Of a DNA stretch of 64,000 nt, positions 1 to 64,000 are shown piece after piece. Position 1 is the stretch's first letter, and every line of letters starts with the position of its first letter. Source of the stretch: Candidatus Nitrotoga sp. LAW (GTDB lineage Bacteria > Pseudomonadota > Gammaproteobacteria > Burkholderiales > Gallionellaceae); the NCBI GenBank assembly GCA_003402315.1, contig QFXI01000016.1, positions 1 to 64,000 on the forward strand, read 5' to 3'. The notes beneath the pieces were generated by a model. That model was not told the origin of the DNA, did not search any database, and was given only the letters and a program-made list of their open reading frames with translations. The translations under genes were made by a program, and so were the position numbers.

Positions 1-380
1 CGCCTAGCTTGAAGCTGCTTGCCTTTGGCGTTGAGTTGCGCGGCACCTAATTGCACTTTGACATGTTTGTCTACGCCTTTGCCCATTCGGATTTCCTGCT
101 CGAATACGCGGGCACTATAAGCATCCACTTTCTTTTGAATTTTTAGCTTTAATTTACCAGCGGGAACGGTTAAATTTAATGGGCATTTCCCCTTAAGTTT
201 GTCGTTGATAAACACTTCGGCACCCATATCCCTATCTTCGCAAGTAATACTGAGCGTGGAACCAGCAGCGTGTGCCCTAGGGAGTATCGCAAAGGTCAAA
301 AATAGCAGGGTCATTAAATAAACTGCATGAGTGAATAGCTGCGCGTGCTGCGCCGCGCCACGTATGATGTGCTTAAACAT
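1..380 (-). CDS. PEGA-domain exported protein (3' end off window)
   Basis: Reading the minus strand from an ATG at 380 gives an open frame of 126 codons that runs off the left edge. Residues ~17-42 form a signal peptide or N-terminal membrane segment ending in a plausible AHA cleavage site. The mature part opens with a PEGA-like repeat (GAEVFINDKLKGKCPL, then a VPAGKLKLKIQK strand), the small beta fold found in periplasmic or cell-envelope proteins. A Shine-Dalgarno GGAG lies about 7 bases before the ATG. The gene follows the DUF2946-like gene at 440-754 on the same strand. Its C-terminal part, which would define the architecture, is missing, so function is unknown. Confidence 0.6.
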   Translation of the reverse strand, partial: MFKHIIRGAAQHAQLFTHAVYLMTLLFLTFAILPRAHAAGSTLSITCEDRDMGAEVFINDKLKGKCPLNLTVPAGKLKLKIQKKVDAYSARVFEQEIRMGKGVDKHVKVQLGAAQLNAKGKQLQAR

Positions 381-439
381 AGCAATTCTCCAAAAATAAA
401 TGATATGACCCCGCGTTACACGAGGTGGTCTTATGTGAT

Positions 440-754
440 TTATTGGAAAATACTTGGCGGGCCGCGCGCAATGGCGATAAAGGGTTGGTTGGAACTGAAT
501 GAAATGGCGTCAAACCGTACCGTTTCGCTCGGAATGGCGGTAACTGCGAAGGAGAGGGGGGAGCTACCAAGCACGCCGCCCAGTTGTGTATAAGCCGCAC
601 AATGTCCACATGCCGCTGAATGTGGTGCGTGCTTGTCGTGCTGCTGATCTTGTTTCGCAAGAGCGTGGTGCAGAGCGTGTGCCGCTCCGCTTTGCTGGGC
701 AAAAAGCAGCAATAGCGTAAGCAGCAGCGGAAAAAATACACGGGAAAATTGCAT
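440..754 (-). CDS. Small exported DUF2946-like protein
   Basis: A protein of about 104 residues if it starts at the ATG at 754 (MQFSRVFF); an upstream ATG at 769 is the alternative, and a much longer start at 910 is unlikely because that stretch looks non-coding. It has a hydrophobic signal sequence, then a His-rich stretch (HHALAKQDQQHDKHAPHS), a CGHC pair, and a C-terminal ARGPP. These marks are those of DUF2946-type proteins, which often sit near copper or Czc metal-efflux genes. A metal-related periplasmic role is inference. The czc genes here are 13 kb away, on the other strand. Confidence 0.55.
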   Translation of the reverse strand: MQFSRVFFPLLLTLLLLFAQQSGAAHALHHALAKQDQQHDKHAPHSAACGHCAAYTQLGGVLGSSPLSFAVTAIPSETVRFDAISFSSNQPFIAIARGPPSIFQ

Positions 755-1060
755 GATGCGGCCAACCATAACAAAGATTGCATGATGGTGCAAGGTATGG
801 GTGATCTTTGTAATTTTATTCAATGATGTAACTTGTATTAGACCGGGGCTTCCAAATGGCGACAGCTTTATGCTAGTAGAGCACAGACAATAAATCCTAA
901 AAGTAGCCACTTTCGGTGACCGGTCAGCGCCATAGGTGCATCTATTCTAGGCGCTTATCTTGTACCTCTTGGTGCCGAATATACTGCCGAATCGATTCCT
1001 CATCTCGACCTACCGTTTACACACAATATTCTCATATTAACTTGATCCGCTAATTCCCCC
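755..1060. other. Intergenic region between cheA and the DUF2946-like gene
   Basis: About 300 bases with no convincing gene. It must hold the promoter of the minus-strand DUF2946-like gene and the 3' end of the chemotaxis transcript. I see no U-tailed terminator after cheA. The segment around 915-925 contains a short palindrome (gtgaccggtcag) of unknown meaning. Confidence 0.4.
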
Positions 1061-2950
1061 TCATCTGGATAACTCACCAAACAATTCTTTGATGTCCAAA
1101 ATCAATATAATTTCACCCTCGCTAGACATCGTCACACCTGCAACACCCTTGGGCCGGAAAGTATCCAATGACTTAATCACTACGTCATCATGTCCGGCAA
1201 AGCCATCTGCCGAGAGGATGAAACTATTTTTATCGATCTGCATCAGGACACCTACTTCAGGTTTTTCAGTCTGCTCCCAGCCAATCAAGCTGGCCAATGA
1301 AAGTACCGGCAAAACCTCACCGCGCACCACCATGGTAGCTTTGCCAGCTATTTGTTGCAGATCATTTGGCGGCACTGATAAAATCTCCCGAACCAGTGAC
1401 AATGGAACTGCAAACGACTGATTACAAAGGCGAAGTAGTAGAACTGGCAGAATCGCTAACGTAAGCGGTAAGGAAATAGTGAACTCACTGCCTTTCCCCG
1501 GTACAGATGTAATACCGATGGTGCCACTCAATTTCTCAATATTGGTTTTCACCACATCCATACCGACTCCACGGCCGGAGACACTGGAAATTTCTTCTTT
1601 AGTTGAAAATCCTGGGAGCAAAATCAAACTCAAGCTCTGTTCATCATCCAGACTACTCGCGGATTCTGCGCTGATTATTCCCTTCTCGATTGCCTTGTTG
1701 CGGATCACCTCGGGACGCATACCTTTGCCATCATCAGTTATTCTTATGATGATGTGATCCCCTTCCTGTTGAGCACTTAAATGCACTAAGCTTTTCGCTG
1801 CTTTACCCACTGCCGCGCGCTGTTCTGAACTTTCCACGCCGTGATCCACTGCATTGCGAATCAAGTGCACCAATGGATCGTTAAGATCCTCAATCATGGT
1901 TTTATCAATCTCGGTCTCTTCGCCGGACAACACCAACTCAACATCTTTACCAAGTTGACGCGCCAAATCGCGCGCCAGCCGGGGATATTTATTGAAGAGA
2001 CGACCAATAGGTTGCATACGCGTCTTCATCACTGCATTTTGCAAATTCACTACTAGCATATCAAGCTGACTGACTGACTCATCTAATGCAAGTAATATGG
2101 CCGCGTCAGATCGCCCCTGCAAAATGTCGGTACGTAGGTGAGTCAAACGATTTTTTGTCAATCCAATTTCGCCGGAAAGATTGAGCACTTGGTCCAGCCG
2201 GTCAGTATCAACACGGATAGTATTGTCCTTGCCGACCTCGCTTTCACGGCGTCCGGCGGCTGGCGCTTTATTGCCTGGAATATCGTTGCCGCGTCGGCCA
2301 AACGAACGAATTTCTGGAGATGACGTTTCCACGCCGCCTGTGGACGGTAATGGTGCTTGTATTGCGGCTGGTGAAGAGGTTAACTCAGGTGCAACTGATA
2401 TCACATCGGATCCTGCCTGAACTTGAACAGGGGAAGTGGCCGTCAATGCCTGGTACAAAGCAGGCCAGTCTGGACTAGACACTAATAAAGATGGAGAACT
2501 AACAACCGCAGGTTCAAGTATCGCCGCCTGCGACGTAACAGCCGAAACACCAACAGTTTCTCCATTCAAAGCAGCTTGCAGCGCTGAAATCAGATGGGGA
2601 GGCGCGGCTTCTGGCTGCTTATATTGTGCTAGTGAGTCAAACATCAGCCTAACCTCTCCCGTGGCTGCAAAAATCGCGTCCATGAGATCTGCATTCAAAA
2701 CCAATTCGCCGTTACGTAGATTGTCGAACAGGTTTTCCGTTAGATGGCATAACGTAACCAACTCCGTTGCATTGAGAAATCCAGCGCCACCCTTAATGGT
2801 GTGGAAGCCACGAAAGATAATATTAAGCAGATCGCGATCATGCGGCTGCTTTTCCAAATCGATGAGCTTACTGTCGACGTCAGACAACAAATCTGAACCT
2901 TCAGTCAGAAAATCTTGCATTAACTCTTCCATACCTGCAAAGTCGTTCAT
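1061..2950 (-). CDS. cheA: Chemotaxis sensor histidine kinase CheA
   Basis: 629 residues. The HPt domain is at ~1-110 with the phospho-accepting His50 in FHTIKGGAGF. Residues ~125-240 are a Ser/Pro/Ala-rich linker with no recognisable P2 CheY-binding domain. The dimerisation helices start near 242 (TIRVDTDRLDQVLNLSGEIG). The ATPase domain follows (HLIRNAVDHGVE N-box, GRGVGMDVVK G-box), and a CheW-like domain occupies ~490-625. It autophosphorylates under receptor control and passes phosphate to CheY and CheV. It is the last gene of the operon, one base after the cheZ stop. Its start is preceded by GGGG. The missing P2 domain is the main departure from the enterobacterial form. Confidence 0.95.
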   Translation of the reverse strand: MNDFAGMEELMQDFLTEGSDLLSDVDSKLIDLEKQPHDRDLLNIIFRGFHTIKGGAGFLNATELVTLCHLTENLFDNLRNGELVLNADLMDAIFAATGEVRLMFDSLAQYKQPEAAPPHLISALQAALNGETVGVSAVTSQAAILEPAVVSSPSLLVSSPDWPALYQALTATSPVQVQAGSDVISVAPELTSSPAAIQAPLPSTGGVETSSPEIRSFGRRGNDIPGNKAPAAGRRESEVGKDNTIRVDTDRLDQVLNLSGEIGLTKNRLTHLRTDILQGRSDAAILLALDESVSQLDMLVVNLQNAVMKTRMQPIGRLFNKYPRLARDLARQLGKDVELVLSGEETEIDKTMIEDLNDPLVHLIRNAVDHGVESSEQRAAVGKAAKSLVHLSAQQEGDHIIIRITDDGKGMRPEVIRNKAIEKGIISAESASSLDDEQSLSLILLPGFSTKEEISSVSGRGVGMDVVKTNIEKLSGTIGITSVPGKGSEFTISLPLTLAILPVLLLRLCNQSFAVPLSLVREILSVPPNDLQQIAGKATMVVRGEVLPVLSLASLIGWEQTEKPEVGVLMQIDKNSFILSADGFAGHDDVVIKSLDTFRPKGVAGVTMSSEGEIILILDIKELFGELSR

Positions 2951-2951
2951 T

Positions 2952-3725
2952 TTAGAACCCCATGCTTTCTAGCAAGTCATCTACTTGATCCTGATTAGAT
3001 ACTATATCAGTACGCCCTAATGGGTTTATCACCGGTCCATTCAGCAGCCCACCATGGGCATCCTGGTTAGCTATAGGTGGAGAACTCTCAACCAGCAACT
3101 CGACAAGTTGCTTTTCCATTTGTTGTGTCACATCCACAATTTTTTTAATGACCTGCCCAGTCAAGTCCTGAAAATCTTGTGCCATCATGATTTCCGTCAA
3201 ATAGGCATTGGTAGCCTTTGCTTGCTTGGGCAACTCAGTCAAAAAAGTAAGGGTTTGCGCTACCAAGCCCTTGAACTGTTCAATATCAAGTTGCTTGGCA
3301 AAAACCCTTTGCCATTCTTGCGCCAGCAACTGAGAATCAACCTCAATCTTTGTCATAATAGGCTGCGCAGCCTCAGTGGCATTTAACACCCGTTCAGCCG
3401 CTTTTTCAGTCATGGTAACGACATAACTTAGACGGTCACGAGCATCAGGAATAAAATTTGCAACCTTCTCAAGATCCTTGTCATAACCAAGTTCGTGTAG
3501 AGTGTCATGAAACTTACGTGTCATTTGTCCTAGTTTATTTACTACATTGTCCGATGGAGTACCCGCATTAGCACTTTGGTTCAACTCCTTATTATCCGAA
3601 GGCGATGCAATATTAGCGGCCTCTCCTTCGCGGACATCACTTGCTGAAACAATGCTGTCAAACAACGCTTCCAAGTCATCTGAATCTTGTCCTGCAACTG
3701 CTTTCTTAGTCATGGCATCACTCAC
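2952..3725 (-). CDS. cheZ: Protein phosphatase CheZ
   Basis: 257 residues. The long central helix carries [13 protein letters not shown], which matches the catalytic Asp/Gln segment of CheZ that speeds dephosphorylation of CheY-P. The C-terminal tail ends [12 protein letters not shown], the conserved CheY-binding peptide after a flexible linker. The acidic N-terminus ([11 protein letters not shown]) is typical. The gene overlaps the cheY stop by four bases (ATGA), so the two are translationally coupled. Together with the two CheV proteins it gives this operon two ways to drain phosphate from CheA. Confidence 0.93.
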
Positions 3726-4111
3726 TTTTGCATGGTCAGGAAAATTTTCTTCAGTTTTTCATCTAGTGTGGCAGCAGTAAACGGCTTAACGACATATCCG
3801 CTGGCACCTGCCTGTGCCGCCTCGATAATGTTTTCGCGCTTAGCCTCAGCAGTCACCATCAATACCGGCAAGTGCTTCAGTGTTGCGTCAGCACGAATGG
3901 CTCTAAGCAAATCAATGCCAGTCATATTGGGCATATTCCAATCAGAGACTACAAAATTAAAACTCTCACTACGTAATTTTTTTAACGCATCGACACCATC
4001 TTCTGCCTCTTGCACATTGACGAAACCAAGCTCCTTAAGCAAATTACGCACAATACGCCGCATTGTGGAAAAATCATCCACCACCAAAAATTTCATGTTT
4101 GCATCTACCAC
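3722..4111 (-). CDS. cheY: Chemotaxis response regulator CheY
   Basis: A single receiver domain of 129 residues. The acidic pair is in [10 protein letters not shown], the phospho-acceptor Asp in [10 protein letters not shown], the switch Thr in MVTAEAKRE and the Lys in VKPFTAATL. All the residues needed for phosphorylation are present. It carries the signal from CheA to the flagellar motor switch. An internal ATG five codons in (MKFLVVDD) is an alternative start. It overlaps cheZ by four bases and follows cheV after a 129-base gap, which could hold an internal promoter or stem, although I see no clear one. Confidence 0.95.
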
Positions 4112-4240
4112 GATATACCTCCAGTTACTTTTAGTTCTAAGGGAAACGGTGGGCAGATTAAGAATGCAGAACCATGCGCTATGTCACGACTTGTCATCTA
4201 CTATGCTTATTCCTTATCCCGTTAACCACGTTCAGATACA

Positions 4241-5218
4241 TCAAGCCAGCAAAGGCCGCAATGTATTGCTCAACATGGCCACATCAAATTTAGGTACGTA
4301 ATAATCCACTCCAACCCGCTTCCCCATATCACGGTTGGCATCAGACGACAACGACGAATGCATCACCACCGGAATACCATCGAAACGCCTGTCTGCCTTG
4401 ATATGCTGGGTCAGCACGTAGCCATCCATTACTGGCATTTCTGCATCTACGAGCACTACCTGAATCTGATCATGCAAACTCATACCACTGCTCTGCGCTG
4501 CATCCGCCAGCCCCTTTAAGCGCTCCCATCCTTCCAACCCGTTGTTCGCCTGCAAATTTTTAACGCCCATCTTATCCAGTACTTCGGTTATTTTCTTACG
4601 CGCTACCGCCGAATCATCCACGAAAAAGATACATAATTCATGGCCATTTTCAATCTTATCTACACTACCCACCACATCCTCACCGAATGCGCAGGAAAGA
4701 ATCTGTTCGACATCCAATATCGAAACAAGCTTGCCATCCGGCAATTCGGTAATCGCAGTAATCATATCCTTATTACCTGAAAACATATCCTCTGCAGGGC
4801 GTACCTTATCCCAATCAACCCGGATAATACGATCCACATCATGGACTAAAAAACCGAGAATATGACGGCTATATTCGGCCACCATCATAGTGCTTTGGTC
4901 GCTCAACACTGTTCCATCAAACCCCATAAATTTAGCCAAGGTCAATACGGGAAGAATGTGTCCACGTAGTGACACGATACCGTCTACACCCGCCGGCATG
5001 TTAGGCGTCTTGGTAATCGCCATCGCACGGCACACCTCCTTGACCTTGAATACATTAATGCCAAAAGTTTCTGGAGTGCCCAGCGAAAACAACAGAATCT
5101 CCATCTTATTAGAACCGGCCAAACTGGTTCTAGCATCCACGGTATCAAACAAACCACCTGTGCTCTGCGACAGTAGCGTGCTGTCTGCCAACTGAGATTG
5201 ATATTCAGCAATCGACAT
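4241..5218 (-). CDS. cheV: Chemotaxis coupling protein CheV (copy 1)
   Basis: 325 residues: a CheW-like coupling domain at ~35-175 (RTSLAGSNKMEILLFSLG, then GIVSLRGHILPVLTLAKFMG) and a receiver domain at ~195-320 (FFVDDSAVARKK, phospho-Asp in VLVDAEMPVMDGY, Lys in YVPKF). CheV links CheA to receptors and can be phosphorylated, giving adaptation or a phosphate sink. It is closely related to the neighbouring copy at 5221-6177, so the pair probably arose by tandem duplication. Only two bases separate them. Confidence 0.92.
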   Translation of the reverse strand: MSIAEYQSQLADSTLLSQSTGGLFDTVDARTSLAGSNKMEILLFSLGTPETFGINVFKVKEVCRAMAITKTPNMPAGVDGIVSLRGHILPVLTLAKFMGFDGTVLSDQSTMMVAEYSRHILGFLVHDVDRIIRVDWDKVRPAEDMFSGNKDMITAITELPDGKLVSILDVEQILSCAFGEDVVGSVDKIENGHELCIFFVDDSAVARKKITEVLDKMGVKNLQANNGLEGWERLKGLADAAQSSGMSLHDQIQVVLVDAEMPVMDGYVLTQHIKADRRFDGIPVVMHSSLSSDANRDMGKRVGVDYYVPKFDVAMLSNTLRPLLA

Positions 5219-5220
5219 GA

Positions 5221-6177
5221 TCAGTCCTTTCCGTTTCTGGTCAACAGCCGAGCGAGCGTCTGCGAAAGCCTTTTCGGTTCAAATTTTGGTACATACTCAT
5301 CCACCCCGACTGCCTTGCCGAGCTGTTGATTAGACTCACTGGAGAGTGATGAATGCATCAACACCGGGATATTGTCAAAGCGCCTATCTTCTTTGATTTT
5401 GCGCGTAAGCATGTAACCGTCCATTTCCGGCATTTCTACATCGGTAAGGATGACCTGCACCATATCACTCACGGGTATCCCCGCCGATTCAGCGTAACTT
5501 GCAATTTTTTGCAATTCATCCCACGCCTTGCGGCCATTGATAGCTGAAATATGATTCACTTGCATTGCCTCTAGTGCGCCAACAATCTGCTTACGCGCCA
5601 CTGCGGAGTCGTCGGCAAAAAATACCGTTCGATCAGCTATTCCCAAGGGCTTGACAGACTTCAATGCAAGGTCGTCATTAAAATGTCCGGTTTCAGATAA
5701 CACTTTTTCGACATCCATCATCATCACCAACCTCCCATCTGCCAATTCAGTGACAGCAGTCACCAAACCACCCATTTGGGCATTAAGCATTTCCGGCGGT
5801 ACCCTCATGGAAGCCCAATCGAGACGCAGAATGGTATCCACCGCTTCGACCAAAAAGCCCTGGGTATGGCCATTGTATTCAGTGACCACCATAATCCCTG
5901 GTTTAATGTCAGTCTGCACCCCAGTGTATTTCGCCAAATCAATCACTGGCACCAGCACTCCGCGCAGACTTACCATACCTTCCACTGAGCCAGGCATTTC
6001 TGGTGCATGAGTAATGGCTGGCACACGCATCACCTCACGTACCTTGAACACATTGATGCCAAAGGTTTCGCAGCGCCCCGTACGATTATCCAAGCCAAGC
6101 GTAAACATCAGAATTTCCAACTTGTTGGTACCTGCAAGCTTGGTGCGCCCATCTATATTTCTAAGCAATTCAGACAT
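5221..6177 (-). CDS. cheV: Chemotaxis coupling protein CheV (copy 2)
   Basis: About 318 residues from the ATG at 6177 (MSELLRNIDGRTKLAG), which matches where CheV families start. The frame stays open to an ATG at 6294, but the extra 39 residues do not resemble CheV. The CheW domain holds RTKLAGTNKLEIL and GMVSLRGVLVPVIDL. The receiver domain has FFADDSAVARKQ, phospho-Asp in ILTDVEMPEMDGY and YVPKF. In the first motif one of the usual Val-Asp-Asp residues is Ala (ADD), which leaves the acidic pair intact. It has diverged clearly from copy 1, so the two may serve different receptors. Confidence 0.88.
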   Translation of the reverse strand: MSELLRNIDGRTKLAGTNKLEILMFTLGLDNRTGRCETFGINVFKVREVMRVPAITHAPEMPGSVEGMVSLRGVLVPVIDLAKYTGVQTDIKPGIMVVTEYNGHTQGFLVEAVDTILRLDWASMRVPPEMLNAQMGGLVTAVTELADGRLVMMMDVEKVLSETGHFNDDLALKSVKPLGIADRTVFFADDSAVARKQIVGALEAMQVNHISAINGRKAWDELQKIASYAESAGIPVSDMVQVILTDVEMPEMDGYMLTRKIKEDRRFDNIPVLMHSSLSSESNQQLGKAVGVDEYVPKFEPKRLSQTLARLLTRNGKD

Positions 6178-6308
6178 GACTAACCCCGTTACTGTAAGCC
6201 CATCTCTCCTTAATACTTCGTTCCCCGTATTCACTCCCACCGCAAAAAGGTGGGATTTAGAAACTGGACGATGAAGCGCGGGAGCGCACGGCATTATTGT
6301 TTTAGTAA

Positions 6309-8306
6309 TTACACTTTAAAGTGGGCCACAGCGGCCTCCATATCTTCGGCTAATTTTTCTAACCGCAATATGTCCTGTCCAACATGTTCGATCGCCGCAT
6401 AATTTTCTTCCGCCATTTGCGCGATACTTTCAACGTGACGGGCAATTTCATGGCTGCCCTTACTTTGCTCATCCACCGATGCGGCAATGTTACTCACCCC
6501 ACTACTGACGTCTGTTACAGAAGCTCCTGCCTGGACTAGCATATTGGACACAGTGTTAATCTGCTGTTGAGTAGACTTCAATGACTGCAAACCATGCTCA
6601 ATAGCTTTTTCCACATTGCTGGACTGGCTGTCCATCGTACTAGTTACCTTGTCTATTTCACGGGCAGATTGCGCAGATTTCTCAGCCAACTTACGAACTT
6701 CATCCGCCACCACCGCGAAACCACGCCCTTGTTCACCTGCACGCGCCGCTTCAATCGCCGCATTCAACGCCAACAAATTAGTTTGGTCAGCAATATCTTT
6801 AACCTGCTGAGTCATACTGGCGATTGTGCGTGCACTTTGCACGAAATCACCGACCGAAGCCGCAATCTGGTTTACCGCTTTTTCAATACTGGCGATTTCG
6901 AGAATCATCACTTCTGCGCTTTGATTGCCTTGCTTGGTTTGTTGCAGACTTTGCTCGGAAAGCTTATGTACATCTGCAGCAGTTGCCGCCACTTCCGAAA
7001 TACTTACCGTCATCTGTTCCACCGCAGCCGCTGTGGAAGCTGCTGCTTCATTCTGCGACTGCGAACTGTGAGTAATTTTCAGGGAAGCTGCAGAAAGCTG
7101 AGTGGTACTCTGACGTACTTGCTTAGAACTTTCGATAACATTGTTAATAATTACCTGCATACTGCCAATTAGAAGATTGAAGGAATTACCAGTCTCGGCA
7201 ATTTCATTCTCGCCTTCCACAACAATGCGATGCGTAAGATCATTGTCACTCTGAATAAGGGCAATAGTTTCCTGCAAGGAATGCAATTCGCTGACAATAC
7301 TTTTAACGATAAACATGCCCGCCATCACCGTTACCAAGATAGCCACTAAACCGAATATTGCACTAGCCATAAAAGCCGTGCGGGCACTAGCTGCAGTCGC
7401 AGCAGAAGATGCCCGTATGCGCTCGGTGAGCAAATTCTCAACTTCTTTCATGCTATTTATCTTGGATGTAATACTGCTAAACCACTTAGTTGGCTCAACA
7501 CCAAAATCACCCACCGCCACTTTCTCGATTACTGCCTTACGCATGGTCTCCACTTCATCCACAGATGAACCAGCCATCTTGCTTTTGAAGAGCGCGCGAG
7601 CCTCATCTGTCGCGTAATTCACAAACGTATCTAAATGCGTCTGCTGTGCAGAAATATGACCAATAAAAGTCCGATACTGCGCTGGTTCAATCTTATTGGC
7701 GGTAAATACCGGCACCATTAAGGCGCGCTCTTGTCCAGAACGTTCCTTAGCGTAAAGGAAAGCAAGGTATGCCGTCATCTGTTTGGCTACTTGCAGATCA
7801 CTGGCCTGTTCAGTGATCACCGGCATTACTTCAAGAAGGGTAGCAACGGCCTTAGTGTAATAACCGGCAGCTTCTGGTGCGGTGATTCTGAACTGCGAAG
7901 CGGCATCGCGGTTATCTTTAAGACCATCCAGTTTGCTCATTGCGGCATCCATCGTAGTCCGCAGAGACACGGGCAAACCGGCCGTATTCAGATGGGAATA
8001 ACTATTCTTGAGCACCCCGATTTTTTGATCTGTTTCGGCGCGATATCCTGGCAAATCATTGGCAAATCGTTCCCCCCTAGACTGTACAAAACCAGCCGTG
8101 GCGCCGCGTTCAATTTGCAGGTTATGCGTTGCGTCACCTATAGCAACAGCGACGTTCATCAATGCTTCGGTTTGTGTCAGACTTCTCCACTCCCTATAGC
8201 TTTGTTGAGCATTAATGGCCGAGAAAATAATCAGCCCAATCAGCGGCAGAGCCAGTAACATTATCAATTTTTTTGATATAGAAATATTTTTCATGATTTG
8301 CCACAT
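6309..8306 (-). CDS. Methyl-accepting chemotaxis protein with NIT sensor domain
   Basis: 665 residues. Transmembrane segments lie at ~14-30 and ~312-338. The large periplasmic region between them starts with a NIT-type four-helix signature ([18 protein letters not shown]), the nitrate/nitrite-sensing fold. A HAMP domain (~335-390) and the long methyl-accepting coiled coil follow, with the invariant hairpin tip around [20 protein letters not shown] and [14 protein letters not shown]. It lacks the C-terminal NWETF-type tether. It is the first gene of the chemotaxis operon. An in-frame ATG four codons downstream (MKNISIS) is an equally good start. The ligand is not provable from sequence; nitrate, nitrite or another small anion is the family expectation. 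Confidence 0.9.
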
Positions 8307-9190
8307 GCCTTATATAAAAAGAACTATTTAATACCCAGCAACAATTAATTCGAATTATTTTTACTTACAACCTGAATCGCTTAATTGTCTATGCTGCGCA
8401 ATGATTAAAACTTTTAGCTCCCTAGATTCAATTGGAATTTACTTACTAGTTTTAAAAATATTACCCTTCACTGTTTTATTACCCTCACTTCACTTACTTC
8501 AGGTTGTTGCGTTAAATCGCGTAAAAATTATTCTTTTTACAGTCACTTGTAACGGCGATACGACTAAAAACTTTAGGGCGCATTTGTATAGCCCAGGGAA
8601 ATTTCAATCTACATTACCCGAAAACTCGCAACGACTATTAGAGCGATAGCTGTTTAATCTTCCGAAAAAACTATTGAACCCTTTGTGAGTCAGTGAACCT
8701 TGGCCTAGCCGAAATGCTGAATAAAATCGAAAGAGACTTAACTATGGCCGCACCAATGAATACTGCGGAAGATTGATATACAGAATATGCCGACTACAAG
8801 AATTTGATTCAAAGAATAGCGCCTGAAATCCACAACTTTTCAGCTGTTGCACCCGTAAACCAGGCAGCGTATCAATGAGATGAGCCAACACAGAAAACCG
8901 GGGCGAATCTACAAATCAAAGCCAAATTCGGCCCAGCCTTTGTGGTAATCAAACGATTGAAGGATTAAATGAAAAGGCACTACCGTGCTTTGGACAAGAA
9001 TACCAATCAGATATTTTTAAGAGGTGGATTAACTCTGAAGCGTAACTTTAGCAAGAGAATTAGAGAATTTAAGTGGCGGGCTGTGAATATCGGGGCCATT
9101 TATGCCCCCGTAAAAAAGCACAAATACGACCACGCGACTACGGTAAACACTTAAATAATTTGCTTAGTGTTACCTTCAATAAAACTGCTA
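8307..9190. other. Gene-poor region upstream of the MCP operon
   Basis: Nearly 900 bases without an intact gene. It holds the promoter region of the minus-strand MCP operon (8307-8420, AT-rich; I could not find a convincing sigma-28 motif). Further on is a stretch that reads as broken coding sequence, with in-frame stops from 8714 to ~9020, whose last part is an IS5-type transposase relic listed separately. Short open frames at 8401-8649 and 8969-9154 look fortuitous apart from that relic. Confidence 0.5.
8900..9018 (+). pseudogene. IS5-type transposase C-terminal relic
   Basis: Reading through one stop codon, the frame that includes the ATG at 8969 gives ...KFGPAFVVIKR, then eight codons (one of them TAA), then YRALDKNTNQIF. 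In IS5-family DDE transposases the C-terminal catalytic-Glu region reads roughly EHPFRVIKR + 8 residues + YRGLxKNTxQ. Here the spacing between IKR and YR is the same and most invariant positions agree. Homology stops abruptly after QIF. Earlier codons of the same frame (from 8714) also carry stops. No inverted repeats were found. This is a small decayed remnant. Confidence 0.5.
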
Positions 9191-9233
9191 AATAAACGAT
9201 AAGGCCAGCTTTAAGCTGGCCTTATCGTTTATT
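9191..9233. terminator. Perfect 21-bp stem-loop after the 9249-9719 gene
   Basis: AATAAACGATAAGGCCAGCTT pairs perfectly with its complement across a single central base. It lies 16 bases past the stop of the minus-strand gene and is the likely terminator there. The plus-strand side runs into TTTTT, so it could also stop transcription from the left. Its arms share AACGATAAGGC with the stem-loop at 10111-10147. Confidence 0.75.
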
Positions 9234-9248
9234 TTTAAAACGTAATAA

Positions 9249-9719
9249 TTATTTTTTATTAAGCCACTGCTTGAAACCTGAAGTAGGAGTGAAATGCACA
9301 TTACCTAATGTATCGCCAGTTCCCATTGCATTGCCTGTGGTTGCAGCGTCTCTTCCAGCACCGTACATTTTAGTGTCAGTAGGTTCGTTATTTCCAACTA
9401 CTGCTGATGCTAGCCTGAAATCTGGCATACGTTGACCATCATCATTTTTATAGCCAGGATCAGTTTTAAAGTCTTGGGCTTGCGAAAGATTTATCAGTTT
9501 TCCAGGCGCATGAGAGGCTCCAGGCGCATCACGCTCACCTTCAAAACCGACATACTGTTTGCAGCAATTCCATGGGGTGTTCAGGCCTTTCCCTGTAAAG
9601 GGTGTGGCTTTATCTGCTGTAAATGCCGGCTTAGGCGCCGAAATTGCTTGCGCTTGCGCTAACGAAGCGCCAAATACAAAACAGGACGCAATAGCGAGAC
9701 TAATAACATTTTTTTTCAT
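9249..9719 (-). CDS. Small exported protein of unknown function
   Basis: 156 residues with a clear signal peptide (MKKNVISLAIASCFVFG, cleavage near AQA). The mature protein has a CC pair in TPWNCCKQYVGFEGE, several Gly/Asp-rich turns and a C-terminal TPTSGFKQWLNKK. I do not recognise the family. GGAG is placed 7 bases before the start. The gene has its own stem-loop terminator and an upstream 16-base box also found before the EF-hand gene at 10176-10616, at nearly the same distance from the start codon. Co-expression of the two is inferred from this. A metal or haem role for the Cys pair is only a possibility. Confidence 0.7.
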   Translation of the reverse strand: MKKNVISLAIASCFVFGASLAQAQAISAPKPAFTADKATPFTGKGLNTPWNCCKQYVGFEGERDAPGASHAPGKLINLSQAQDFKTDPGYKNDDGQRMPDFRLASAVVGNNEPTDTKMYGAGRDAATTGNAMGTGDTLGNVHFTPTSGFKQWLNKK

Positions 9720-9770
9720 GAGAAGCTCCTTATATATAAAACTTGCGAGATTAGTTGAATAGAGTCAAGG

Positions 9771-9786
9771 CATGCCAAGCTTCTAC
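9771..9786 (-). promoter_or_regulatory. Conserved upstream box, copy 1
   Basis: On the minus strand the 16 bases read GTAGAAGCTTGGCATG, 51 bases before the start codon at 9719. Copy 2 at 10669-10684 differs at two positions and sits 52 bases before its start codon. The fixed distance suggests a shared promoter element or operator. The surrounding bases are otherwise not conserved. Confidence 0.45.
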
Positions 9787-9961
9787 GCCACAGGCTTTTA
9801 CGGAGCCTACCCATACTCCAAATTCGGCAGACTCAGGCTAGCATACTAAGGGGCAGCTTCGGAATATGTCAAGAACTTTGAGACCGCCAAGTCAAAAAAA
9901 GTTCTCCTACCTTAATATGCTCCCTTCATTTTCATACCCAAACCTAATCCAGGCCACTCCT

Positions 9962-10059
9962 TATCTTGATTCGCAAGATAGATAGCTATAAATAGCCCGT
10001 TGCCCAACCCACAGTAATTAAAAATTATTCATAAATTTATACCTGTAATTATGAATAAT
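9962..10059. repeat. Two inverted repeats in the spacer between small secreted-protein genes
   Basis: 9962-9980 reads TATCTTG-5-CAAGATA. 10024-10034 (ATTATTCATAA) pairs perfectly with 10049-10059 across a 14-base loop. With the terminator at 10111-10147, three dyads stand within 190 bases. They could be operators, an AT-rich binding site or RNA structure. No coding potential was seen in 9720-10110. Confidence 0.45.
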
Positions 10060-10110
10060 GACGGTGTGAAGAATACGATGGGGCGGCACTACAATCCACG
10101 TCATGTAAAT

Positions 10111-10147
10111 TAACGATAAGGCGCGGTGTATAGCCGCCTTATCGTTA
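10111..10147. terminator. Stem-loop after the EF-hand gene
   Basis: TAACGATAAGGCG (10111-10123) pairs with CGCCTTATCGTTA (10135-10147) across an 11-base loop, 28 bases past the stop of the minus-strand EF-hand gene. There is no strong U-tract on the minus side, so termination efficiency is uncertain. The outer arm is the same as in the 9191-9233 stem. Confidence 0.6.
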
Positions 10148-10175
10148 AATATTACTCAAGACAAACTAGCCAGAC

Positions 10176-10616
10176 TTAATGCAACATCCTGCCTTCATGA
10201 TTTTTTCTCCAGGTTGCCATAAATTCTATTACTTCATCTCCTGTAATAGAGTCATTCCTGTTGGTATCGATCGCATCGAAATGCTCATATAACACCGGGA
10301 CAGATTTTGCCTCATCCTGGCTCAATTCCCCATTACGATTGGAATCCGCTAAAGTGAAGTCGATAAATAACACTTGTTCATGTGAGACTCTGCCATCGTT
10401 CCTCTTCCCCAATTGTTCGAAACGCTTGTCAAAATAAGCCTTGTATTCTGCATTTGTAATCGTATTTGTCATGTCGTCGTAGCTTTTATCATGCTTCATT
10501 TCTACCATTTTCTGACCTTCTCTTTGCCACCCGGCTGGATCCTTTACTGCGTACGCCGACGTAACACCCAATACAAGACTGGAAACAATTGCCAAACTGA
10601 GAGCGGTTTTTTTCAT
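10176..10616 (-). CDS. Exported EF-hand calcium-binding protein
   Basis: 146 residues with a signal peptide cleaved near AYA. Two canonical EF-hand loops are visible: DSNRNGELSQDE (~90-101) and DTNRNDSITGDE (~116-127), each with Asp at 1 and 3, Asn at 5 and Glu at 12. A weaker segment before them (KRNDGRVSHEQ) may be a third, degenerate loop. It probably binds Ca2+ in the periplasm; the partner is unknown. The start is supported by GAGG about 8 bases upstream. It shares an upstream box and terminator arms with the gene at 9249-9719. Confidence 0.85.
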   Translation of the reverse strand: MKKTALSLAIVSSLVLGVTSAYAVKDPAGWQREGQKMVEMKHDKSYDDMTNTITNAEYKAYFDKRFEQLGKRNDGRVSHEQVLFIDFTLADSNRNGELSQDEAKSVPVLYEHFDAIDTNRNDSITGDEVIEFMATWRKNHEGRMLH

Positions 10617-10923
10617 AATAATCTCCTCAATATTAAGTTATTACATGGACAGGACAGTAGAGGTGCAACATGCCGCGCTTCTACCCATCCAAACCGAGCC
10701 CGACTATTTTTAATGATTTATCTGACTCTGGGAGAAAGAATGACAGTAAGTCAGTGCAGTGTCTGTGCGCTATCGCACACAGACAAAAAATAGTTGCGAT
10801 CACCTTTACGACATCAAAGCCAATTCAATGGGCTATTTTTAAATTAATGCAATTTTCAGTGAAACTCCAGGCCATGATCAGCGCTGGGGTATAATTGCGC
10901 CATTTTTTTCGCCACACTCCCTT
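10617..10923. other. Divergent promoter region, EF-hand gene / RNB gene
   Basis: About 300 bases between divergently read genes. It contains the upstream box at 10669-10684 and an imperfect dyad at 10761-10784 (GTCTGTGCG against CGCACACAGAC, two-base bulge) followed by an A-run. The dyad may be an operator, since it is not placed as a terminator for either gene. No small gene was recognised. Confidence 0.45.
10669..10684 (-). promoter_or_regulatory. Conserved upstream box, copy 2
   Basis: On the minus strand it reads GTAGAAGCGCGGCATG, 52 bases before the EF-hand start at 10616; 14 of 16 bases match copy 1 at 9771-9786. Two copies alone cannot define a regulator. Confidence 0.45.
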
Positions 10924-12783
10924 ATGAACGTTTTTTATGAAGAAGATGGCACTTTCAAGGTCGGCTCGATCCTCACTGACAACACAACTTCTTTGCAAGT
11001 GGAAAGCACACATGGCAAGCGCAGCAAGATCAAGGCAGCCAACGTGCTGTTACGTTTTGCCCAACCGGGGCTGATTGAGTTTATGACACAGGCGGATGGC
11101 ATCGCAGCCGGTATTGATGTGGAATTTTTATGGGAATGTAGCCCGCCAGATGATTTCGGCTTTAATGAGCTGGCCAGTGAATATTTTGGCCACGCACCCA
11201 ATCCAATCGAAGCAGCGGGCACCTTGATCTGTCTCCATTCCTCACCAATGCACTTTTACAAAAAAGGCAAGGGGCACTACAAGGCCGCTCCACCGGATGC
11301 CCTCAAATCTGCGCTAGCCAGCGCCGAAAAAAAACGTCTACAAGCCGCCTTGCAAGCACGTTATACCAACGAGCTGGTCGCTTTCACTTTGCCGCCAGAA
11401 TTCACCAGCAAATTACCGCATCTGTTATATAAACCGGATCGCAACACCCTAGAGGTGAAAGCGCTGGAGGCCGCTTGCACCGCCACACACTTATCGGCCG
11501 CGCATTTATTGCAACGCTGCGGAGCAGTTCCTTCCACGCAGGCTTACCATTTGGAGCGCTTCTTATTTGAAAATTTCCCACATGGAACCAGTTTCGCTGA
11601 GATCAATCTGGATGTCTGGCCCGATCTGCCACTGGCAGTGGATACTGCATTTAGCATAGATGATGCGACCACCACGGAAATCGACGATGCTTTTTCGGTC
11701 AGAAAGCTTGCCAATGGCAACTGGCACATCGGTATACACATTGCTGCTCCTTCTCTGGGCATAGCGCCCGGTTCGCCAGGTGATGACATCGCGATGCGGC
11801 GCATGTCCACGGTATACATGCCTGGGGACAAGATCACCATGTTGCCAGACAGCGTGGTCCAGGCATTTACCCTAAGTGCAGACAAGGTTTGCCCGTCGCT
11901 TTCCATGTATCTCGAAGTCGATGCCGAAACCCTGTCCGTGCTTGGCACAGAAAGCCGTATTGAACGCATCCATATCGCCGCCAACCTGCGCCATGACACA
12001 CTGGAACCGCTATTCAACGAAGATACACTGGCAGCTGGCAAACAGGATTTTCTATTTGCGGCAGAGCTCACGCTATTATGGAATTTAGCGCAAAAGCTGG
12101 AAGCAACGCGTGGTAAATCTGCCGACAATAATATCCAACAGGTGGATTACAATTTTCACGTAGAAAACGACCGTGTCAGTATTAGCACTCGGCAGCGTGG
12201 TTCACCCATCGATAAGGTGGTGGCAGAACTGATGATTTTCGTTAACTCGGAATGGGGCAAGCTACTCGCGACACACGACGTAGTTGGCATCTACCGCACA
12301 CAAAGTAACGGCAAAGTGAAGATGAGCACCGTGCCGGCACCACACCAAGGATTAGGCGTGGCACAATATATATGGTCGAGTTCACCGCTGCGCCGCTACA
12401 TAGACTTTGTCAACCAGCGCCAAATAATCAGCCTGTTGCGCGAAGATCCACCCGTCTATGCCAAAAACGACACAGCACTGTTTACTGTTATGCGCGATTT
12501 CGATGCTGCCTATGTGGTGTACAACGAATTCCAGCGTAATATGGAACGTTACTGGTGTTTACGGTGGTTGCTACAAGAAAATATTCAGCAAGCAGAGGCG
12601 CTTGTGCTACGTGAAAACCTGGTAAGACTCATACACATCCCGCTGGTAAGCCGCATCCCATCACTACCGGAATTGCCGCCTAACACACGAGTTATCCTGG
12701 AAATAGGCGAAATTGACCTGCTCGACCTGAATTTCAATGCCCGCTTCATCTCCACGATAGAGGAGGAGGCTTCCGTTTGCTAG
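10924..12783 (+). CDS. RNB-domain exoribonuclease (RNase II/R family)
   Basis: 619 residues. The RNB core begins near 235 with VDTAFSIDDATTTEIDDAFSV, whose clustered Asp residues bind the catalytic metal. It ends with the conserved SSPLRRYIDFVNQRQI near 490. The N-terminal 200 residues replace the cold-shock domains with a less conserved region, as in the short proteobacterial RNase II-like proteins. It should degrade single-stranded RNA 3' to 5'. The last codons overlap the start of the TonB-like gene, whose Shine-Dalgarno sequence is inside this gene. That pairing recurs in betaproteobacteria as far as I recall. Rnb versus Rnr cannot be settled here. Confidence 0.87.
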   Translation: MNVFYEEDGTFKVGSILTDNTTSLQVESTHGKRSKIKAANVLLRFAQPGLIEFMTQADGIAAGIDVEFLWECSPPDDFGFNELASEYFGHAPNPIEAAGTLICLHSSPMHFYKKGKGHYKAAPPDALKSALASAEKKRLQAALQARYTNELVAFTLPPEFTSKLPHLLYKPDRNTLEVKALEAACTATHLSAAHLLQRCGAVPSTQAYHLERFLFENFPHGTSFAEINLDVWPDLPLAVDTAFSIDDATTTEIDDAFSVRKLANGNWHIGIHIAAPSLGIAPGSPGDDIAMRRMSTVYMPGDKITMLPDSVVQAFTLSADKVCPSLSMYLEVDAETLSVLGTESRIERIHIAANLRHDTLEPLFNEDTLAAGKQDFLFAAELTLLWNLAQKLEATRGKSADNNIQQVDYNFHVENDRVSISTRQRGSPIDKVVAELMIFVNSEWGKLLATHDVVGIYRTQSNGKVKMSTVPAPHQGLGVAQYIWSSSPLRRYIDFVNQRQIISLLREDPPVYAKNDTALFTVMRDFDAAYVVYNEFQRNMERYWCLRWLLQENIQQAEALVLRENLVRLIHIPLVSRIPSLPELPPNTRVILEIGEIDLLDLNFNARFISTIEEEASVC

Positions 12784-13643
12784 CAGTGTTCAAACAGCCA
12801 ATCGCCATTGCCCTGGCATTTTCGCTAGCGCTACATGCTTTTATGCTGTTTGGCGTCGGTTTCGCCTTGCCCGACCCACGTAAAATGACTGATTTCATGC
12901 AACCACTGCAAGTGGTACTGGTAAACAGCAAATCAAAATCGCGCCCTGTTAAGGCCGATGCTTTGGCGCAACACAACCTCGATGGCGGTGGTAATACACA
13001 TGAAGATCGTCATGCACAAAGCCCTTTACCCACGCTGAACGATGACAAACAATACACGCCTGAACAATCCGCGCAGCGTGTACAACAGCTCGAACAAGGA
13101 GTCAAACTCCTACTTGCACAGGCAGCCATAAGCACTCACAGCATACCGCAACCAAAAACTCAGGGGCAAGAACAACAACAAAAAACCAGTAACAATGCAA
13201 ATAACATAGACATGGTGCAACGCAAGCTGGAGATCGCGCGCCTGGAAGCACAAATCAGTAAGGATTTTAACGCTTATCAAAAATTGCCACGGCGGAAATT
13301 TATTGGCGCGCGTACTCAGGAATATCGCTTCGCACAATATATTGAAGACTGGCGCATCAAAGTAGAACGCATAGGCAACATGAATTATCCCCAAGCTGCG
13401 CGCCAAAGAAACATTTATGGCAAATTGCAACTCAGCGTCTCCATCCGTGCGGACGGCAGCGTAGAAAGAATAGAGGTGAGCCGCTCATCCCGGCAGCCCA
13501 TTCTGGATGCTGCGGCGCGACGCATTGTAAAATTGGCTGCGCCTTTTTCCCCGCTCCCGCCAGATATCCGTAAAGACACGGATATTCTTACTATTACACG
13601 CACGTGGACATTTACCTCGGCCGACACGCTGCAAAGTGAATGA
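12777..13643 (+). CDS. TonB-like energy transducer
   Basis: 288 residues. One N-terminal membrane helix (IAIALAFSLALHAFMLFGVGFAL region) is followed by a long polar, Gln-rich periplasmic spacer. The C-terminal TonB-type domain (~200-285) contains YPQAARQRNIYGKLQLSV and ADGSVERIEVSRSS. It starts at TTG 12777, seven bases after a very strong AGGAGGAGG; a GTG at 12786 is an alternative. It overlaps the exoribonuclease by seven bases. TonB proteins couple the proton gradient to outer-membrane receptors. No exbB/exbD is nearby, so this one may serve the receptor at 33951 or another, or act in envelope maintenance. Confidence 0.8.
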   Translation: MLAVFKQPIAIALAFSLALHAFMLFGVGFALPDPRKMTDFMQPLQVVLVNSKSKSRPVKADALAQHNLDGGGNTHEDRHAQSPLPTLNDDKQYTPEQSAQRVQQLEQGVKLLLAQAAISTHSIPQPKTQGQEQQQKTSNNANNIDMVQRKLEIARLEAQISKDFNAYQKLPRRKFIGARTQEYRFAQYIEDWRIKVERIGNMNYPQAARQRNIYGKLQLSVSIRADGSVERIEVSRSSRQPILDAAARRIVKLAAPFSPLPPDIRKDTDILTITRTWTFTSADTLQSE

Positions 13644-13872
13644 CCCATTTTCCTAAAAATAAAATTTGCAAACATTCGCTTCATGGTAGGCGCTTGCCTG
13701 CATGCTGGCCTAATAATGCATGGTTGAAAATAACTGACAAATTTTCATTCATTACAAATAAGCAAATTACCTATTTTATTTTTATGCCTCTCACCCTATT
13801 ATCAGTTACGCTGAGCGGCTAAACTGCATTGGTCGGATGACACTATTTGACATATTTAGATTGATCATAATA

Positions 13873-14271
13873 ATGAGAAGCTGGAAAAACTTAAGCTGGG
13901 TTGCGCTACTGTCGGTGCTGCAATGCATCACGCCGTTAGTGCATGCCCATGTCGGCGGCGATTTTCATTCCGGCAGCGTACATTTCCATCTCAATGGCGA
14001 CATACTTAACCATAATGACGCTGCAACTACAAAACCAGAGTTGAGCGATATCCAGTCGGAATTTCCGGTCATTGGCATAGCGCAGGGACATAAAAATGAT
14101 TACATCCTGTTTTTAACAGGGAGCCATGGGCCGTCTCACACTGGATTACTGGCCTCTGTATTAAATCCGATATCTCTGGCCAATATTGGACAAACAAAAC
14201 AAATTTTCTTTCGCTTTTCGTATTGCCACCCTCCAGCTCAGGCACCTCCAACGCTTTCCTCAAATAAATAA
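13873..14271 (+). CDS. Small His-rich exported protein upstream of czcCBA
   Basis: 132 residues from the ATG at 13873 (MRSWKNLSWVALL); the frame is open 12 codons further up. The signal peptide is cleaved near VHA. The mature start is His-rich (HVGGDFHSGSVHFHLNGD, HND), and the C-terminus is Pro-rich with QAPP. It is similar in style to the DUF2946-like protein at 440-754. It precedes czcC by 330 bases on the same strand, so a periplasmic metal-binding or sensing role tied to the efflux pump is likely but inferred. Confidence 0.6.
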   Translation: MRSWKNLSWVALLSVLQCITPLVHAHVGGDFHSGSVHFHLNGDILNHNDAATTKPELSDIQSEFPVIGIAQGHKNDYILFLTGSHGPSHTGLLASVLNPISLANIGQTKQIFFRFSYCHPPAQAPPTLSSNK

Positions 14272-14602
14272 CATACAAAACTTGGGCGTTTCATGTGGTT
14301 GCATGGTGGTGTACGGAGTTTTCACGAATCAGACGAAGTTCTTCTCGCAGGATTTGCATGGCAACACCCGTACAACCGCTCATCCCTGCGAACCTTGCTT
14401 GTTTGATAAGCAACAATGTGAAGAAGTGGTGTAGTTATCCATACATCCAACGGAACAGAAATTACTTAACAAATATTTATAGGTAAGGGGATCCATGCAC
14501 ACTTATGAAGTATTCAGGTTAAATCAGCGGAACGTTAATTATTGCGGTTAATATTTTTCGATATTTCGCCGAGTTTCTTCTCTATTGCACCTGGAGAACT
14601 GG
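14272..14602. other. Leader region of czcCBA
   Basis: About 330 bases with no gene I can support. It should contain the czc promoter. On the minus strand an open stretch at 14296-14434 reads like protein (LREELRLIRENSVHHHATT then stop) but lacks a start with a ribosome site and its family is not recognised. Confidence 0.35.
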
Positions 14603-15892
14603 ATGAGGATATTTCTTTTACCACTGGGGTTTGTGGCGCTAATTTGTAACCCCTCTTTCGCTCTTGAGGCGGCGAGCCACGCTCATTATGAAGCTGTCGA
14701 AGGTAATACACTTCGCGCTATTGAGCCAGCCACCCCACTCACGCTAAAAGCCGCTCTCGAATTAGCTTATGGCGCCAATGCAACCCTGTCCACCGCCAGA
14801 CGGGAGCTTGAAGCAGTTGCTGGCTCAGTCCTTCAGGCTGGCCTGCGGCCAAATCCGAGAGTTGAGGCGTTAATCGAGGATCCACGGCCCGCGAATCGTC
14901 TCACCGCAGTATATGTCAACCAGCCTTTAGAGCTCGGCGGCAAACGACCCGCCCGTATTGCCGCTGCCGAGCGGCGCCATGATGTAGCCTCGGCAGAATT
15001 GCATGCCATGCGTGCAGAAATTCGCGCAGCCGTCATGGTGGCTTTTTTTGATGTGCTTGTGGCACAAGAACGTTTTCTTTTAACGCAAGGGTTGGTCGAG
15101 CTCTCGCAACGCGCAACCACTGCCGCCTCAAAACGGGTAACAGCTGGCAAGGTGTCCCCGGTCGAAGAGACTAAGGCACGTGTCGCCGAAGCGAGCGTAC
15201 GGGTCGAACTTAGTCAAGCGGCCACCAATCTGAAAATGGCACGCAAACGCCTTACGGCCATATGGGGAAATGCAACGCCCCGTTTCGAGCGGGCTGAGGG
15301 TCAAGTTGAAACGCTACCCGCACTACCCGCACTGAAAGATTTGACTGCCCGCTTGGCAAATGCACCCGGATTGGCTCGCGCACAGCTTGAAGTGAATCGC
15401 CGACAGGCACTGGTAGAAGTAGAACGTAGTCTTCGCATCCCGGACGTGACACTTAGTTTGGGTGGCAGACGTAATGCTGAAATAGGCCTTAATCAAGCGC
15501 TTCTTGGTGTGTCATTACCGATCCCGATCTTCAATCGCAATGAAGGAAATATTTTAGAGGCGCTACGTCGTACCGACAAAGCACGGGACGAACTGTCCGG
15601 AACCGAGATCCGTCTCAATAATGAGATCACTCAGGCGTTCGAGCGCCTTAATGTTGCCCGTCAAGAAATTGAAGTTTTACAGCGGGAGATTCTCCCGGGT
15701 GCGCAAAGCGCCTACGATGCCGCAAGCAAAGGTTTTATTATGGGCAAGTTCAGTTTCCTTGAAGTGCTCGATGCTCAGCGCACGCTGTTCCAAGCCAAAT
15801 CCCAATACCTGCGCGCCTTAGCGGAAGCGCATCGATCTGCTGCCGAAATCGAACGTGTTCTTGGCGAAACACCCGATGGTTCAACACTTTGA
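14603..15892 (+). CDS. czcC: Outer-membrane efflux protein, CzcC type
   Basis: 429 residues from the ATG at 14603, which has GGAG seven bases upstream; an in-frame start at 14585 has no such site. A signal peptide (MRIFLLPLGFVALICNPSFA) is followed by two repeats of the TolC-like outer-membrane efflux fold. Each is rich in long amphipathic helices (AALELAYGANATLSTARRE near 50; NNEITQAFERLNVARQEIE near 340). It forms the exit duct of the CzcCBA pump. It is first of three genes, 43 bases ahead of czcB. Confidence 0.88.
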   Translation: MRIFLLPLGFVALICNPSFALEAASHAHYEAVEGNTLRAIEPATPLTLKAALELAYGANATLSTARRELEAVAGSVLQAGLRPNPRVEALIEDPRPANRLTAVYVNQPLELGGKRPARIAAAERRHDVASAELHAMRAEIRAAVMVAFFDVLVAQERFLLTQGLVELSQRATTAASKRVTAGKVSPVEETKARVAEASVRVELSQAATNLKMARKRLTAIWGNATPRFERAEGQVETLPALPALKDLTARLANAPGLARAQLEVNRRQALVEVERSLRIPDVTLSLGGRRNAEIGLNQALLGVSLPIPIFNRNEGNILEALRRTDKARDELSGTEIRLNNEITQAFERLNVARQEIEVLQREILPGAQSAYDAASKGFIMGKFSFLEVLDAQRTLFQAKSQYLRALAEAHRSAAEIERVLGETPDGSTL

Positions 15893-15935
15893 TAACCGTT
15901 AAGGCAGATCGCCACAACGCCATAAGGAAATCGCC

Positions 15936-17435
15936 ATGAAACTAAATCCAAACAAGAAGCAAACTATTTATATTGCTGTTGTTCTAGCGGTCAGTATCGT
16001 AATCGCCATACTGATTCTAAACAGCCAAGGAGGCACAAAACAGCAGCCACACGAAGAACATGGAAGCGGGCAGCACAACCATCCAGAAGAACTGCAGACT
16101 GGTCAACACGGTGGAAAGCTATTTACGCAAAATGGCTATGGGATTGAAATAACGATCTTCGAAGAGGGCGTGGAACCTGAGTTTCGAGTCTATACCTACA
16201 AGAATGGCAAGCCGCTTGATCCTGCCACCAGCAAGGTTACGATCACCCTCGAACGCCTCGGCCGCAAGCCTCAAAAAATCACTTTCGACAAGCAAAATGA
16301 TTATCTAAAAGGTAATGCAGCAGTTGAGGAGCCGCACTCTTTCAAAGTAACGGTCGACGCGCAATTCGGCAATAAGCCTTATTCGTTTACCTATGAGCAG
16401 ATCGAGGCACGCGTGAACATGACCGATCAACAGGTTGAGCAAGGCGGCATTGAAATGCTGACATCTGGGCCAGCGCGCATTAAGAGTACATTGCAACTTA
16501 TTGGCCACATCAGTTTCAATGAAGACCACATGGTGTATATCGTACCGCGGCTAGCCGGAGTAGTTGAATTAGTGGGCGCAAATGCCGGTGACCACGTGCG
16601 CAAAGGCCATGTTCTGGCAGTGATTTCAAGCCAAGCGTTGGCTGACCTGCGAAGCGAACTGCTGGCGGCGCAAAGGCGGTTGAGTTTGGCGCGTACTACT
16701 TTTGAACGCGAGAAAAATTTGTGGGAAGAAAAAATTTCCGCCGAGCAAGACTATCTGCAAGCACGCAACGCCATGCAGGAAGCCGAAATCACCACCCAAA
16801 AGGTAAAGCAAAAACTGGCTTCACTCGGCGGCACCCTGACGGCCAGCAGTAATCTCACGCGCTATGAAATTCGCGCGCCAATCGATGGCATCGTGATGAA
16901 GAAGCAAATTTCGGTCGGCCAAGTACTTCAGGAGGATGCCAACATCTTTGTCGTGGCTGATTTGTCTACCGTTTGGGCGGTATTGACTATCTACGCCAAA
17001 GATCTAAATACCGTGAAAATTGGACAGATGGCCACTGTTAAAGCGACTGCATTTGAACACCAGAGCAGTGGTCGCGTAGACCATCTTGGCGGATTGCTGG
17101 GCGAACAGACCCGCACAGCCGAAGCGCACATTGTTCTATCCAACCCCAAAGGCACCTGGCGACCCGGTATGCCAGTCAATATCGAACTGATGGCTGACGA
17201 AACCGAAGTGCCGGTGGCAGTCTCCGTGGATGCCATTCAGACTGTGCGCGACTGGACGGCTGCCTTCGTCCGCTACGGCACCTTCTTCGAAGCGCGCCCG
17301 CTGGAGCTAGGACGTAGCGACGGCCAGTTTATTGAAGTGGTCAAAGGGTTAAGCGCAGGCGAGCGGTACGCCGCAAAGAACAGTTTCCTGATCAAGGCTG
17401 ATTTGGGCAAAGCTGGCGCAAGCCATGACCATTAG
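15936..17435 (+). CDS. czcB: Periplasmic adaptor protein, CzcB type
   Basis: 499 residues. One N-terminal membrane anchor (~10-28), then a His-rich linker (HEEHGSGQHNHPEE), then an extra beta-rich domain (~50-155) before the standard adaptor parts: barrel-sandwich halves (RLAGVVELVGANAGDHVRKG and YEIRAPIDGIVMKKQI) around a coiled-coil hairpin (~235-290), and a membrane-proximal domain. It bridges CzcA and CzcC and may hand metal to the pump; the His-rich linker suggests metal binding. AAGGA precedes the ATG. It ends nine bases before czcA. Confidence 0.88.
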   Translation: MKLNPNKKQTIYIAVVLAVSIVIAILILNSQGGTKQQPHEEHGSGQHNHPEELQTGQHGGKLFTQNGYGIEITIFEEGVEPEFRVYTYKNGKPLDPATSKVTITLERLGRKPQKITFDKQNDYLKGNAAVEEPHSFKVTVDAQFGNKPYSFTYEQIEARVNMTDQQVEQGGIEMLTSGPARIKSTLQLIGHISFNEDHMVYIVPRLAGVVELVGANAGDHVRKGHVLAVISSQALADLRSELLAAQRRLSLARTTFEREKNLWEEKISAEQDYLQARNAMQEAEITTQKVKQKLASLGGTLTASSNLTRYEIRAPIDGIVMKKQISVGQVLQEDANIFVVADLSTVWAVLTIYAKDLNTVKIGQMATVKATAFEHQSSGRVDHLGGLLGEQTRTAEAHIVLSNPKGTWRPGMPVNIELMADETEVPVAVSVDAIQTVRDWTAAFVRYGTFFEARPLELGRSDGQFIEVVKGLSAGERYAAKNSFLIKADLGKAGASHDH

Positions 17436-17444
17436 GAGCCTCCC

Positions 17445-20400
17445 ATGTTCGAAAAAATAATACGTTTTGCCATTGATCAACGCTGGCTGGTGCTGGTGAT
17501 GGTACTTGGAATGGCAATATTGGGTATCTTTAGCTATCAAAATTTGCCGATCGATGCTGTCCCCGATATTACTAATGTACAAGTCCAAGTAAATACTGCG
17601 GCACCTGGGTATTCGCCGCTGGAATCTGAGCAGCGCATCACATTTCCGATCGAAATTGTCATGGCTGGCCTTCCCAATCTGCAAGAAACCCGGTCGCTGT
17701 CGCGCTATGGATTGTCGCAAGTGACCGTAATTTTCAAGGACGGCACCGACATCTATTTTGCACGTCAGCTCGTCAACGAGCGCATCCAACAGGCCAAGGG
17801 GAAATTACCGGCGGGCATCGAACCCAGCATGGGGCCAATTTCCACCGGTCTCGGGGAAATTTTCATGTGGACGGTCGAATCCAAGGAAGATGCACGCAAG
17901 ACCGATGGCACACCCTATACCTCCACCGATCTGCGCGAAATCCAAGACTGGATCATCAAGCCGCAGCTGCGCCATGTGCCCGGCGTGACTGAGATCAACA
18001 GCATTGGTGGTTACGTAAAGGAATTTCAAGTCGCGCCATTGCCGGATAGATTAGTGGCTTACCATCTGACGCTGCAAGACCTAATTGTGGCGCTCGAACG
18101 CAATAATAACAACGTCGGGGCTGGTTATATCGAAAAGCGCGGCGAACAGTATCTGATCCGCGCTCCCGGCCAGGTAGCCTCCATTGAAGACATCGGTAAC
18201 ATAATTGTCAGCAGCCAACAGGGTGTACCTATCCGGATTCGGGAAGTGGCCGAAATTAACATCGGCAAAGAACTGCGCACTGGTGCCGCGACCGAAAATG
18301 GCCGCGAGGTGGTGCTCGGCACCGTGTACATGCTGATCGGACAGAACAGCCGAACAGTCTCCCAAGCCGTCGCCAAACGCCTGAGGGAGATCAACCGCAC
18401 ACTACCACAAGGCGTAGTAGCTAACGAGGTCTATAACCGCACGGTTCTGATCGACAAGGCCATCAGAACGGTTAAAAAAAATCTGATTGAAGGCGCGCTG
18501 CTCGTAATTACCATATTATTTTTATTTCTCGGCAATATCCGCGCTGCCATTATTACTGCCCTGGTCATTCCGCTGGCTATGCTGTTTACTTTCACCGGTA
18601 TGGTTACTAACAAGGTCAGCGCCAACCTGATGAGCCTGGGGGCTCTGGACTTTGGCATTATCATCGACGGTGCCGTGGTGATTGTAGAGAACTGCGTACG
18701 GCGGCTCGCCCATGCGCAAACCGTGGCGGGCCGGGCATTAACTCACGATGAGCGTTTTCATGAGGTATTTACAGCCTCGAAGGAAGCGCGTAGACCGCTT
18801 TTGTTTGGCCAGCTAATTATCATGGTGGTCTATCTGCCGATATTTGCTCTTTCTGGAGTGGAAGGAAAAATGTTCCACCCGATGGCATTCACTGTGGTGG
18901 CCGCTTTGCTGGGAGCCATGATTCTGTCGGTCACATTTATTCCTGCGGCGGTATCGGTACTGATCGGCCACAAAGTTAGCGAAAAAGAAAACCGTTTGAT
19001 GATCCTGGCCAAACGCGGCTACCAGCCGATGCTTAATTTTGCAATGCTTAACAAGCAATTGGTGTTAATCGTGACAATTGTCGCTGTGATACTCAGTGGC
19101 CTGCTTGCCACACGCATGGGCAGCGAATTCGTGCCTAGCCTAAACGAAGGCGATATCGCACTGCATGCACTACGCGTTCCCGGAACCAGCCTGTCACAAG
19201 CGGTCGAAATGCAAACGGAACTGGAGCGGACAATCAAAAAATTTCCAGAGGTCGACAGGATTTTTGCCAAGATGGGAACCGCCGAAATTGCTACCGACCC
19301 TATGCCGCCTAACGTCGCCGACAATTTTGTGATGATAAAGCCACAATCAGAGTGGCCCAATCCAAGCCGTAGCAAAGCCGACCTGATCGATGCCATGCGG
19401 CAAGCCGTGACCAAAGTACCCGGCAATAACTATGAATTCACCCAACCAATCCAGATGCGGTTCAATGAGTTGATATCTGGTGTCCGCAGCGACGTGGCCG
19501 TAAAGGTGTTCGGCGATGACATGGACACCATGAACAATACTGCCGATAAAATTTCAAACGTGCTGGCCAAGATTCCCGGCGCAACGGATGTCAAAGTTGA
19601 ACAAACTACGGGCTTGCCCATTTTGACCATCAAGATAGATCGCGAGAAAACCGCCCGCTATGGCGTGAGTGTTGGGGATGTGCAAGATACGATTGCAATT
19701 GCGATGGGCGGCCAGGCAGCCGGAGTATTATTTCAGGGCGACCGCCGCTTCGACATTGTCGTGCGTCTACCTGAAAAGCTGCGAAGTGATATGGAGGCGC
19801 TCAAACGATTGCCGATTCGTTTACCTGATAATCAAGCCAATGACCGATTTCGTTCCAACTATTTGCAACTGGGTGACGTTGAGCACTTTGGAGCCAGTAG
19901 TCGCCCCCCATCTAACTATATACAACTAAATGAAATCGCGGCCATTGAGGTGGTGCCTGGACCAAACCAGATCAGCCGCGAGAATGGCAAACGTCGCGTA
20001 GTGGTAACAGCCAACGTACGGGAGCGGGATATTGGCTCATTCGTCACTGCGGCCGAACAGGAGATTCAGCAGAAGATCCCGATTCCTACCGGTTATTGGG
20101 CGACCTGGGGCGGCACCTTCGAACAAATGCAATCAGCGGCAAAGCGCCTGCAGATTGTGGTTCCTGTCGCACTGCTGCTTGTATTCATGCTGCTGTTTGC
20201 GATGTTTAATAACGTGAAAGATGGACTGCTAGTGTTCACCGGCGTACCGTTTGCCTTGACCGGCGGGATTCTGGCGCTGTGGCTGCGGGATATTCCACTT
20301 TCCATTTCGGCGGGCGTAGGCTTCATTGCGCTGTCAGGTGTTGCCGTACTTAATGGTTTAGTGATGATTTCCTACATTCGGTCTTTGCGTGATAAAGGCA

Positions 20401-20693
20401 TGCATCTTGATGCAGCGATCCAGGAGGGGGCGCTCACCCGCTTACGCCCGGTACTGATGACGGCATTAGTAGCCTCCCTGGGCTTCGTGCCTATGGCAAT
20501 CGCGGTCGGCACAGGTGCCGAAGTGCAACGGCCACTCGCGACGGTTGTGATTGGGGGCATTTTGTCATCAACTGCACTGACGTTACTGGTTCTGCCGATT
20601 CTGTATCAATTGGCACACCAAAAAGAAAGCGTCCGACTACGGCCGGTACATGATGAACCATTCCGTCCGCACGACTTCAATGGTACCAGTTAA
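17445..20693 (+). CDS. czcA: Heavy-metal RND efflux transporter, CzcA type
   Basis: 1082 residues, the usual RND length: twelve membrane helices and two large periplasmic loops. The TM4 signature DFGIIIDGAVVIVENC carries the Asp-Asp-Glu relay typical of the divalent-cation HME-RND group (Co2+/Zn2+/Cd2+). CusA-type Cu+/Ag+ pumps lack the first Asp. The N-terminal RWLVLVMVLGMAILG helix and the periplasmic ITNVQVQVNTAAPG are conserved. It follows czcB by nine bases with AGGAG. Which divalent metal is exported cannot be fixed, but monovalent copper or silver is less likely. Confidence 0.92.
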   Translation: MFEKIIRFAIDQRWLVLVMVLGMAILGIFSYQNLPIDAVPDITNVQVQVNTAAPGYSPLESEQRITFPIEIVMAGLPNLQETRSLSRYGLSQVTVIFKDGTDIYFARQLVNERIQQAKGKLPAGIEPSMGPISTGLGEIFMWTVESKEDARKTDGTPYTSTDLREIQDWIIKPQLRHVPGVTEINSIGGYVKEFQVAPLPDRLVAYHLTLQDLIVALERNNNNVGAGYIEKRGEQYLIRAPGQVASIEDIGNIIVSSQQGVPIRIREVAEINIGKELRTGAATENGREVVLGTVYMLIGQNSRTVSQAVAKRLREINRTLPQGVVANEVYNRTVLIDKAIRTVKKNLIEGALLVITILFLFLGNIRAAIITALVIPLAMLFTFTGMVTNKVSANLMSLGALDFGIIIDGAVVIVENCVRRLAHAQTVAGRALTHDERFHEVFTASKEARRPLLFGQLIIMVVYLPIFALSGVEGKMFHPMAFTVVAALLGAMILSVTFIPAAVSVLIGHKVSEKENRLMILAKRGYQPMLNFAMLNKQLVLIVTIVAVILSGLLATRMGSEFVPSLNEGDIALHALRVPGTSLSQAVEMQTELERTIKKFPEVDRIFAKMGTAEIATDPMPPNVADNFVMIKPQSEWPNPSRSKADLIDAMRQAVTKVPGNNYEFTQPIQMRFNELISGVRSDVAVKVFGDDMDTMNNTADKISNVLAKIPGATDVKVEQTTGLPILTIKIDREKTARYGVSVGDVQDTIAIAMGGQAAGVLFQGDRRFDIVVRLPEKLRSDMEALKRLPIRLPDNQANDRFRSNYLQLGDVEHFGASSRPPSNYIQLNEIAAIEVVPGPNQISRENGKRRVVVTANVRERDIGSFVTAAEQEIQQKIPIPTGYWATWGGTFEQMQSAAKRLQIVVPVALLLVFMLLFAMFNNVKDGLLVFTGVPFALTGGILALWLRDIPLSISAGVGFIALSGVAVLNGLVMISYIRSLRDKGMHLDAAIQEGALTRLRPVLMTALVASLGFVPMAIAVGTGAEVQRPLATVVIGGILSSTALTLLVLPILYQLAHQKESVRLRPVHDEPFRPHDFNGTS

Positions 20694-20722
20694 GATTTAC
20701 AGCGCAGCAAGTGTTATTAAAT

Positions 20723-20745
20723 CGGGCAAACCATTGGCTTGCCCG
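20723..20745 (+). terminator. Weak stem-loop after czcA
   Basis: CGGGCAA (20723-20729) pairs with TTGCCCG (20739-20745) across nine bases, 30 bases after the czcA stop. There is no U-tract, so it may protect the 3' end rather than terminate on its own. Confidence 0.4.
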
Positions 20746-20940
20746 TCCACTCAGCTCATAAAATCTGCGCACTGAGTCAACGGTCACTTAAGTCATGCGT
20801 TTTTGGAAGACATAGACCCCGATTATTTACGAGTTAAGATTCTTTAATGATAACCAGATCGAATCTTCTAGTTAAACCCATCGGATAACCGTTCTGCAAG
20901 TTAAATTGTTACGTATGCTAAATAGTGGAGTACTAAGATA

Positions 20941-21498
20941 ATGAAGACATCCAAAATGCGTCTTTCTTTAACTTTAATCATGGCACTGATGGTGGGAACG
21001 TTGACTAGCGAAGCAGTATTCGCGGCAGGCGGAGGGTATGGTGGCTGGCGCGGAGGGGGCGGCTGGCATGGCGGCGGAGGCTGGCGTGGTAATGGCTGGA
21101 ACGGAGGGGGGCGTGTAGGCATCTATCTCGGTGCACCGATTGGCTTTAATTTTGGATATTCCCCGTATCCATACTACAGAACACCATACTATGGATCACC
21201 ATACTATGGATCGCCGTATTATTATTCACCGGCACCCGCTTATTATCTTCCAGCTTACCCACCGATGCAGCCTGCGCCAATAATTTACACCGAGCAAAGG
21301 AGCGACCCACCGGTAAAAACACAGGAAGCACCAAAAACGTCGCAAGATGTCCAAGAATCCTGGTGGTATTACTGTGTCGACGCCAAAGCCTATTATCCAT
21401 ACATTAATAAATGTCCAGGAGGCTGGCTGCGGGTCGCACCGCAACCTGCACCTGATTCAGACGATCAACCCGCTGTAAATAATGTACCTACGCCATGA
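20941..21498 (+). CDS. Gly/Tyr-rich exported protein
   Basis: 185 residues. Signal peptide cleaved near FAA. Then a Gly/Trp-rich block (GGGYGGWRGGGGWHGGGGW, ~30-52), a Tyr-rich block with the unit YYGSP repeated (~75-95), and a C-terminal motif WWYYCVDAKAYYPYINKCP. That last pattern (YYC...YYPYV..CP.GW) is common in small exported proteobacterial proteins, whose function is unknown. The stop overlaps the start of the next gene (ATGA), so they form a two-gene operon. A cell-surface or envelope-stress role is a guess. Confidence 0.75.
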   Translation: MKTSKMRLSLTLIMALMVGTLTSEAVFAAGGGYGGWRGGGGWHGGGGWRGNGWNGGGRVGIYLGAPIGFNFGYSPYPYYRTPYYGSPYYGSPYYYSPAPAYYLPAYPPMQPAPIIYTEQRSDPPVKTQEAPKTSQDVQESWWYYCVDAKAYYPYINKCPGGWLRVAPQPAPDSDDQPAVNNVPTP

Positions 21499-22205
21499 CC
21501 CATAAAATACGACTTTCTACTGTGCTAGTGCCAGTACTTGTACTGAGCGCTTGTTCGTCAATACCAACTGGTCCGGGTATGCTTGCGTTACCGGGCACGG
21601 GAAAAAGCTTTAACCAGTTCCGATTTGACGAGGCCGATTGCAGGCAATATGCCAGCGCCCAAGTCGATGGCCGCACAGCAAATGAAGCTGCGGCCGATAG
21701 TGGAGTCAGAAGCGCCGTAATTGGAACGGCGATTGGTGCCACAGCGGGCGCATTGCTAGGTGGGAACAGTGGTGCTGGCGTGGGTGCCGGATCTGGATTA
21801 CTTATTGGTTCCATGGTAGGAATGGATACAGGTGAAAGCTCGGGGCGCAACCTGCAACAGCGTTATGACTTTGCATATCACCAATGCATGTATGCAAAAG
21901 GCCATCGTGTCCCAATATCGGGGCGCTTGGAATATTCGCGGCCGCCTGTTAAGAAGAGTAATTACGCCTCCCCACCGCCCCCAAGCGCGGTTCCATCGTT
22001 GCCATCTACTCGTTCTTTCATACCGCCGCCCCCTCCACGTGGCAATCCACCTCCACCGCCCCCCGATCTTTACACTCCCCCATCGGCGCCTGATGGCACT
22101 CAGCCACTGCTGACACCTGATGGCAAATTACCACTAATGCCTTCTGATGATTTTCAGCCACCAATGCCTCCAAGCGGCAATCCACCACCGCCCCCCCCCC
22201 GATGA
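21495..22205 (+). CDS. Glycine-zipper lipoprotein with Pro-rich tail
   Basis: 236 residues. The lipobox LSAC (Cys20) marks a lipoprotein. A segment with DEADCRQYA is followed by a glycine-zipper membrane-active stretch (~78-115: alternating Gly/Ala around GTAIGATAGALLGGN). A second Cys lies in YHQCMYAKGH, and residues ~150-236 are Pro-rich. The last codons run through ten consecutive C (22191-22200) just before the stop, a slippage-prone tract. It is co-translated with the preceding gene by a four-base overlap. Similar glycine-zipper proteins are envelope components of unclear function. Confidence 0.75.
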   Translation: MTHKIRLSTVLVPVLVLSACSSIPTGPGMLALPGTGKSFNQFRFDEADCRQYASAQVDGRTANEAAADSGVRSAVIGTAIGATAGALLGGNSGAGVGAGSGLLIGSMVGMDTGESSGRNLQQRYDFAYHQCMYAKGHRVPISGRLEYSRPPVKKSNYASPPPPSAVPSLPSTRSFIPPPPPRGNPPPPPPDLYTPPSAPDGTQPLLTPDGKLPLMPSDDFQPPMPPSGNPPPPPPR

Positions 22206-22530
22206 TTAGTCATCAATGTGGTTCACGAGAGTACTAGACTAGGCATCTCAATACCTCGCCTAAATTTTAGGCTAAGCCGAAAACTTGAGCTTCGTGGAAT
22301 GACTTAAAGTAAAGCGACGAACAACTGAAAATTGAGTGTTCTAAATTCTGAAAATCTTTAGTGACGGATCAACAATACTGACTGATATCATTTAAAAAAT
22401 CTTTGACCTTAACGATACGGCACGATAAGTGTCGAACTTGGTTTGACCTACCAATTACAACAAAGGGGTAGTGGTACATAGTCATGTCCGTCTAATTATC
22501 CACCGCACCGCGCCGAACCAGCCACAACGA
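22206..22530. other. Intergenic region between convergent genes
   Basis: About 325 bases. It contains a 15-base palindrome at 22258-22272 (GCCTAAATTTTAGGC) that may end the plus-strand operon. No open frame with a ribosome-binding site was seen. Confidence 0.4.
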
Positions 22531-22797
22531 CTACTGAACAGATGCAAAAAATGGGCGAGAATTTTTGCTGTACATTACGGGTAAATTGAGGCGTTTGGCT
22601 TCTTTTTTTATTTTTGACGCCAAGCTGTGATTAATAAAATTTGTTACCACTACGATTAACTCGGTATTTTTGGGAATGACGCGCGATTTCTCGCCTGGCT
22701 TGCGACCGTTCCAATGTTCGATATCAACAATACCGCGAGCAAATAGTTCATCTTTAATTGTTGCGATTTTGTCACCCCCTACAATTAATACGGCCAT
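22531..22797 (-). CDS. DUF2325-family protein
   Basis: 88 residues from the ATG at 22797 (MAVLIVGGDKIATIKDEL), preceded by GGGGA; ATGs at 22809 and 22818 are in frame. The fold starts with a Rossmann-like VLIVGGD strand-turn. It continues with IVDIEHWNGRKPG and a second strand pair (ELIVVVTNFINHSLASKIKKEAKR), as in DUF2325 proteins. These are often found near metal-uptake or oxidative-stress genes. The function is unknown. It stands alone on the minus strand. Confidence 0.75.
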   Translation of the reverse strand: MAVLIVGGDKIATIKDELFARGIVDIEHWNGRKPGEKSRVIPKNTELIVVVTNFINHSLASKIKKEAKRLNLPVMYSKNSRPFFASVQ

Positions 22798-22934
22798 TTC
22801 ATTCCCCATATATAACATGTGGGAATCAGTCTAAAATATAAATTTCCTTTTTAAAACCAATAAGATATTATATTATTTGCAGTATTTTAGATATGCGGGC
22901 CTGGTTGAGCCAAATTTGTTAAAACGACAAAATA

Positions 22935-22960
22935 CGGCATCAGCCATATTGATGATGCCG
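22935..22960. repeat. Stem-loop downstream of the EAL gene
   Basis: CGGCATCA (22935-22942) pairs with TGATGCCG (22953-22960) across ten bases, about 140 bases past the stop of the minus-strand EAL gene. There is no U-tract. It may be the end of the sulfate-gene transcript. Confidence 0.35.
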
Positions 22961-23096
22961 CTAGTTCAGCTTTGCACTGTTTGTAAGGGGGCTGCATTTA
23001 GCTGCATTCAAAAATGCATTGAAATGATACTTCTGGCTTGATCGTGCAATTTACTGGCACACTGCATGGGTATTAACAACGAGTACCGGTACGTAT

Positions 23097-23942
23097 TCAA
23101 GCTGCAACGCGTAGCGTCAAATCCGCCTGTTCCCAGCTCAGCGCAGGCGCGGGACGGCCAAGAAAATAGCCTTGCACCAATTGCACCCTGGCATGTTGCG
23201 CAAGTTCGAGTTGGCTTTGGGTTTCAATACCCTCAATGATCACTTCCGCGCCAAGTTCATTAATAATTTCAACCAGCTTGGGCAAAATACGTTGCATGCG
23301 GCTGTTATGTTCCGCAAGGTGGATAATACTGGTATCAAGTTTCACATAATCCGGCGAAAATTTGCACAACCGGTTGATATTGGAGTGTTCTTTACCAAAA
23401 TCATCAATGGCAATTTTGTAGCCACGCTCACGATAATTGGCAATAGCATCATTCAGTAAGTCATCCTGGCTGACTGCGCTTTCATTAATTTCGATTACGA
23501 CTTTATCTGTCGGCAACGAATGATTATGCAATACCTGTTCAAATATTTTTCCATGGGAATTGACTGCCACCAGCAGCTCGGGATGTACATTGAGAAATAG
23601 CAGCTCTTTGCTTGGGCCCATGTTTAAGTAGTTTAGCGTGTGCAAGGTACGGCATAAACGATCAAACTTTACCAGCTTCTCGGCAACCTCCGCTTGTTTA
23701 AAAGTGGCCGGCGGAGAAATCGCATTACTTTTAAGATCGGAGGCCCGTAGCAATGCCTCATATCCAAAAAGTGCATTGGTGGCCAAATTGAATATTGGTT
23801 GAAACACGCTACGTAATTGCAAACCAATGAAGTTTGCCCGTACATCGTTTTCTTGAACTTCAAGCCTATAGTCATTAAGGCTAAGACTTAATACATCGCG
23901 CAGTTCATTCTGTAGTGCATTTAAGCGATAAAGTTGTGACAT
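23097..23942 (-). CDS. EAL-domain cyclic-di-GMP phosphodiesterase
   Basis: 281 residues, almost all one EAL domain. The catalytic motifs look intact: YEALLR near 65, the metal-binding INES, DDFGKEHSNINRL, YVKLD and VIIEGIE, with LVQGYFLGRP closing the barrel. The N-terminal ~35 residues are a short helix with no sensor domain. It should hydrolyse c-di-GMP. It sits only 11 bases after a sulfate-binding protein gene on the same strand, which suggests co-transcription and a link between sulfur status and c-di-GMP. The loop after DDFG reads KEH where G-x-G is usual, which may reduce activity. Confidence 0.87.
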   Translation of the reverse strand: MSQLYRLNALQNELRDVLSLSLNDYRLEVQENDVRANFIGLQLRSVFQPIFNLATNALFGYEALLRASDLKSNAISPPATFKQAEVAEKLVKFDRLCRTLHTLNYLNMGPSKELLFLNVHPELLVAVNSHGKIFEQVLHNHSLPTDKVVIEINESAVSQDDLLNDAIANYRERGYKIAIDDFGKEHSNINRLCKFSPDYVKLDTSIIHLAEHNSRMQRILPKLVEIINELGAEVIIEGIETQSQLELAQHARVQLVQGYFLGRPAPALSWEQADLTLRVAA

Positions 23943-23953
23943 GACAAATACCT

Positions 23954-24958
23954 TTATTTCCTGGAATAAATTTGGTCGAACAAGCCGCCATCTTTGAAAT
24001 GGACTGACTGCGCTTGTTTCAAGCTACCAAACACTTCGTTCACGGTAAACAGCTTGAGTGGCGGCAAGGTGCTGGAATATTTCGCCAGAATCGCTGGATC
24101 ACGTGGGCGCAGCTCATGTTGAGCGGCGATATCTTGTGCTTCCGGTGAATACAGATATTGCAGGTAGGCTTCCGCTACTTTGCGCGTACCGCGTTTGTCT
24201 ACCACTTTGTCGACCACGGCCACCGGCAGATCAGCCACAATGCTGACAGCCGGGTAGGCTATGTCGAATTTGTCGGCACCATATTCCTGCTTGATTAATT
24301 GCACTTCATTTTCAAAGGTAACCAGCACGTCTCCGATATTGCGTTCTACGAAGGCCGTCGTTGCTCCACGTCCACCTGTTTCCAGTATGGGTACATTGGC
24401 GAAAATCTTGGCTACCAAGTCTCTTGCTTGTGTTTCATTCCCGCCTTGTTTGATGATTGAACCCCAAGCTGCCAGATAAGCATAGCGTCCATTGCCAGAC
24501 GTTTTTGGATTCGCAATAATGACCGACACACCGGACTTCGCCAGGTCAGCCCAATTTTTGATGCCTTTGGGATTCCCTTTACGTACCAAAAACACTGAAG
24601 TAGAGCTAAAAGGCGAACTGCCATATGGCAAACGCTCAGCCCAATTAGCTGGAACCAAATGCTTGTCTGCCAGAACGTCTACATCAATCGACTGGTTCAT
24701 CGTTACCACATCTGCCGCCATCCCATCCAAAACAGACCGTGCCTGTTTGCTAGAGCCACCATGTGACTGATTAATGGTAAGGTCATCTGCGGATTTCTGT
24801 TTCCAGAATTTGATAAATAGCGGATTGTAATTTTTATAAAATTCGCGCGACACGTCATAGGACGCATTTAGCAGCGTTACCTTGGCAGCAAAGCTGGGTT
24901 GCACGACTATTGTTAACAAGGCAAGTGACAGGGAGGCTGGCAACAAATATTTTTTCAT
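23954..24958 (-). CDS. sbp: Sulfate-binding periplasmic protein (copy 1)
   Basis: 334 residues from the ATG at 24958 (MKKYLLPASL), with AGGAAA upstream; a start seven codons earlier is possible. The signal peptide ends near SFA. Conserved features of the Sbp/CysP family are NASYDVSREFYKNYNPLF at the mature N-terminus, SHGGSSKQARSVLDGMAADVVT, NPKTSGNGRYAYLAAWG and FENEVQ. It delivers sulfate (or thiosulfate) to the CysTWA importer, whose genes are at 52-55 kb. It follows the porin gene and precedes the EAL gene. Confidence 0.93.
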   Translation of the reverse strand: MKKYLLPASLSLALLTIVVQPSFAAKVTLLNASYDVSREFYKNYNPLFIKFWKQKSADDLTINQSHGGSSKQARSVLDGMAADVVTMNQSIDVDVLADKHLVPANWAERLPYGSSPFSSTSVFLVRKGNPKGIKNWADLAKSGVSVIIANPKTSGNGRYAYLAAWGSIIKQGGNETQARDLVAKIFANVPILETGGRGATTAFVERNIGDVLVTFENEVQLIKQEYGADKFDIAYPAVSIVADLPVAVVDKVVDKRGTRKVAEAYLQYLYSPEAQDIAAQHELRPRDPAILAKYSSTLPPLKLFTVNEVFGSLKQAQSVHFKDGGLFDQIYSRK

Positions 24959-25142
24959 TTCATTATTTCCTTTCATCATATTCTGCTGCGGCCATATAAC
25001 CTATTGTAATAATTTATTTTTTCTGCAATTCTTTATTAAAAGCAGGGCAGATGTAGCATCTACCCTGAAACTGGGCAGAGTTGCCCAGGAGGGAATAAAA
25101 CAGGACTTTTAAATTAATACATTAAAGTTAACCGCTTACAAT

Positions 25143-26762
25143 TTAAAAGGCAAAAACCGAAGTTTCAACATATATGAAGGTTGAATTGTCCTTACGTCCG
25201 GGATCTAATTTCTGGGAAGTTTTTATCGTAAAATCTCCTGCCTTGAAGTAGGCATAACCTATATTCAGCGCTAGGTATTTATTAACTGGATATCGAAAGC
25301 GGATATCAAATTCTGAACCTACGTCATCCCCACTTTTACCAGTCTGGTCGCGCAGACCCGCGTTATTCCAGCGGTCCGTCGCACTGGCCAAATTGTATGA
25401 GCTGACACCAGCATCAATCTTAAGCTTTTGTAGAGGGGTAAACTCAACGCGAAGCTTGTTGGTGACGATATTTTCCATCTGGAAATAATCATTATTGGAC
25501 CACGGCCGTGCGAAGCCGAATAACCTTTCAAACCGTTGACTTGTCCCGTCTGTTGGATTTTTATCACCGCTGGCAAACCCAAAGCTCCAGCTGAAACGGG
25601 GCTTCCATGGGATTTCGGCGGTATAGCCTGCTTCCAAGTTATAGGCGTAGGCATCGTGATCAACCGCACCATCCCGCCCCCATTGCTTAGCATAATTCAG
25701 ATCATAATCCAGGCCGGTCTTGCCAATGACACCAAAACCGCGCAAACCCAGAGTATGAATTTCACGATCTTTCTTGGCGCTTGCGGCCGCAAGTTTCCCA
25801 TCCGAACCAAATTCAACTTTGCTGCCATTTTGCTGGAGCAAATAATAATAAGGTTGCAGGGATACAATTTCTGACCACTTACGCCAGTCTCCAACCGCAG
25901 CATAGAGCCACTGGGCTTTATCGACCTTATCTGCGGAATCAATGAAGCGGATTACTGGCTGCAATGCAAACAATTCAGCCTGCCAGTCACTCTTTTGCTG
26001 CCCTAACGTCGCCCGTACACCCTGGAATGAATTCGTGGTATTGCGCCATTCATTCCGTGCAATCAGACGGCGGTCGGATAACTCGAAGGCCATGCGGCCA
26101 GCTTTCAGGCTGACGGGACGGGCATTACCCAAATCATCTATACCCAGTGCATCTTTAAAATACAATTCTCCGTAACCCTGGATTACATCCAAGTAGTTAA
26201 AATCACGGTTGTCCGGTGCAAACTGGCTGTTAAAACGCCGGGAATCCTGGATTTCAACGGTGGCACGAAACGGGTCAAATTTGCTTTTTACGGCAGCATA
26301 GAGTTTAGTACGTTGCAAGAATGGTTCATCCAGAGTCTCTTTTTGACGCCGATAGTCATTATCACGATATTCGTAGCGAAGCCGGTATTCCAGCCCCAAG
26401 TCCAGCCAGTCCACGTTTTTAAAGGTTTCCGTATCATTCAGCCAGGTCTTGTTCGCCTGCCTTACATAACGGGGGGGATCCGATTCACGCGTCAAGCCAT
26501 AACTGCGGACAGGGACGTAATATGTGGGGGTTTCTGCCTTGGAGGATTCCTTAGCCTTCAGAGAAACATTCTCCTTCTCTATCTCCTGTAACCGTTCTGA
26601 TATGCGCCTTTTTTGATCAAGCTCATACTCCTGCTCGCTTAATTGTGGTGCATTTTCCTGCGCAAAGGCGATGAGTGGCGTTATTAATACAGTACTAGCC
26701 AGCAGGCTGGTAATTACCCGCAACCGGGAAGATTTTTTCTTGTGTAGCTGCAATGCTTTCAT
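25143..26762 (-). CDS. Outer-membrane porin, alginate-export family
   Basis: 539 residues. Signal peptide (cleavage near AFA), then a short coiled-coil stretch rich in Glu/Lys (~38-75), then a beta-barrel with the alginate-export-type opening (WLDLGLEYRLRYEYRDNDYR, LQRTKLYAAVKSKFD, RAGR-like KAGRMAFELSDRRLIARNEWRNT). It ends in the aromatic strand FIYVETSVFAF expected for an outer-membrane barrel. It lies between the Mop gene and an Sbp gene on the same strand, so it may let oxyanions or organosulfur compounds through. Alginate itself is unlikely, as no alginate genes are present. Confidence 0.8.
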   Translation of the reverse strand: MKALQLHKKKSSRLRVITSLLASTVLITPLIAFAQENAPQLSEQEYELDQKRRISERLQEIEKENVSLKAKESSKAETPTYYVPVRSYGLTRESDPPRYVRQANKTWLNDTETFKNVDWLDLGLEYRLRYEYRDNDYRRQKETLDEPFLQRTKLYAAVKSKFDPFRATVEIQDSRRFNSQFAPDNRDFNYLDVIQGYGELYFKDALGIDDLGNARPVSLKAGRMAFELSDRRLIARNEWRNTTNSFQGVRATLGQQKSDWQAELFALQPVIRFIDSADKVDKAQWLYAAVGDWRKWSEIVSLQPYYYLLQQNGSKVEFGSDGKLAAASAKKDREIHTLGLRGFGVIGKTGLDYDLNYAKQWGRDGAVDHDAYAYNLEAGYTAEIPWKPRFSWSFGFASGDKNPTDGTSQRFERLFGFARPWSNNDYFQMENIVTNKLRVEFTPLQKLKIDAGVSSYNLASATDRWNNAGLRDQTGKSGDDVGSEFDIRFRYPVNKYLALNIGYAYFKAGDFTIKTSQKLDPGRKDNSTFIYVETSVFAF

Positions 26763-26848
26763 TCACGAGTTCCTTAAAATTATGGGATGTCCAGTGTCCC
26801 AGTCAGTCTGGTAAAACCCTTTATTTATTATTTATCCCATTCTTCAGG

Positions 26849-27064
26849 TTATAACTTTGCAAGTGATACTTCGGTAGATTTCACTAGTGCCACTACGTCT
26901 GAGCCAATTCTCAACTCCAACTCATTGATGGAACGGGTGGTAATGACTGAAGTTACCGCGCCGAATGGCGTTCCCACCACAACCTCCGACACCACTGGTC
27001 CGGTCACGATTTCAAGAATCTTGCCCTTGAATTGATTCCTTGAATTAATTGCTTTGATGGTCAT
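26849..27064 (-). CDS. Single-domain Mop/TOBE oxyanion-binding protein
   Basis: 71 residues from the ATG at 27064 (MTIKAINSRNQFKGKIL), with CCGGAG eight bases upstream; the longer start at 27103 lacks support. One Mop domain: SRNQFKGKILEIVTGPVVSEVVV, then TRSINELELRIGSDVVALVKSTEVSLAKL. Molbindins of this type bind molybdate, tungstate or sometimes sulfate as oligomers. Its place in a run of sulfate-binding and porin genes suggests cytoplasmic oxyanion buffering or sensing. No molybdate transporter genes are in the window. Confidence 0.88.
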   Translation of the reverse strand: MTIKAINSRNQFKGKILEIVTGPVVSEVVVGTPFGAVTSVITTRSINELELRIGSDVVALVKSTEVSLAKL

Positions 27065-27170
27065 TTTTTCTCCGGAAAATTGATAATTTTTAAAAGACTG
27101 CATTCAGTCCTAATATCTAACATCGTTATATTCGTATTAGTAATATCGCATTGCACCAGCAATGAACTTG

Positions 27171-27428
27171 CTAATTTAGCCATGCCTGCTCCCATTGAAT
27201 ATTCAACGGGGATTGCGCAGCCTTGATTGCATTTATGCCTGCCCGGATTTCATAGAGCAGCAGGCTATTCGAATAACCGTTTAGCTGCCGCAAGACCGCA
27301 TCGACATTTAAATACTCCTTCTGACCTTCGGTTCCGATTACGAATTGAAGGGCATTCTGGTAATTATCCAATTCGCTGTTTGTAGTTACTGCTTGGGCGA
27401 CTAATTCGTCTTTGTTATATGTGTTCAT
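27171..27428 (-). CDS. Small conserved-looking hypothetical protein in the sulfate gene run
   Basis: 85 residues, soluble, mostly helical and acidic, with no signal peptide or Cys. It starts MNTYNKDELVAQAVTTN and ends QWEQAWLN. AGGAG lies six bases before the ATG, so translation is well supported. It sits between the second sulfate-binding protein gene and the Mop gene with gaps of about 90-105 bases. I do not recognise the family. Confidence 0.65.
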   Translation of the reverse strand: MNTYNKDELVAQAVTTNSELDNYQNALQFVIGTEGQKEYLNVDAVLRQLNGYSNSLLLYEIRAGINAIKAAQSPLNIQWEQAWLN

Positions 27429-27519
27429 GAGCTACTCCTTAATTGATAGGGAAATTGATTTTCAAAAATTGGATTGGCTACGCAACACATTCGGCGAATC
27501 AGCCAGATATGCATAACCG

Positions 27520-28527
27520 TTATTTTTTGGAATAAATCTGATCGAACAAGCCGCCATCAGCAAAGTGTTCTTTTTGCGCTCTATTCCAACCGCCGAACTC
27601 CCCATCAATCGTAATAAGGTTCAGTTTCGGGAATTGTTTTGAGTACTTCGCAGCTACTTTCTCATCCGTGGGGCGATAATAATTTTTGGCGGCAATTTCC
27701 TGGCCTACTGGCGTATAAAGATAATTCAAATAAGCTTCCGCCATTTTACGTGTGCCATGTTTGTCAACGTTTTTGTCAACCACGGTAACGGACGGCTCAG
27801 CCAGAATGCTCAGCGAAGGTGCCACGATGTCAAATTTATCTGGTCCCAGTTCTTTGACGGCAAGATTTGCTTCGTTTTCCCATGCCAGCAATACGTCGCC
27901 AATTCCGCGCTCAACAAATGTAGTTGTAGAACCACGCGCACCCGAATCTAATACCGGTACATTGGCGAATAATTTACCGACAAACTCCTTAGCCTTGGCC
28001 GGGTTGTTACCATTCTTCTTTAACGCATATCCCCAAGCCGCAAGATAATTCCAACGTGCGCCACCAGAAGTTTTAGGGTTAGGCGTAATGACAGATACAC
28101 CGGGTTTGACCAAATCATCCCAGTCGCGAATGTGTTTTGGATTGCCCTTGCGCACCAGAAACACGATGGTGGATGTATAAGGCGAGCTATTGTGCTGCAA
28201 GCGTGTTTGCCAGTTAGCCGGGATCAAACCGGCCTTGCTTTGCAATACGTCCACATCGTAAGCCAGGGCGAGTGTAGCCACATCTGCTGCCAATCCATCG
28301 ATAATGGCACGCGCTTGTTTACCGGAGCCGCCATGCGATTGCTTGATGGTGACATCATCGCCAGTCTGCGCTTTCCAGTGCTTGGCGAATGATTCATTGA
28401 ATTCCTGATAAAGCTCACGCGTTGGATCGTAGGAGACGTTCAGCAATTTGATGTTTGCCGCCAGAACAACCGGACTTATAGCGGTAAATAGCAATGCCAG
28501 TATCGATGTGATAATAATTTTTTTCAC
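27520..28527 (-). CDS. sbp: Sulfate-binding periplasmic protein (copy 2)
   Basis: 335 residues. It starts at GTG 28527 with AAAGGAAA upstream. The signal peptide ends near VLA. The mature protein repeats the family landmarks of copy 1 ([66 protein letters not shown]). It is first of the minus-strand run. The two copies differ throughout, so this is not a recent duplication, and they may differ in affinity or ligand (sulfate versus thiosulfate). Confidence 0.93.
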
Positions 28528-28744
28528 TTAAATTTCCTTTAAAGTTGAAGTCCATTAACAAATTTGTCACGAATGTTCCTGAGCGAGGTGCGCATTCTGG
28601 AGAGGTTCTTTTACTACGTGAACCAATTAATTCTTAATTGCATATCTGTTTTTTGCATATAGGAAGAACCGAAAGTCTGGGGTAGGTCATGCAACGAAAT
28701 TGACAGCTCCGGGCAAAACACGGAAACTACGCGTCAGTGCCGAT

Positions 28745-28773
28745 TTGACATCAGCTTGCGGGGCACTTTAAAA
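28745..28773 (+). promoter_or_regulatory. Predicted metX promoter
   Basis: A perfect -35 TTGACA at 28745-28750 and a -10-like TTTAAA/TTAAAA at 28767-28773 with 16-17 base spacing. Transcription would begin near 28779, right at the foot of the stem-loop in the metX leader. Confidence 0.5.
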
Positions 28774-28777
28774 ATTC

Positions 28778-28827
28778 CAGCTAAAGCGAAGCGACCCGCT
28801 CCGCTTTAGCTGAACGGGTTTTGTTTT
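28778..28827 (+). promoter_or_regulatory. Structured metX leader (candidate riboswitch or attenuator)
   Basis: CAGCTAAAGCG (28778-28788) pairs perfectly with 28802-28812. The loop bases GACCCG (28793-28798) can pair with CGGGTT (28815-28820) just downstream, which forms an H-type pseudoknot or, alternatively, a short hairpin running straight into TTTTGTTTTT. The ribosome site GGGG (28829-28832) and the TTG start follow at once. This two-state design suits control of methionine synthesis by S-adenosylmethionine or similar. The SAM-II class is pseudoknotted and found at metX, but I cannot assign the class. Confidence 0.5.
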
Positions 28828-28840
28828 TGGGGATCCTTAA

Positions 28841-29980
28841 TTGAACGCATCAAATAACATCGGCATCGTCAATGCGCAGCGCGCGCAATTCAACACCTCT
28901 TTCTTATGTAAAAGCGGAGCTGTATTGCCAAGTTACGAGTTGGTGTATGAGACTTACGGCACACTAAACCAAGATAAATCCAATGCTGTCCTAGTTTGCC
29001 ATGCGCTTTCCGGACATCATCATGTAGCGGGTTATTATGCGGATGATCCGAAAAACATCGGTTGGTGGGACACGATGGTAGGTCCCGGTAAGCCTATCGA
29101 CACTGAGAAATTTTTCGTCATCGGCCTGAACAATCTTGGTGGCTGCCATGGTTCCACAGGCCCCATGAGTATCAACCCGAAAACTGGCAAACCTTATGGC
29201 GCAAGCTTTCCCGTGGTGACAGTGGAAGACTGGGTTGAATCGCAAGCACGTCTAGCCGATCAGCTCGGCATTGATCAATTTGCGGCAATAATCGGCGGCA
29301 GCCTGGGTGGAATGCAGGCATTGCAATGGTCGTTGGCACATCCTGAGCGGGTGCGCCATGTACTGGCGATCGCCTCAGCACCTCGCCTGACCGCGCAAAA
29401 TATCGCATTCAATGATGTGGCGCGCAATGCAATTTTGACTGACCCCAATTTTTACGGTGGTGATTATTATGAACACGGCGTGGTCCCTACACGTGGCTTG
29501 CGCTTAGCGCGCATGTTGGGACATATCACCTATCTTTCCAACGATGCGATGGCGGACAAATTCGGACGTGGGCTGCGCTCCGACAAGTATAGCTACAGCT
29601 ATGATATCGATTTCGAGATCGAATCTTATCTGCGCTATCAGGGCGACAAATTTGCCGCTTATTTTGACGCTAATACCTATTTGCTCATGACCAAAGCGTT
29701 AGACTACTTTGATCCCGCCCGCGAATACGATGATGACCTGAATAAAGCTTTCGCCGTTGCGCGTGCAAATTTTTTAGTTGTATCATTTACCACCGACTGG
29801 CGTTTTGCACCAGAGCGTTCGCGCACCATCGTCAAATCACTGCTTCATAACCGACTTAAAGTTAGCTACGCTGAGATTACCTCGACGCATGGACATGATT
29901 CTTTTCTGATGCAGCATACGCATTACCATAATGTGATGCGCGCTTACTTCGACAATATTGCCAGCGAGTTTACTGCATGA
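28841..29980 (+). CDS. metX: Homoserine O-acyltransferase MetX
   Basis: 379 residues, starting at TTG 28841. It is an alpha/beta hydrolase: oxyanion-hole region [12 protein letters not shown], nucleophile Ser in [12 protein letters not shown], acid Asp in the FTTDWRF region and His in [10 protein letters not shown]. It acylates homoserine in the first committed step of methionine synthesis. Whether the donor is acetyl- or succinyl-CoA cannot be told by eye; many betaproteobacterial MetX use succinyl-CoA. It overlaps metW by four bases (ATGA), the classic pair. A structured leader precedes it. Confidence 0.94.
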
Positions 29981-30591
29981 GCACGCACGATCACTCCACA
30001 CTCGCCGCAACCCGTCCTGATTTTGCTGCAATCGCGGCATGGATTCCGCTGGGCGCTTCAGTGCTGGACTTGGGTTGCGGTGACGGCAGCCTGCTGCGCT
30101 ATTTACAGGGTACAAGCAAGGTGCAGGGCTACGGAGTGGAAATAAGCGACGATAATATCGTGGCATGTATTCGGAATCAGGTGAATGTCATTCAAGGCGA
30201 CTTGGAATCAGGACTTTCCGGCTTTGAAAGCAATGCTTTTGATTATGTCATCCTGTCGCAGACGCTACAGGCCACCCGTCACACGGAACCTCTGATGCAG
30301 GAAATGTTGCGCGTGGGGCGCGAGGGTATCGTCAGCTTTCCCAATTTCGGCTACTGGCGGAACCGTATGGACATATTGCAAGGCAATATGCCAGTGTCTG
30401 AAGTTTTGCCCTATCAGTGGTACGACACACCCAATGTTCATCTGTGTACGCTGCATGACTTTGAAACGTTCTGCCACGATAACAAAATGACCATTCTCGA
30501 CCGACGCGTCATGACAGGCGATAGCGAGATAAAACTATTGCCAAATCTATTAGGCAGCACAGCGGTATATCGCTTCAAGCGTGCTGTTTAA
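29977..30591 (+). CDS. metW: Methionine biosynthesis protein MetW
   Basis: 204 residues, a compact SAM-dependent methyltransferase fold: [15 protein letters not shown] (motif I), [25 protein letters not shown], and [13 protein letters not shown]. MetW pairs with MetX and appears to be needed for, or to stimulate, its acyltransferase activity in some bacteria. It is translationally coupled to metX and ends three bases before the permease gene. Confidence 0.93.
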
Positions 30592-30594
30592 TCC

Positions 30595-31854
30595 ATGAGT
30601 GTGATGGCGCAGCTGTTCACGCGGCGCATGTTGATTTGTGTATTTACCGGTTTCAGCTCTGGCCTGCCGCTGTACTTGTTGTTCAATTTGGTGCCCGCCT
30701 GGCTGCGTAGCGAGCAAGTTGATCTTAAAACCATCGGCCTATTCGCGCTGATCCAGTTTCCCTATACCTGGAAATTCCTGTGGTCTCCCCTGCTGGATCG
30801 CTATGTCCTGCCTTTGCTTGGGCGACGGCGCGGCTGGATGCTACTCACCCAAATCGGTCTGTTAGCTGTAATTGCCTCGATGGGTGCGTTTTCGCCGCAA
30901 AGCGATTTACGGACTATTGCCTACATTGCAACGTTATTGGCATTGCTGAGCGCTACTCAGGATATCGTGCTGGATGCCTATCGACGCGAATTACTAGAAG
31001 AAAGCGAACTGGGATTAGGCAATGCAGTGCATGTCAATGCCTATCGCATTGCAGGCTTGGTGCCGGGTTCGTTGTCACTGATCTTGGCAGATTTTATGCC
31101 GTGGAGCGTCGTGTTTATAATTACAGCGTTGTTCATGTTGCCCGGCATGGCGATGACGCTCATGGTGAAAGAGCCGCTGAATATTAACCCGCCGAAATCC
31201 CTGCGTGATGCGGTTGTCGAACCGTTCCACGAATTCATCACTCGGCATGGTTGGAATAGCGCGCTGCTCATCCTCACCTTCCTATTCTTTTATAAACTCG
31301 GGGACAGCATGTGCACCGCGCTGGCCACCCCGTTCTATATGGATATGGGATTCTCTAAAACACAGATCGGCCTGATCGCCAAGAATGCGGGACTATGGCC
31401 CGCTGTAATTGGCGGCTTGCTTGGCGGACTATGGATGGTAAAGATCGGCATCAACCGCGCTTTATGGTTGTTTGGTGTCGTTCAAGTGGTATCAATCTTT
31501 GGTTTCTTCTGGCTGGCATCTGTAGGGTACCATGCCGAAATTACCACCGTGGAACTCACCCAGCTCGCCATAGTGATTGGCATAGAAGCCTTGGGCGTGG
31601 GACTGGGTACAGCCGCGTTCGTCGCCTTCATTGCGCGCACCACCCACCCCGCCTACACCGCCACGCAATTTGCGCTATTCACCAGCCTCGCGGCGATGCC
31701 ACGCACCTTCGCCAACGCAGCGACTGGCTGGTTGGTGGAAGCAATCGGCTGGACAGGATTCTTTTTGCTGTGCGCGTTACTGGCACTGCCAGGAATGGTA
31801 TTGCTATTAAAAGTAGCACCATGGAATGGCTCGAATTCATTGCCCCATCAATGA
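30595..31854 (+). CDS. ampG: AmpG-like MFS permease
   Basis: 419 residues with about 12 membrane helices. It begins with the AmpG-type GFSSGLPLYLLFNLVPAWLRSEQV, then TIGLFALIQFPYTWKFLWSPLLDRY. AmpG imports anhydromuropeptides for cell-wall recycling and beta-lactamase induction. It lies three bases after metW, an arrangement seen in related betaproteobacteria. The substrate is inferred from the family; no other recycling gene is in the window. Confidence 0.85.
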   Translation: MSVMAQLFTRRMLICVFTGFSSGLPLYLLFNLVPAWLRSEQVDLKTIGLFALIQFPYTWKFLWSPLLDRYVLPLLGRRRGWMLLTQIGLLAVIASMGAFSPQSDLRTIAYIATLLALLSATQDIVLDAYRRELLEESELGLGNAVHVNAYRIAGLVPGSLSLILADFMPWSVVFIITALFMLPGMAMTLMVKEPLNINPPKSLRDAVVEPFHEFITRHGWNSALLILTFLFFYKLGDSMCTALATPFYMDMGFSKTQIGLIAKNAGLWPAVIGGLLGGLWMVKIGINRALWLFGVVQVVSIFGFFWLASVGYHAEITTVELTQLAIVIGIEALGVGLGTAAFVAFIARTTHPAYTATQFALFTSLAAMPRTFANAATGWLVEAIGWTGFFLLCALLALPGMVLLLKVAPWNGSNSLPHQ

Positions 31855-32204
31855 CGTTAGCAAAAAAAGATTTGTATCTTATTAAATATTGCACGGCCTA
31901 TCCAGCAGCATCAAGTTCCGAATTCACTCCATCATATTTCCGTTCTGCTCCTTGTAGCGATACTTTGTTACCAGACAAAGTGGTACTCAATTTAAAACAC
32001 CGTATGTCTGCCATATATTCATTCATGTGACACGTTGTCGCAGCTAAAACTGACTGGCGACCGATGGCTGATTCGGGCGCGTATCGCTCGTTGGCACGGC
32101 TTTCCGGCCCGTATTGCCCGAATGATTCTTTTCAGGCTACAATTGCGAACAATTTTTATTTACATTTGAGAGGGTGCCAGCCACCTGATCAGGAAGGAAT
32201 GTTC
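31855..32204. other. Promoter region of the siderophore locus
   Basis: About 350 bases before the FecI sigma gene. The AT-rich stretch at 32145-32165 (GCGAACAATTTTTATTTAC) is the best place for a Fur site, but only about half of a symmetric Fur box is matched. The fecI frame stays open back to 32064, yet the translated part does not look like a sigma factor. Confidence 0.35.
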
Positions 32205-32717
32205 ATGTGGGCCGCTGAGCTTGTCCTGCAGCAAGAAGTGCATGCGCTCTATAGCAACCACCACGGTTGGCTATATAGATGGCTGCGCAAAAAGCTGGGC
32301 TGCTCCCATCGTGCTGCCGATCTGGCACATGATACTTTTGTGCGGTTACTTGCCCGCGAAGAGCCCGTGGCCATCCAGGAACCGCGCGCCTTTCTCACCA
32401 CCGTGGCTCAGCGTGTGCTGGCCAACCACTGGCGACGAGAGCAAATCGAACGAGCCTATCTCGATGTGCTGGCATGGATGCCCGAAGCCGTGGTGCCGTC
32501 GCCCGAAGAACGGGCCATCCTGCTCAAAACACTCCTCGAGATTGACCGCCTTCTTGACGGATTGCCGACATTGGCCAAGCGCGCATTCTTGCATGCCCAG
32601 CTCGACGGCATGACGCATGCCGAGATCGCAGCCGAACTCGGCATCTCCATCAGCACCATCAAGCGCCATCTGATACGTGCGGGCACCCAATGCTATTTCG
32701 CATTGACGGCAGACTGA
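32205..32717 (+). CDS. fecI: FecI-family ECF sigma factor
   Basis: About 170 residues from the ATG at 32205 (MWAAELVLQQEVHALY); AGGAAGG stands seven bases upstream of it but only one base from the ATG at 32199. Region 2 has HHGWLYRWLRKKLGCSHRAADLAHDTFVRLL, and region 4 has LDGMTHAEIAAELGISISTIKRHLI. The family is activated when a loaded outer-membrane receptor signals through FecR. It is followed 12 bases later by fecR and then the receptor gene. Its DNA is noticeably GC-richer than the genes from 34.5 kb on. Confidence 0.92.
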   Translation: MWAAELVLQQEVHALYSNHHGWLYRWLRKKLGCSHRAADLAHDTFVRLLAREEPVAIQEPRAFLTTVAQRVLANHWRREQIERAYLDVLAWMPEAVVPSPEERAILLKTLLEIDRLLDGLPTLAKRAFLHAQLDGMTHAEIAAELGISISTIKRHLIRAGTQCYFALTAD

Positions 32718-32729
32718 GGAAATACGCTA

Positions 32730-33827
32730 ATGAGTCTGGATGCTAGCCTTGGGGCAAATCCCGATGCAAACAACGCCCCATCTTCACCAAGTACCTCCCG
32801 CAACGATAGCAATGACCTTGGCCGCCCCAGCGACATCCCGCCATACATAGCCCGACGTGCGGTGGAATGGTTAGTAGAACTGCAATCCGGTTACGCCGAC
32901 ACCACTAGCCGACAGGCTCTGCAACACTGGCTAGGCCAGCATCCAGACCACGAACGTGCCTGGCGACACATCGAGGCCGTCAATGGCCAGCTACGCAGCG
33001 TGGCCTCTCCCTTGGTTTCGGCCATCGCACACGCTACGCTGGCGCCCCGCCGTTCAGTCAAACGCCGTAAGGTGATCAAGACCTTGGCCGTCCTGTTGTT
33101 CACGGGCGGTACAACCTGGATGACTAAAGACAGCACACCTTGGCGCGAATGGACAGCGGACGAACACACTGGCGTGGGTGAACGGCGCACCGTCACGTTA
33201 GCCGACGGCACCACCGTGACCCTGAACACAGCTAGCGCCATTAGCATACGCTTCAGCGCCACCGAACGCCGTGTGTTGCTGGTCAGCGGTGAAATTTTAG
33301 TGAGCACCGGCAAAGACACAGGTCACAACGGCAGCAGCAACGGGAGTGGCAATGGCCTGTCGCGCCCCTTTCTGATTGAAACCGCGCAGGGTGAACTTCA
33401 GCCACTGGGCACACGCTTCGTCGTGCGCCAACAGGCAGATGCTAGCCGGGTGGACATTTTCGAAGGCGCTGTCGACATCCGCCCGCACGATGGCGCCGGG
33501 GCAACCCGCATCCTGCGCGCTGGCGAACAAACCCGCTTCACTCGCAACGCCATCAATGAACCCACCGCGATCAATGACACCGATGCCGCGTGGATCGACG
33601 GCATGCTAGTCGCAAGTGGCATGCGCCTGGCCGATTTTCTCGCCGAACTCAGCCGCCACCGTCCCGGCCGCCTGAGCTGTGATCCAGCCATCGCCGAATT
33701 GCGCATTTCTGGCAGCTATCCACTGGCCAACACCGATCGCATCCTCGATACCCTGCCCACCACGCTACCGGTAGAGATTCACTTTCTCACGCGCTACTGG
33801 GTCACCGTGCGGCCGGCTCATACATAG
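32730..33827 (+). CDS. fecR: FecR-family anti-sigma regulator
   Basis: 365 residues. The N-terminal DUF4880 anti-sigma domain (~35-80: RRAVEWLVELQSGYADTTSR) is followed by a single membrane helix (~115-130, TLAVLLFTGGTTWM). The periplasmic FecR domain comes next (RRTVTLADGTTVTLNTASAI, LVSGEILVSTG) and a C-terminal STN-like lid (RLADFLAELSRHRPGRLSCD). A Ser/Gly/Asn-rich insert sits at ~195-205. It relays receptor occupancy to FecI. High GC, like fecI. Confidence 0.92.
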   Translation: MSLDASLGANPDANNAPSSPSTSRNDSNDLGRPSDIPPYIARRAVEWLVELQSGYADTTSRQALQHWLGQHPDHERAWRHIEAVNGQLRSVASPLVSAIAHATLAPRRSVKRRKVIKTLAVLLFTGGTTWMTKDSTPWREWTADEHTGVGERRTVTLADGTTVTLNTASAISIRFSATERRVLLVSGEILVSTGKDTGHNGSSNGSGNGLSRPFLIETAQGELQPLGTRFVVRQQADASRVDIFEGAVDIRPHDGAGATRILRAGEQTRFTRNAINEPTAINDTDAAWIDGMLVASGMRLADFLAELSRHRPGRLSCDPAIAELRISGSYPLANTDRILDTLPTTLPVEIHFLTRYWVTVRPAHT

Positions 33828-33850
33828 CTTTGTACTGCCGCATCAAACCT

Positions 33851-33873
33851 GTAGCCGAAAAAAATTCGGCTAC
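33851..33873 (+). terminator. Stem-loop between fecR and the receptor gene
   Basis: GTAGCCGAA (33851-33859) pairs perfectly with TTCGGCTAC (33865-33873) over a five-A loop. It lacks an immediate U-tract. It could separate regulator and receptor expression by partial termination or RNA processing, as expected if the receptor has its own FecI-dependent promoter just downstream. Confidence 0.5.
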
Positions 33874-33950
33874 GGTGGTCTATTTTTGATTCTCGCGGGA
33901 CATAGGTGTTAAGCGCATTACATCTCCAACCAGCCACAGAGGAATCAAAC

Positions 33951-36338
33951 ATGAAGCAACACAACAGAGCCGACATCGGCGGCGGCATCGACACCCGTAA
34001 CAGCGGCAAGGTGCCCAGTCTTCAACGCTTCACCCGTAGCCTACTGGCATGCGCCTTTACGACGACTGCTTTTACGGCGGTATCCATCTGGGCAACATCG
34101 GTGCATGCGGCCGACACAGCGACCATTGCAACTACGCACACTGCCTACAACATTCCCGCTGGTCCACTTGAAGGCGCACTCAACCGTTACGGTCGCGAGG
34201 CGGGCATCCTGTTGTCCTACCCCACCGAGCTCACGGCTGGACGGCACAGCCAAGGCCTGACCGGTACCCACAGCGTGCAGGAAGCCCTACCGCTGCTGCT
34301 TGCCGACACCGGCTTGACGGCGGTAGCTCAGCCAGGAGGCGGCTGGACGCTAGTGAGGCAGGATGAACCTAGCAAAACCCTGGAGGAAGTAACGGTTAGC
34401 GCAGACTGGCTTGGTTCTCCCACACCGAAAGCGGCGAAAAAACACCCTGGAGCACGGACGGTCATTACCAATCAAGAGCTGACCGAATCCGGTGCGCGCA
34501 CTGTGGAAGACGTATTGCGCGCTGTGCCCGGTGTGCGGGTTTTGGACGAAAGCGGTACAGGTATTCTGCCTAATATCGGTGTGCGCGGACTCAATCCGTT
34601 GCGTAGCGAACAAGTTTTAGTGTTGGTTGATGGCATCCCAATTACTCTCGCACCTTACGGACAAACCGGTCTGTCATTGTTTCCGCTAACGATGAATTCG
34701 ATCGAAACTATTGACGTAGCAAGGGGTGGGGTCGCTGTGCATTATGGTCCGAATAACGTCGGTGGCGTGATTAATTTCGTGACTAAGCGAATTCCACAAA
34801 AAACATCCCTGACCGTCAAGGAAACGTTGTCTGTCTTTTCCGGTGGAAATTTACTGGCAGATACGTATTTTCGTGCTGGTGGCTTCGTTAACGACAAGCT
34901 CGGCCTCCAACTACAAGCAAACGTAATCGATGGTAATACCGCGCGTGAACATTCCAAGACGGAAGTGAACAACCTAATGTTGGACAGTCATTGGCTGGTT
35001 ACCGACAAGTCCGAGGTAAAAGCGGGTATTCAATATTACAAAACCCAAAATCAACTGCCGGGCGCACTAACACCGAAATCCTATGAGCAGAACCGCAACC
35101 AGTCTACCCGACCATTAGACCATTTTAACGGTGATACCTTGCGCGGAAATTTGACGTATAACTATTTCTTCGATAATGGCGCAGAATTTAGTTGGATCAA
35201 CTTCGGGCATAAAAGTAACCGCGAATTTATATTTGGTAATTCCACCAACGCAGACATCGCGTCAACACAGAAACAATCGGCGCCTCGAAATTTTTTAGTG
35301 TACGGCAGCGAACCACGACTCACATTTAATATTGACGGTGGGATTAAGCAGAAAATTTCTGTTGGCGCACGCTATATGCGTGAGGAAGTTGACTATCTCG
35401 TTGATGCACGCACCCTGGCGACAGGCGCTTACACTGTTTCTCGCAACTGGCGTTTCGAGAACGATGCCTATGCCATTTACATGAGTGATACTTTCACGCT
35501 GTTAGACAACAAGTTGAAAATCACTCCGGGTATTCGCCGTGAGCAAATAGACCTCTACTACCGCAACAATCTTACCGGCGCTCAAACTCGTAATCCGACC
35601 ACGGATTGGTTGCCGGGCTTAGACATTGGATACCAAGCAAATAATGAGGTATTTGTGTTTGCAAATACTCACAAGTCGATGCGTCCTGTTCAGTTCACGC
35701 AGATTACGTTTGCCGCTGATCTGGCGTCCGAAAAAGCACAAAATTACGAAGCCGGAATCCGCTGGGCACCCACCAAAAATATCGATACCACTTTTACAGT
35801 CTTTCGTTTTGATTTTGACAATAAGCTCGAATTCGTGAATCAAATGGTGGGTTTCCGAAACCTCGGAAAAGCCCGCCATCAGGGGGTGGAAACTGAGTTT
35901 ACATGGCGGCCGGAGCAAATCCTCGGTCTCGAACTTAAAACTGGCTATACCTATGTCGATACTAAACAGCTTTCTGGTGCATTTCTTGGCAAGGAATTGC
36001 CTTTGGCAGCACACCATCAATTTAATCAACGTATTAATTACCACAGCGGAAACTGGAATTGGAATCTCACTGGCCTTTACCAAAGCGAATCATTTAGCGA
36101 CGGAGCCAATACAGTAACCGAAAACGCTACCGGATCAGTCGGCAAAATCCCATCGTATTCGGTATGGAACGCACAAGTCACACACAATTTACGCTGGAAT
36201 AGCAAAAAAATTAAAGCGGGACTGGCGATCAACAATCTATTCAATAATGATTATTACTTCCGCGGCGTCGATTACAGCCAAGGCCGATTGCCAGCGCCCG
36301 GACGGACAGCTTTGGTGACACTTCAAATTGATATTTAA
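33951..36338 (+). CDS. TonB-dependent siderophore receptor with STN signalling domain (FecA type)
   Basis: 795 residues from the ATG at 33951 (MKQHNRADIGGG), with AGAGGA upstream; an in-frame start at 33906 is less likely. Long signal peptide ending near VHA; STN signalling domain ~70-135 (IPAGPLEGALNRYGREAGILLSY); TonB box/linker EEVTVSADW; plug domain with TVEDVLRAVPGVRVLDE, IGVRGLNPLRSEQVLVLVDG and GGVINFVTK; then a 22-strand-type barrel ending ALVTLQIDI. The STN domain and the upstream fecIR show that it signals its own occupancy. The GC content drops visibly after the STN part (~34.4 kb). The siderophore is presumably the product of the genes just downstream. Confidence 0.93.
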   Translation: MKQHNRADIGGGIDTRNSGKVPSLQRFTRSLLACAFTTTAFTAVSIWATSVHAADTATIATTHTAYNIPAGPLEGALNRYGREAGILLSYPTELTAGRHSQGLTGTHSVQEALPLLLADTGLTAVAQPGGGWTLVRQDEPSKTLEEVTVSADWLGSPTPKAAKKHPGARTVITNQELTESGARTVEDVLRAVPGVRVLDESGTGILPNIGVRGLNPLRSEQVLVLVDGIPITLAPYGQTGLSLFPLTMNSIETIDVARGGVAVHYGPNNVGGVINFVTKRIPQKTSLTVKETLSVFSGGNLLADTYFRAGGFVNDKLGLQLQANVIDGNTAREHSKTEVNNLMLDSHWLVTDKSEVKAGIQYYKTQNQLPGALTPKSYEQNRNQSTRPLDHFNGDTLRGNLTYNYFFDNGAEFSWINFGHKSNREFIFGNSTNADIASTQKQSAPRNFLVYGSEPRLTFNIDGGIKQKISVGARYMREEVDYLVDARTLATGAYTVSRNWRFENDAYAIYMSDTFTLLDNKLKITPGIRREQIDLYYRNNLTGAQTRNPTTDWLPGLDIGYQANNEVFVFANTHKSMRPVQFTQITFAADLASEKAQNYEAGIRWAPTKNIDTTFTVFRFDFDNKLEFVNQMVGFRNLGKARHQGVETEFTWRPEQILGLELKTGYTYVDTKQLSGAFLGKELPLAAHHQFNQRINYHSGNWNWNLTGLYQSESFSDGANTVTENATGSVGKIPSYSVWNAQVTHNLRWNSKKIKAGLAINNLFNNDYYFRGVDYSQGRLPAPGRTALVTLQIDI

Positions 36339-36349
36339 GAAGGATCGTC

Positions 36350-37558
36350 ATGAAAGAACTGATTATTTTAGCCCACGTAATAACCGATTCTGTAAATGCT
36401 GGCTTTATTCCCGCCGCACAGCGCCTTGGCTTATCTATCATATTATTGACTGACCATACTGAAGCTCACAGGCAATATTTTAATCAAACGGGGCTTTCTG
36501 CTTACCCTAATGAAATTATCGCCTGTGATGTATTCAACCCGCTCGCAGTAATCGAAACGATCACTTGCCGTGCGGAGATGCCAGTGGCAATTTTTTCCAA
36601 CAGTGATCACTTGCAAACCAGTACAGCCATCGTTGCCGACTATTTTGGTTTGCCACGCAAAAACTGGCATGTCACATATCGCGCCAAAAATAAGGCGGCA
36701 ATGCGCGCCGACTTAAAAACCCGCGGTCTCGATATGCTCTGGTTTGCGGTTGTCTGCGATAAAACGGCGCTTGCTCAAGTTTTGGACAATGTTCCATTTC
36801 CATGCATCGTCAAGCCTCGCGAAGGTGTTGCCAGCCAACAAGTCAGCCTGAGTTATGGCCGTGCCGAACTCGAGGCACACTGTGCTGCTGCTTGGAGCAC
36901 TCAACCAGAACAACCTTTGCTTCTCGAAGAATATATCGAAGGTCCGCTCTATACACTGGAAACTCTTGGCGACGATCAGAAAGTCTGCGTACTCGGTGGA
37001 TTTAAAGTGAAATTGTCGCCGCCACCACATTTTGTCGAGCTAGAGGCAAGCTGGGGAACGGGACTAACAAACGCGCAAGAAACCCAAGTGGTCGACATTA
37101 TTCGCTGCTTTGGTGTTGGTTTTGGCGCATGCCACACAGAATTTGTTATGACCGATAAAGGTCCCCGTCTGATAGAAATAAACTATCGGAATATTGGCGA
37201 TTATCGCGAATTTTTAATGCAAGACACGCTCGATATTCCGTTATTTGAAATCGTTTTACGTCTCTATATGGGCGAACCTCTTCCACATTTAAATATCGCT
37301 CCCGATGCGGGATTAATTCGTTACTTCACCGCCCACTCTGCGGGTCGGCTTGCCAACGCGCCGGAAGCGTTTGTCCGGTATGCGGAAGACATTCAGGTCA
37401 CTTATAAGCCACTACGTATGATCGGCGATATTATCCATCTGACCAACTCTAACAAGGACTATGTTGGAGTCCTGCGCGGAGCGGGTTCCGATGCCCGATG
37501 TTTAGGTCTGGAGATGGATCGAATCACTAATGGGTTAGCGTGGAAGATCGACGCATGA
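36350..37558 (+). CDS. ATP-grasp ligase, PvsA/XssA-like
   Basis: 402 residues. An N-terminal Rossmann-like part is followed by an ATP-grasp fold: FPCIVKPREGVASQQVSLS (ATP-binding Lys and glycine loop), LLLEEYIEGPLYTLETLG and the metal site FVMTDKGPRLIEINYRNIGD. Such ligases join a carboxylate to an amine through an acyl phosphate. In vibrioferrin loci the first gene encodes a ligase of this type, thought to introduce the alanine unit. AAGGA precedes the start, 11 bases after the receptor stop. The role is inferred from gene order as well as fold. Confidence 0.8.
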   Translation: MKELIILAHVITDSVNAGFIPAAQRLGLSIILLTDHTEAHRQYFNQTGLSAYPNEIIACDVFNPLAVIETITCRAEMPVAIFSNSDHLQTSTAIVADYFGLPRKNWHVTYRAKNKAAMRADLKTRGLDMLWFAVVCDKTALAQVLDNVPFPCIVKPREGVASQQVSLSYGRAELEAHCAAAWSTQPEQPLLLEEYIEGPLYTLETLGDDQKVCVLGGFKVKLSPPPHFVELEASWGTGLTNAQETQVVDIIRCFGVGFGACHTEFVMTDKGPRLIEINYRNIGDYREFLMQDTLDIPLFEIVLRLYMGEPLPHLNIAPDAGLIRYFTAHSAGRLANAPEAFVRYAEDIQVTYKPLRMIGDIIHLTNSNKDYVGVLRGAGSDARCLGLEMDRITNGLAWKIDA

Positions 37559-39405
37559 AAACGATTGCTAACGAAATTATTGACAATATCCGCCTAGAAC
37601 ACACTGATGCCGAACATGCCGCATATATTTGCCATCGAGTGATTGATACCTTGTTGCGCGAAGACGTACGCGAATGTGTGAGCCGTTCAGAGCTGATACC
37701 TAACGCCGCATTGCCTGCGGAGTTAGATAAGTATGCAAAGGCTAACCTTGTTTGGCTCAAGGTAACCCATTTCGACGATGACGGCTGCCTGTGGATTCCA
37801 GTCGTCAACTCCACTTTCATGCAAGATTGGCGCGGAGCCGGATTCCCGCTGCTATGGCAGGAAGATGGAAAGGTTAGGAAGCTGCACGCGATAGAGGACA
37901 TTATCACTTGTTTCACCCGTGGCCTTAATCCAGCCGCAGTACTTCCGTTTAACGTATTTGCGGCGGAATGCCAGGTTGCCGCTGAACATCGCCAAGTCAG
38001 CGAAACCGAACGCGAACGCTGGTTTACCGAGTTACGTGCGCTGCATGGCATAGAGACTGGCACGCAGCTGCCCAATTGGCATGCCTGCCTGCTGCACTAT
38101 GATCGGCTCGGTGCGTTTCTCGATCATCCGTTTTATCCTACTGCGCGCGCCAAACTCGGTTTTGATACCAAGGCACTCGCCACTTACGGCCCTGAATTCC
38201 AGCGTAATTTCCTGTTGCACTGGCTAGCGGTGCCTCTCGCCCTCTATCACCCGAGCATAGGTAACGAACATAGCCTGCCACTTCTATGGCCTACTTTCGA
38301 AGCCGTTGGCCTGCCTGCCGCGATGGTGAATACGCACGCCTTGATTCCGATACATCCGTTCGTATGGGAACATGAACTTGCCCATTTTCTTGGTGAGGCT
38401 GGATTGCACGATGTAATTCGCGCTCCTCGTGCTTATCTCAGGGTCGTGCCGACGCTTTCGGTCCGTACCGTTGTGATGCTCGATACACCGGAATGGCATT
38501 TGAAGTTGCCGCTGACAATCCGCACGCTTGGTGCGAAAAATATTCGCACCATTAAGCCGAGTACGATCCAGGACGGCCACAGCATCCAAACCTTGCTTAC
38601 TGATATTGCCGCGTGTGAACCGTCAATTGCCAACCGTCTGCTGCTGACACGCGAAGATTGTGGTGGACATGTTGATAACAGGGTGTTCCTCGGCTATATC
38701 CTGCGCCGTTATCCGGTCGACGCCCTGCAAGAAAGTACGCTGATCCCAGTGGCAGCGCTATTGGCCCAAACGTCGACGGGAAACACAGTTGCCGAGGAAG
38801 CGGCGGCGCAATTTTACGACGGCGACCTTGAAGCTTTTTTTAATGATTATCTCGATCTGACGTTGCGTTTACATTTGCTGTTGTGGCTGCGTTATGGCAT
38901 AGCCCTTGAATCAAATCAGCAAAATTCCGTTGTCGTATTAAGCCAAGAAGAACCGCGGCTGCGCCTGCTGCTGAAAGATAACGACTCGGCGCGTATCCAT
39001 CTCGACTATCTAGCTCGGCGTTGGCCGAATTTGGCGGCCCATGTTGCCGAATTACAGGATCGACGCATTGTTGTTGCAAACGAGTTGCCGTTGGCACAAA
39101 TGTTCACGACGATTACCTTGCAACTCAATATTGCCGTATTGGTTGAGCGCTTCGCGGTTATTCTCGGTTTGCCTGCAACCACCCTGTATTTCCGCGTTAG
39201 GCTACGAATCGAAACCGTTTTGTCGGAATTAGCGGCAGAAGGCGAAAATATAACGCTGGCAAATCAACTACTACTCGAAGATGATCGGCTTTATATCAAA
39301 TACCTGCTGATCGCCGCCACCCTGGCTGAAAAAACTGAAACGGGTGCTACAGATGTCAACAAGTTCTATGGTCGTAGCGCACCTAATTTTTTGAGGTCGA
39401 CATGA
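37555..39405 (+). CDS. IucA/IucC-family siderophore synthetase, PvsB/XssB-like
   Basis: 616 residues from the ATG at 37555, four bases before the stop of the ligase gene. NIS synthetases activate a carboxyl of citrate or 2-oxoglutarate with ATP and condense it with an amine or alcohol. Visible marks are DHPFYPTARAKLGF (usual GHPxHPxxKxRxG) near 190, IPIHPFVWEHEL near 265 where most members have HPWQ, LKLPLTIRTLGAKN, and the C-terminal LRLLLKDNDSARIHLDY. The altered HPWQ motif sets it apart from the second synthetase at 40597. It overlaps the exporter gene by four bases. Confidence 0.85.
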   Translation: MKTIANEIIDNIRLEHTDAEHAAYICHRVIDTLLREDVRECVSRSELIPNAALPAELDKYAKANLVWLKVTHFDDDGCLWIPVVNSTFMQDWRGAGFPLLWQEDGKVRKLHAIEDIITCFTRGLNPAAVLPFNVFAAECQVAAEHRQVSETERERWFTELRALHGIETGTQLPNWHACLLHYDRLGAFLDHPFYPTARAKLGFDTKALATYGPEFQRNFLLHWLAVPLALYHPSIGNEHSLPLLWPTFEAVGLPAAMVNTHALIPIHPFVWEHELAHFLGEAGLHDVIRAPRAYLRVVPTLSVRTVVMLDTPEWHLKLPLTIRTLGAKNIRTIKPSTIQDGHSIQTLLTDIAACEPSIANRLLLTREDCGGHVDNRVFLGYILRRYPVDALQESTLIPVAALLAQTSTGNTVAEEAAAQFYDGDLEAFFNDYLDLTLRLHLLLWLRYGIALESNQQNSVVVLSQEEPRLRLLLKDNDSARIHLDYLARRWPNLAAHVAELQDRRIVVANELPLAQMFTTITLQLNIAVLVERFAVILGLPATTLYFRVRLRIETVLSELAAEGENITLANQLLLEDDRLYIKYLLIAATLAEKTETGATDVNKFYGRSAPNFLRST

Positions 39406-40574
39406 AAAATGAGCGGCGTAACATCGTCGCCACCATCATGGTTTGCCATTTTATAGCGGCTTTCGCAGCGCTTGGCATGCCGCCGTTTTTTGCGCTGATA
39501 CTCAATAAATCATTGCACAGCGAAGCCACCTATCTGGCTGGATGGTTATATGTCATGCCAACTTTTTTTACTGCGATAAGCAGCCCGTGGTGGGGTAAGT
39601 TGGCGGATAAATATGGCAAGAAGCCCTTATTGTTGCGCGCTCAACTAGGATTGGCGGGAAGTTTTCTGCTTGCCGGGTATGCCCAAAATATCTGGGTATT
39701 CTTCATTGCTTTATCACTGCAAGGTCTACTCGGCGGAACCTTCGCCGCATCCAACGCTTATTTGGCTACCGCAGTAAGCGGTACGGATCTAACCCGCAGT
39801 CTGACGTTGATGCAATGGTCGGCACGGGCGGCGCTGGTAATCGCACCGGCGGGATTGGGCCTACTAATGACTATCGAGTCTCCTCTTGAGTTATATCGCT
39901 ACCTGGCGCTGTTACCGCTAATCGCTGCGCTGTTTATTGGATGGTTACCTGTTTACCAAGTACAAACGGCGACTAAAGCGCCAATGCAAGCCACCGGTAA
40001 AGTGAAAGAGGCCACGTCTCAGCAAGTCTACGCCTTGCAGTTTGCGTTCATATTTGCCACCGTAATTACGTTTCCTTATTTTATTCCCTTTGTTCAAGCT
40101 GATTCCGGCTCAGTTTCGCCGGCTGTAGCCGGGCTGTTGTTTGGGCTCCCGCATTTGATCTATCTATTGTGCGCAGTACCATTGGGTCGTTATTTGGGGC
40201 AGCGCGGCTTGGTGTCCATGCTATCGATATCATACCTGTTGCTAGCTGCATCATTATTCGGTCAGGCGCTGTTTCCGTCGCTACCCGCCGTGATTACCTG
40301 GCGCATCATAATGGGATTCAGCATGACCATCGGCTTCATAGGATTGCATGCGTTGATCGCGGGCATCGTAACCAGTGGCAATGCGGGGCGCACCTTCGGC
40401 TGGTTCGAAAGCAGTTCCAAATGGGGCGCCGTTATCGCCGGTTTGATTGCCGGTGCTGTGGTTCAAATGCTCGATTTACGCGCCCCTTTTTTTATTGGCG
40501 CGTTCACTCTATTCATCGCTGGCTTATATCTGGCTGGCTTAGCCGCATATCGTTTACACCTAAACAATTCTTAG
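39402..40574 (+). CDS. MFS siderophore exporter, PvsC/XssC-like
   Basis: 390 residues with 12 predicted membrane helices. The loop 2-3 motif reads GKLADKYGKKPLLLRAQ, the standard MFS signature. It lies between two NIS synthetase genes and overlaps the first by four bases, the position of pvsC, the vibrioferrin exporter. It should export the finished siderophore across the inner membrane. It ends 22 bases before the next gene. Confidence 0.87.
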   Translation: MKNERRNIVATIMVCHFIAAFAALGMPPFFALILNKSLHSEATYLAGWLYVMPTFFTAISSPWWGKLADKYGKKPLLLRAQLGLAGSFLLAGYAQNIWVFFIALSLQGLLGGTFAASNAYLATAVSGTDLTRSLTLMQWSARAALVIAPAGLGLLMTIESPLELYRYLALLPLIAALFIGWLPVYQVQTATKAPMQATGKVKEATSQQVYALQFAFIFATVITFPYFIPFVQADSGSVSPAVAGLLFGLPHLIYLLCAVPLGRYLGQRGLVSMLSISYLLLAASLFGQALFPSLPAVITWRIIMGFSMTIGFIGLHALIAGIVTSGNAGRTFGWFESSSKWGAVIAGLIAGAVVQMLDLRAPFFIGAFTLFIAGLYLAGLAAYRLHLNNS

Positions 40575-40596
40575 CCATTACTAATTAGGAGGAACC

Positions 40597-42435
40597 ATGC
40601 ATACCAATAATTTGGCGGAAGCCATCGACTCCGTACAAATAGCTCAACAGGAAGCCGGCCGACGCTCTATGGAAACATTGCTTAATTGTTATTGCCGTGA
40701 GGTGGCGGGTCCGGAAGGGCAGTTAAGCGTGGGGCCTTTATTCGGCCAAAACGATAATCCGGTATCCATACGACTGGCTTTACAGCGTAGCGGCGGCCGC
40801 ATCATGCACGTTCGGCTGCCGCTTACCGGAGACCGTCTGCTCACGGTAGTCGACGGCGCTTCCCCCACTAATAATTACCGCTACCACTCGCCGTTCTATT
40901 GCAAATCCCCGGGAAAACCCTGGGCCTTGCTGGATTGGCAAGTGTTGGCGGGGCTTTTGCTACGCGAGATGTCTTTGAAGAATAAACTGTCTGTGAACGA
41001 TGAATTGATGCAACAGATTCACGACAGCGTTGCAGTAACCACTGCCATTCTATGCGCCTCCCACCCTAAACGTTTTTCGCAAAAACCTTTACAGGCATTT
41101 ATTGAATCCGAACAATCGCTGATTTTTGGCCATCCGTTTCACCCCGCTCCGAAAAGCCGCCAAGGTGTTTCTTACGAAGACATGTTGCGTTATTCGCCAG
41201 AAACAGGGGCGAACTTCCCTCTGCATTATTTCACAGTACGCCGCGAATATTTATTGCAACAATCGGTGCTTACCGAGTCGTGTGATCGAATTGTCACGGC
41301 CCAGGCACCCGCCGGTCTCGCCGCTGACGATGAGTTTGCTTTGATTCCAACCCATCCATGGCAGGCACGCTATCTGCTCGGCCATGCAAGCGTTGCGGCA
41401 GCAATCCGAACCGGACGTATCTGCGACCTGGGGCAACAAGGGCCAAATTATTATCCCACTTCGTCAATCCGCACCTTGTTCCATCCCGACAATCCGTATT
41501 TCTATAAATGTTCGTTGAACATCCGAATAACCAACTGCGTACGCAAAAATGCGGTTTACGAACTTGAGGGCGCACTGCAAGTGACCAGGATCATGCGCGC
41601 ATTAATACCTAGTTTGGAGCTGCAATTCCCGGGTATCCGAGTGCTGGAAGAGCCAGCGTTCATTTCGGTGGATCTAAAGCAGGAAGATCAGTTTGCCAAG
41701 GAGGTGACCGAAGGCTTCGGCATGATCCTGCGGCAAAATTTCGCCGATGTGCTGCTTACCGGTGTAACGCCTATTTTGGCCGGCGCGTTATTCGGCAACC
41801 ACGTCTATGGAGAAGCTCGCATTCGCGAGTTGCTTGCTGACATGGAGCAGCGTAGGAAAATACCTTTCGAGGCGGCGGCCGAACAATGGTTTTCGCGTTA
41901 CGTCGCCGAAATCATGTATCCGGTACTGCATTGCTATTTCGCTCACGGTGTCATATTCGAACCGCACTTACAAAACGTGCTGATCGGCGTGGCCGGAGGG
42001 GAACCGCAACAGATTTTCTTGCGCGATTTCGAGGGGGTCAAGCTGGTGAAAGAGCGCTATTGCGCAAATCAACTGGAAGCCATAAGCCCGCGCGCCCGCG
42101 AGTCCCTTTGGTATAGCAATGATCAGGGATGGAAACGAGTTGCCTATTGCCTGTTCGTCAACAATTTCTGCGAGGCGATCAGCCAGATCAGTGCAGGTAA
42201 ACCGGCATTACAAAATCGCTTATGGGCGATGGTACGGCACCATCTGCATGTTTATCAAAGTCGCTATGGGGACGACGTTTCGGCACGGTGCATTAATGCC
42301 TTGTTTAATGGTGAGCCTCTTCCAGGAAAAGCAAATCTGACCAACCGTTTCTTCAAGCGGCCGGATCGCGCTTCAGGGTATTTACCGGTTAATAATCCGC
42401 TGGGTTCGCTGGGAAAGGATAGCGTATGGAGTTAA
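40597..42435 (+). CDS. IucA/IucC-family siderophore synthetase, PvsD/XssD-like
   Basis: 612 residues, with AGGAGG seven bases before the ATG… a strong start. The NIS motifs are canonical: GHPFHPAPKSRQG (~178-190), IPTHPWQARYLL (HPWQ at 253-256), YKCSLNIRITNCVRKN, and EPHLQNVLIGV with FLRDFEGVKL near the C-terminus. By analogy with PvsD it would condense citrate with serine to give a citryl-serine ester, the substrate of the decarboxylase encoded next. That assignment is from synteny. It overlaps the decarboxylase gene by ten bases. Confidence 0.88.
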   Translation: MHTNNLAEAIDSVQIAQQEAGRRSMETLLNCYCREVAGPEGQLSVGPLFGQNDNPVSIRLALQRSGGRIMHVRLPLTGDRLLTVVDGASPTNNYRYHSPFYCKSPGKPWALLDWQVLAGLLLREMSLKNKLSVNDELMQQIHDSVAVTTAILCASHPKRFSQKPLQAFIESEQSLIFGHPFHPAPKSRQGVSYEDMLRYSPETGANFPLHYFTVRREYLLQQSVLTESCDRIVTAQAPAGLAADDEFALIPTHPWQARYLLGHASVAAAIRTGRICDLGQQGPNYYPTSSIRTLFHPDNPYFYKCSLNIRITNCVRKNAVYELEGALQVTRIMRALIPSLELQFPGIRVLEEPAFISVDLKQEDQFAKEVTEGFGMILRQNFADVLLTGVTPILAGALFGNHVYGEARIRELLADMEQRRKIPFEAAAEQWFSRYVAEIMYPVLHCYFAHGVIFEPHLQNVLIGVAGGEPQQIFLRDFEGVKLVKERYCANQLEAISPRARESLWYSNDQGWKRVAYCLFVNNFCEAISQISAGKPALQNRLWAMVRHHLHVYQSRYGDDVSARCINALFNGEPLPGKANLTNRFFKRPDRASGYLPVNNPLGSLGKDSVWS

Positions 42436-43664
42436 GGTTAGCCGAAGTATTTGAAAGTATTTGCGCTGTACAGGCCGATACCGACGAGCCATTGTGTGCC
42501 TATGTATATGACTTGGCGGCCTTGCGGCGGCATGCGGCAAATTTGGTCAGAACTTTACCTGAAGGCTATGAATTGTTTTACGCGATAAAAGCCAATTCTG
42601 ATCTACCAATTCTGCAGACACTGGCGCCGATCATGGATGGTTTCGAGGTGTCCTCGGGCGGTGAGCTAGCTTGGGTGCGCGAACACTTTACAGATGTGCC
42701 AGTGATTTTTAGCGGCCCGGGCAAATTGGATCAGGAACTTGGTGAGGCGATAGATCAAAATGTCGATTGTTTGCATGTCGAAAGTTTTAACGAATTGCGG
42801 CGGTTAGCCGGGATTGCCATCCAGACGGGTAAAGCGGTAGCGGTATTGTTACGTATCAACATGGTAGTCGACAACTTGGCAGAAACCAGCTTGATGATGG
42901 GTGGAAAACCAACTCCATTTGGAATTTCTATTCAGCAATTGCCAGAATGCATGCGATGGTTACGGGCTCATCCTGAAATTCGGCTGCATGGCTTTCATTT
43001 TCACTTGTTGTCACATCAGCTCGATGCCCAAGCCCATCTGCAACTAGTGGCGTCATACCTGAAACAAGTACGGCGATGGTGCGATGTGTACGAGCTGGAA
43101 ATCGATCATATCAATGTAGGCGGCGGTATTGGTATCAATTACCGGCAACCTCAACAGCAATTCGACTGGACAGTTTTTAGTGCCGGGTTGCCAGCGTTGT
43201 TAAAAAATAGCGGCTTGCCTGGGATCCGTGTACGTTTTGAGTTAGGGCGTTATATCACCGCCGCCTGCGGCTACTATGTGATGCAAATTATCGATATCAA
43301 GCGGAGCTACGGCAAGGGCTTTATAGTCGGCAGAGGCGGCTCACATCACTTTCGCACCCCTTATGCGCAAGGTCACAGTCATCCGTTTCATGTGATACCA
43401 ATCAATGAATGGCAATACCCATTTCCGCGCCCTGGGATTTCCAACGAGAAAGTAAATATAGTGGGGCAATTATGCACGCCGAAAGACTTACTGGCATTTG
43501 ACGTGTCGGTCAAATCGGCGCGTTGTGGCGACTTGCTGGTATTTCCTTATGCGGGTGCCTATGCCTGGCATATATCCCATCATGATTTTTTGCGCCATCC
43601 CCATCCGCAGCAATGGTATTTGCCGATAGAGGAACAACCACATGTTGCAAACCAATCAACTTAA
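42426..43664 (+). CDS. PLP-dependent decarboxylase, PvsE/XssE-like
   Basis: 412 residues, an alanine-racemase-fold group IV decarboxylase. The PLP Lys is in FYAIKANSD (near 58); other landmarks are FEVSSGGEL, HGFHFHLLSHQLD, INVGGGIGINY, ELGRYITAACG, and the C-terminal QLCTPKDLL and PYAGAYAWHISHHDFL. In vibrioferrin, achromobactin and staphyloferrin B pathways such an enzyme decarboxylates an amino acid already bound to citrate. It overlaps both neighbours (10 and 23 bases), so expression is tightly coupled. Confidence 0.88.
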   Translation: MELRLAEVFESICAVQADTDEPLCAYVYDLAALRRHAANLVRTLPEGYELFYAIKANSDLPILQTLAPIMDGFEVSSGGELAWVREHFTDVPVIFSGPGKLDQELGEAIDQNVDCLHVESFNELRRLAGIAIQTGKAVAVLLRINMVVDNLAETSLMMGGKPTPFGISIQQLPECMRWLRAHPEIRLHGFHFHLLSHQLDAQAHLQLVASYLKQVRRWCDVYELEIDHINVGGGIGINYRQPQQQFDWTVFSAGLPALLKNSGLPGIRVRFELGRYITAACGYYVMQIIDIKRSYGKGFIVGRGGSHHFRTPYAQGHSHPFHVIPINEWQYPFPRPGISNEKVNIVGQLCTPKDLLAFDVSVKSARCGDLLVFPYAGAYAWHISHHDFLRHPHPQQWYLPIEEQPHVANQST

Positions 43665-44403
43665 GCAGGCGCTCGTTAATGGCAAAACTGTTTTCGGATT
43701 ACTCAATTCGATTCCGTCGCCGTTGGTAGTCGAAATGATCGGCTATGCGGGCTATGATTTCGTGATTTTGGACATGGAACATGTTTGCGTGAATCCAGAA
43801 ACACTTGAAAACATGGTGCGGGCCGCTGAATGCGCCGACATGACACCCTTGGTCAGAGTGCCCAATGCCGCGCCGGAAAGCATCTTGCGCGCATTGGATT
43901 GCGGCGCTCAAGGGATCGTCGTACCGCATGTGCGCAATCGCTTCGATGCCGAACAAGCAGTCGCCGCCAGCCGATATTACCCACTGGGAAGCCGTGGCAT
44001 CAGTGGGGGACGCACCACCGGTTTCGGCACTCTTGATCTACCGACTTATTTTGAGCGAGCCAATGCTGAAATCATGGTGGTAGCGATGATCGAGGATAAA
44101 GAAGGCATTGATAATCTGGATGCCATTCTATCTGTCGCCGGTATTGACATGGTGCTTGAAGGGGCGATCGACTTATCGCAATCTTACGGTCTGCCAGGGC
44201 AAGCGCAACATCCGAGCGTGGAAGCTGCAATCGATAAAATTGCTATCGCCTGCTTCGAGCGCAATGTCAAATTCTGCGCGATTCCGCGTGCCGCAAATCA
44301 ACTAAATGCCTGGAAGAAGCGCGGTGTGCTGGCCTATTTGCTGGGAGACGACCGGGGAGTAAGCTTTCGGGCGCTCAAAGCTCACTTGGTAGGATTTAAG
44401 TAA
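43642..44403 (+). CDS. HpcH/HpaI-aldolase-fold citrate synthase, SbnG/AcsB-like
   Basis: 253 residues, an (beta/alpha)8 metal-dependent aldolase fold: FGLLNSIPSPLVVEMIGYAG, ILDMEHVCVNPETLENM, GAQGIVVPHVRN, GRTTGFG, and VLEGAIDLSQSYGLPGQ. The combination NSIPSP...EMIGYAGYDF...GRTTGFG...EGAIDLSQSYG is, as I recall, that of SbnG, the alternative citrate synthase of the staphyloferrin B pathway, and of AcsB in achromobactin loci. It would make citrate from oxaloacetate and acetyl-CoA for the siderophore. GAGGA lies nine bases before the ATG. It is the last gene of the biosynthetic operon. Confidence 0.82.
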   Translation: MLQTNQLKQALVNGKTVFGLLNSIPSPLVVEMIGYAGYDFVILDMEHVCVNPETLENMVRAAECADMTPLVRVPNAAPESILRALDCGAQGIVVPHVRNRFDAEQAVAASRYYPLGSRGISGGRTTGFGTLDLPTYFERANAEIMVVAMIEDKEGIDNLDAILSVAGIDMVLEGAIDLSQSYGLPGQAQHPSVEAAIDKIAIACFERNVKFCAIPRAANQLNAWKKRGVLAYLLGDDRGVSFRALKAHLVGFK

Positions 44404-44424
44404 CCTGTTAGAAAGAAGCTGACA

Positions 44425-44580
44425 ATGCCGCACTTCGCTGACGTTTTTATATTCCCCAAACTAATACTCAGACTTAGAGACAAAGCCGAAGAAACCAAAG
44501 AACTCCCTGTAGTGTCTGTAACAGCCGAACGCATGGGAAACTTCAAGTCCGATCTTGTTCAGGTTGGTGCATTCCTTTAG
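44425..44580 (+). pseudogene. N-terminal relic of a TonB-dependent receptor
   Basis: A 51-codon frame whose second half reads KELPVVSVTAERMGNF, then KSDLVQVGAF and stops. This is the TonB-box and linker pattern of many siderophore receptors (LPxVxVTAxR ... xxVQVGAFRD). The plug and barrel are gone; 168 non-coding bases follow before the PepSY gene. PepSY reductase genes commonly follow receptor genes, so a receptor was probably lost here by deletion. Confidence 0.55.
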
Positions 44581-44748
44581 TTAAGTGGTTGGACTTACGT
44601 CAAACATCGCCATTCATAGCATCCCTGGTCGAAAGTCGGGACAGAGGACTTAGTCCTTTGGACCGTATTGATTACGTAAATCAATCCATTTGATTGAAGA
44701 TGTTTATCGTGCAGGCAGCCCAAAACAAAACTGCCGGAGATATCAATA

Positions 44749-45849
44749 GTGACTGCTAGAAAAACTGTTTTCCAATTACATCTGTATACCGGTTTGACTA
44801 TCGGATTGCTGCTGATATTAAGCGGGCTGACCGGTAGCATGTTGGTATTTCGCGAAGAGATCGAGGCGCTGGTATATCCAGAATTGATGAACACGGTACC
44901 GCGTGACGAGCGTGTTTCTTTACAAGCGGTACTGGAAACAGTGCAGCACGCCCATCCGGAAGACAAACCGTTTTTCATCCGTATACCGCGCACTCCAGAG
45001 CAAACCTATTTAGTTAAGATGAACAATGCGCATGATTTGTTCGTTTATGTTGATCCTTATAGCGGCATGATTTTGGGTGAGCACCGACAGGAAGATACAT
45101 TTACCGGATGGATTGCGCTTCTGCACACCGAACTTTTAAGTGGCGAGCGTGGCGAAATTATCCTTGGTATAAGTGCCTTGCTGCTGATCGGCATGAGCAT
45201 AACTGGCCTCATTTTATGGTGGCCGCGAAACGGAAAGTTTTCCTCGGGGTTTAAAATCCAGTGGGCCACACAATGGAAAAGGATTAATTTTGATATACAT
45301 CGTGCCTCGGGTATTTATACCGTCCTTTTTATTCTGCTGACTGCTTTTACAGGCACATCTTTAGTATTTAATAAAACGGTTATCAACTTGATCAATACCA
45401 TCACTCAAAGCCCACCGCGGGCTGCCCCACCGCTTTCCGATCCTCGTCAAGCATGGATGCCGAGGCCTGCACTCGACATGATGTTGCATCAAGCCGACTC
45501 CATACTGCCCGCCTCCACCACCTGGATTAATTTGCCCCAGAAACCGACGGCACCCTTAGTAGTGCGAAAAAAACTAACCCAAGAATTTCATCCAAATGGT
45601 AGAAACTTCGTCTATTTCGATCAATATTCAGGAAAGGTATTACAGGTGGAAAACGCGTTGACGGCCTCTCTTGGCACGCGCATTTTTAATACACTTTACC
45701 CGATACATATCGGTGTAATAGGCGGGACGCCTACCCGTCTTTTACAAGTGATCATCGGTTTGTCGCCGCTCATTCTATTTACCACCGGCTATGTCATGTG
45801 GTGGAACAGAAGGAAGGCGAAACAATATCACTCCCGCCTAATAAAATAA
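44749..45849 (+). CDS. PepSY-associated membrane protein (ferric-siderophore reductase type)
   Basis: 366 residues, GTG start with CCGGAGA eight bases upstream. Four membrane helices (~12-35, ~140-162, ~190-212, ~335-355) with two periplasmic PepSY-like loops. The helix-end signatures FQLHLYTGLTIGLLLILSG, LLHTELLSG, FDIHRASGIY and YPIHIGVIGG carry the paired His that can bind haem. Members of this family act in reductive iron release from siderophores at the inner membrane. It closes the siderophore region, downstream of the receptor relic. Confidence 0.85.
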   Translation: MTARKTVFQLHLYTGLTIGLLLILSGLTGSMLVFREEIEALVYPELMNTVPRDERVSLQAVLETVQHAHPEDKPFFIRIPRTPEQTYLVKMNNAHDLFVYVDPYSGMILGEHRQEDTFTGWIALLHTELLSGERGEIILGISALLLIGMSITGLILWWPRNGKFSSGFKIQWATQWKRINFDIHRASGIYTVLFILLTAFTGTSLVFNKTVINLINTITQSPPRAAPPLSDPRQAWMPRPALDMMLHQADSILPASTTWINLPQKPTAPLVVRKKLTQEFHPNGRNFVYFDQYSGKVLQVENALTASLGTRIFNTLYPIHIGVIGGTPTRLLQVIIGLSPLILFTTGYVMWWNRRKAKQYHSRLIK

Positions 45850-46053
45850 GGCGTAAGTTTGATATGCGGACGGGCTTCCTTTCTTTACCAATGCTAAAAA
45901 TCAACTGCTTGATTCGTCCGCTCATAACCAATTTATTTAAGAAGTGGTGAGCAGTGGTCACGGCTGAATGGCTCGCTCAACTCAATGTATTGATTGGCCA
46001 ACCTTCTGTTCCCGATTACCCCAGTGTGATTAATCTACCTCGCTAAGCACCAA

Positions 46054-46950
46054 CTATGTATGATCGGATAAAGAGCAATGATGTTTGTCTAGCTCAATCT
46101 GAATAGTGACGTGTCCAATGGAAAAGTTGTCGTGCAACTCTTCCGCAACACGGCACAGAAACTCATTCCCCGGATGTCCATCTCGCACGACCAGATGAGC
46201 AGTCAGCGCAATTTCTGAGGTGCTCATCGCCCACACATGAAGATCATGTACTTCGATGACGTTGTGCTGCGCTGCCAGATAATTTTTCACCTTGTCTAAT
46301 TGGATTGATACCGGCACACCGTCCAAAGAAAGATGTAACGACTGGCGCAGCAAATCCCATGTACTCCACAATATCACTACAGCAATAACCATGCTGATGG
46401 CGGGGTCGAGCCAAACCCAACCAGTCCAGATAAACATCGCGCCTGCGATGACCACACCGAGTGAAACCAGCGCATCTGCCGCCATATGAAGAAAAGCGCC
46501 ACGCAGGTTGAGATCTGTTTTGTTGCCGGACATGAATAGCCAAGCAGTGATGCCGTTGATCACTACTCCAATAGCAGCAACCACCATGACGATGCCACCC
46601 TGAATCGGCACCGGATGACTGAATCTACCGACGGCTTCCCACACAATACCGCCTATCGCAATCAGCAAGATCATCGCATTGAACAATGCGGCAAGAATCG
46701 TGGCACGCCCCAAACCGTAAGTGTGTTTCTGATTGGGCCGCAGCCGTGCCAGATATAAACCGCCATATGCCACAAGTAAGCCAAGCACATCGCTCAGGTT
46801 GTGTCCGGCATCGGAAAGTAGCGCAAGCGAGTCGGCTTGCCAGCCGTAAATCGTTTCAACGACGACGAACATCACATTCAGTGCAATGCCGATGGCAAAT
46901 GCCCGATCGTACTTTACAGCGTGGCTGTGCGAGTGATGATGGGCTGTCAT
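46054..46950 (-). CDS. Cation diffusion facilitator (Zn2+/Co2+/Cd2+ exporter)
   Basis: 298 residues. His-rich N-terminus (HHHSHSHAVKYDR), six membrane helices and a cytoplasmic C-terminal domain. The metal site is in TM2 SLALLSDAGHNLSDVL (His and Asp) and TM5 HMAADALVSLGVV. The mixed His/Asp site points to zinc, cobalt or cadmium (CzcD/ZitB type). It exports metal into the periplasm, from where the CzcCBA pump encoded at 14-21 kb could remove it. It stands alone, convergent with the PepSY gene. Confidence 0.92.
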   Translation of the reverse strand: MTAHHHSHSHAVKYDRAFAIGIALNVMFVVVETIYGWQADSLALLSDAGHNLSDVLGLLVAYGGLYLARLRPNQKHTYGLGRATILAALFNAMILLIAIGGIVWEAVGRFSHPVPIQGGIVMVVAAIGVVINGITAWLFMSGNKTDLNLRGAFLHMAADALVSLGVVIAGAMFIWTGWVWLDPAISMVIAVVILWSTWDLLRQSLHLSLDGVPVSIQLDKVKNYLAAQHNVIEVHDLHVWAMSTSEIALTAHLVVRDGHPGNEFLCRVAEELHDNFSIGHVTIQIELDKHHCSLSDHT

Positions 46951-47044
46951 GATATTCCTTTAGGAGCAGCGGTGACATGAACACTAGCAGCAAAATCTCC
47001 TGTAAACAATGGTCTGACGCTATCCCCTACCATAAACACAGTAG

Positions 47045-47108
47045 CTATATGTTGCGATCCAACTGTCGCACCACCCTTACTAAGCGATCGATTTCTTCGT
47101 AGGTGTGA
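47045..47108 (-). pseudogene. Possible class V aminotransferase C-terminal relic
   Basis: On the minus strand, 20 codons before a TAG read HTYEEIDRLVRVVRQLDRN, which resembles the closing helix of class V aminotransferases / cysteine desulfurases (NTxEEIDRxVEALR). An in-frame TGA lies three codons upstream and nothing recognisable precedes it. It is very short, so it could be chance. Confidence 0.3.
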
Positions 47109-47245
47109 CGGATTCAACTTACCTTAAACACTTCTTTGGGTGATGCAAAGATGTTGCACGACATATCGGTGCGATATACTGCCAAACGCGATAGCTATCA
47201 GAGCTAAATCCGCAAAATAACTTAGCCCACTAAAACACTTCAAAT

Positions 47246-48330
47246 ATGACCGCTCTGCAAAAGCTGCTGGAAACTTTTCGACAAGCATCTGTCACAGAGC
47301 GTGAAAAAGACACCTACTTTGAAGAGCTGATCCTGTGTTACCTGCGCAACGAAGCCACCTACCGCGACCTATACAGCGACGTTTGGACATATAGTGATTG
47401 GGCAAAACTGCAAGGCTTGGATAGACGCGACACCGGCATTGACCTTGTCGCCAAGACCGGCGGCACAGGCGAATACCACGCTATCCAGTGCAAACTTTAT
47501 GCTGAAGACTACTGCCTGCAAAAAGGCGACATTGACAGCTTCTTTACCGCCTCAGGCAAAAAGCCATTCACACACCGCATCATTATCGCCACCACAAACA
47601 AATGGAGCGAGCCCGCCGAGGATGCGCTACAAAATCAGCAGCAGCCTGTCAGCAAGATAGACCTGCACGACCTGGAAAACAGCCAGATTGACTGGAGCCA
47701 CTACCACGCGAAATCCAAGCCGACCCTAAAAACCAAAAAGCAACTGCGTGACCACCAGCGCTATGCTCGCGACACTGTGAAGCATGGTCTATCAACGGCA
47801 GACCGGGGCAAGCTCATTATGGCTTGCGGCACGGGCAAAACCTTTACTGCCCTGAAGATTGCCAAAGCGTTGGCAGGTGCGGGCAAGCGCGTGTTGTTCC
47901 TGGTTCCCCGTCTTAACCTGCTATCGCAAACGCTGACCGAATGGACGCAGGAAAGCGCAACCCCGCTGCATATGCCGACTACCGCGTGGAAAAGATGAAG
48001 TACGGCAAGAAGGGCAAGGATAAAGACCTCGCCACGTTGCGCTTCAACGATAAAATCACCCTGACCGGCATTCCGCTCGAAGCCTACGACTACATCGTGA
48101 ACGGTAAGCCCGCGATGGACTGGGTGGTGGAGCGCCAATGCGTGAAGACCGACAAAGACAGCGGTATCGTCAACGGCGCGAACGACTGGGCAGTGGAAAC
48201 CATGGGCGACCCGCGCTATCCGCTGGAACTGTTCATGCGCGTGGTAACAGTGAGCCTGGCGACGATGAAGATTGTGAACAGCCTGCCAGCGCTTGATATT
48301 TATGGGGCGGATGCCGGAAGCGGCACCTGA
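47246..48330 (+). pseudogene. Internally deleted type ISP-like restriction/helicase gene
   Basis: The first frame (47246-47998) encodes an Mrr-like nuclease domain (~55-125: DTGIDLVAKTGGTGEYHAIQCK with the D...QxK site) and the start of a helicase (LRDHQRYARD; Walker A IMACGTGKTFTALK; LFLVPRLNLL). Near 47970, after LTEWTQES, the expected helicase and methyltransferase parts are missing. In another frame (to 48330) the C-terminus of the same protein type appears: YRVEKMKYGKKGKDKD, ITLTGIPLEAYDYIVNGKPA, WVVERQC and PLELFMRVVTVSLATMKIVN. Normal members are about 1500-1600 residues long, so most of the gene has been deleted with a frame change. The remnant cannot restrict or methylate DNA. Confidence 0.8.
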
Positions 48331-48345
48331 TTTAATGGGGGATGC

Positions 48346-49077
48346 ATGACTGTCCAGATTGTTGAAATTCTCGACCGCTCGATTCAGGGCGTCACCAGGC
48401 CGTTCTATTGCCGCTGCGAAAATGGGCAGGCTTACTTTGTCAAAGGCCGGGGGGCTGGCAGGCAAAGCTTGATTGCAGAGTACGTAGGTGGACGGCTGGC
48501 GCGCGCCTTTGGCCTGCCGGTCCCTGATTTTGAAATCGTGGAAATTCCGCCCGAATTGATCCGGTGGTGCAGCCGGGGTGATGCAAACGAACTGGGTACG
48601 GGGCTGGCATTCGGCTCCAAGGCATTGCCACATGTGCAGGAGTTTTCCATTTCACATATTACCCAAGTGAATGAGCAAGTTCGCAAGGATGTGGTGCTGT
48701 TCGACTGGTGGGTACATAACGCGGATCGTACTTTGAGCGAGAAAGGCGGCAATCCAAATTTGCTGTGGGATCAAAAGAATTCGAGGTTGGCCGTTATTGA
48801 CCACAATCAGGCATTCGACCCGCACTTTGATTCGCTACAATTTGCGCAGACTCATGTATTCAATGACTGCCTTTTGAATATCATAGGTGATTTAGTGGAG
48901 CGCGATGTCTACCGCAATCGTTTGGCGAATGCGATTGTCGAATTCAATTTCGCTTGCGATAATGTCCCTCCAGAGTGGTGGTGGGAAGGTGATGGAGTCC
49001 CAGCCAATTTCAACCGTGATGCAGCAAATGAAACTCTCAACCGATTTACCGATGATATTTTTTGGAGGATAGCGTGA
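48346..49077 (+). CDS. HipA-like kinase protein
   Basis: 243 residues. It has an N-terminal strand pair with YFVKGRGAGRQSLIAEYVGG (probable phosphate-binding Lys) and a C-terminal HipA-type kinase core: VLFDWWVHNADRTL (catalytic Asp and Asn) and LAVIDHNQAFDP (metal-binding Asp). It is shorter than HipA and lacks the N-terminal HipA subdomain. It overlaps the DUF3037 gene by one base (TGATG) with its Shine-Dalgarno inside this gene. The pair recurs as a two-gene unit in other bacteria, to my knowledge. A stress, toxin or defence role is inference. It sits 15 bases after the restriction pseudogene. Confidence 0.78.
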   Translation: MTVQIVEILDRSIQGVTRPFYCRCENGQAYFVKGRGAGRQSLIAEYVGGRLARAFGLPVPDFEIVEIPPELIRWCSRGDANELGTGLAFGSKALPHVQEFSISHITQVNEQVRKDVVLFDWWVHNADRTLSEKGGNPNLLWDQKNSRLAVIDHNQAFDPHFDSLQFAQTHVFNDCLLNIIGDLVERDVYRNRLANAIVEFNFACDNVPPEWWWEGDGVPANFNRDAANETLNRFTDDIFWRIA

Positions 49078-49904
49078 TGAATAAATACGCCTGTCAGTAC
49101 GCTATCGTTCGCTTCCTGCCTTATCTGGAAACCGGCGAGTTTGCCAATGTGGGCATCGTGATGTCGTGCCCGGATGCCGGGTTATTCGAGTTCAGATTAT
49201 TACGGCATATCCGACGCATCACGTCATTTTTCGAGGAATTAGATGCAGGTATCTATCGCCGCGCCGCCAACGACTTCAAGCAAGAACTAAAACGCATCCG
49301 TAACTGGCTTGATCCAAAACAAGAGAACCGGATAAATACAGATTTGGCTCGTCATCTGTTTACCGAACTGACGCGCCCACGCGAGGCCATGATGCGCTTT
49401 GATGCGGTGCGTGTGGTGCTGGCCGACGATCCGGTACAGAAATTCGATGAGTTGTTCGGTCATTATGTGGAACGCAATTTTGCGACCAAGGCTTATCAGG
49501 AACATTTGCTGGAAAAAAATGTGCGCAGGGTTTTGGCGGACGCAAAGCTGGACAAGCAATATCGCCCCGAGACATTGGGGGATGCTGCCACCTATCATAC
49601 GCGCCTACCCTTTGTGCATCGAGAGAACGGGCGCGCAGTGAAGGCGATTAAGCCCCTGCATCTGGCGCACGAAGACCCCGCGCAAATCTACGATCACGGC
49701 TGGGCCTGGTTGGGAAAAGTGGAAAAATTGCGGGCTTTGAAATTATTGCCGGATCGAATTCTGTTCCCGGTGCAGGGGCCAGCCGAAAATGATGGTAGGC
49801 GCTTCGAAATATTTCAGGAAATTACTCAGATAATAGCCGCGAATGATGTGATGGTCATACCCGATCAACAAACTCAAAAAATTATCGAGTTTGCTCAAGG
49901 TTAA
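49077..49904 (+). CDS. DUF3037-family protein
   Basis: 275 residues from the ATG at 49077 (MNKYACQYAIVRFLPY), GGAGG eight bases upstream. The opening CQYAIVRFLPYLETGEFANVGIVM is the DUF3037 signature. The central part is charged and helical (FFEELDAGIYRRAANDF, LTRPREAMMRFDAVRV), and the C-terminal third is beta-rich. No catalytic motif is recognised. Coupled to the HipA-like kinase gene, it is likely its partner or antitoxin, though the size is large for an antitoxin. It ends 19 bases before ald. Confidence 0.75.
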   Translation: MNKYACQYAIVRFLPYLETGEFANVGIVMSCPDAGLFEFRLLRHIRRITSFFEELDAGIYRRAANDFKQELKRIRNWLDPKQENRINTDLARHLFTELTRPREAMMRFDAVRVVLADDPVQKFDELFGHYVERNFATKAYQEHLLEKNVRRVLADAKLDKQYRPETLGDAATYHTRLPFVHRENGRAVKAIKPLHLAHEDPAQIYDHGWAWLGKVEKLRALKLLPDRILFPVQGPAENDGRRFEIFQEITQIIAANDVMVIPDQQTQKIIEFAQG

Positions 49905-49923
49905 GTTGGGATGAGGTAATCAC

Positions 49924-51039
49924 ATGAAAATCGGCATACCTAAAGAAATCAAAGCAAACGAAAGCCGTGTCGCACTGGTTCCATCCGGCGCAGAATCGCT
50001 TATTGCGGCCGGGCATTCTGTGCTGATCGAGGCAGGTGCAGGATTGGGTAGTGGCTTCAGGGACGAGCAATATCTTGTGGCAGGGGCACGTATCGTCCCC
50101 AATGCCGACACAATATGGGCGGATACCGATCTGATAGTGAAAGTCAAAGAGCCGATTGAGCCCGAGTGGCCGCACATCAAGCCTGGTCAAACGCTGTTCA
50201 CCTATTTTCATTTTTCCGCTAACGAAAAACTAACCCAAGCGCATCTGGATTCTGGTGCAACTTGCATCGCTTATGAAACGATTGAATTACCTACACGCGA
50301 ATTGCCACTGCTGACACCCATGTCTGAAGTCGCTGGACGCATGGCCGTAAATGAAGGGGCCAAATATCTCGAAAAACTTTATGGTGGACGGGGCGTTTTG
50401 TTAGGGGGTGTCCCCGGTGTGCCACCCGCACATGTTGTCATCCTTGGCGGCGGTGTAGTGGGCATGAATGCCGCCAAAATGGCAGCAGGTCTGGGCGCAA
50501 GTGTCACCATCCTTGACATTTCACTGGAGCGACTACGCTACCTGAGCGATGTTATGCCCGCTAACGTACAGTTGATTTTTTCCAATCGACACAATTTGCT
50601 GGAACAGATTGCCACCGCCGATCTTGTCATCGGCGGGGTGTTAATCACCGGAGCCGTTGCGCCCAAACTGATACGCTACGATGATCTTAAGACCATGCGC
50701 CAAGGCTCGGTGATCGTAGATGTTGCAGTGGATCAAGGCGGTTGCATTGAAACAACCCATCCCACCACGCACGAAAACCCAATCTATTTGGTCGAGGGAG
50801 TCATTCACTATGCTGTGGCAAACATGCCTGGCGCCCTACCCCGCACTTCCACGCTGGCGCTAACCAATGCAACTTTGCCTTATGTGCTGCAATTGGCAAA
50901 TAAAGGCTGGAAACAGGCACTAAAAGATAACACTACGTTGCGCAAAGGACTCAATATCGTGAATGGAAAAATCACTCATCACGCAGTCGCACAGGCATTC
51001 GGAATGCTGGCCTACGCACCAGAAACTTTTCTCGATTAA
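49924..51039 (+). CDS. ald: Alanine dehydrogenase
   Basis: 371 residues, the standard length. N-terminal [20 protein letters not shown], substrate residues in [14 protein letters not shown], catalytic His in the AYETIELP to [12 protein letters not shown] region, NAD-binding [22 protein letters not shown] and C-terminal [23 protein letters not shown]. It interconverts alanine and pyruvate with ammonia and NADH. Alanine is also a presumed building block of the siderophore, but there is no operon link. It converges on the amidotransferase gene with an eight-base gap. Confidence 0.96.
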
Positions 51040-51047
51040 CCCCTTGA

Positions 51048-51875
51048 TTAATTCGTGGTACGCAAATCTTCGGCCAGCGATTTTATCGGGCTGGGAGTCG
51101 TAACAAGCTGCGCGACAGCCGCACCTTCATGGAACATCCACAATGTGCCCGGCACCATAGCTTGCCAAGGCTCGTTATCAGTCAGCGGCACGGTGGCGAT
51201 GATAGCCACGCGATCATTAGGTGTGGTCACGCGGCTGAAATCAACTGTCATATCCTCATCCTTGAGATGCGCCACATTGAATGGGCTATGGCGAATAAGG
51301 TAGTTTAATTCGGTAGAGCAATGCGCGAAAAGACATTCGCCATTAGACAATAGATAGTTAAAGATGCCCTTGCCAGCAAGCTGATCGGTTAGCTCATGCA
51401 ATGCGGCAAACAAAACATCACGCGTTGGCGGTGTATCATTAAAACGAATTCTCAGACTTTGCAGCAACCAGCAAAAAATACGTTCACTATCCGTATTTCC
51501 CACAGGAACAAAACCACCATATAACTCAGGCTGGAATTGCGGCAAATTACCGTTGTGCGCGAAAACCCAGTATTGGCCCCACAACTCGCGCACAAACGGA
51601 TGGGTGTTTTCCAACGACACCAAGCCTTGCGTCGCCTTGCGAATATGCGCGATGACGTTTAGGGAATGGATAGGATAGTTACGCACCAGTTCAGCGATAG
51701 GCGATTGGGCTGAAGGTTTTGGATCCAAAAATAGCCGCACGCCCTTACCCTCGAAAAAAGCGATGCCCCAGCCATCAGCATGTATGCCCGTTTCGCCGCC
51801 CCGTTTCTGAAAGCCAGTAAAGGAAAAACAAATATCAGTGGGAACATTGCAGTTCATGCCTAGCAGCTCGCACAT
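51048..51875 (-). CDS. Class II glutamine amidotransferase (YafJ type)
   Basis: 275 residues. Cys2 after the initiator Met is the nucleophile (MCELLGMNCN). The glutaminase fold continues with THADGWGIAFF-like IHADGWGIAFFEGKG, HIRKATQG, NTHPFVRELWGQYWVFAHNGNL and VGNTDSERIFCWLL. There is no synthetase domain, as in YafJ and related stand-alone enzymes whose acceptor is unknown. It is a single gene, divergent from cysT. Confidence 0.9.
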   Translation of the reverse strand: MCELLGMNCNVPTDICFSFTGFQKRGGETGIHADGWGIAFFEGKGVRLFLDPKPSAQSPIAELVRNYPIHSLNVIAHIRKATQGLVSLENTHPFVRELWGQYWVFAHNGNLPQFQPELYGGFVPVGNTDSERIFCWLLQSLRIRFNDTPPTRDVLFAALHELTDQLAGKGIFNYLLSNGECLFAHCSTELNYLIRHSPFNVAHLKDEDMTVDFSRVTTPNDRVAIIATVPLTDNEPWQAMVPGTLWMFHEGAAVAQLVTTPSPIKSLAEDLRTTN

Positions 51876-51929
51876 ATCTCAATTCCTGACCTAGCAAAGT
51901 TGGAAGTGTATTGCATCTCTAAAAATTAT

Positions 51930-51952
51930 GCTTATTCAAAAACATGATAAGC
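51930..51952. promoter_or_regulatory. LysR-type T-N11-A operator upstream of cysTWA
   Basis: GCTTAT-N11-ATAAGC, perfect 6-base arms, 77 bases before the cysT start. This fits the LysR-family binding consensus. The CysB-type regulator is encoded at the end of the same operon, so feedback control is likely. The site could also act on the divergent amidotransferase gene. Confidence 0.55.
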
Positions 51953-52028
51953 AAAGCTGAATTTATGATTTTTACGATGCTTCTGGCGTCTATACACTGC
52001 ACGACTTTCTTGGTTAAAGGATATTTTA

Positions 52029-52859
52029 ATGGCGCAATTCAAAGCGCACAGCGTGTTACCGGGATTCAATCTGGCACTTGGTTTCACGCTTTTGTATCTC
52101 TCGTTGATCGTACTGATTCCGCTATCTTCGCTGTTCTTCAAAACAGCGACACTAGGCTGGAGTGGTTTTTGGGAGGTAGCTACGGACGAACGGGTTCTGG
52201 CATCGTTGCGTGTCACCTTCGTCGCTTCCTTTGCTGCTGCGACACTGAATGCCATTTTTGGTCTGGTGGTCGCATGGGTACTGGTGCGCTATTCGTTCCC
52301 TGGCAAACGCCTAGTGGATGCATTGGTGGATTTGCCATTCGCCTTGCCTACCGCCGTAGCGGGCATCACTTTAGCTATGCTGTATGCGCCTAATGGTTGG
52401 ATCGGCCACTATTTTGCCGAGCATGACATCAAAATAGCGTACACCCCGCTCGGCATAGTGGTGGCGCTCACTTTCATCGGCTTGCCCTTCGTGGTACGAA
52501 CGGTACAGCCAGTATTGGCTGATGTTGAGGCCGAAGTAGAAGAGGCAGCCGCAAGCTTGGGCGCAAGTCGCTGGGATGTATTTCGTCGCGTTATTTTTCC
52601 TTCAATATATCCAGCTTTATTGACGGGTTTCGCATTAGCTTTCGCCCGCTCAATTGGTGAATATGGCTCAATCATTTTCATTGCGGGCAACATGCCGTTC
52701 ATTTCAGAAATCGCGCCCTTGCTAATCGTCGCCAAACTGGAGCAATACGATTACGCAGGTGCCACGGCAATTGCCTTGATCATGCTGATAATTTCATTCG
52801 CCCTGTTATTGGCTATCAATGGCTTGCAGTGGTGGAGCAACCGCCGGGAAATTAGATAA
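52029..52859 (+). CDS. cysT: Sulfate ABC transporter permease CysT
   Basis: 276 residues, about six membrane helices. The permease EAA loop reads [21 protein letters not shown] near 180, the contact to CysA. Other family marks are [23 protein letters not shown] and [25 protein letters not shown] lies upstream of the ATG. It is first of cysTWA; the stop codon overlaps the next start. No periplasmic binding-protein gene is in this operon, so it presumably uses the Sbp proteins encoded at 24-28.5 kb. Confidence 0.95.
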
Positions 52860-53737
52860 TGTCTTTACCTCAACAATTGATCAACAACCGAAAAATCACC
52901 ACGCATGAATCCAAAGTGGTGACGCTGGTACTCATCACTGTTGCGCTGTCATATTTGGTACTTTTTCTCGGCATACCGTTATTTGCTGTGTTCTACGAAG
53001 CGCTGGGCAAAGGCTGGTCTCTTTACTGGGCAGCATTGCAAGACCCTGATGCTTGGTCGGCTATCGAATTAACCTTGATTGCAGCGGCTATTGCGGTACC
53101 AGCCAACCTGGTGTTTGGGGTGGCGGCCGCTTGGGCTATTGCCAAATTTGAATTTCGCGGAAAAAGTGTATTGATCACACTGATTGATCTGCCGTTTGCC
53201 GTTAGCCCGGTAGTGTCCGGCCTGATCTATGTACTTCTGTTCGGCGCGCAGGGCTGGTTCGGGCCGTGGCTGCAGGAACATGACCTCAAGCTTATTTTTG
53301 CTGTGCCGGGCATCGTGTTGGTCACTATTTTCGTTACCTTTCCTTTCATTGCACGCGAGTTAATTCCGCTGATGCAGGCACAAGGCAAAGATGAAGAAGA
53401 AGCGGCGGTATCGCTCGGCGCTTCCGGCTGGCAAACTTTTTGGCGCGTCACCGTACCCAACATCAAATGGGGCCTGCTGTATGGCGTGATTTTATGTAAT
53501 GCCCGTGCGATGGGTGAATTCGGCGCGGTGTCAGTGGTGTCCGGGCACATTCGAGGTATGACCAACACCATACCGCTGCACGTAGAGATTCTTTACAACG
53601 AATACAACTTTGTTGCAGCTTTCAGCGTAGCCTCACTGCTGGCCTTATTAGCGTTGGTTACGTTGCTCGCCAAGTCAATCGTAGAATTTAAGGCCAAGAG
53701 CAATGGCGACAGACTTCCCCATGGAGAAACAGAATGA
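52859..53737 (+). CDS. cysW: Sulfate ABC transporter permease CysW
   Basis: 292 residues, six membrane helices. EAA loop [23 protein letters not shown] near 178; also [39 protein letters not shown] and [18 protein letters not shown]. It pairs with CysT to form the sulfate/thiosulfate channel. It starts on the last base of cysT and overlaps cysA by four bases (ATGA). Confidence 0.95.
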
Positions 53738-54747
53738 GCATCACTATTCAGAATTTGAATAAGCAGTTCGGTAATTTTACCGCGCTAAACAACATCAATC
53801 TCGAAGTGAATAGCGGCGAATTGTTTGCGTTACTGGGTCCTTCTGGATGTGGCAAAACATCATTGCTGCGTATTATCGGCGGGTTGGATGTACAGAATTC
53901 CGGCAAAATACTTTTTCATGGCAAGGACGTTGAACAGCGCGATGCCCGTGAGCGCAATGTTGGTTTTGTATTCCAACATTACGCGCTATTTCGCCACATG
54001 ACCGTGTTCGAAAATGTTGCATTCGGTCTCCGTGTGAAACCGAAAAAGGAACGCCACAATGAAACCGAGATCAAGCGCCGCGTACATGAGCTGTTACAAC
54101 TGGTGCAACTCGATTGGCTGGCGGATCGCTATCCGGCACAGCTTTCTGGTGGCCAGCGGCAGCGCATCGCTTTGGCACGCGCATTGGCAGTCGAACCACA
54201 GATCCTGCTGCTGGATGAACCATTCGGCGCGCTGGATACCAAGGTCCGTAAAGAACTACGCCGCTGGTTGCGTCGCTTGCATGACGAACTCCATGTCACC
54301 AGTGTATTCGTCACTCACGATCAGGAAGAAGCGCTAGAAGTAGCAGACCGCATCGTGGTAATGAACAAAGGCAACATTGAACAAGTTGGTTCACCCGATG
54401 ACGTATATGCCAGTCCTGCCTCACCTTTCGTGTATCAATTCATCGGTAATGTAAATTTATTTCACAGCCGGACTCATGCCCTTTGGACGCAACAGCAAAG
54501 CGATGCCGTAGCCTACGTACGCCCGCATGACATTGACATTAGCCTGATACCGCAGCAATCTTCCCTGCCGGTAGCGGTGAAGCAAGTACGCGCCATCGGT
54601 TCAGTAGTACGACTGGAAGCGGCAATCGGGCAAGACAGTGAAATAGTAGAGATCGAGCTAAGCCGCGAACGTTTCAACATCACACCTGTGGCTGTAGGTG
54701 ACCAAGTATTCATCCGGCCACGTCAGATTAAGCTGTTCGAAGCATAA
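53734..54747 (+). CDS. cysA: Sulfate ABC transporter ATPase CysA
   Basis: 337 residues. Walker [14 protein letters not shown]-loop [13 protein letters not shown], signature [15 protein letters not shown], Walker [13 protein letters not shown] and switch His in [11 protein letters not shown]. The C-terminal ~100 residues are a regulatory beta domain with YVRPHDIDI. It powers sulfate import. It overlaps cysW by four bases and is followed 11 bases later by the regulator gene. Confidence 0.96.
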
Positions 54748-54758
54748 CGGAGGAAATC

Positions 54759-55691
54759 ATGAATTTTCAACAATTGCGCATCATCCGCGAAACGGTCGCA
54801 AGCAATTTCAATCTCACCGAGGCGGCTAACGCGCTGTTCACCTCTCAGTCAGGCGTCTCCAAGCACATCAAGGATTTGGAGGATGAGCTGGGCATCGAGT
54901 TATTCGTGCGCAAAGGTAAACGACTGCTGGGATTAACCGAACCCGGACGTGAACTTGTAGGGATTGTTAATCGCATTCTATTGGATGCAAAAAATATAAC
55001 GAATTTGGCTAACCAATATAGCGGACGTAATGAAGGTCGCCTTACCCTGGTTGCCACGCATACCCAAGCACGCTACGCCCTGCCTCGAGTAGTGACGGAC
55101 TTCAAGAAAGCATTTCCCAAGGTACATCTAAAACTGCACCAGGCCAGCCCTAATGAAATAGTTTCCATGCTGCTGGATGGCCAAGCAGACATAGGCGTGG
55201 CCACTGAAGCGCTTTCCGATGTTACCGGACTCGATATATTTCCCTTTTATTCCTGGCACCATGCGGTAATTGTGCCTGCCGGACATCCGTTAGAAAGTGT
55301 TCATCCAATCTCGCTGGAAGCGGTTACGGATTATCCCATCGTCACTTACCACGATGGCCTAACTGGACGTGCCGGAATAGACCAGTCTTTCGCTGCGGCG
55401 GGGCTGGAGCCAGACATCGTCATGTCGGCACTGGATGCGGACGTAATCAAGACGTATGTAGAACTGGGATTAGGCATTGGAATCATTGCCTCAATGGCAT
55501 TCAATCCATCCAAGGATACCGGGCTTCGTTTGCTCGACAGCTCACACTTGTTTGGCAAGAACACCACTTATATTGCTTTACGGCACGGGCACTATCTGCG
55601 CAACTTCGCATACCGTTTCATCGAGCTTTGTTCTCCCGCCCTTGATGAGGCGGTAATTCGTGCCGGTGTGGCACCGCTTCAAGCTGAATAA
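54759..55691 (+). CDS. cysB: CysB-type LysR transcriptional regulator
   Basis: 310 residues. N-terminal winged helix (MNFQQLRIIRETVASNFNLTEAANALFTSQSGVSKHIKDLE). The effector domain contains ATHTQARYALP, the CysB segment that binds sulfate or acetylserine, and GQADIGVATEAL. It should activate sulfate-uptake genes when sulfur is scarce. Being last in cysTWA, it likely acts at the T-N11-A site at 51930-51952. Cbl is a close relative and cannot be excluded. A strong terminator follows. Confidence 0.92.
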   Translation: MNFQQLRIIRETVASNFNLTEAANALFTSQSGVSKHIKDLEDELGIELFVRKGKRLLGLTEPGRELVGIVNRILLDAKNITNLANQYSGRNEGRLTLVATHTQARYALPRVVTDFKKAFPKVHLKLHQASPNEIVSMLLDGQADIGVATEALSDVTGLDIFPFYSWHHAVIVPAGHPLESVHPISLEAVTDYPIVTYHDGLTGRAGIDQSFAAAGLEPDIVMSALDADVIKTYVELGLGIGIIASMAFNPSKDTGLRLLDSSHLFGKNTTYIALRHGHYLRNFAYRFIELCSPALDEAVIRAGVAPLQAE

Positions 55692-55772
55692 AGTAATGTT
55701 AGTTTTTGTTATTCAAATCACTGAGTAATGTTTAATTTTTCCGGCAGCCCACTTATTAGTTAAGATCAGTTG

Positions 55773-55825
55773 AAGTGGACATCTCCGTTTTAAGTTTATC
55801 AAAACGGAGATGTCCACTTTTTTCC
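55773..55825 (+). terminator. Rho-independent terminator after cysTWAB
   Basis: A perfect 19-bp stem (55773-55791 with 55801-55819), nine-base loop, then a T-run. It lies 80 bases past the cysB stop and is the best terminator in the window. The convergent Sel1 gene on the minus strand ends 60 bases further on. Confidence 0.9.
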
Positions 55826-55886
55826 AATTTATATCTTAAAGATGGCGATTCTAATTTTCAAAACACGGCGCGATAATATCCCACCA

Positions 55887-56702
55887 TTACTTAGCATGCT
55901 CTGTCAGCCACTTTCGTGCCAGCGCCTGCGCCTGTTCTATTTGTACAGCAGCCAATTTGTATTCGATACTTCTTCTGCTTCTCTCAGCCGTCTCGTATCC
56001 TTCCCCTGCCGCCAAGTTATACCACATGTGTGCCTGAAGCCAGTCTTGTGGTACGCCTTGACCACTTTCATACATCAACCCAAGACTATGCTGCGCCTTC
56101 GCATTTTTTTGTTCAGCTGCCTTTAGATACCACGATGCGGCTTCCTTAAAATCCTGTGGAAGGCCTTGGCCGTTTGCATACAGCACACCAAGATTGTACT
56201 GCGCCATCGCGCTACCCTGGGCTGCCGCTTTGCGGTACCACCACGCAGCTTCTTTATAGTTCTGTGGTACACCTTTACCATTATGGTACATCTGCCCAAG
56301 ATTAAACTGCGCACCTGCGTGACCCTGTCCGGCGGCTCTGTGATACAACGATGCAGCTTCATCATAGTCCCGTGATACACCTTCACCATACTGGTACAAA
56401 ATTCCAAGAGAATTTAGTGCATCCGCATCCCCCTGTTTAACTGCATATCTATACCATACCGCAGCTTCTTTGAAATCTTGGGCAACACCTTGGCCTTTGT
56501 GGTACATCATACCAAGATTGTATTGGGCAGTCGCATCGCCACTGACTGCAAGCCGACGGAATTCTTTTAATGCAGCGGGATAATTGCCTTTTTCATAAGC
56601 CTCAGTCGCATCTTGCAAATCAGCTTGCGCACCTGCACTCATCGCAAAAAAAATCACTGCCAACAATAGCCTGAATAAATTTACCGTAATTGTGTTGTGC
56701 AT
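55887..56702 (-). CDS. Exported Sel1-repeat protein
   Basis: 271 residues. Signal peptide cleaved near AQA, then five to six Sel1 repeats of 36 residues (pattern AQYNLGxMYxxGxGVxQDxKEAAxWYRKAAxQG) up to ~235, and a short helical tail (AVQIEQAQALARKWL). These alpha-alpha superhelices mediate protein contacts in the periplasm. The partner is unknown. It lies downstream of alaS on the same strand, about 330 bases away. Confidence 0.9.
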   Translation of the reverse strand: MHNTITVNLFRLLLAVIFFAMSAGAQADLQDATEAYEKGNYPAALKEFRRLAVSGDATAQYNLGMMYHKGQGVAQDFKEAAVWYRYAVKQGDADALNSLGILYQYGEGVSRDYDEAASLYHRAAGQGHAGAQFNLGQMYHNGKGVPQNYKEAAWWYRKAAAQGSAMAQYNLGVLYANGQGLPQDFKEAASWYLKAAEQKNAKAQHSLGLMYESGQGVPQDWLQAHMWYNLAAGEGYETAERSRRSIEYKLAAVQIEQAQALARKWLTEHAK

Positions 56703-57029
56703 TTTCCATTCCTCGTAATTTAAGTCTATTAACCCGACGTGATTCTATTTTACCCTACACCTTCGCTGCCATTTTTAGATCTGCCAATACATCTTGCCCG
56801 CGGATATCAACACCATCTATTTTGAATGCTTGGATTATGATCATTAACGGTACTCCTGTATCCTACCACCATCATTAGCGGCACTCAAACTCATTCATGC
56901 CATGCTACGTATAATCAATCAGGAACGCGCAATCTATCGCATTTCGTCTTTACAACATGACCAAACCCAAAATTTCTTTGGGACAGATACGTCATGCAAT
57001 TATCCATCCCCTCTTTGATTTAAGCTTGC
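56703..57029. other. Spacer between alaS and the Sel1 gene
   Basis: About 330 bases. On the minus strand 56755-56844 is a 29-codon frame (MIIIQAFKIDGVDIRGQDV...) with AGGAGT seven bases before its ATG. It may be a real micro-protein or a relic; the family is not recognised. Nothing else is visible apart from the Sel1 promoter. Confidence 0.35.
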
Positions 57030-59723
57030 TTATAGCTTCCCCGTTACCCAAACCGATACAGATGCAAGTGCAGTGGCCAGGAATTCTGGCTGCGTACCCC
57101 CTGCTTGAGCCATATCCGCACGGCCACCACCTTTCCCGCCCACCTGCCGCGCCACTGAATTAACCAATTCTCCCGCCTTTACCTTATCGGTAATATCAGC
57201 GGTAACGCCTGCGATAAGCATCACTTTCCCATCAGCCACGGCAGCCAATACGATGGCCGCCGATTTAAGTTTATCTTTCAGCTTGTCTAATGTTTCACGC
57301 AATATTTTATTATCCGCACCTTCCAAAAGTGCAGCTACTATTTTGACGCCGTTAATTTCTATAGCCTGATTCGCCAAGTCGTCACCTTGCGAAGAAGCCA
57401 ATTTAGATTTCAAGGTAGCGAGTTCTTTTTCCAGCGCTTTTATCCCATCCTGCATTTGCGCAACACGCTGGGTTAGCTCATGTGGCTGCACCTTAAGCGT
57501 GGCGGCGACTTCATGCACCCTTGCATCTAGCTGTTGCGCCCAGCTCAATGCCCCCTCCCCGGTGATCGCCTCGATACGGCGGATACCAGCAGCCACACCG
57601 CTCTCCATTACAATCTTGAATAAGCCAATGTCGCCGGTGCGCTGTACATGCGTGCCACCGCATAGTTCAGTGGAAAATTCGCCCATGCCTAACACGCGCA
57701 CTTCATCGCCATATTTTTCACCGAACAATGCCATGGCACCGGATTTAAGCGCATCATCATAAGCCATCACCTGCGCGCTCACCGCAGCATTAGCCTGTAT
57801 GGCATGGTTCACTTGGCTTTCCACCTCGCGGATTTGCGTATCAGTCATCGGTGCATTGTGGCTAAAGTCAAAACGTGTTTTTGTCTGGTCTACCAGCGAA
57901 CCCTTCTGTTGCACATGCGTACCCAATACATCACGTAGCGCCCGGTGCATCAGGTGCGTGGCAGAGTGGTTACGGATGGTGCGCGCGCGCGCAGCTTTAT
58001 CGACAATAGCGTCGATTGAGTCACCCACCTTGATAAAACCACTTTTTACCTGTCCGTGATGGCCAAACACATCGGGTTGAATTTTTTGTGTATCTTCTAC
58101 AACAAAAAGCGTTGGATTATTGGAAGATATTTGCAGCACGCCCACGTCACCCACCTGCCCACCAGATTCGGCGTAGAACGGCGTATTGTCTAACACCACA
58201 ATACCTGTATCGGAAGCGGATAACTCATGCACAGCCACGCCATCCTTATACAACGCCACGACCTTGCCCTGCGTAACCAGTTTTTCGTACCCATGAAATT
58301 GGGTTTTCACGCCCTCGTATTCCAGCCCTGCGGCTATTTTGAACTTTCCCGCCGCGCGCGCCTGTTCGCGCTGGCGTGCCATGGCATCATTAAAGCCAAC
58401 TTCATCAACTATGACACCATGCTCACGACATACGTCCTGTGTCAGGTCGAGCGGAAAACCATAGGTGTCGTGCAAAGTAAAAGCAATATGTCCCACAAGA
58501 ATTTTTGGTTGAAGTAACTTGCCTTCAGCCCGATCTTTTCCACTGCCCGATTCGGCATCAAAACCAAGACCATCCGTTACAATTTTATCGAGTGCTACTT
58601 CCAGCATTTTCATACCATGCTCAATCGTCTCAAAAAAGCGCTCTTCCTCGATACGTAGCACCTCAGTTACCCGCGTTTGTGCTGCGACCAACTCAGGGTA
58701 CGCCCCGCCCATTTCCCTGGCAAGATCAATTACTATCTTATGGAAAAATGCTGCGCGACAGCCCAATTTATAACCATGCCGGATGGCACGGCGGATAATG
58801 CGGCGCAACACATAGCCGCGGCCTTCATTGCCGGGAATCACTCCATCCACAATTAAGAAGGAACAAGCGCGAATATGGTCAGCGATCACCTTGAGCGAAT
58901 TGTTGGTAAGGTCATTGGTCTTCGTTTCGCGCGCCGCCGCACAGATAAGATTCTGGAATAAATCAATATCATAGTTTGAGTGTACGTGTTGCAATACTGC
59001 CGCGATACGCTCCAGCCCCATACCAGTATCCACCGATGGCTTGGGTAACGGGTGCAGCACACCGCTCTCATCACGGTTGTATTGCATAAATACCAAGTTC
59101 CAGATTTCAATATAGCGATCACCATCGGCCTCCGCACTGCCCGGAGGACCGCCCCAAACATCAGGCCCATGGTCATAAAAAATTTCCGAACATGGACCGC
59201 ATGGACCGGTATCAGCCATCTGCCAGAAATTATCGGAAGCGTAGCGCGTACCTTGGTTATCACCGATACGCACAATACGCTCAACAGGTACCCCCACTTC
59301 ATTGGACCAAATGCCATAAGCTTCATCATCCTCGGCATAAACGGTTACCCAAAGCTTTTCAGCTGGCAGCTTATAAACCTCAGTAAGCAATTCCCAGGCA
59401 TATTTGATGGCACTGTGTTTAAAATAATCCCCAAAGCTGAAATTACCCAACATCTCGAAAAATGTGTGGTGCCGCGCGGTATAACCCACGTTTTCCAGGT
59501 CGTTGTGTTTACCACCTGCACGCACACAGCGCTGCGAAGACGTAGCGCGTACATAAGGACGCTTGTCATGTCCAAGAAAACAGTCTTTGAATTGCACCAT
59601 ACCAGAGTTGGTGAACAACAATGTAGGGTCATTGCCCGGCACCAATGAACTGGAAGACACGATAGTGTGCTCTTTGGTGGCAAAGTAATTCAAAAATTTC
59701 AGACGGATTTCGCTGCTGTTCAT
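57030..59723 (-). CDS. alaS: Alanyl-tRNA synthetase
   Basis: 897 residues from the ATG at 59723 ([14 protein letters not shown]), with GGTGA upstream; 25 further open codons before it do not fit the family. Catalytic domain at the N-terminus ([46 protein letters not shown]-like [15 protein letters not shown]). The editing domain has [16 protein letters not shown] and CGGTH. The C-terminal oligomerisation domain ends [12 protein letters not shown]. It charges tRNA-Ala and clears mischarged Ser or Gly. Confidence 0.97.
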
Positions 59724-60036
59724 CTGTTCACCAATCTTAAAAAAAACAATTATTTTTATGTTCCATAAGATGCGGATAATACCATCCGGCACCACCAAGC
59801 TGCACCCCCCGTTTCTTATAGCAGGCAGATGGTGTAAGCGACGAAACCATTTTCAGAGGAATTTATAATGACGGGGCTAATCTGATAAAGATATCAAACG
59901 AACCATCCTGGATGGCGTTTGCCATGAACCAACATATATTATTGAATTTTAAAAACACATGTCCGGCGAATCGAACACCATCAAGCGTTTCTCCAAGGTT
60001 CAGAAGAAAATGATCTTCAGGCTGACCTGTTTCCGC

Positions 60037-62481
60037 TTAAAGCTCAAATAATCCCCTGTCTGAAGAAAGAAGCTTGGTGAATTCCTCAGCACTTACCGGT
60101 TGACTGAAATAATAACCTTGTATTTCATCACATCCTTGCTGTTTCAGAAAAGCCAATTGTTCTGCGGTTTCCACCCCTTCAGCAATAACTTTCAGCTTGA
60201 GACTATGAGCCATTGAAATAATGGTACTTACAATCACCGCATCATCCGTATCTGTCGCCAAATCACGCACAAACGATTGATCAATCTTGAACTTATCAAT
60301 TGGAAAGCGCTTGAGGTAACTTAAACTGGAGTAGCCCGTGCCAAAATCATCCACCGACAGCTTGAGTCCCATCGCCTTCATATCTTCCAACAACAAAATT
60401 GCAGCTTCCGCATCCTGCATGACGACACCCTCAGTAATTTCAAGTTCCAGACCAGATGGAGCCAGACCGCTTTCATACAAAATAGCCTTAATTATCTCGC
60501 CGAGATTTTTCTGGCGGAACTGCACTGCCGAAAGATTTACTGCCATGGTAATCTTCATCAACCCCAGCTTGCGCCACTCCTGATTCTGGCGGCAAGCCTC
60601 GCGCAACACCCATTCGCCAATTGGAGGGATTAGACCGTTTTCTTCCGCAATGGGGATAAACTGCGCTGGCAAAACATTTCCATACACGGGGTGATCCCAG
60701 CGAACCAGCGCTTCCGCGCCGATGATATGACCGCTTTGCAAATCCACTTGTGGCTGGTAAAGCAGAAATAATTCGTTCCGTTCCAAGGCGTGACTTAATT
60801 TATTCTTGATCGCCATCCGTTCAAGCGTACGCCGATTCATCTCGTGGGTGAAAAATTGGTAATTATTTCGCCCGCTTCCCTTAGCTTGGTACATCGCGGC
60901 GTCAGCATGCGCAATCAGGGACTCACTGTCATTCCCATCTTCTGGGAACACACTAATTCCAATGCTGGTAGTCACTTCAATTTCGTTTCCATCAATTACA
61001 CACGGACCTGCAATAGATGCCAGAAGTTTTACGGCAATCGTGGCAATATCATCCGTATTTTCTATATATGGCAACATGACGGCAAATTCATCGCCGCCCA
61101 GCCGGCTTACCGTATCACTAGTACGTGCAACACTGCTAATGCGGCCTGCCACAATCTTTAACAACTTATCACCGACAAGATGACCCAATGTGTCGTTAAC
61201 CCCCTTGAAACGATCCAAATCAAGGAACATAACGGCCACTTTGCGTTGTTCGCGTCCTGCATGGGCAATCGCCTGTGTTAAGCGATCATGCAACATCATG
61301 CGATTTGGAAGGTTGGTGAGAAAATCATGCTGCGCAATATAAACTATGCGTTCTTCTGCCGCTTTGCGCTCGCTGATATCAGAAACCACCGCAATATAAT
61401 GGCTAAATTCGCCCCGCGCATCTTTCATCGTGCTGATACTCAACCACTCGACGTAACTCTCTCCATTCTTGCGGCGATCTGTTATTTCGCCCTGCCAGCG
61501 GCCATTTTTTTGAATACTCTGCCACATCTTGTCGTAAAACGACTTGTCCATCAAACCGGAATGAAGTATTCGCGGGTTCTTGCCAATCGCTTCAGCAGCG
61601 CTGTAACCGGTAATGGCGGAAAAAGCCGGATTGACCGACACAATATTGTTACTTGAATCTGTCACGACTACACCCTCATTGATAGTATCGAATATACGCG
61701 CAAACAATCGAAGCTGTTCCGTGGCCTCTTTACGCGCAGTAATATCTTCGATCACCTCAATAAAATAATCCGGCTCACCAGTAGAGGTGTGAGTAAGCGA
61801 GCATGTAAGATTGACCCACACCAATGAACCATCCTTGCGCACATAGCGTATTTCCTTGGTAGAGCTAGGAACTTCGCCGGCAAGTAACTGCTGCATACAG
61901 TCCAGTTCGTCTGACATATCGTCGGGGTAGGTGATGCTCGGCCGATCGTGTGTCAGGAGTTCTTCCTCAGTACAACCAGTGATGAGGCACAGCTTGTGGT
62001 TAACGCGCAGCCAGCGGCCATCCAGCCCGACATGTGCGATGCCAACAGCGGCCTGTTCGAACGTCGCGCGAAAGCGCTGCTCGGACTGGAAATGGGTGCG
62101 TCGCGCCTGTGCCGCCTGTAATTCGCGCTCAATAGCGGGAATCAGACGCTTCAAATTGCTTTTCAACAGGTAATCATGCGCCCCCGCCTTGATCGCCGCC
62201 ACCGCCAAGTCTTCACCGATGGCGCCAGAAACGATAATGAACGGCAGATCGCGTCCCCTTTGCTGCACAATTTGTAACGCAGCAAATGAATCAAACCCTG
62301 GCATAGCGTGGTCGGAAAGCACCAAGTCCCACTCATCCTGTTGCAAAGCCTGATTTAAACCATCCGCGCTGTCTACCCTTAAATGGATGAGTTCATAGTG
62401 TTGTTGTAAATATCGCGTCAACAGCAGTGCATCATCTTCCGAATCCTCAATAACCAGCGTACGTAATATCGGCTTGTTCAT
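60037..62481 (-). CDS. REC-PAS-PAS-GGDEF-EAL signalling protein
   Basis: 814 residues. Receiver ~1-120 (VIEDSEDDALLL, phospho-Asp in LVLSDHAMPG); PAS/PAC ~135-255 and ~258-380 (GVVVTDSSNNIVSVNPAF); GGDEF ~385-545 with intact RLGGDEFAVML; EAL ~560-805 with intact GAEALVRWDHP, DDFGTGYSSL, KIDQSF and VIAEGVE. Both the cyclase and phosphodiesterase motifs are present. The net direction of c-di-GMP change is unknown. It overlaps the upstream receiver gene by four bases, so the sensor kinase, Rcp1-like receiver and this protein probably form a relay. Confidence 0.93.
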   Translation of the reverse strand: MNKPILRTLVIEDSEDDALLLTRYLQQHYELIHLRVDSADGLNQALQQDEWDLVLSDHAMPGFDSFAALQIVQQRGRDLPFIIVSGAIGEDLAVAAIKAGAHDYLLKSNLKRLIPAIERELQAAQARRTHFQSEQRFRATFEQAAVGIAHVGLDGRWLRVNHKLCLITGCTEEELLTHDRPSITYPDDMSDELDCMQQLLAGEVPSSTKEIRYVRKDGSLVWVNLTCSLTHTSTGEPDYFIEVIEDITARKEATEQLRLFARIFDTINEGVVVTDSSNNIVSVNPAFSAITGYSAAEAIGKNPRILHSGLMDKSFYDKMWQSIQKNGRWQGEITDRRKNGESYVEWLSISTMKDARGEFSHYIAVVSDISERKAAEERIVYIAQHDFLTNLPNRMMLHDRLTQAIAHAGREQRKVAVMFLDLDRFKGVNDTLGHLVGDKLLKIVAGRISSVARTSDTVSRLGGDEFAVMLPYIENTDDIATIAVKLLASIAGPCVIDGNEIEVTTSIGISVFPEDGNDSESLIAHADAAMYQAKGSGRNNYQFFTHEMNRRTLERMAIKNKLSHALERNELFLLYQPQVDLQSGHIIGAEALVRWDHPVYGNVLPAQFIPIAEENGLIPPIGEWVLREACRQNQEWRKLGLMKITMAVNLSAVQFRQKNLGEIIKAILYESGLAPSGLELEITEGVVMQDAEAAILLLEDMKAMGLKLSVDDFGTGYSSLSYLKRFPIDKFKIDQSFVRDLATDTDDAVIVSTIISMAHSLKLKVIAEGVETAEQLAFLKQQGCDEIQGYYFSQPVSAEEFTKLLSSDRGLFEL

Positions 62482-62930
62482 TGCACCTGCCTACCACTTG
62501 GAGGGGTTTCGTTGATTGCCAGCCAATACACCCCAAGATTGCGCACCGCCTCAGTGAATTGATCAAAATCCACTGGCTTAAGGATATAGCTATTGAGACC
62601 CAGTTTGTAGCCGGCTAACAGATCACTCTGTTCGCGCGAGGAGGTAAGCATCGCCACCGGCAACAGTGCAGTTAGCGGGTTCGCACGCAGTTGTTTTAAT
62701 ACTTCGAGGCCATCTATTTTAGGCAATTTCAAATCAAGCAAGATTAGAGCTGGCATCACATTCAGGTCACGCCCCGCGTACCTTCCTTTACCAAATAGAT
62801 AATCGAGTGCTTCCGCCCCATCACGTGCCACTACTACTCCATTGTCGATACGGTTTTGCTTGAGCGCCCGCAAGGCAAGCGCCTCATCATCAGGATTATC
62901 CTCGACCAATAAAATAAATTTATTACCCAT
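62478..62930 (-). CDS. Rcp1-like single-domain response regulator
   Basis: 150 residues: LLVEDNPDDEALALRALKQN, phospho-Asp in LILLDLKLPKIDGLEVL, switch Thr/Ser in MLTSSREQSD, Lys in LKPVDFDQF. The EDNPDDE opening and the loop with GKGRYAGR are typical of Rcp1-type receivers that pair with phytochrome-like or haem-type kinases. There is no output domain. It lies between the kinase gene (33-base gap) and the GGDEF-EAL gene (four-base overlap). Confidence 0.92.
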   Translation of the reverse strand: MGNKFILLVEDNPDDEALALRALKQNRIDNGVVVARDGAEALDYLFGKGRYAGRDLNVMPALILLDLKLPKIDGLEVLKQLRANPLTALLPVAMLTSSREQSDLLAGYKLGLNSYILKPVDFDQFTEAVRNLGVYWLAINETPPSGRQVQ

Positions 62931-62963
62931 GTTGCGGCCTCCTTATTTGGTGCACACCCATAC

Positions 62964-64000
62964 TTATGGCAAAGTGAAATAAAATGTCGCGCCCTTGCCT
63001 AGCTCCCCTTCCGCCCATACTCGACCACCGTGACGATGAATGATGCGCTGCACTGTAGCCAATCCAATCCCCGTGCCGGAAAACTCGGCCATAGCGTGCA
63101 GCCGCTGAAACGCAGAAAAAAGTTTGCCGACGTATGCCATATCAAACCCTGCCCCATTATCACGAATGAAGTACACAGACGCTCCGACTTGGTGGGTGAC
63201 ACCCATTTTTATACGTGCATCCTCGCGCTTAGAAGTAAACTTCCACGCATTGCCCAATAGATTCTCCAGCGCTATTTTCAATAAGTGGGCATCACCCCGC
63301 ACCGTCATTCCTGGCATACAGACGAACTCTACGCGACGTTCAGGCTGTGCCTGTTGCAATTCGTCAGCCACTGTCTGCGCCAACACACTCAAATTCACCG
63401 TCTCAAAATTCATTTCACTGCGTGTGACGCGCGATAGCTTGAGCATATCGTCAATCAACTGTCCCATGCGCTGGGTAGCGGCGCGTACCCGTTGCAAATA
63501 ATCTTTCCCCACTTCGTCCAACTGCACACTGTAGTCATCGAGCAAAGCTCGGCTGAAGCCATCTATGCTGCGTAGCGGCGCGCGCAAATCATGCGACACC
63601 GAATAACTGAACGCCTCCAGCTCTTGATTGGCCGCAGCCAGCTGGATAGTGCGTTGCGTTACCTGATCTTCCAATTCCACTGATACACGCCGTAAGCGCG
63701 TAACTACCAATGCGAGCGCCCCTAATCCCAGCACCAGCAGTACACCAAAGAGGATGAAGACATCACGCAAATCGGTGCGACTTTGCGCCACTACACTGTC
63801 CAACGGTCGAATAATCTCTAGCACACCGCGCACATCCCCTACTTTCCAGTCATGTTTAGGGCTGTCCGGGCGGGCATTGTGGCAACTTATGCATTCCGCG
63901 TGCATTACATCCGCCGTAGCGTAACGTAGCGAAGCCCGCCCCTGAAAATCTTCAAAACGATAGTAGGGTTGTTGTGGGCGTGCCTGTAACGCTGCCAAAG
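62964..64000 (-). CDS. Sensor histidine kinase with haem-type DUF3365 sensor (5' end off window)
   Basis: At least 345 codons are open to the right edge; the true start lies beyond it. The visible N-terminal part is the end of a DUF3365-type sensor with the haem-binding CISCH motif, then [11 protein letters not shown] membrane helix ([18 protein letters not shown]) is followed by a short coiled coil, HisKA with phospho-His in [17 protein letters not shown], and HATPase with [23 protein letters not shown] and [12 protein letters not shown]. It probably senses redox state or a gas ligand through haem and phosphorylates the receiver encoded next. Confidence 0.9.

Follow-up and report, generated by a model that had tools for sequence, protein, structure and literature searches.

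The siderophore genes of Xanthomonas lie in the order xssABCDE. Their product is xanthoferrin (PMC5130282, in excerpt), and the composition of the Vibrio vibrioferrin cluster is described in the available part of PMC5812596 and visible in loci L035 and L132 of our comparison. FecIR control of siderophore biosynthesis is already known, as far as the accessible text of PMC3329529 and PMC8822346 goes, for achromobactin, through AcsS, and for S. fredii petrobactin. The achromobactin cluster of P. syringae includes the FecI-like AcsS, a FecR-like gene and a TonB receptor, and loss of AcsS lowers the biosynthetic transcripts (extracts of PMC3329529 and PMC3597554). The S. fredii locus fecI-fecR-fprA-asb-fat was horizontally assembled, and its FecI binds the fprA promoter (PMC8822346, in part). 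In the laboratory PupBA chimera (Koster 1994, as told in a section of the review PMC9249621), a receptor given a moved STN domain signals through the donor pathway.

The locus described here belongs to Candidatus Nitrotoga, a nitrite oxidiser. It resembles pvsABCDE/pvuA of Vibrio and xssABCDE of Xanthomonas in its five genes of the same order, its PvsB clade and its PvuA-type receptor, but adds an SbnG-like gene, an STN receptor, FecI-FecR and a PepSY protein, and has no adjacent ABC importer. The achromobactin cluster likewise joins a citrate siderophore to a FecI-like sigma factor, a FecR-like gene and a TonB receptor, but its NIS set is AcsA, AcsC and AcsD, its product is another, and an ABC importer lies within it. 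The S. fredii locus shares a FecI-FecR pair adjoining a receptor and biosynthetic polycistron; it differs in petrobactin, the ABC importer fat and RirA control, and the available portion of PMC8822346 describes neither an STN-less sister receptor nor a head swap. The SbnG-like enzyme recalls staphyloferrin B (sbnA-I), for which Nitrotoga genome G016 has an apparent full set, whereas the operon described here is without SbnA/SbnB and has two, not three, NIS synthetases. PupBA was engineered, whereas the Nitrotoga joins are natural and involve two receptors at one chromosomal site.

Gene content and predicted product

The window, the whole 64,000-nucleotide stretch that was analysed, contains ten open genes on the plus strand (Table 1). 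Their succession is as a sequence-only reading had given it: FecI, FecR, STN receptor, ATP-grasp ligase, NIS synthetase, MFS protein, NIS synthetase, PLP decarboxylase and SbnG-like aldolase, followed by PepSY. Between receptor and aldolase, neighbouring genes overlap or are only a few bases apart (+11, −19, −4, +22, −10 and −23 bases), so that a single transcript is plausible; 123 bases separate FecR from the receptor, and 345 the aldolase from PepSY. We judge that the arrangement is not due to chance, since Nitrotoga CP45, SPKER and HW29 have the whole succession at the equivalent site, and neighbourhood comparison finds the five Pvs genes and the aldolase together in many genera.

Table 1. 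Features of the Nitrotoga siderophore locus, in window coordinates.
Feature	Position	Strand	Basis
FecI-type ECF sigma factor	32205..32717 (ATG 32205 or 32199)	+	NF009180 match; GC 58.9%
FecR-type sigma regulator (anti-sigma)	32730..33827	+	PF04773, DUF4880; GC 60.7%
FecR-receptor spacer with candidate FecI-type promoter	33828..33950	+	pattern GAAAAA...GGTGGTC
Receptor, whole gene	33951..36338	+	
Signalling head: signal peptide and STN	33951..34356	+	PF07660, STN profile; GC 62.1%
R1 plug and β-barrel, PvuA-type TonB-dependent receptor	34357..36338	+	PF07715, PF00593; GC 47.2%
PvsA-like ATP-grasp ligase	36350..37558	+	PF02655/PF13535 above cut-off
PvsB-like NIS synthetase	37540..39405	+	PF04183, PF06276; NIS tree
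PvsC-like MFS exporter	39402..40574	+	PF07690
PvsD-like NIS synthetase, AcsD type	40597..42435	+	PF04183, PF06276; NIS tree
PvsE-like PLP decarboxylase	42426..43664	+	PF02784, PF00278
SbnG-like aldolase, probable siderophore-dedicated citrate synthase	43642..44403	+	4tv5/4tv6 match
R2 remnant (second receptor gene)	44434..44638	+	blastn to intact G014 R2
PepSY_TM protein, candidate ferric-siderophore reductase	44749..45849	+	PF03929, 232 bits

The middle five genes had been likened to pvsABCDE, and the same order of ATP-grasp, NIS, MFS, NIS and PLP decarboxylase genes on one strand is indeed found in L035, L036 and L132. Identity of the Pvs proteins to those of Vibrio fortis is 35–47% overall, being 42% for the PvsA-like protein, 37% for the MFS protein, whose counterpart has the same position, and 47% for the decarboxylase. 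Clustering with another NIS pathway, which the earlier reading had named as evidence against itself, was not found: PvsB joins its counterparts from Vibrio and Piscirickettsia (support 100/100), and PvsD shares a clade with the Vibrio enzyme and Sodalis AcsD (98/97), the branching inside which is not settled by the tree. AcsD is also the best solved relative of the PvsD-like protein (E 8e-85). The entire host genome has two NIS genes, short of the three of achromobactin and staphyloferrin B, and neither diaminobutyrate nor SbnA/SbnB enzyme genes were found within the operon. Given the NIS tree and the genes present, membership of the achromobactin, aerobactin or staphyloferrin B pathways was rejected.

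In the pathway to staphyloferrin B, citrate is provided by SbnG. The aldolase matches structures 4tv5 and 4tv6, deposited as 2-dehydro-3-deoxyglucarate aldolase and which we take to be SbnG, with E 2e-70 across 250 residues, the next molecule scoring 7e-35 or worse; SbnG is its nearest solved relative over the full length, and it is distinct from the HpcH/HpaI aldolases. The blocks LEGAIDLSQS and LGDDRG are alike in the aldolase, 4tv5/4tv6, Sodalis AcsB and the SbnG of G016. The sequence thus marks the aldolase as a probable siderophore-dedicated citrate synthase. Judged by gene content, order and enzyme clades, the operon is a complete vibrioferrin-type gene set, and we infer that it makes a carboxylate siderophore built on citrate, either vibrioferrin itself or a closely similar compound.

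The receptor and its signalling head

The receptor adjoining the operon, R1, is of the PvuA type associated with vibrioferrin uptake and is 42–43% identical to its counterparts next to pvs in Piscirickettsia and Vibrio fortis (42% for the latter). Its start is placed at ATG 33951, common to its relatives, in preference to GTG 33906, and its plug and barrel carry PF07715 and PF00593. The STN domain in the window scores 22.8 bits against PF07660, below the 28.4 cut-off, and its orthologues in SPKER and G001 score 30.6 and 28.6; a profile built from four STN sequences matches the solved structures of FoxA, PupB, FecA, HasR and FpvA (E 3e-18 to 2e-4). That PvuA-type receptors lack STN, as the sequence-only reading had it, is true of the majority of relatives compared, with no STN in two Vibrio records, Piscirickettsia and five outgroup R1s, and fails for Thiogranum. 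An AlphaFold model of the receptor was set aside (mean pLDDT 44.6).

Within the receptor gene the GC content steps down from 62.1% in the head, a value like those of FecI and FecR, to 47.2% in the remainder. Homology with the receptor gene of G001 stops at 34356, and homology with the STN-less R1 genes of G014 and G016 begins at 34358–34359, near the signal-peptide end of the STN-less R1. R1 looks like a chimera in which a foreign signalling head has been grafted on to a PvuA-type receptor. The new element is this natural exchange of a signalling head, as read from the chimeric seam. In the open-licence literature, none of the matches listed for natural signalling-domain exchange described one in its title or the start of its abstract, nor did the part of PMC9249621 examined.

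The regulatory genes and a proposed self-sensing circuit

FecI scores 247 bits against the sigma factor subfamily NF009180 (cut-off 184) and 179 bits against the FecI model NF041727, below its cut-off of 260. Its frame is open back to 32064 in the window, and the extension has partial similarity to those of CP45 and G008; the family match begins only at residue 53 of this longest frame, and the SPKER frame starts at the equivalent of 32199. FecR exceeds the cut-offs for PF04773 (68.5 bits) and DUF4880 (53.3 bits), and its residues 139–363 match chain R of 6ovk (E 2e-46), the partner of the PupB signalling domain, presumably PupR. The FecI-FecR-FecA signature is present: a FecI-type ECF sigma factor, a FecR with DUF4880 and FecR domains, and an STN receptor. 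We count the matches of STN and FecR to the solved partners PupB and PupR toward a signalling circuit.

A candidate FecI-type promoter, GAAAAA...GGTGGTC, a pattern drawn from the FecI-type consensus, occurs in five of six STN-type loci, CP45 being the exception; as these loci are related sequences, the recurrence is weak evidence. The pattern scan did not find it in the paralogous FecIR locus L081, Thiogranum or Sphingomonas, and a promoter common to any of these was accordingly rejected. When the region upstream of fecI was scanned with the 19-base E. coli consensus, no Fur box exceeded chance, either in the window or in five relatives, the best match (11/19) being equalled in 69–83% of randomised sequences, and Fur control of fecI was dropped. 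A conserved block some 60 bases upstream of fecI is a candidate element only.

We propose, with a probability of about 0.75, that domain capture has made a complete vibrioferrin-type system self-sensing. A citrate-based carboxylate siderophore would be made by PvsA, B, D and E with the SbnG-type citrate synthase and exported by the MFS protein, and its ferric form would return through R1. The grafted STN would then contact FecR, which would release FecI to transcribe R1-PvsABCDE-aldolase, closing a positive loop; the signalling steps and the candidate promoter are our inference from the domains and pattern above.

Iron would probably be removed in the periplasm with the help of the PepSY protein, as we see no ABC importer dedicated to the siderophore: none (pvuBCDE) occurs among seven flanking frames scanned. 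The host genome has a single FecCD permease, which by eye adjoins an ABC ATPase and housekeeping-like genes; one such permease exceeds the cut-off in 17 of the 19 Nitrotoga genomes, whether or not the operon is present. FoxB-like ferric-siderophore reductases contain a PepSY_TM domain. The PepSY gene occurs in nine of the 19 Nitrotoga genomes, the same nine found by the receptor query, and from its domain and linkage to the receptor it is a candidate ferric-siderophore reductase.

Variation among genomes and alternative readings

In the orthologous operons of Thiobacillus, Nitrosomonas aestuarii and Nitrotoga 1052, R1 has no STN and FecIR is not adjacent; the loop would therefore be dispensable in Nitrotoga 1052. 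At E 1e-10 no FecR match was found in G002, G014 or G016, the three Nitrotoga genomes with an STN-less R1. G008 keeps the head and R1 at the same site with biosynthesis absent. G001 bears this head too, again at that site, but attached to a second receptor, R2, whose gene was later split by an apparent transposase gene. It is an even question whether FecI-FecR-STN forms a naturally exchangeable head, joined at one site in one genus to two distantly related receptors, with loss of biosynthesis leading to detection of neighbours; on the sequences, the two joins would occupy matching positions, directly behind the signal peptide. If so, the R1 form would sense its own siderophore, and once biosynthesis was lost the head would stay on R1 (G008) or move to R2 (G001), and a cell that had sensed itself would come to detect the siderophores of its neighbours.

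The product might be a citrate siderophore related to vibrioferrin yet different from it, a separate branch using other building blocks. The modest identity to the Vibrio fortis Pvs proteins favours this, as does the SbnG-like aldolase, absent from the genes listed for the operons of Vibrio fortis, Vibrio THAF190c and Piscirickettsia; but SbnG only provides citrate for staphyloferrin B and need not change the product, and the conserved order of the five Pvs proteins, with PvsB firmly in the Vibrio clade, makes a different product somewhat unlikely. It is unlikely, too, that FecIR governs uptake alone, with biosynthesis driven from its own Fur-controlled promoter and STN adding receptor induction and no production loop. 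STN-less operons elsewhere work without FecIR, and Fur-like boxes above chance lie upstream of two of 11 STN-less R1-type genes (L009, 17/19; Methylobacter, 15/19). Such a promoter would, however, hardly fit outside coding sequence, given the 11 bases between R1 and pvsA and the near or actual overlaps that follow, and the fprA-asb-fat genes of S. fredii form a single polycistron activated by FecI (PMC8822346, in part).

Two other histories bear on domain capture. Were the STN receptor ancestral in Nitrotoga or older, the STN-less copies would be secondary losses, and the STN-less R1s of G014, G016 and G002 do nest inside the STN group in the full-length R1 tree, which we rejected as proof of STN gain on that account. 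PvsB and PvsD of Nitrotoga 1052 also nest among the STN-type genomes, and the R1-type receptor of Thiogranum (L028; 47% identical, left out of the R1 tree) has STN. Identity windows show, however, that the R1 barrel is a mosaic, and recombination complicates the tree: with 34690–35210 removed, a segment chosen after the profile was known and also used for a tree of its own, the STN forms group together (83/83). All five outgroup R1s in the tree are without STN, the signal peptide of the STN-less Nitrotoga R1 aligns by eye with theirs, the GC steps at the seam, and the FecI adjoining the Thiogranum receptor is only 27% identical; an ancestral STN is thus improbable. We give little credence to the idea that the head was first on R2, as in G001, and that the R1-pvs block was inserted afterwards to give the window form. 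The head-R2 join of G001 is at the same site, but G001 falls among the STN-R1 genomes in the flank tree and in an unrooted, midpoint-drawn head tree. Moreover, R2 lies downstream of the aldolase, as remnants in the window (142 bases at 72.5% and 58 bases at 79% to the intact G014 R2, blastn) and in SPKER, and intact, without STN, at the equivalent place in CP45 (L125:1466-3583), so that a single deletion from such a layout would yield G001.

Under the preferred reading, domain capture, the natural series of STN-less R1, head-R1 with biosynthesis, head-R1 without it and head-R2 allows a base-by-base reading of how cell-surface signalling arose on a siderophore system. Producers occur in one genus alongside genomes that are probably receivers only, so that sharing and cheating over siderophores among nitrite oxidisers can be put to the test, a point that bears on nitrifier ecology. 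In the open-licence literature, no paper on vibrioferrin with a sigma factor or FecR concerned such a circuit by its title (PMC13036778 included), none on vibrioferrin with SbnG was found, and vibrioferrin together with signalling terms did not appear among the matches listed.

The six-gene operon is intact in SPKER and CP45, which we take to be genomes of the Boddicker and Mosier 2018 study. A 2021 review (PMC8494671), in the passage available, states, with reference to Boddicker and Mosier 2018, that Nitrotoga has no siderophores; the statement contrasts with the predicted operon in those two genomes and with the staphyloferrin B-type set in one further Nitrotoga genome. In G016 this apparently complete sbn set lies between R1 and R2.

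Junctions of the signalling head

The chief interest of the locus is a signalling head, comprising a signal peptide and STN domain, that on the sequence evidence appears to have been exchanged naturally between R1, the PvuA-type receptor preceding the pvs genes, and R2, a second, different receptor; the genes are well supported, and their function we infer. In the R1 of Nitrotoga 1052 (L003; 690 residues) the signal peptide lies directly before QDEPSKTLEEV, a motif that is identical in the window receptor but placed after the STN domain. The junctions with the head-bearing genome G001, where the head is followed by R2, and with two STN-less genomes are listed in the table. Both seams, head-R1 and head-R2, judged by eye, lie at the end of the signal peptide. 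The GC content is 58.9% in FecI, 60.7% in FecR and 62.1% in the signal peptide plus STN domain, and 47.2% in the remainder of the same receptor gene.

Positions of junctions and other features (plain numbers refer to the window)
Feature	Locus	Position	Strand
End of homology, window to head-bearing G001	window	34356	
Start of homology, window to STN-less G014 (Nitrotoga 1052) and G016	window	34358-34359	
End of head in G001	L072	9411	
Start of R2 homology in G001 (base 66 of R2 in G014, where the gene lacks STN)	L072	9413	
Mosaic segment in R1 barrel	window	34690-35210	
R1 identity windows	window	34851-35150	
Alanine dehydrogenase gene	window	49924-51039	
R1 fragments and SbnI-like gene, G008	L073	9304-10015	
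Staphyloferrin B-type set, G016	L076 (G016:C23:130000-149900)	1287-12265	-
FecI and STN receptor, Thiogranum MAG	L028	2149-5255	
FecI-FecR-STN receptor, Sphingomonas sp. YR710	L030	1667-5781	

Two tree placements speak against a single head gain: STN-less forms are nested within STN forms in the full-length R1 tree, and PvsB and PvsD of the STN-less 1052 are nested among those of STN-type genomes in the NIS tree. Part of the R1 barrel is mosaic, being 1052-like in the window and in the Nitrotoga genome G008 but not in CP45, SPKER and HW29; in the identity windows the window is 94–97% alike to 1052 and 99% to G008, against 69–75% for the other three head genomes. When the mosaic segment is removed, the five STN forms group together (support 83/83), as do the STN-less Nitrotoga forms (100/100). 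The mosaic points to gene conversion between copies of the receptor, or to exchange between them, and ligand-binding loops may have changed as a result. Such apparent recombination weakens, but does not overturn, the reading of a single head gain.

Gene content and predicted product

Domain scans bore out every gene that the sequence-only reading had named, from FecI, FecR and the STN-bearing receptor through PvsABCDE and the SbnG-like aldolase to PepSY. Genes from receptor to aldolase overlap or are separated by at most 22 bases. The STN domain scores 22.8 bits, under the Pfam cut-off of 28.4, as do its orthologues in CP45 (22.8) and HW29 (25.4), those of SPKER and G001 being above it; a profile built from four STN sequences matches FoxA, PupB, FecA, HasR and FpvA in a search of solved structures. 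Among solved structures FecR is closest to the chain paired with PupB in 6ovk, presumably PupR. Both NIS genes of the genome (2.81 Mb, 33 contigs) lie in this operon, and its PvsD is 93–96% identical to those of 1052, SPKER, HW29 and CP45.

A tree was built from 55 NIS proteins, with long branches flagged; in it PvsB falls in a clade with Vibrio, Piscirickettsia and Sphingomonas PvsB (support 100/100), separate from AcsA/SbnC-like proteins of Sodalis and the Nitrotoga genome G016, and PvsD joins Vibrio PvsD and AcsD, the branching order among the three being unsettled. The same five pvs genes occur in Vibrio fortis, Vibrio THAF190c and Piscirickettsia plasmids, with no aldolase annotated downstream; Cupriavidus necator pHG1 has receptor, five pvs genes and aldolase, with FecIR neither annotated nor detected by scan. 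The nearest solved relative of the aldolase, matched over its full length, is 4tv5, presumably SbnG. On the NIS tree, shared gene order and SbnG-like aldolase, the product is most likely vibrioferrin or a closely related compound, for which a dedicated enzyme would supply the citrate. An alanine dehydrogenase gene close to the island is a long-standing neighbour, present also in operon-less genomes; alanine is a building block of vibrioferrin.

Distribution and history

PvsD matches were found in 7 of 158 genomes of the family, every one Nitrotoga (7/19; six of the seven at 75% or more), and FecR at 82% or more in six of the 19. The window, CP45, SPKER and HW29 carry head-R1-PvsABCDE-aldolase at one common site, where G008 has head-R1, a PvsA stub (matching residues 1–86) and an STN-less R2, and G001 has the head joined to an R2 split by an apparent transposase gene, with pvs genes absent. 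Downstream of the aldolase, R2 is intact in CP45 and a remnant in the window, SPKER and 1052. The site was compared in eight of the ten other genomes having the left neighbour, the right neighbour of G015 and G016 lying outside the stretch compared. The flanking genes abut in G002 (Ca. N. fabula), G009, G012 and G014, with 57 bases between matched stretches; in G017 and G005 the island is absent and other genes lie between the flanks. G001 is placed among the head-R1 genomes in both the head tree, which is unrooted, and the flank tree, whose supports are moderate (86–92); by flank, the nearest relative of the window is G005.

The simplest reading is an STN-less operon, one head gain and then deletions. 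The starting state would have been R1-pvs-R2-PepSY without STN, the head would have joined R1 once in this lineage, and later deletions would account both for the loss of biosynthesis in G008 and for the head-R2 fusion in G001; the island in G005 would have been lost or never present. Between its PvsA stub and R2, G008 retains an SbnI-like gene and pieces of another R1 that lacks STN, fossils of further siderophore cassettes. In G016 an apparently complete staphyloferrin B-type set lies between STN-less R1 and R2, the pvsABCDE position of relatives; SbnA and SbnB score above curated cut-offs, the other members being assigned by best match or position.

STN is absent from R1 in all five outgroups of the R1 tree. 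STN receptors occur in five of 35 loci with PvsD relatives (window excluded; three of the 35 without a receptor in the stretch covered), namely three Nitrotoga, Thiogranum and Sphingomonas. The Thiogranum receptor has an R1-type barrel and precedes the operon, with FecR not detected at that locus; the Sphingomonas genes for FecI, FecR and the STN receptor stand immediately before PvsABCDE. Because the Thiogranum FecI and Sphingomonas FecR are each just 27% identical to the window's proteins, FecI/STN wiring of such operons probably arose more than once.

Regulation, uptake and known systems

A FecI-like pattern, a candidate promoter, is present in the FecR-R1 spacer of five of six head loci; no Fur box stands out upstream of fecI in any of the six scanned. 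The genome encodes two FecR-domain proteins, the second in an open frame of 683 residues. PepSY was found in 9 of 19 genomes, the identical nine to the receptor query (a head-only match in G001), a co-occurrence with a chance of ∼1e-5 on an assumption of independent genomes, which these are not; the copy of HW29 and one of those in 1052 contain a stop. There is one FecCD permease in the genome, and one above cut-off in 17 of 19. Because PepSY co-occurs with the receptor, taken together with this permease pattern, we favour periplasmic reduction over ABC import for iron release, with PepSY as candidate reductase. FoxB, which acts by periplasmic reduction, provides a precedent.

Achromobactin in P. 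syringae is under the control of AcsS, which has a FecR-like gene and a receptor as neighbours (PMC3329529, PMC3597554). In S. fredii the fprA-asb-fat genes are activated by FecI (PMC8822346), and STN grafting has been performed by hand with PupA and PupB, as related in a review (PMC9249621). FecI circuit logic and STN modularity are thus already known. Neither a vibrioferrin-type operon with FecI-FecR-STN wiring nor a natural head common to two receptors was found among the papers listed in the literature searches. Another review states that siderophores are not present in Nitrotoga (PMC8494671), whereas the PvsABCDE and aldolase frames are open in SPKER, CP45, HW29 and 1052.

Among ammonia oxidisers (the L011, L025 pair of loci), Nitrosomonas aestuarii Nm36 has the complete operon, aldolase and PepSY genes included, and N. 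eutropha Nm57 a different cluster with two NIS genes. The operon on L009, a contig binned as Planctomycetota, groups with that of N. aestuarii; its label is probably a binning error.
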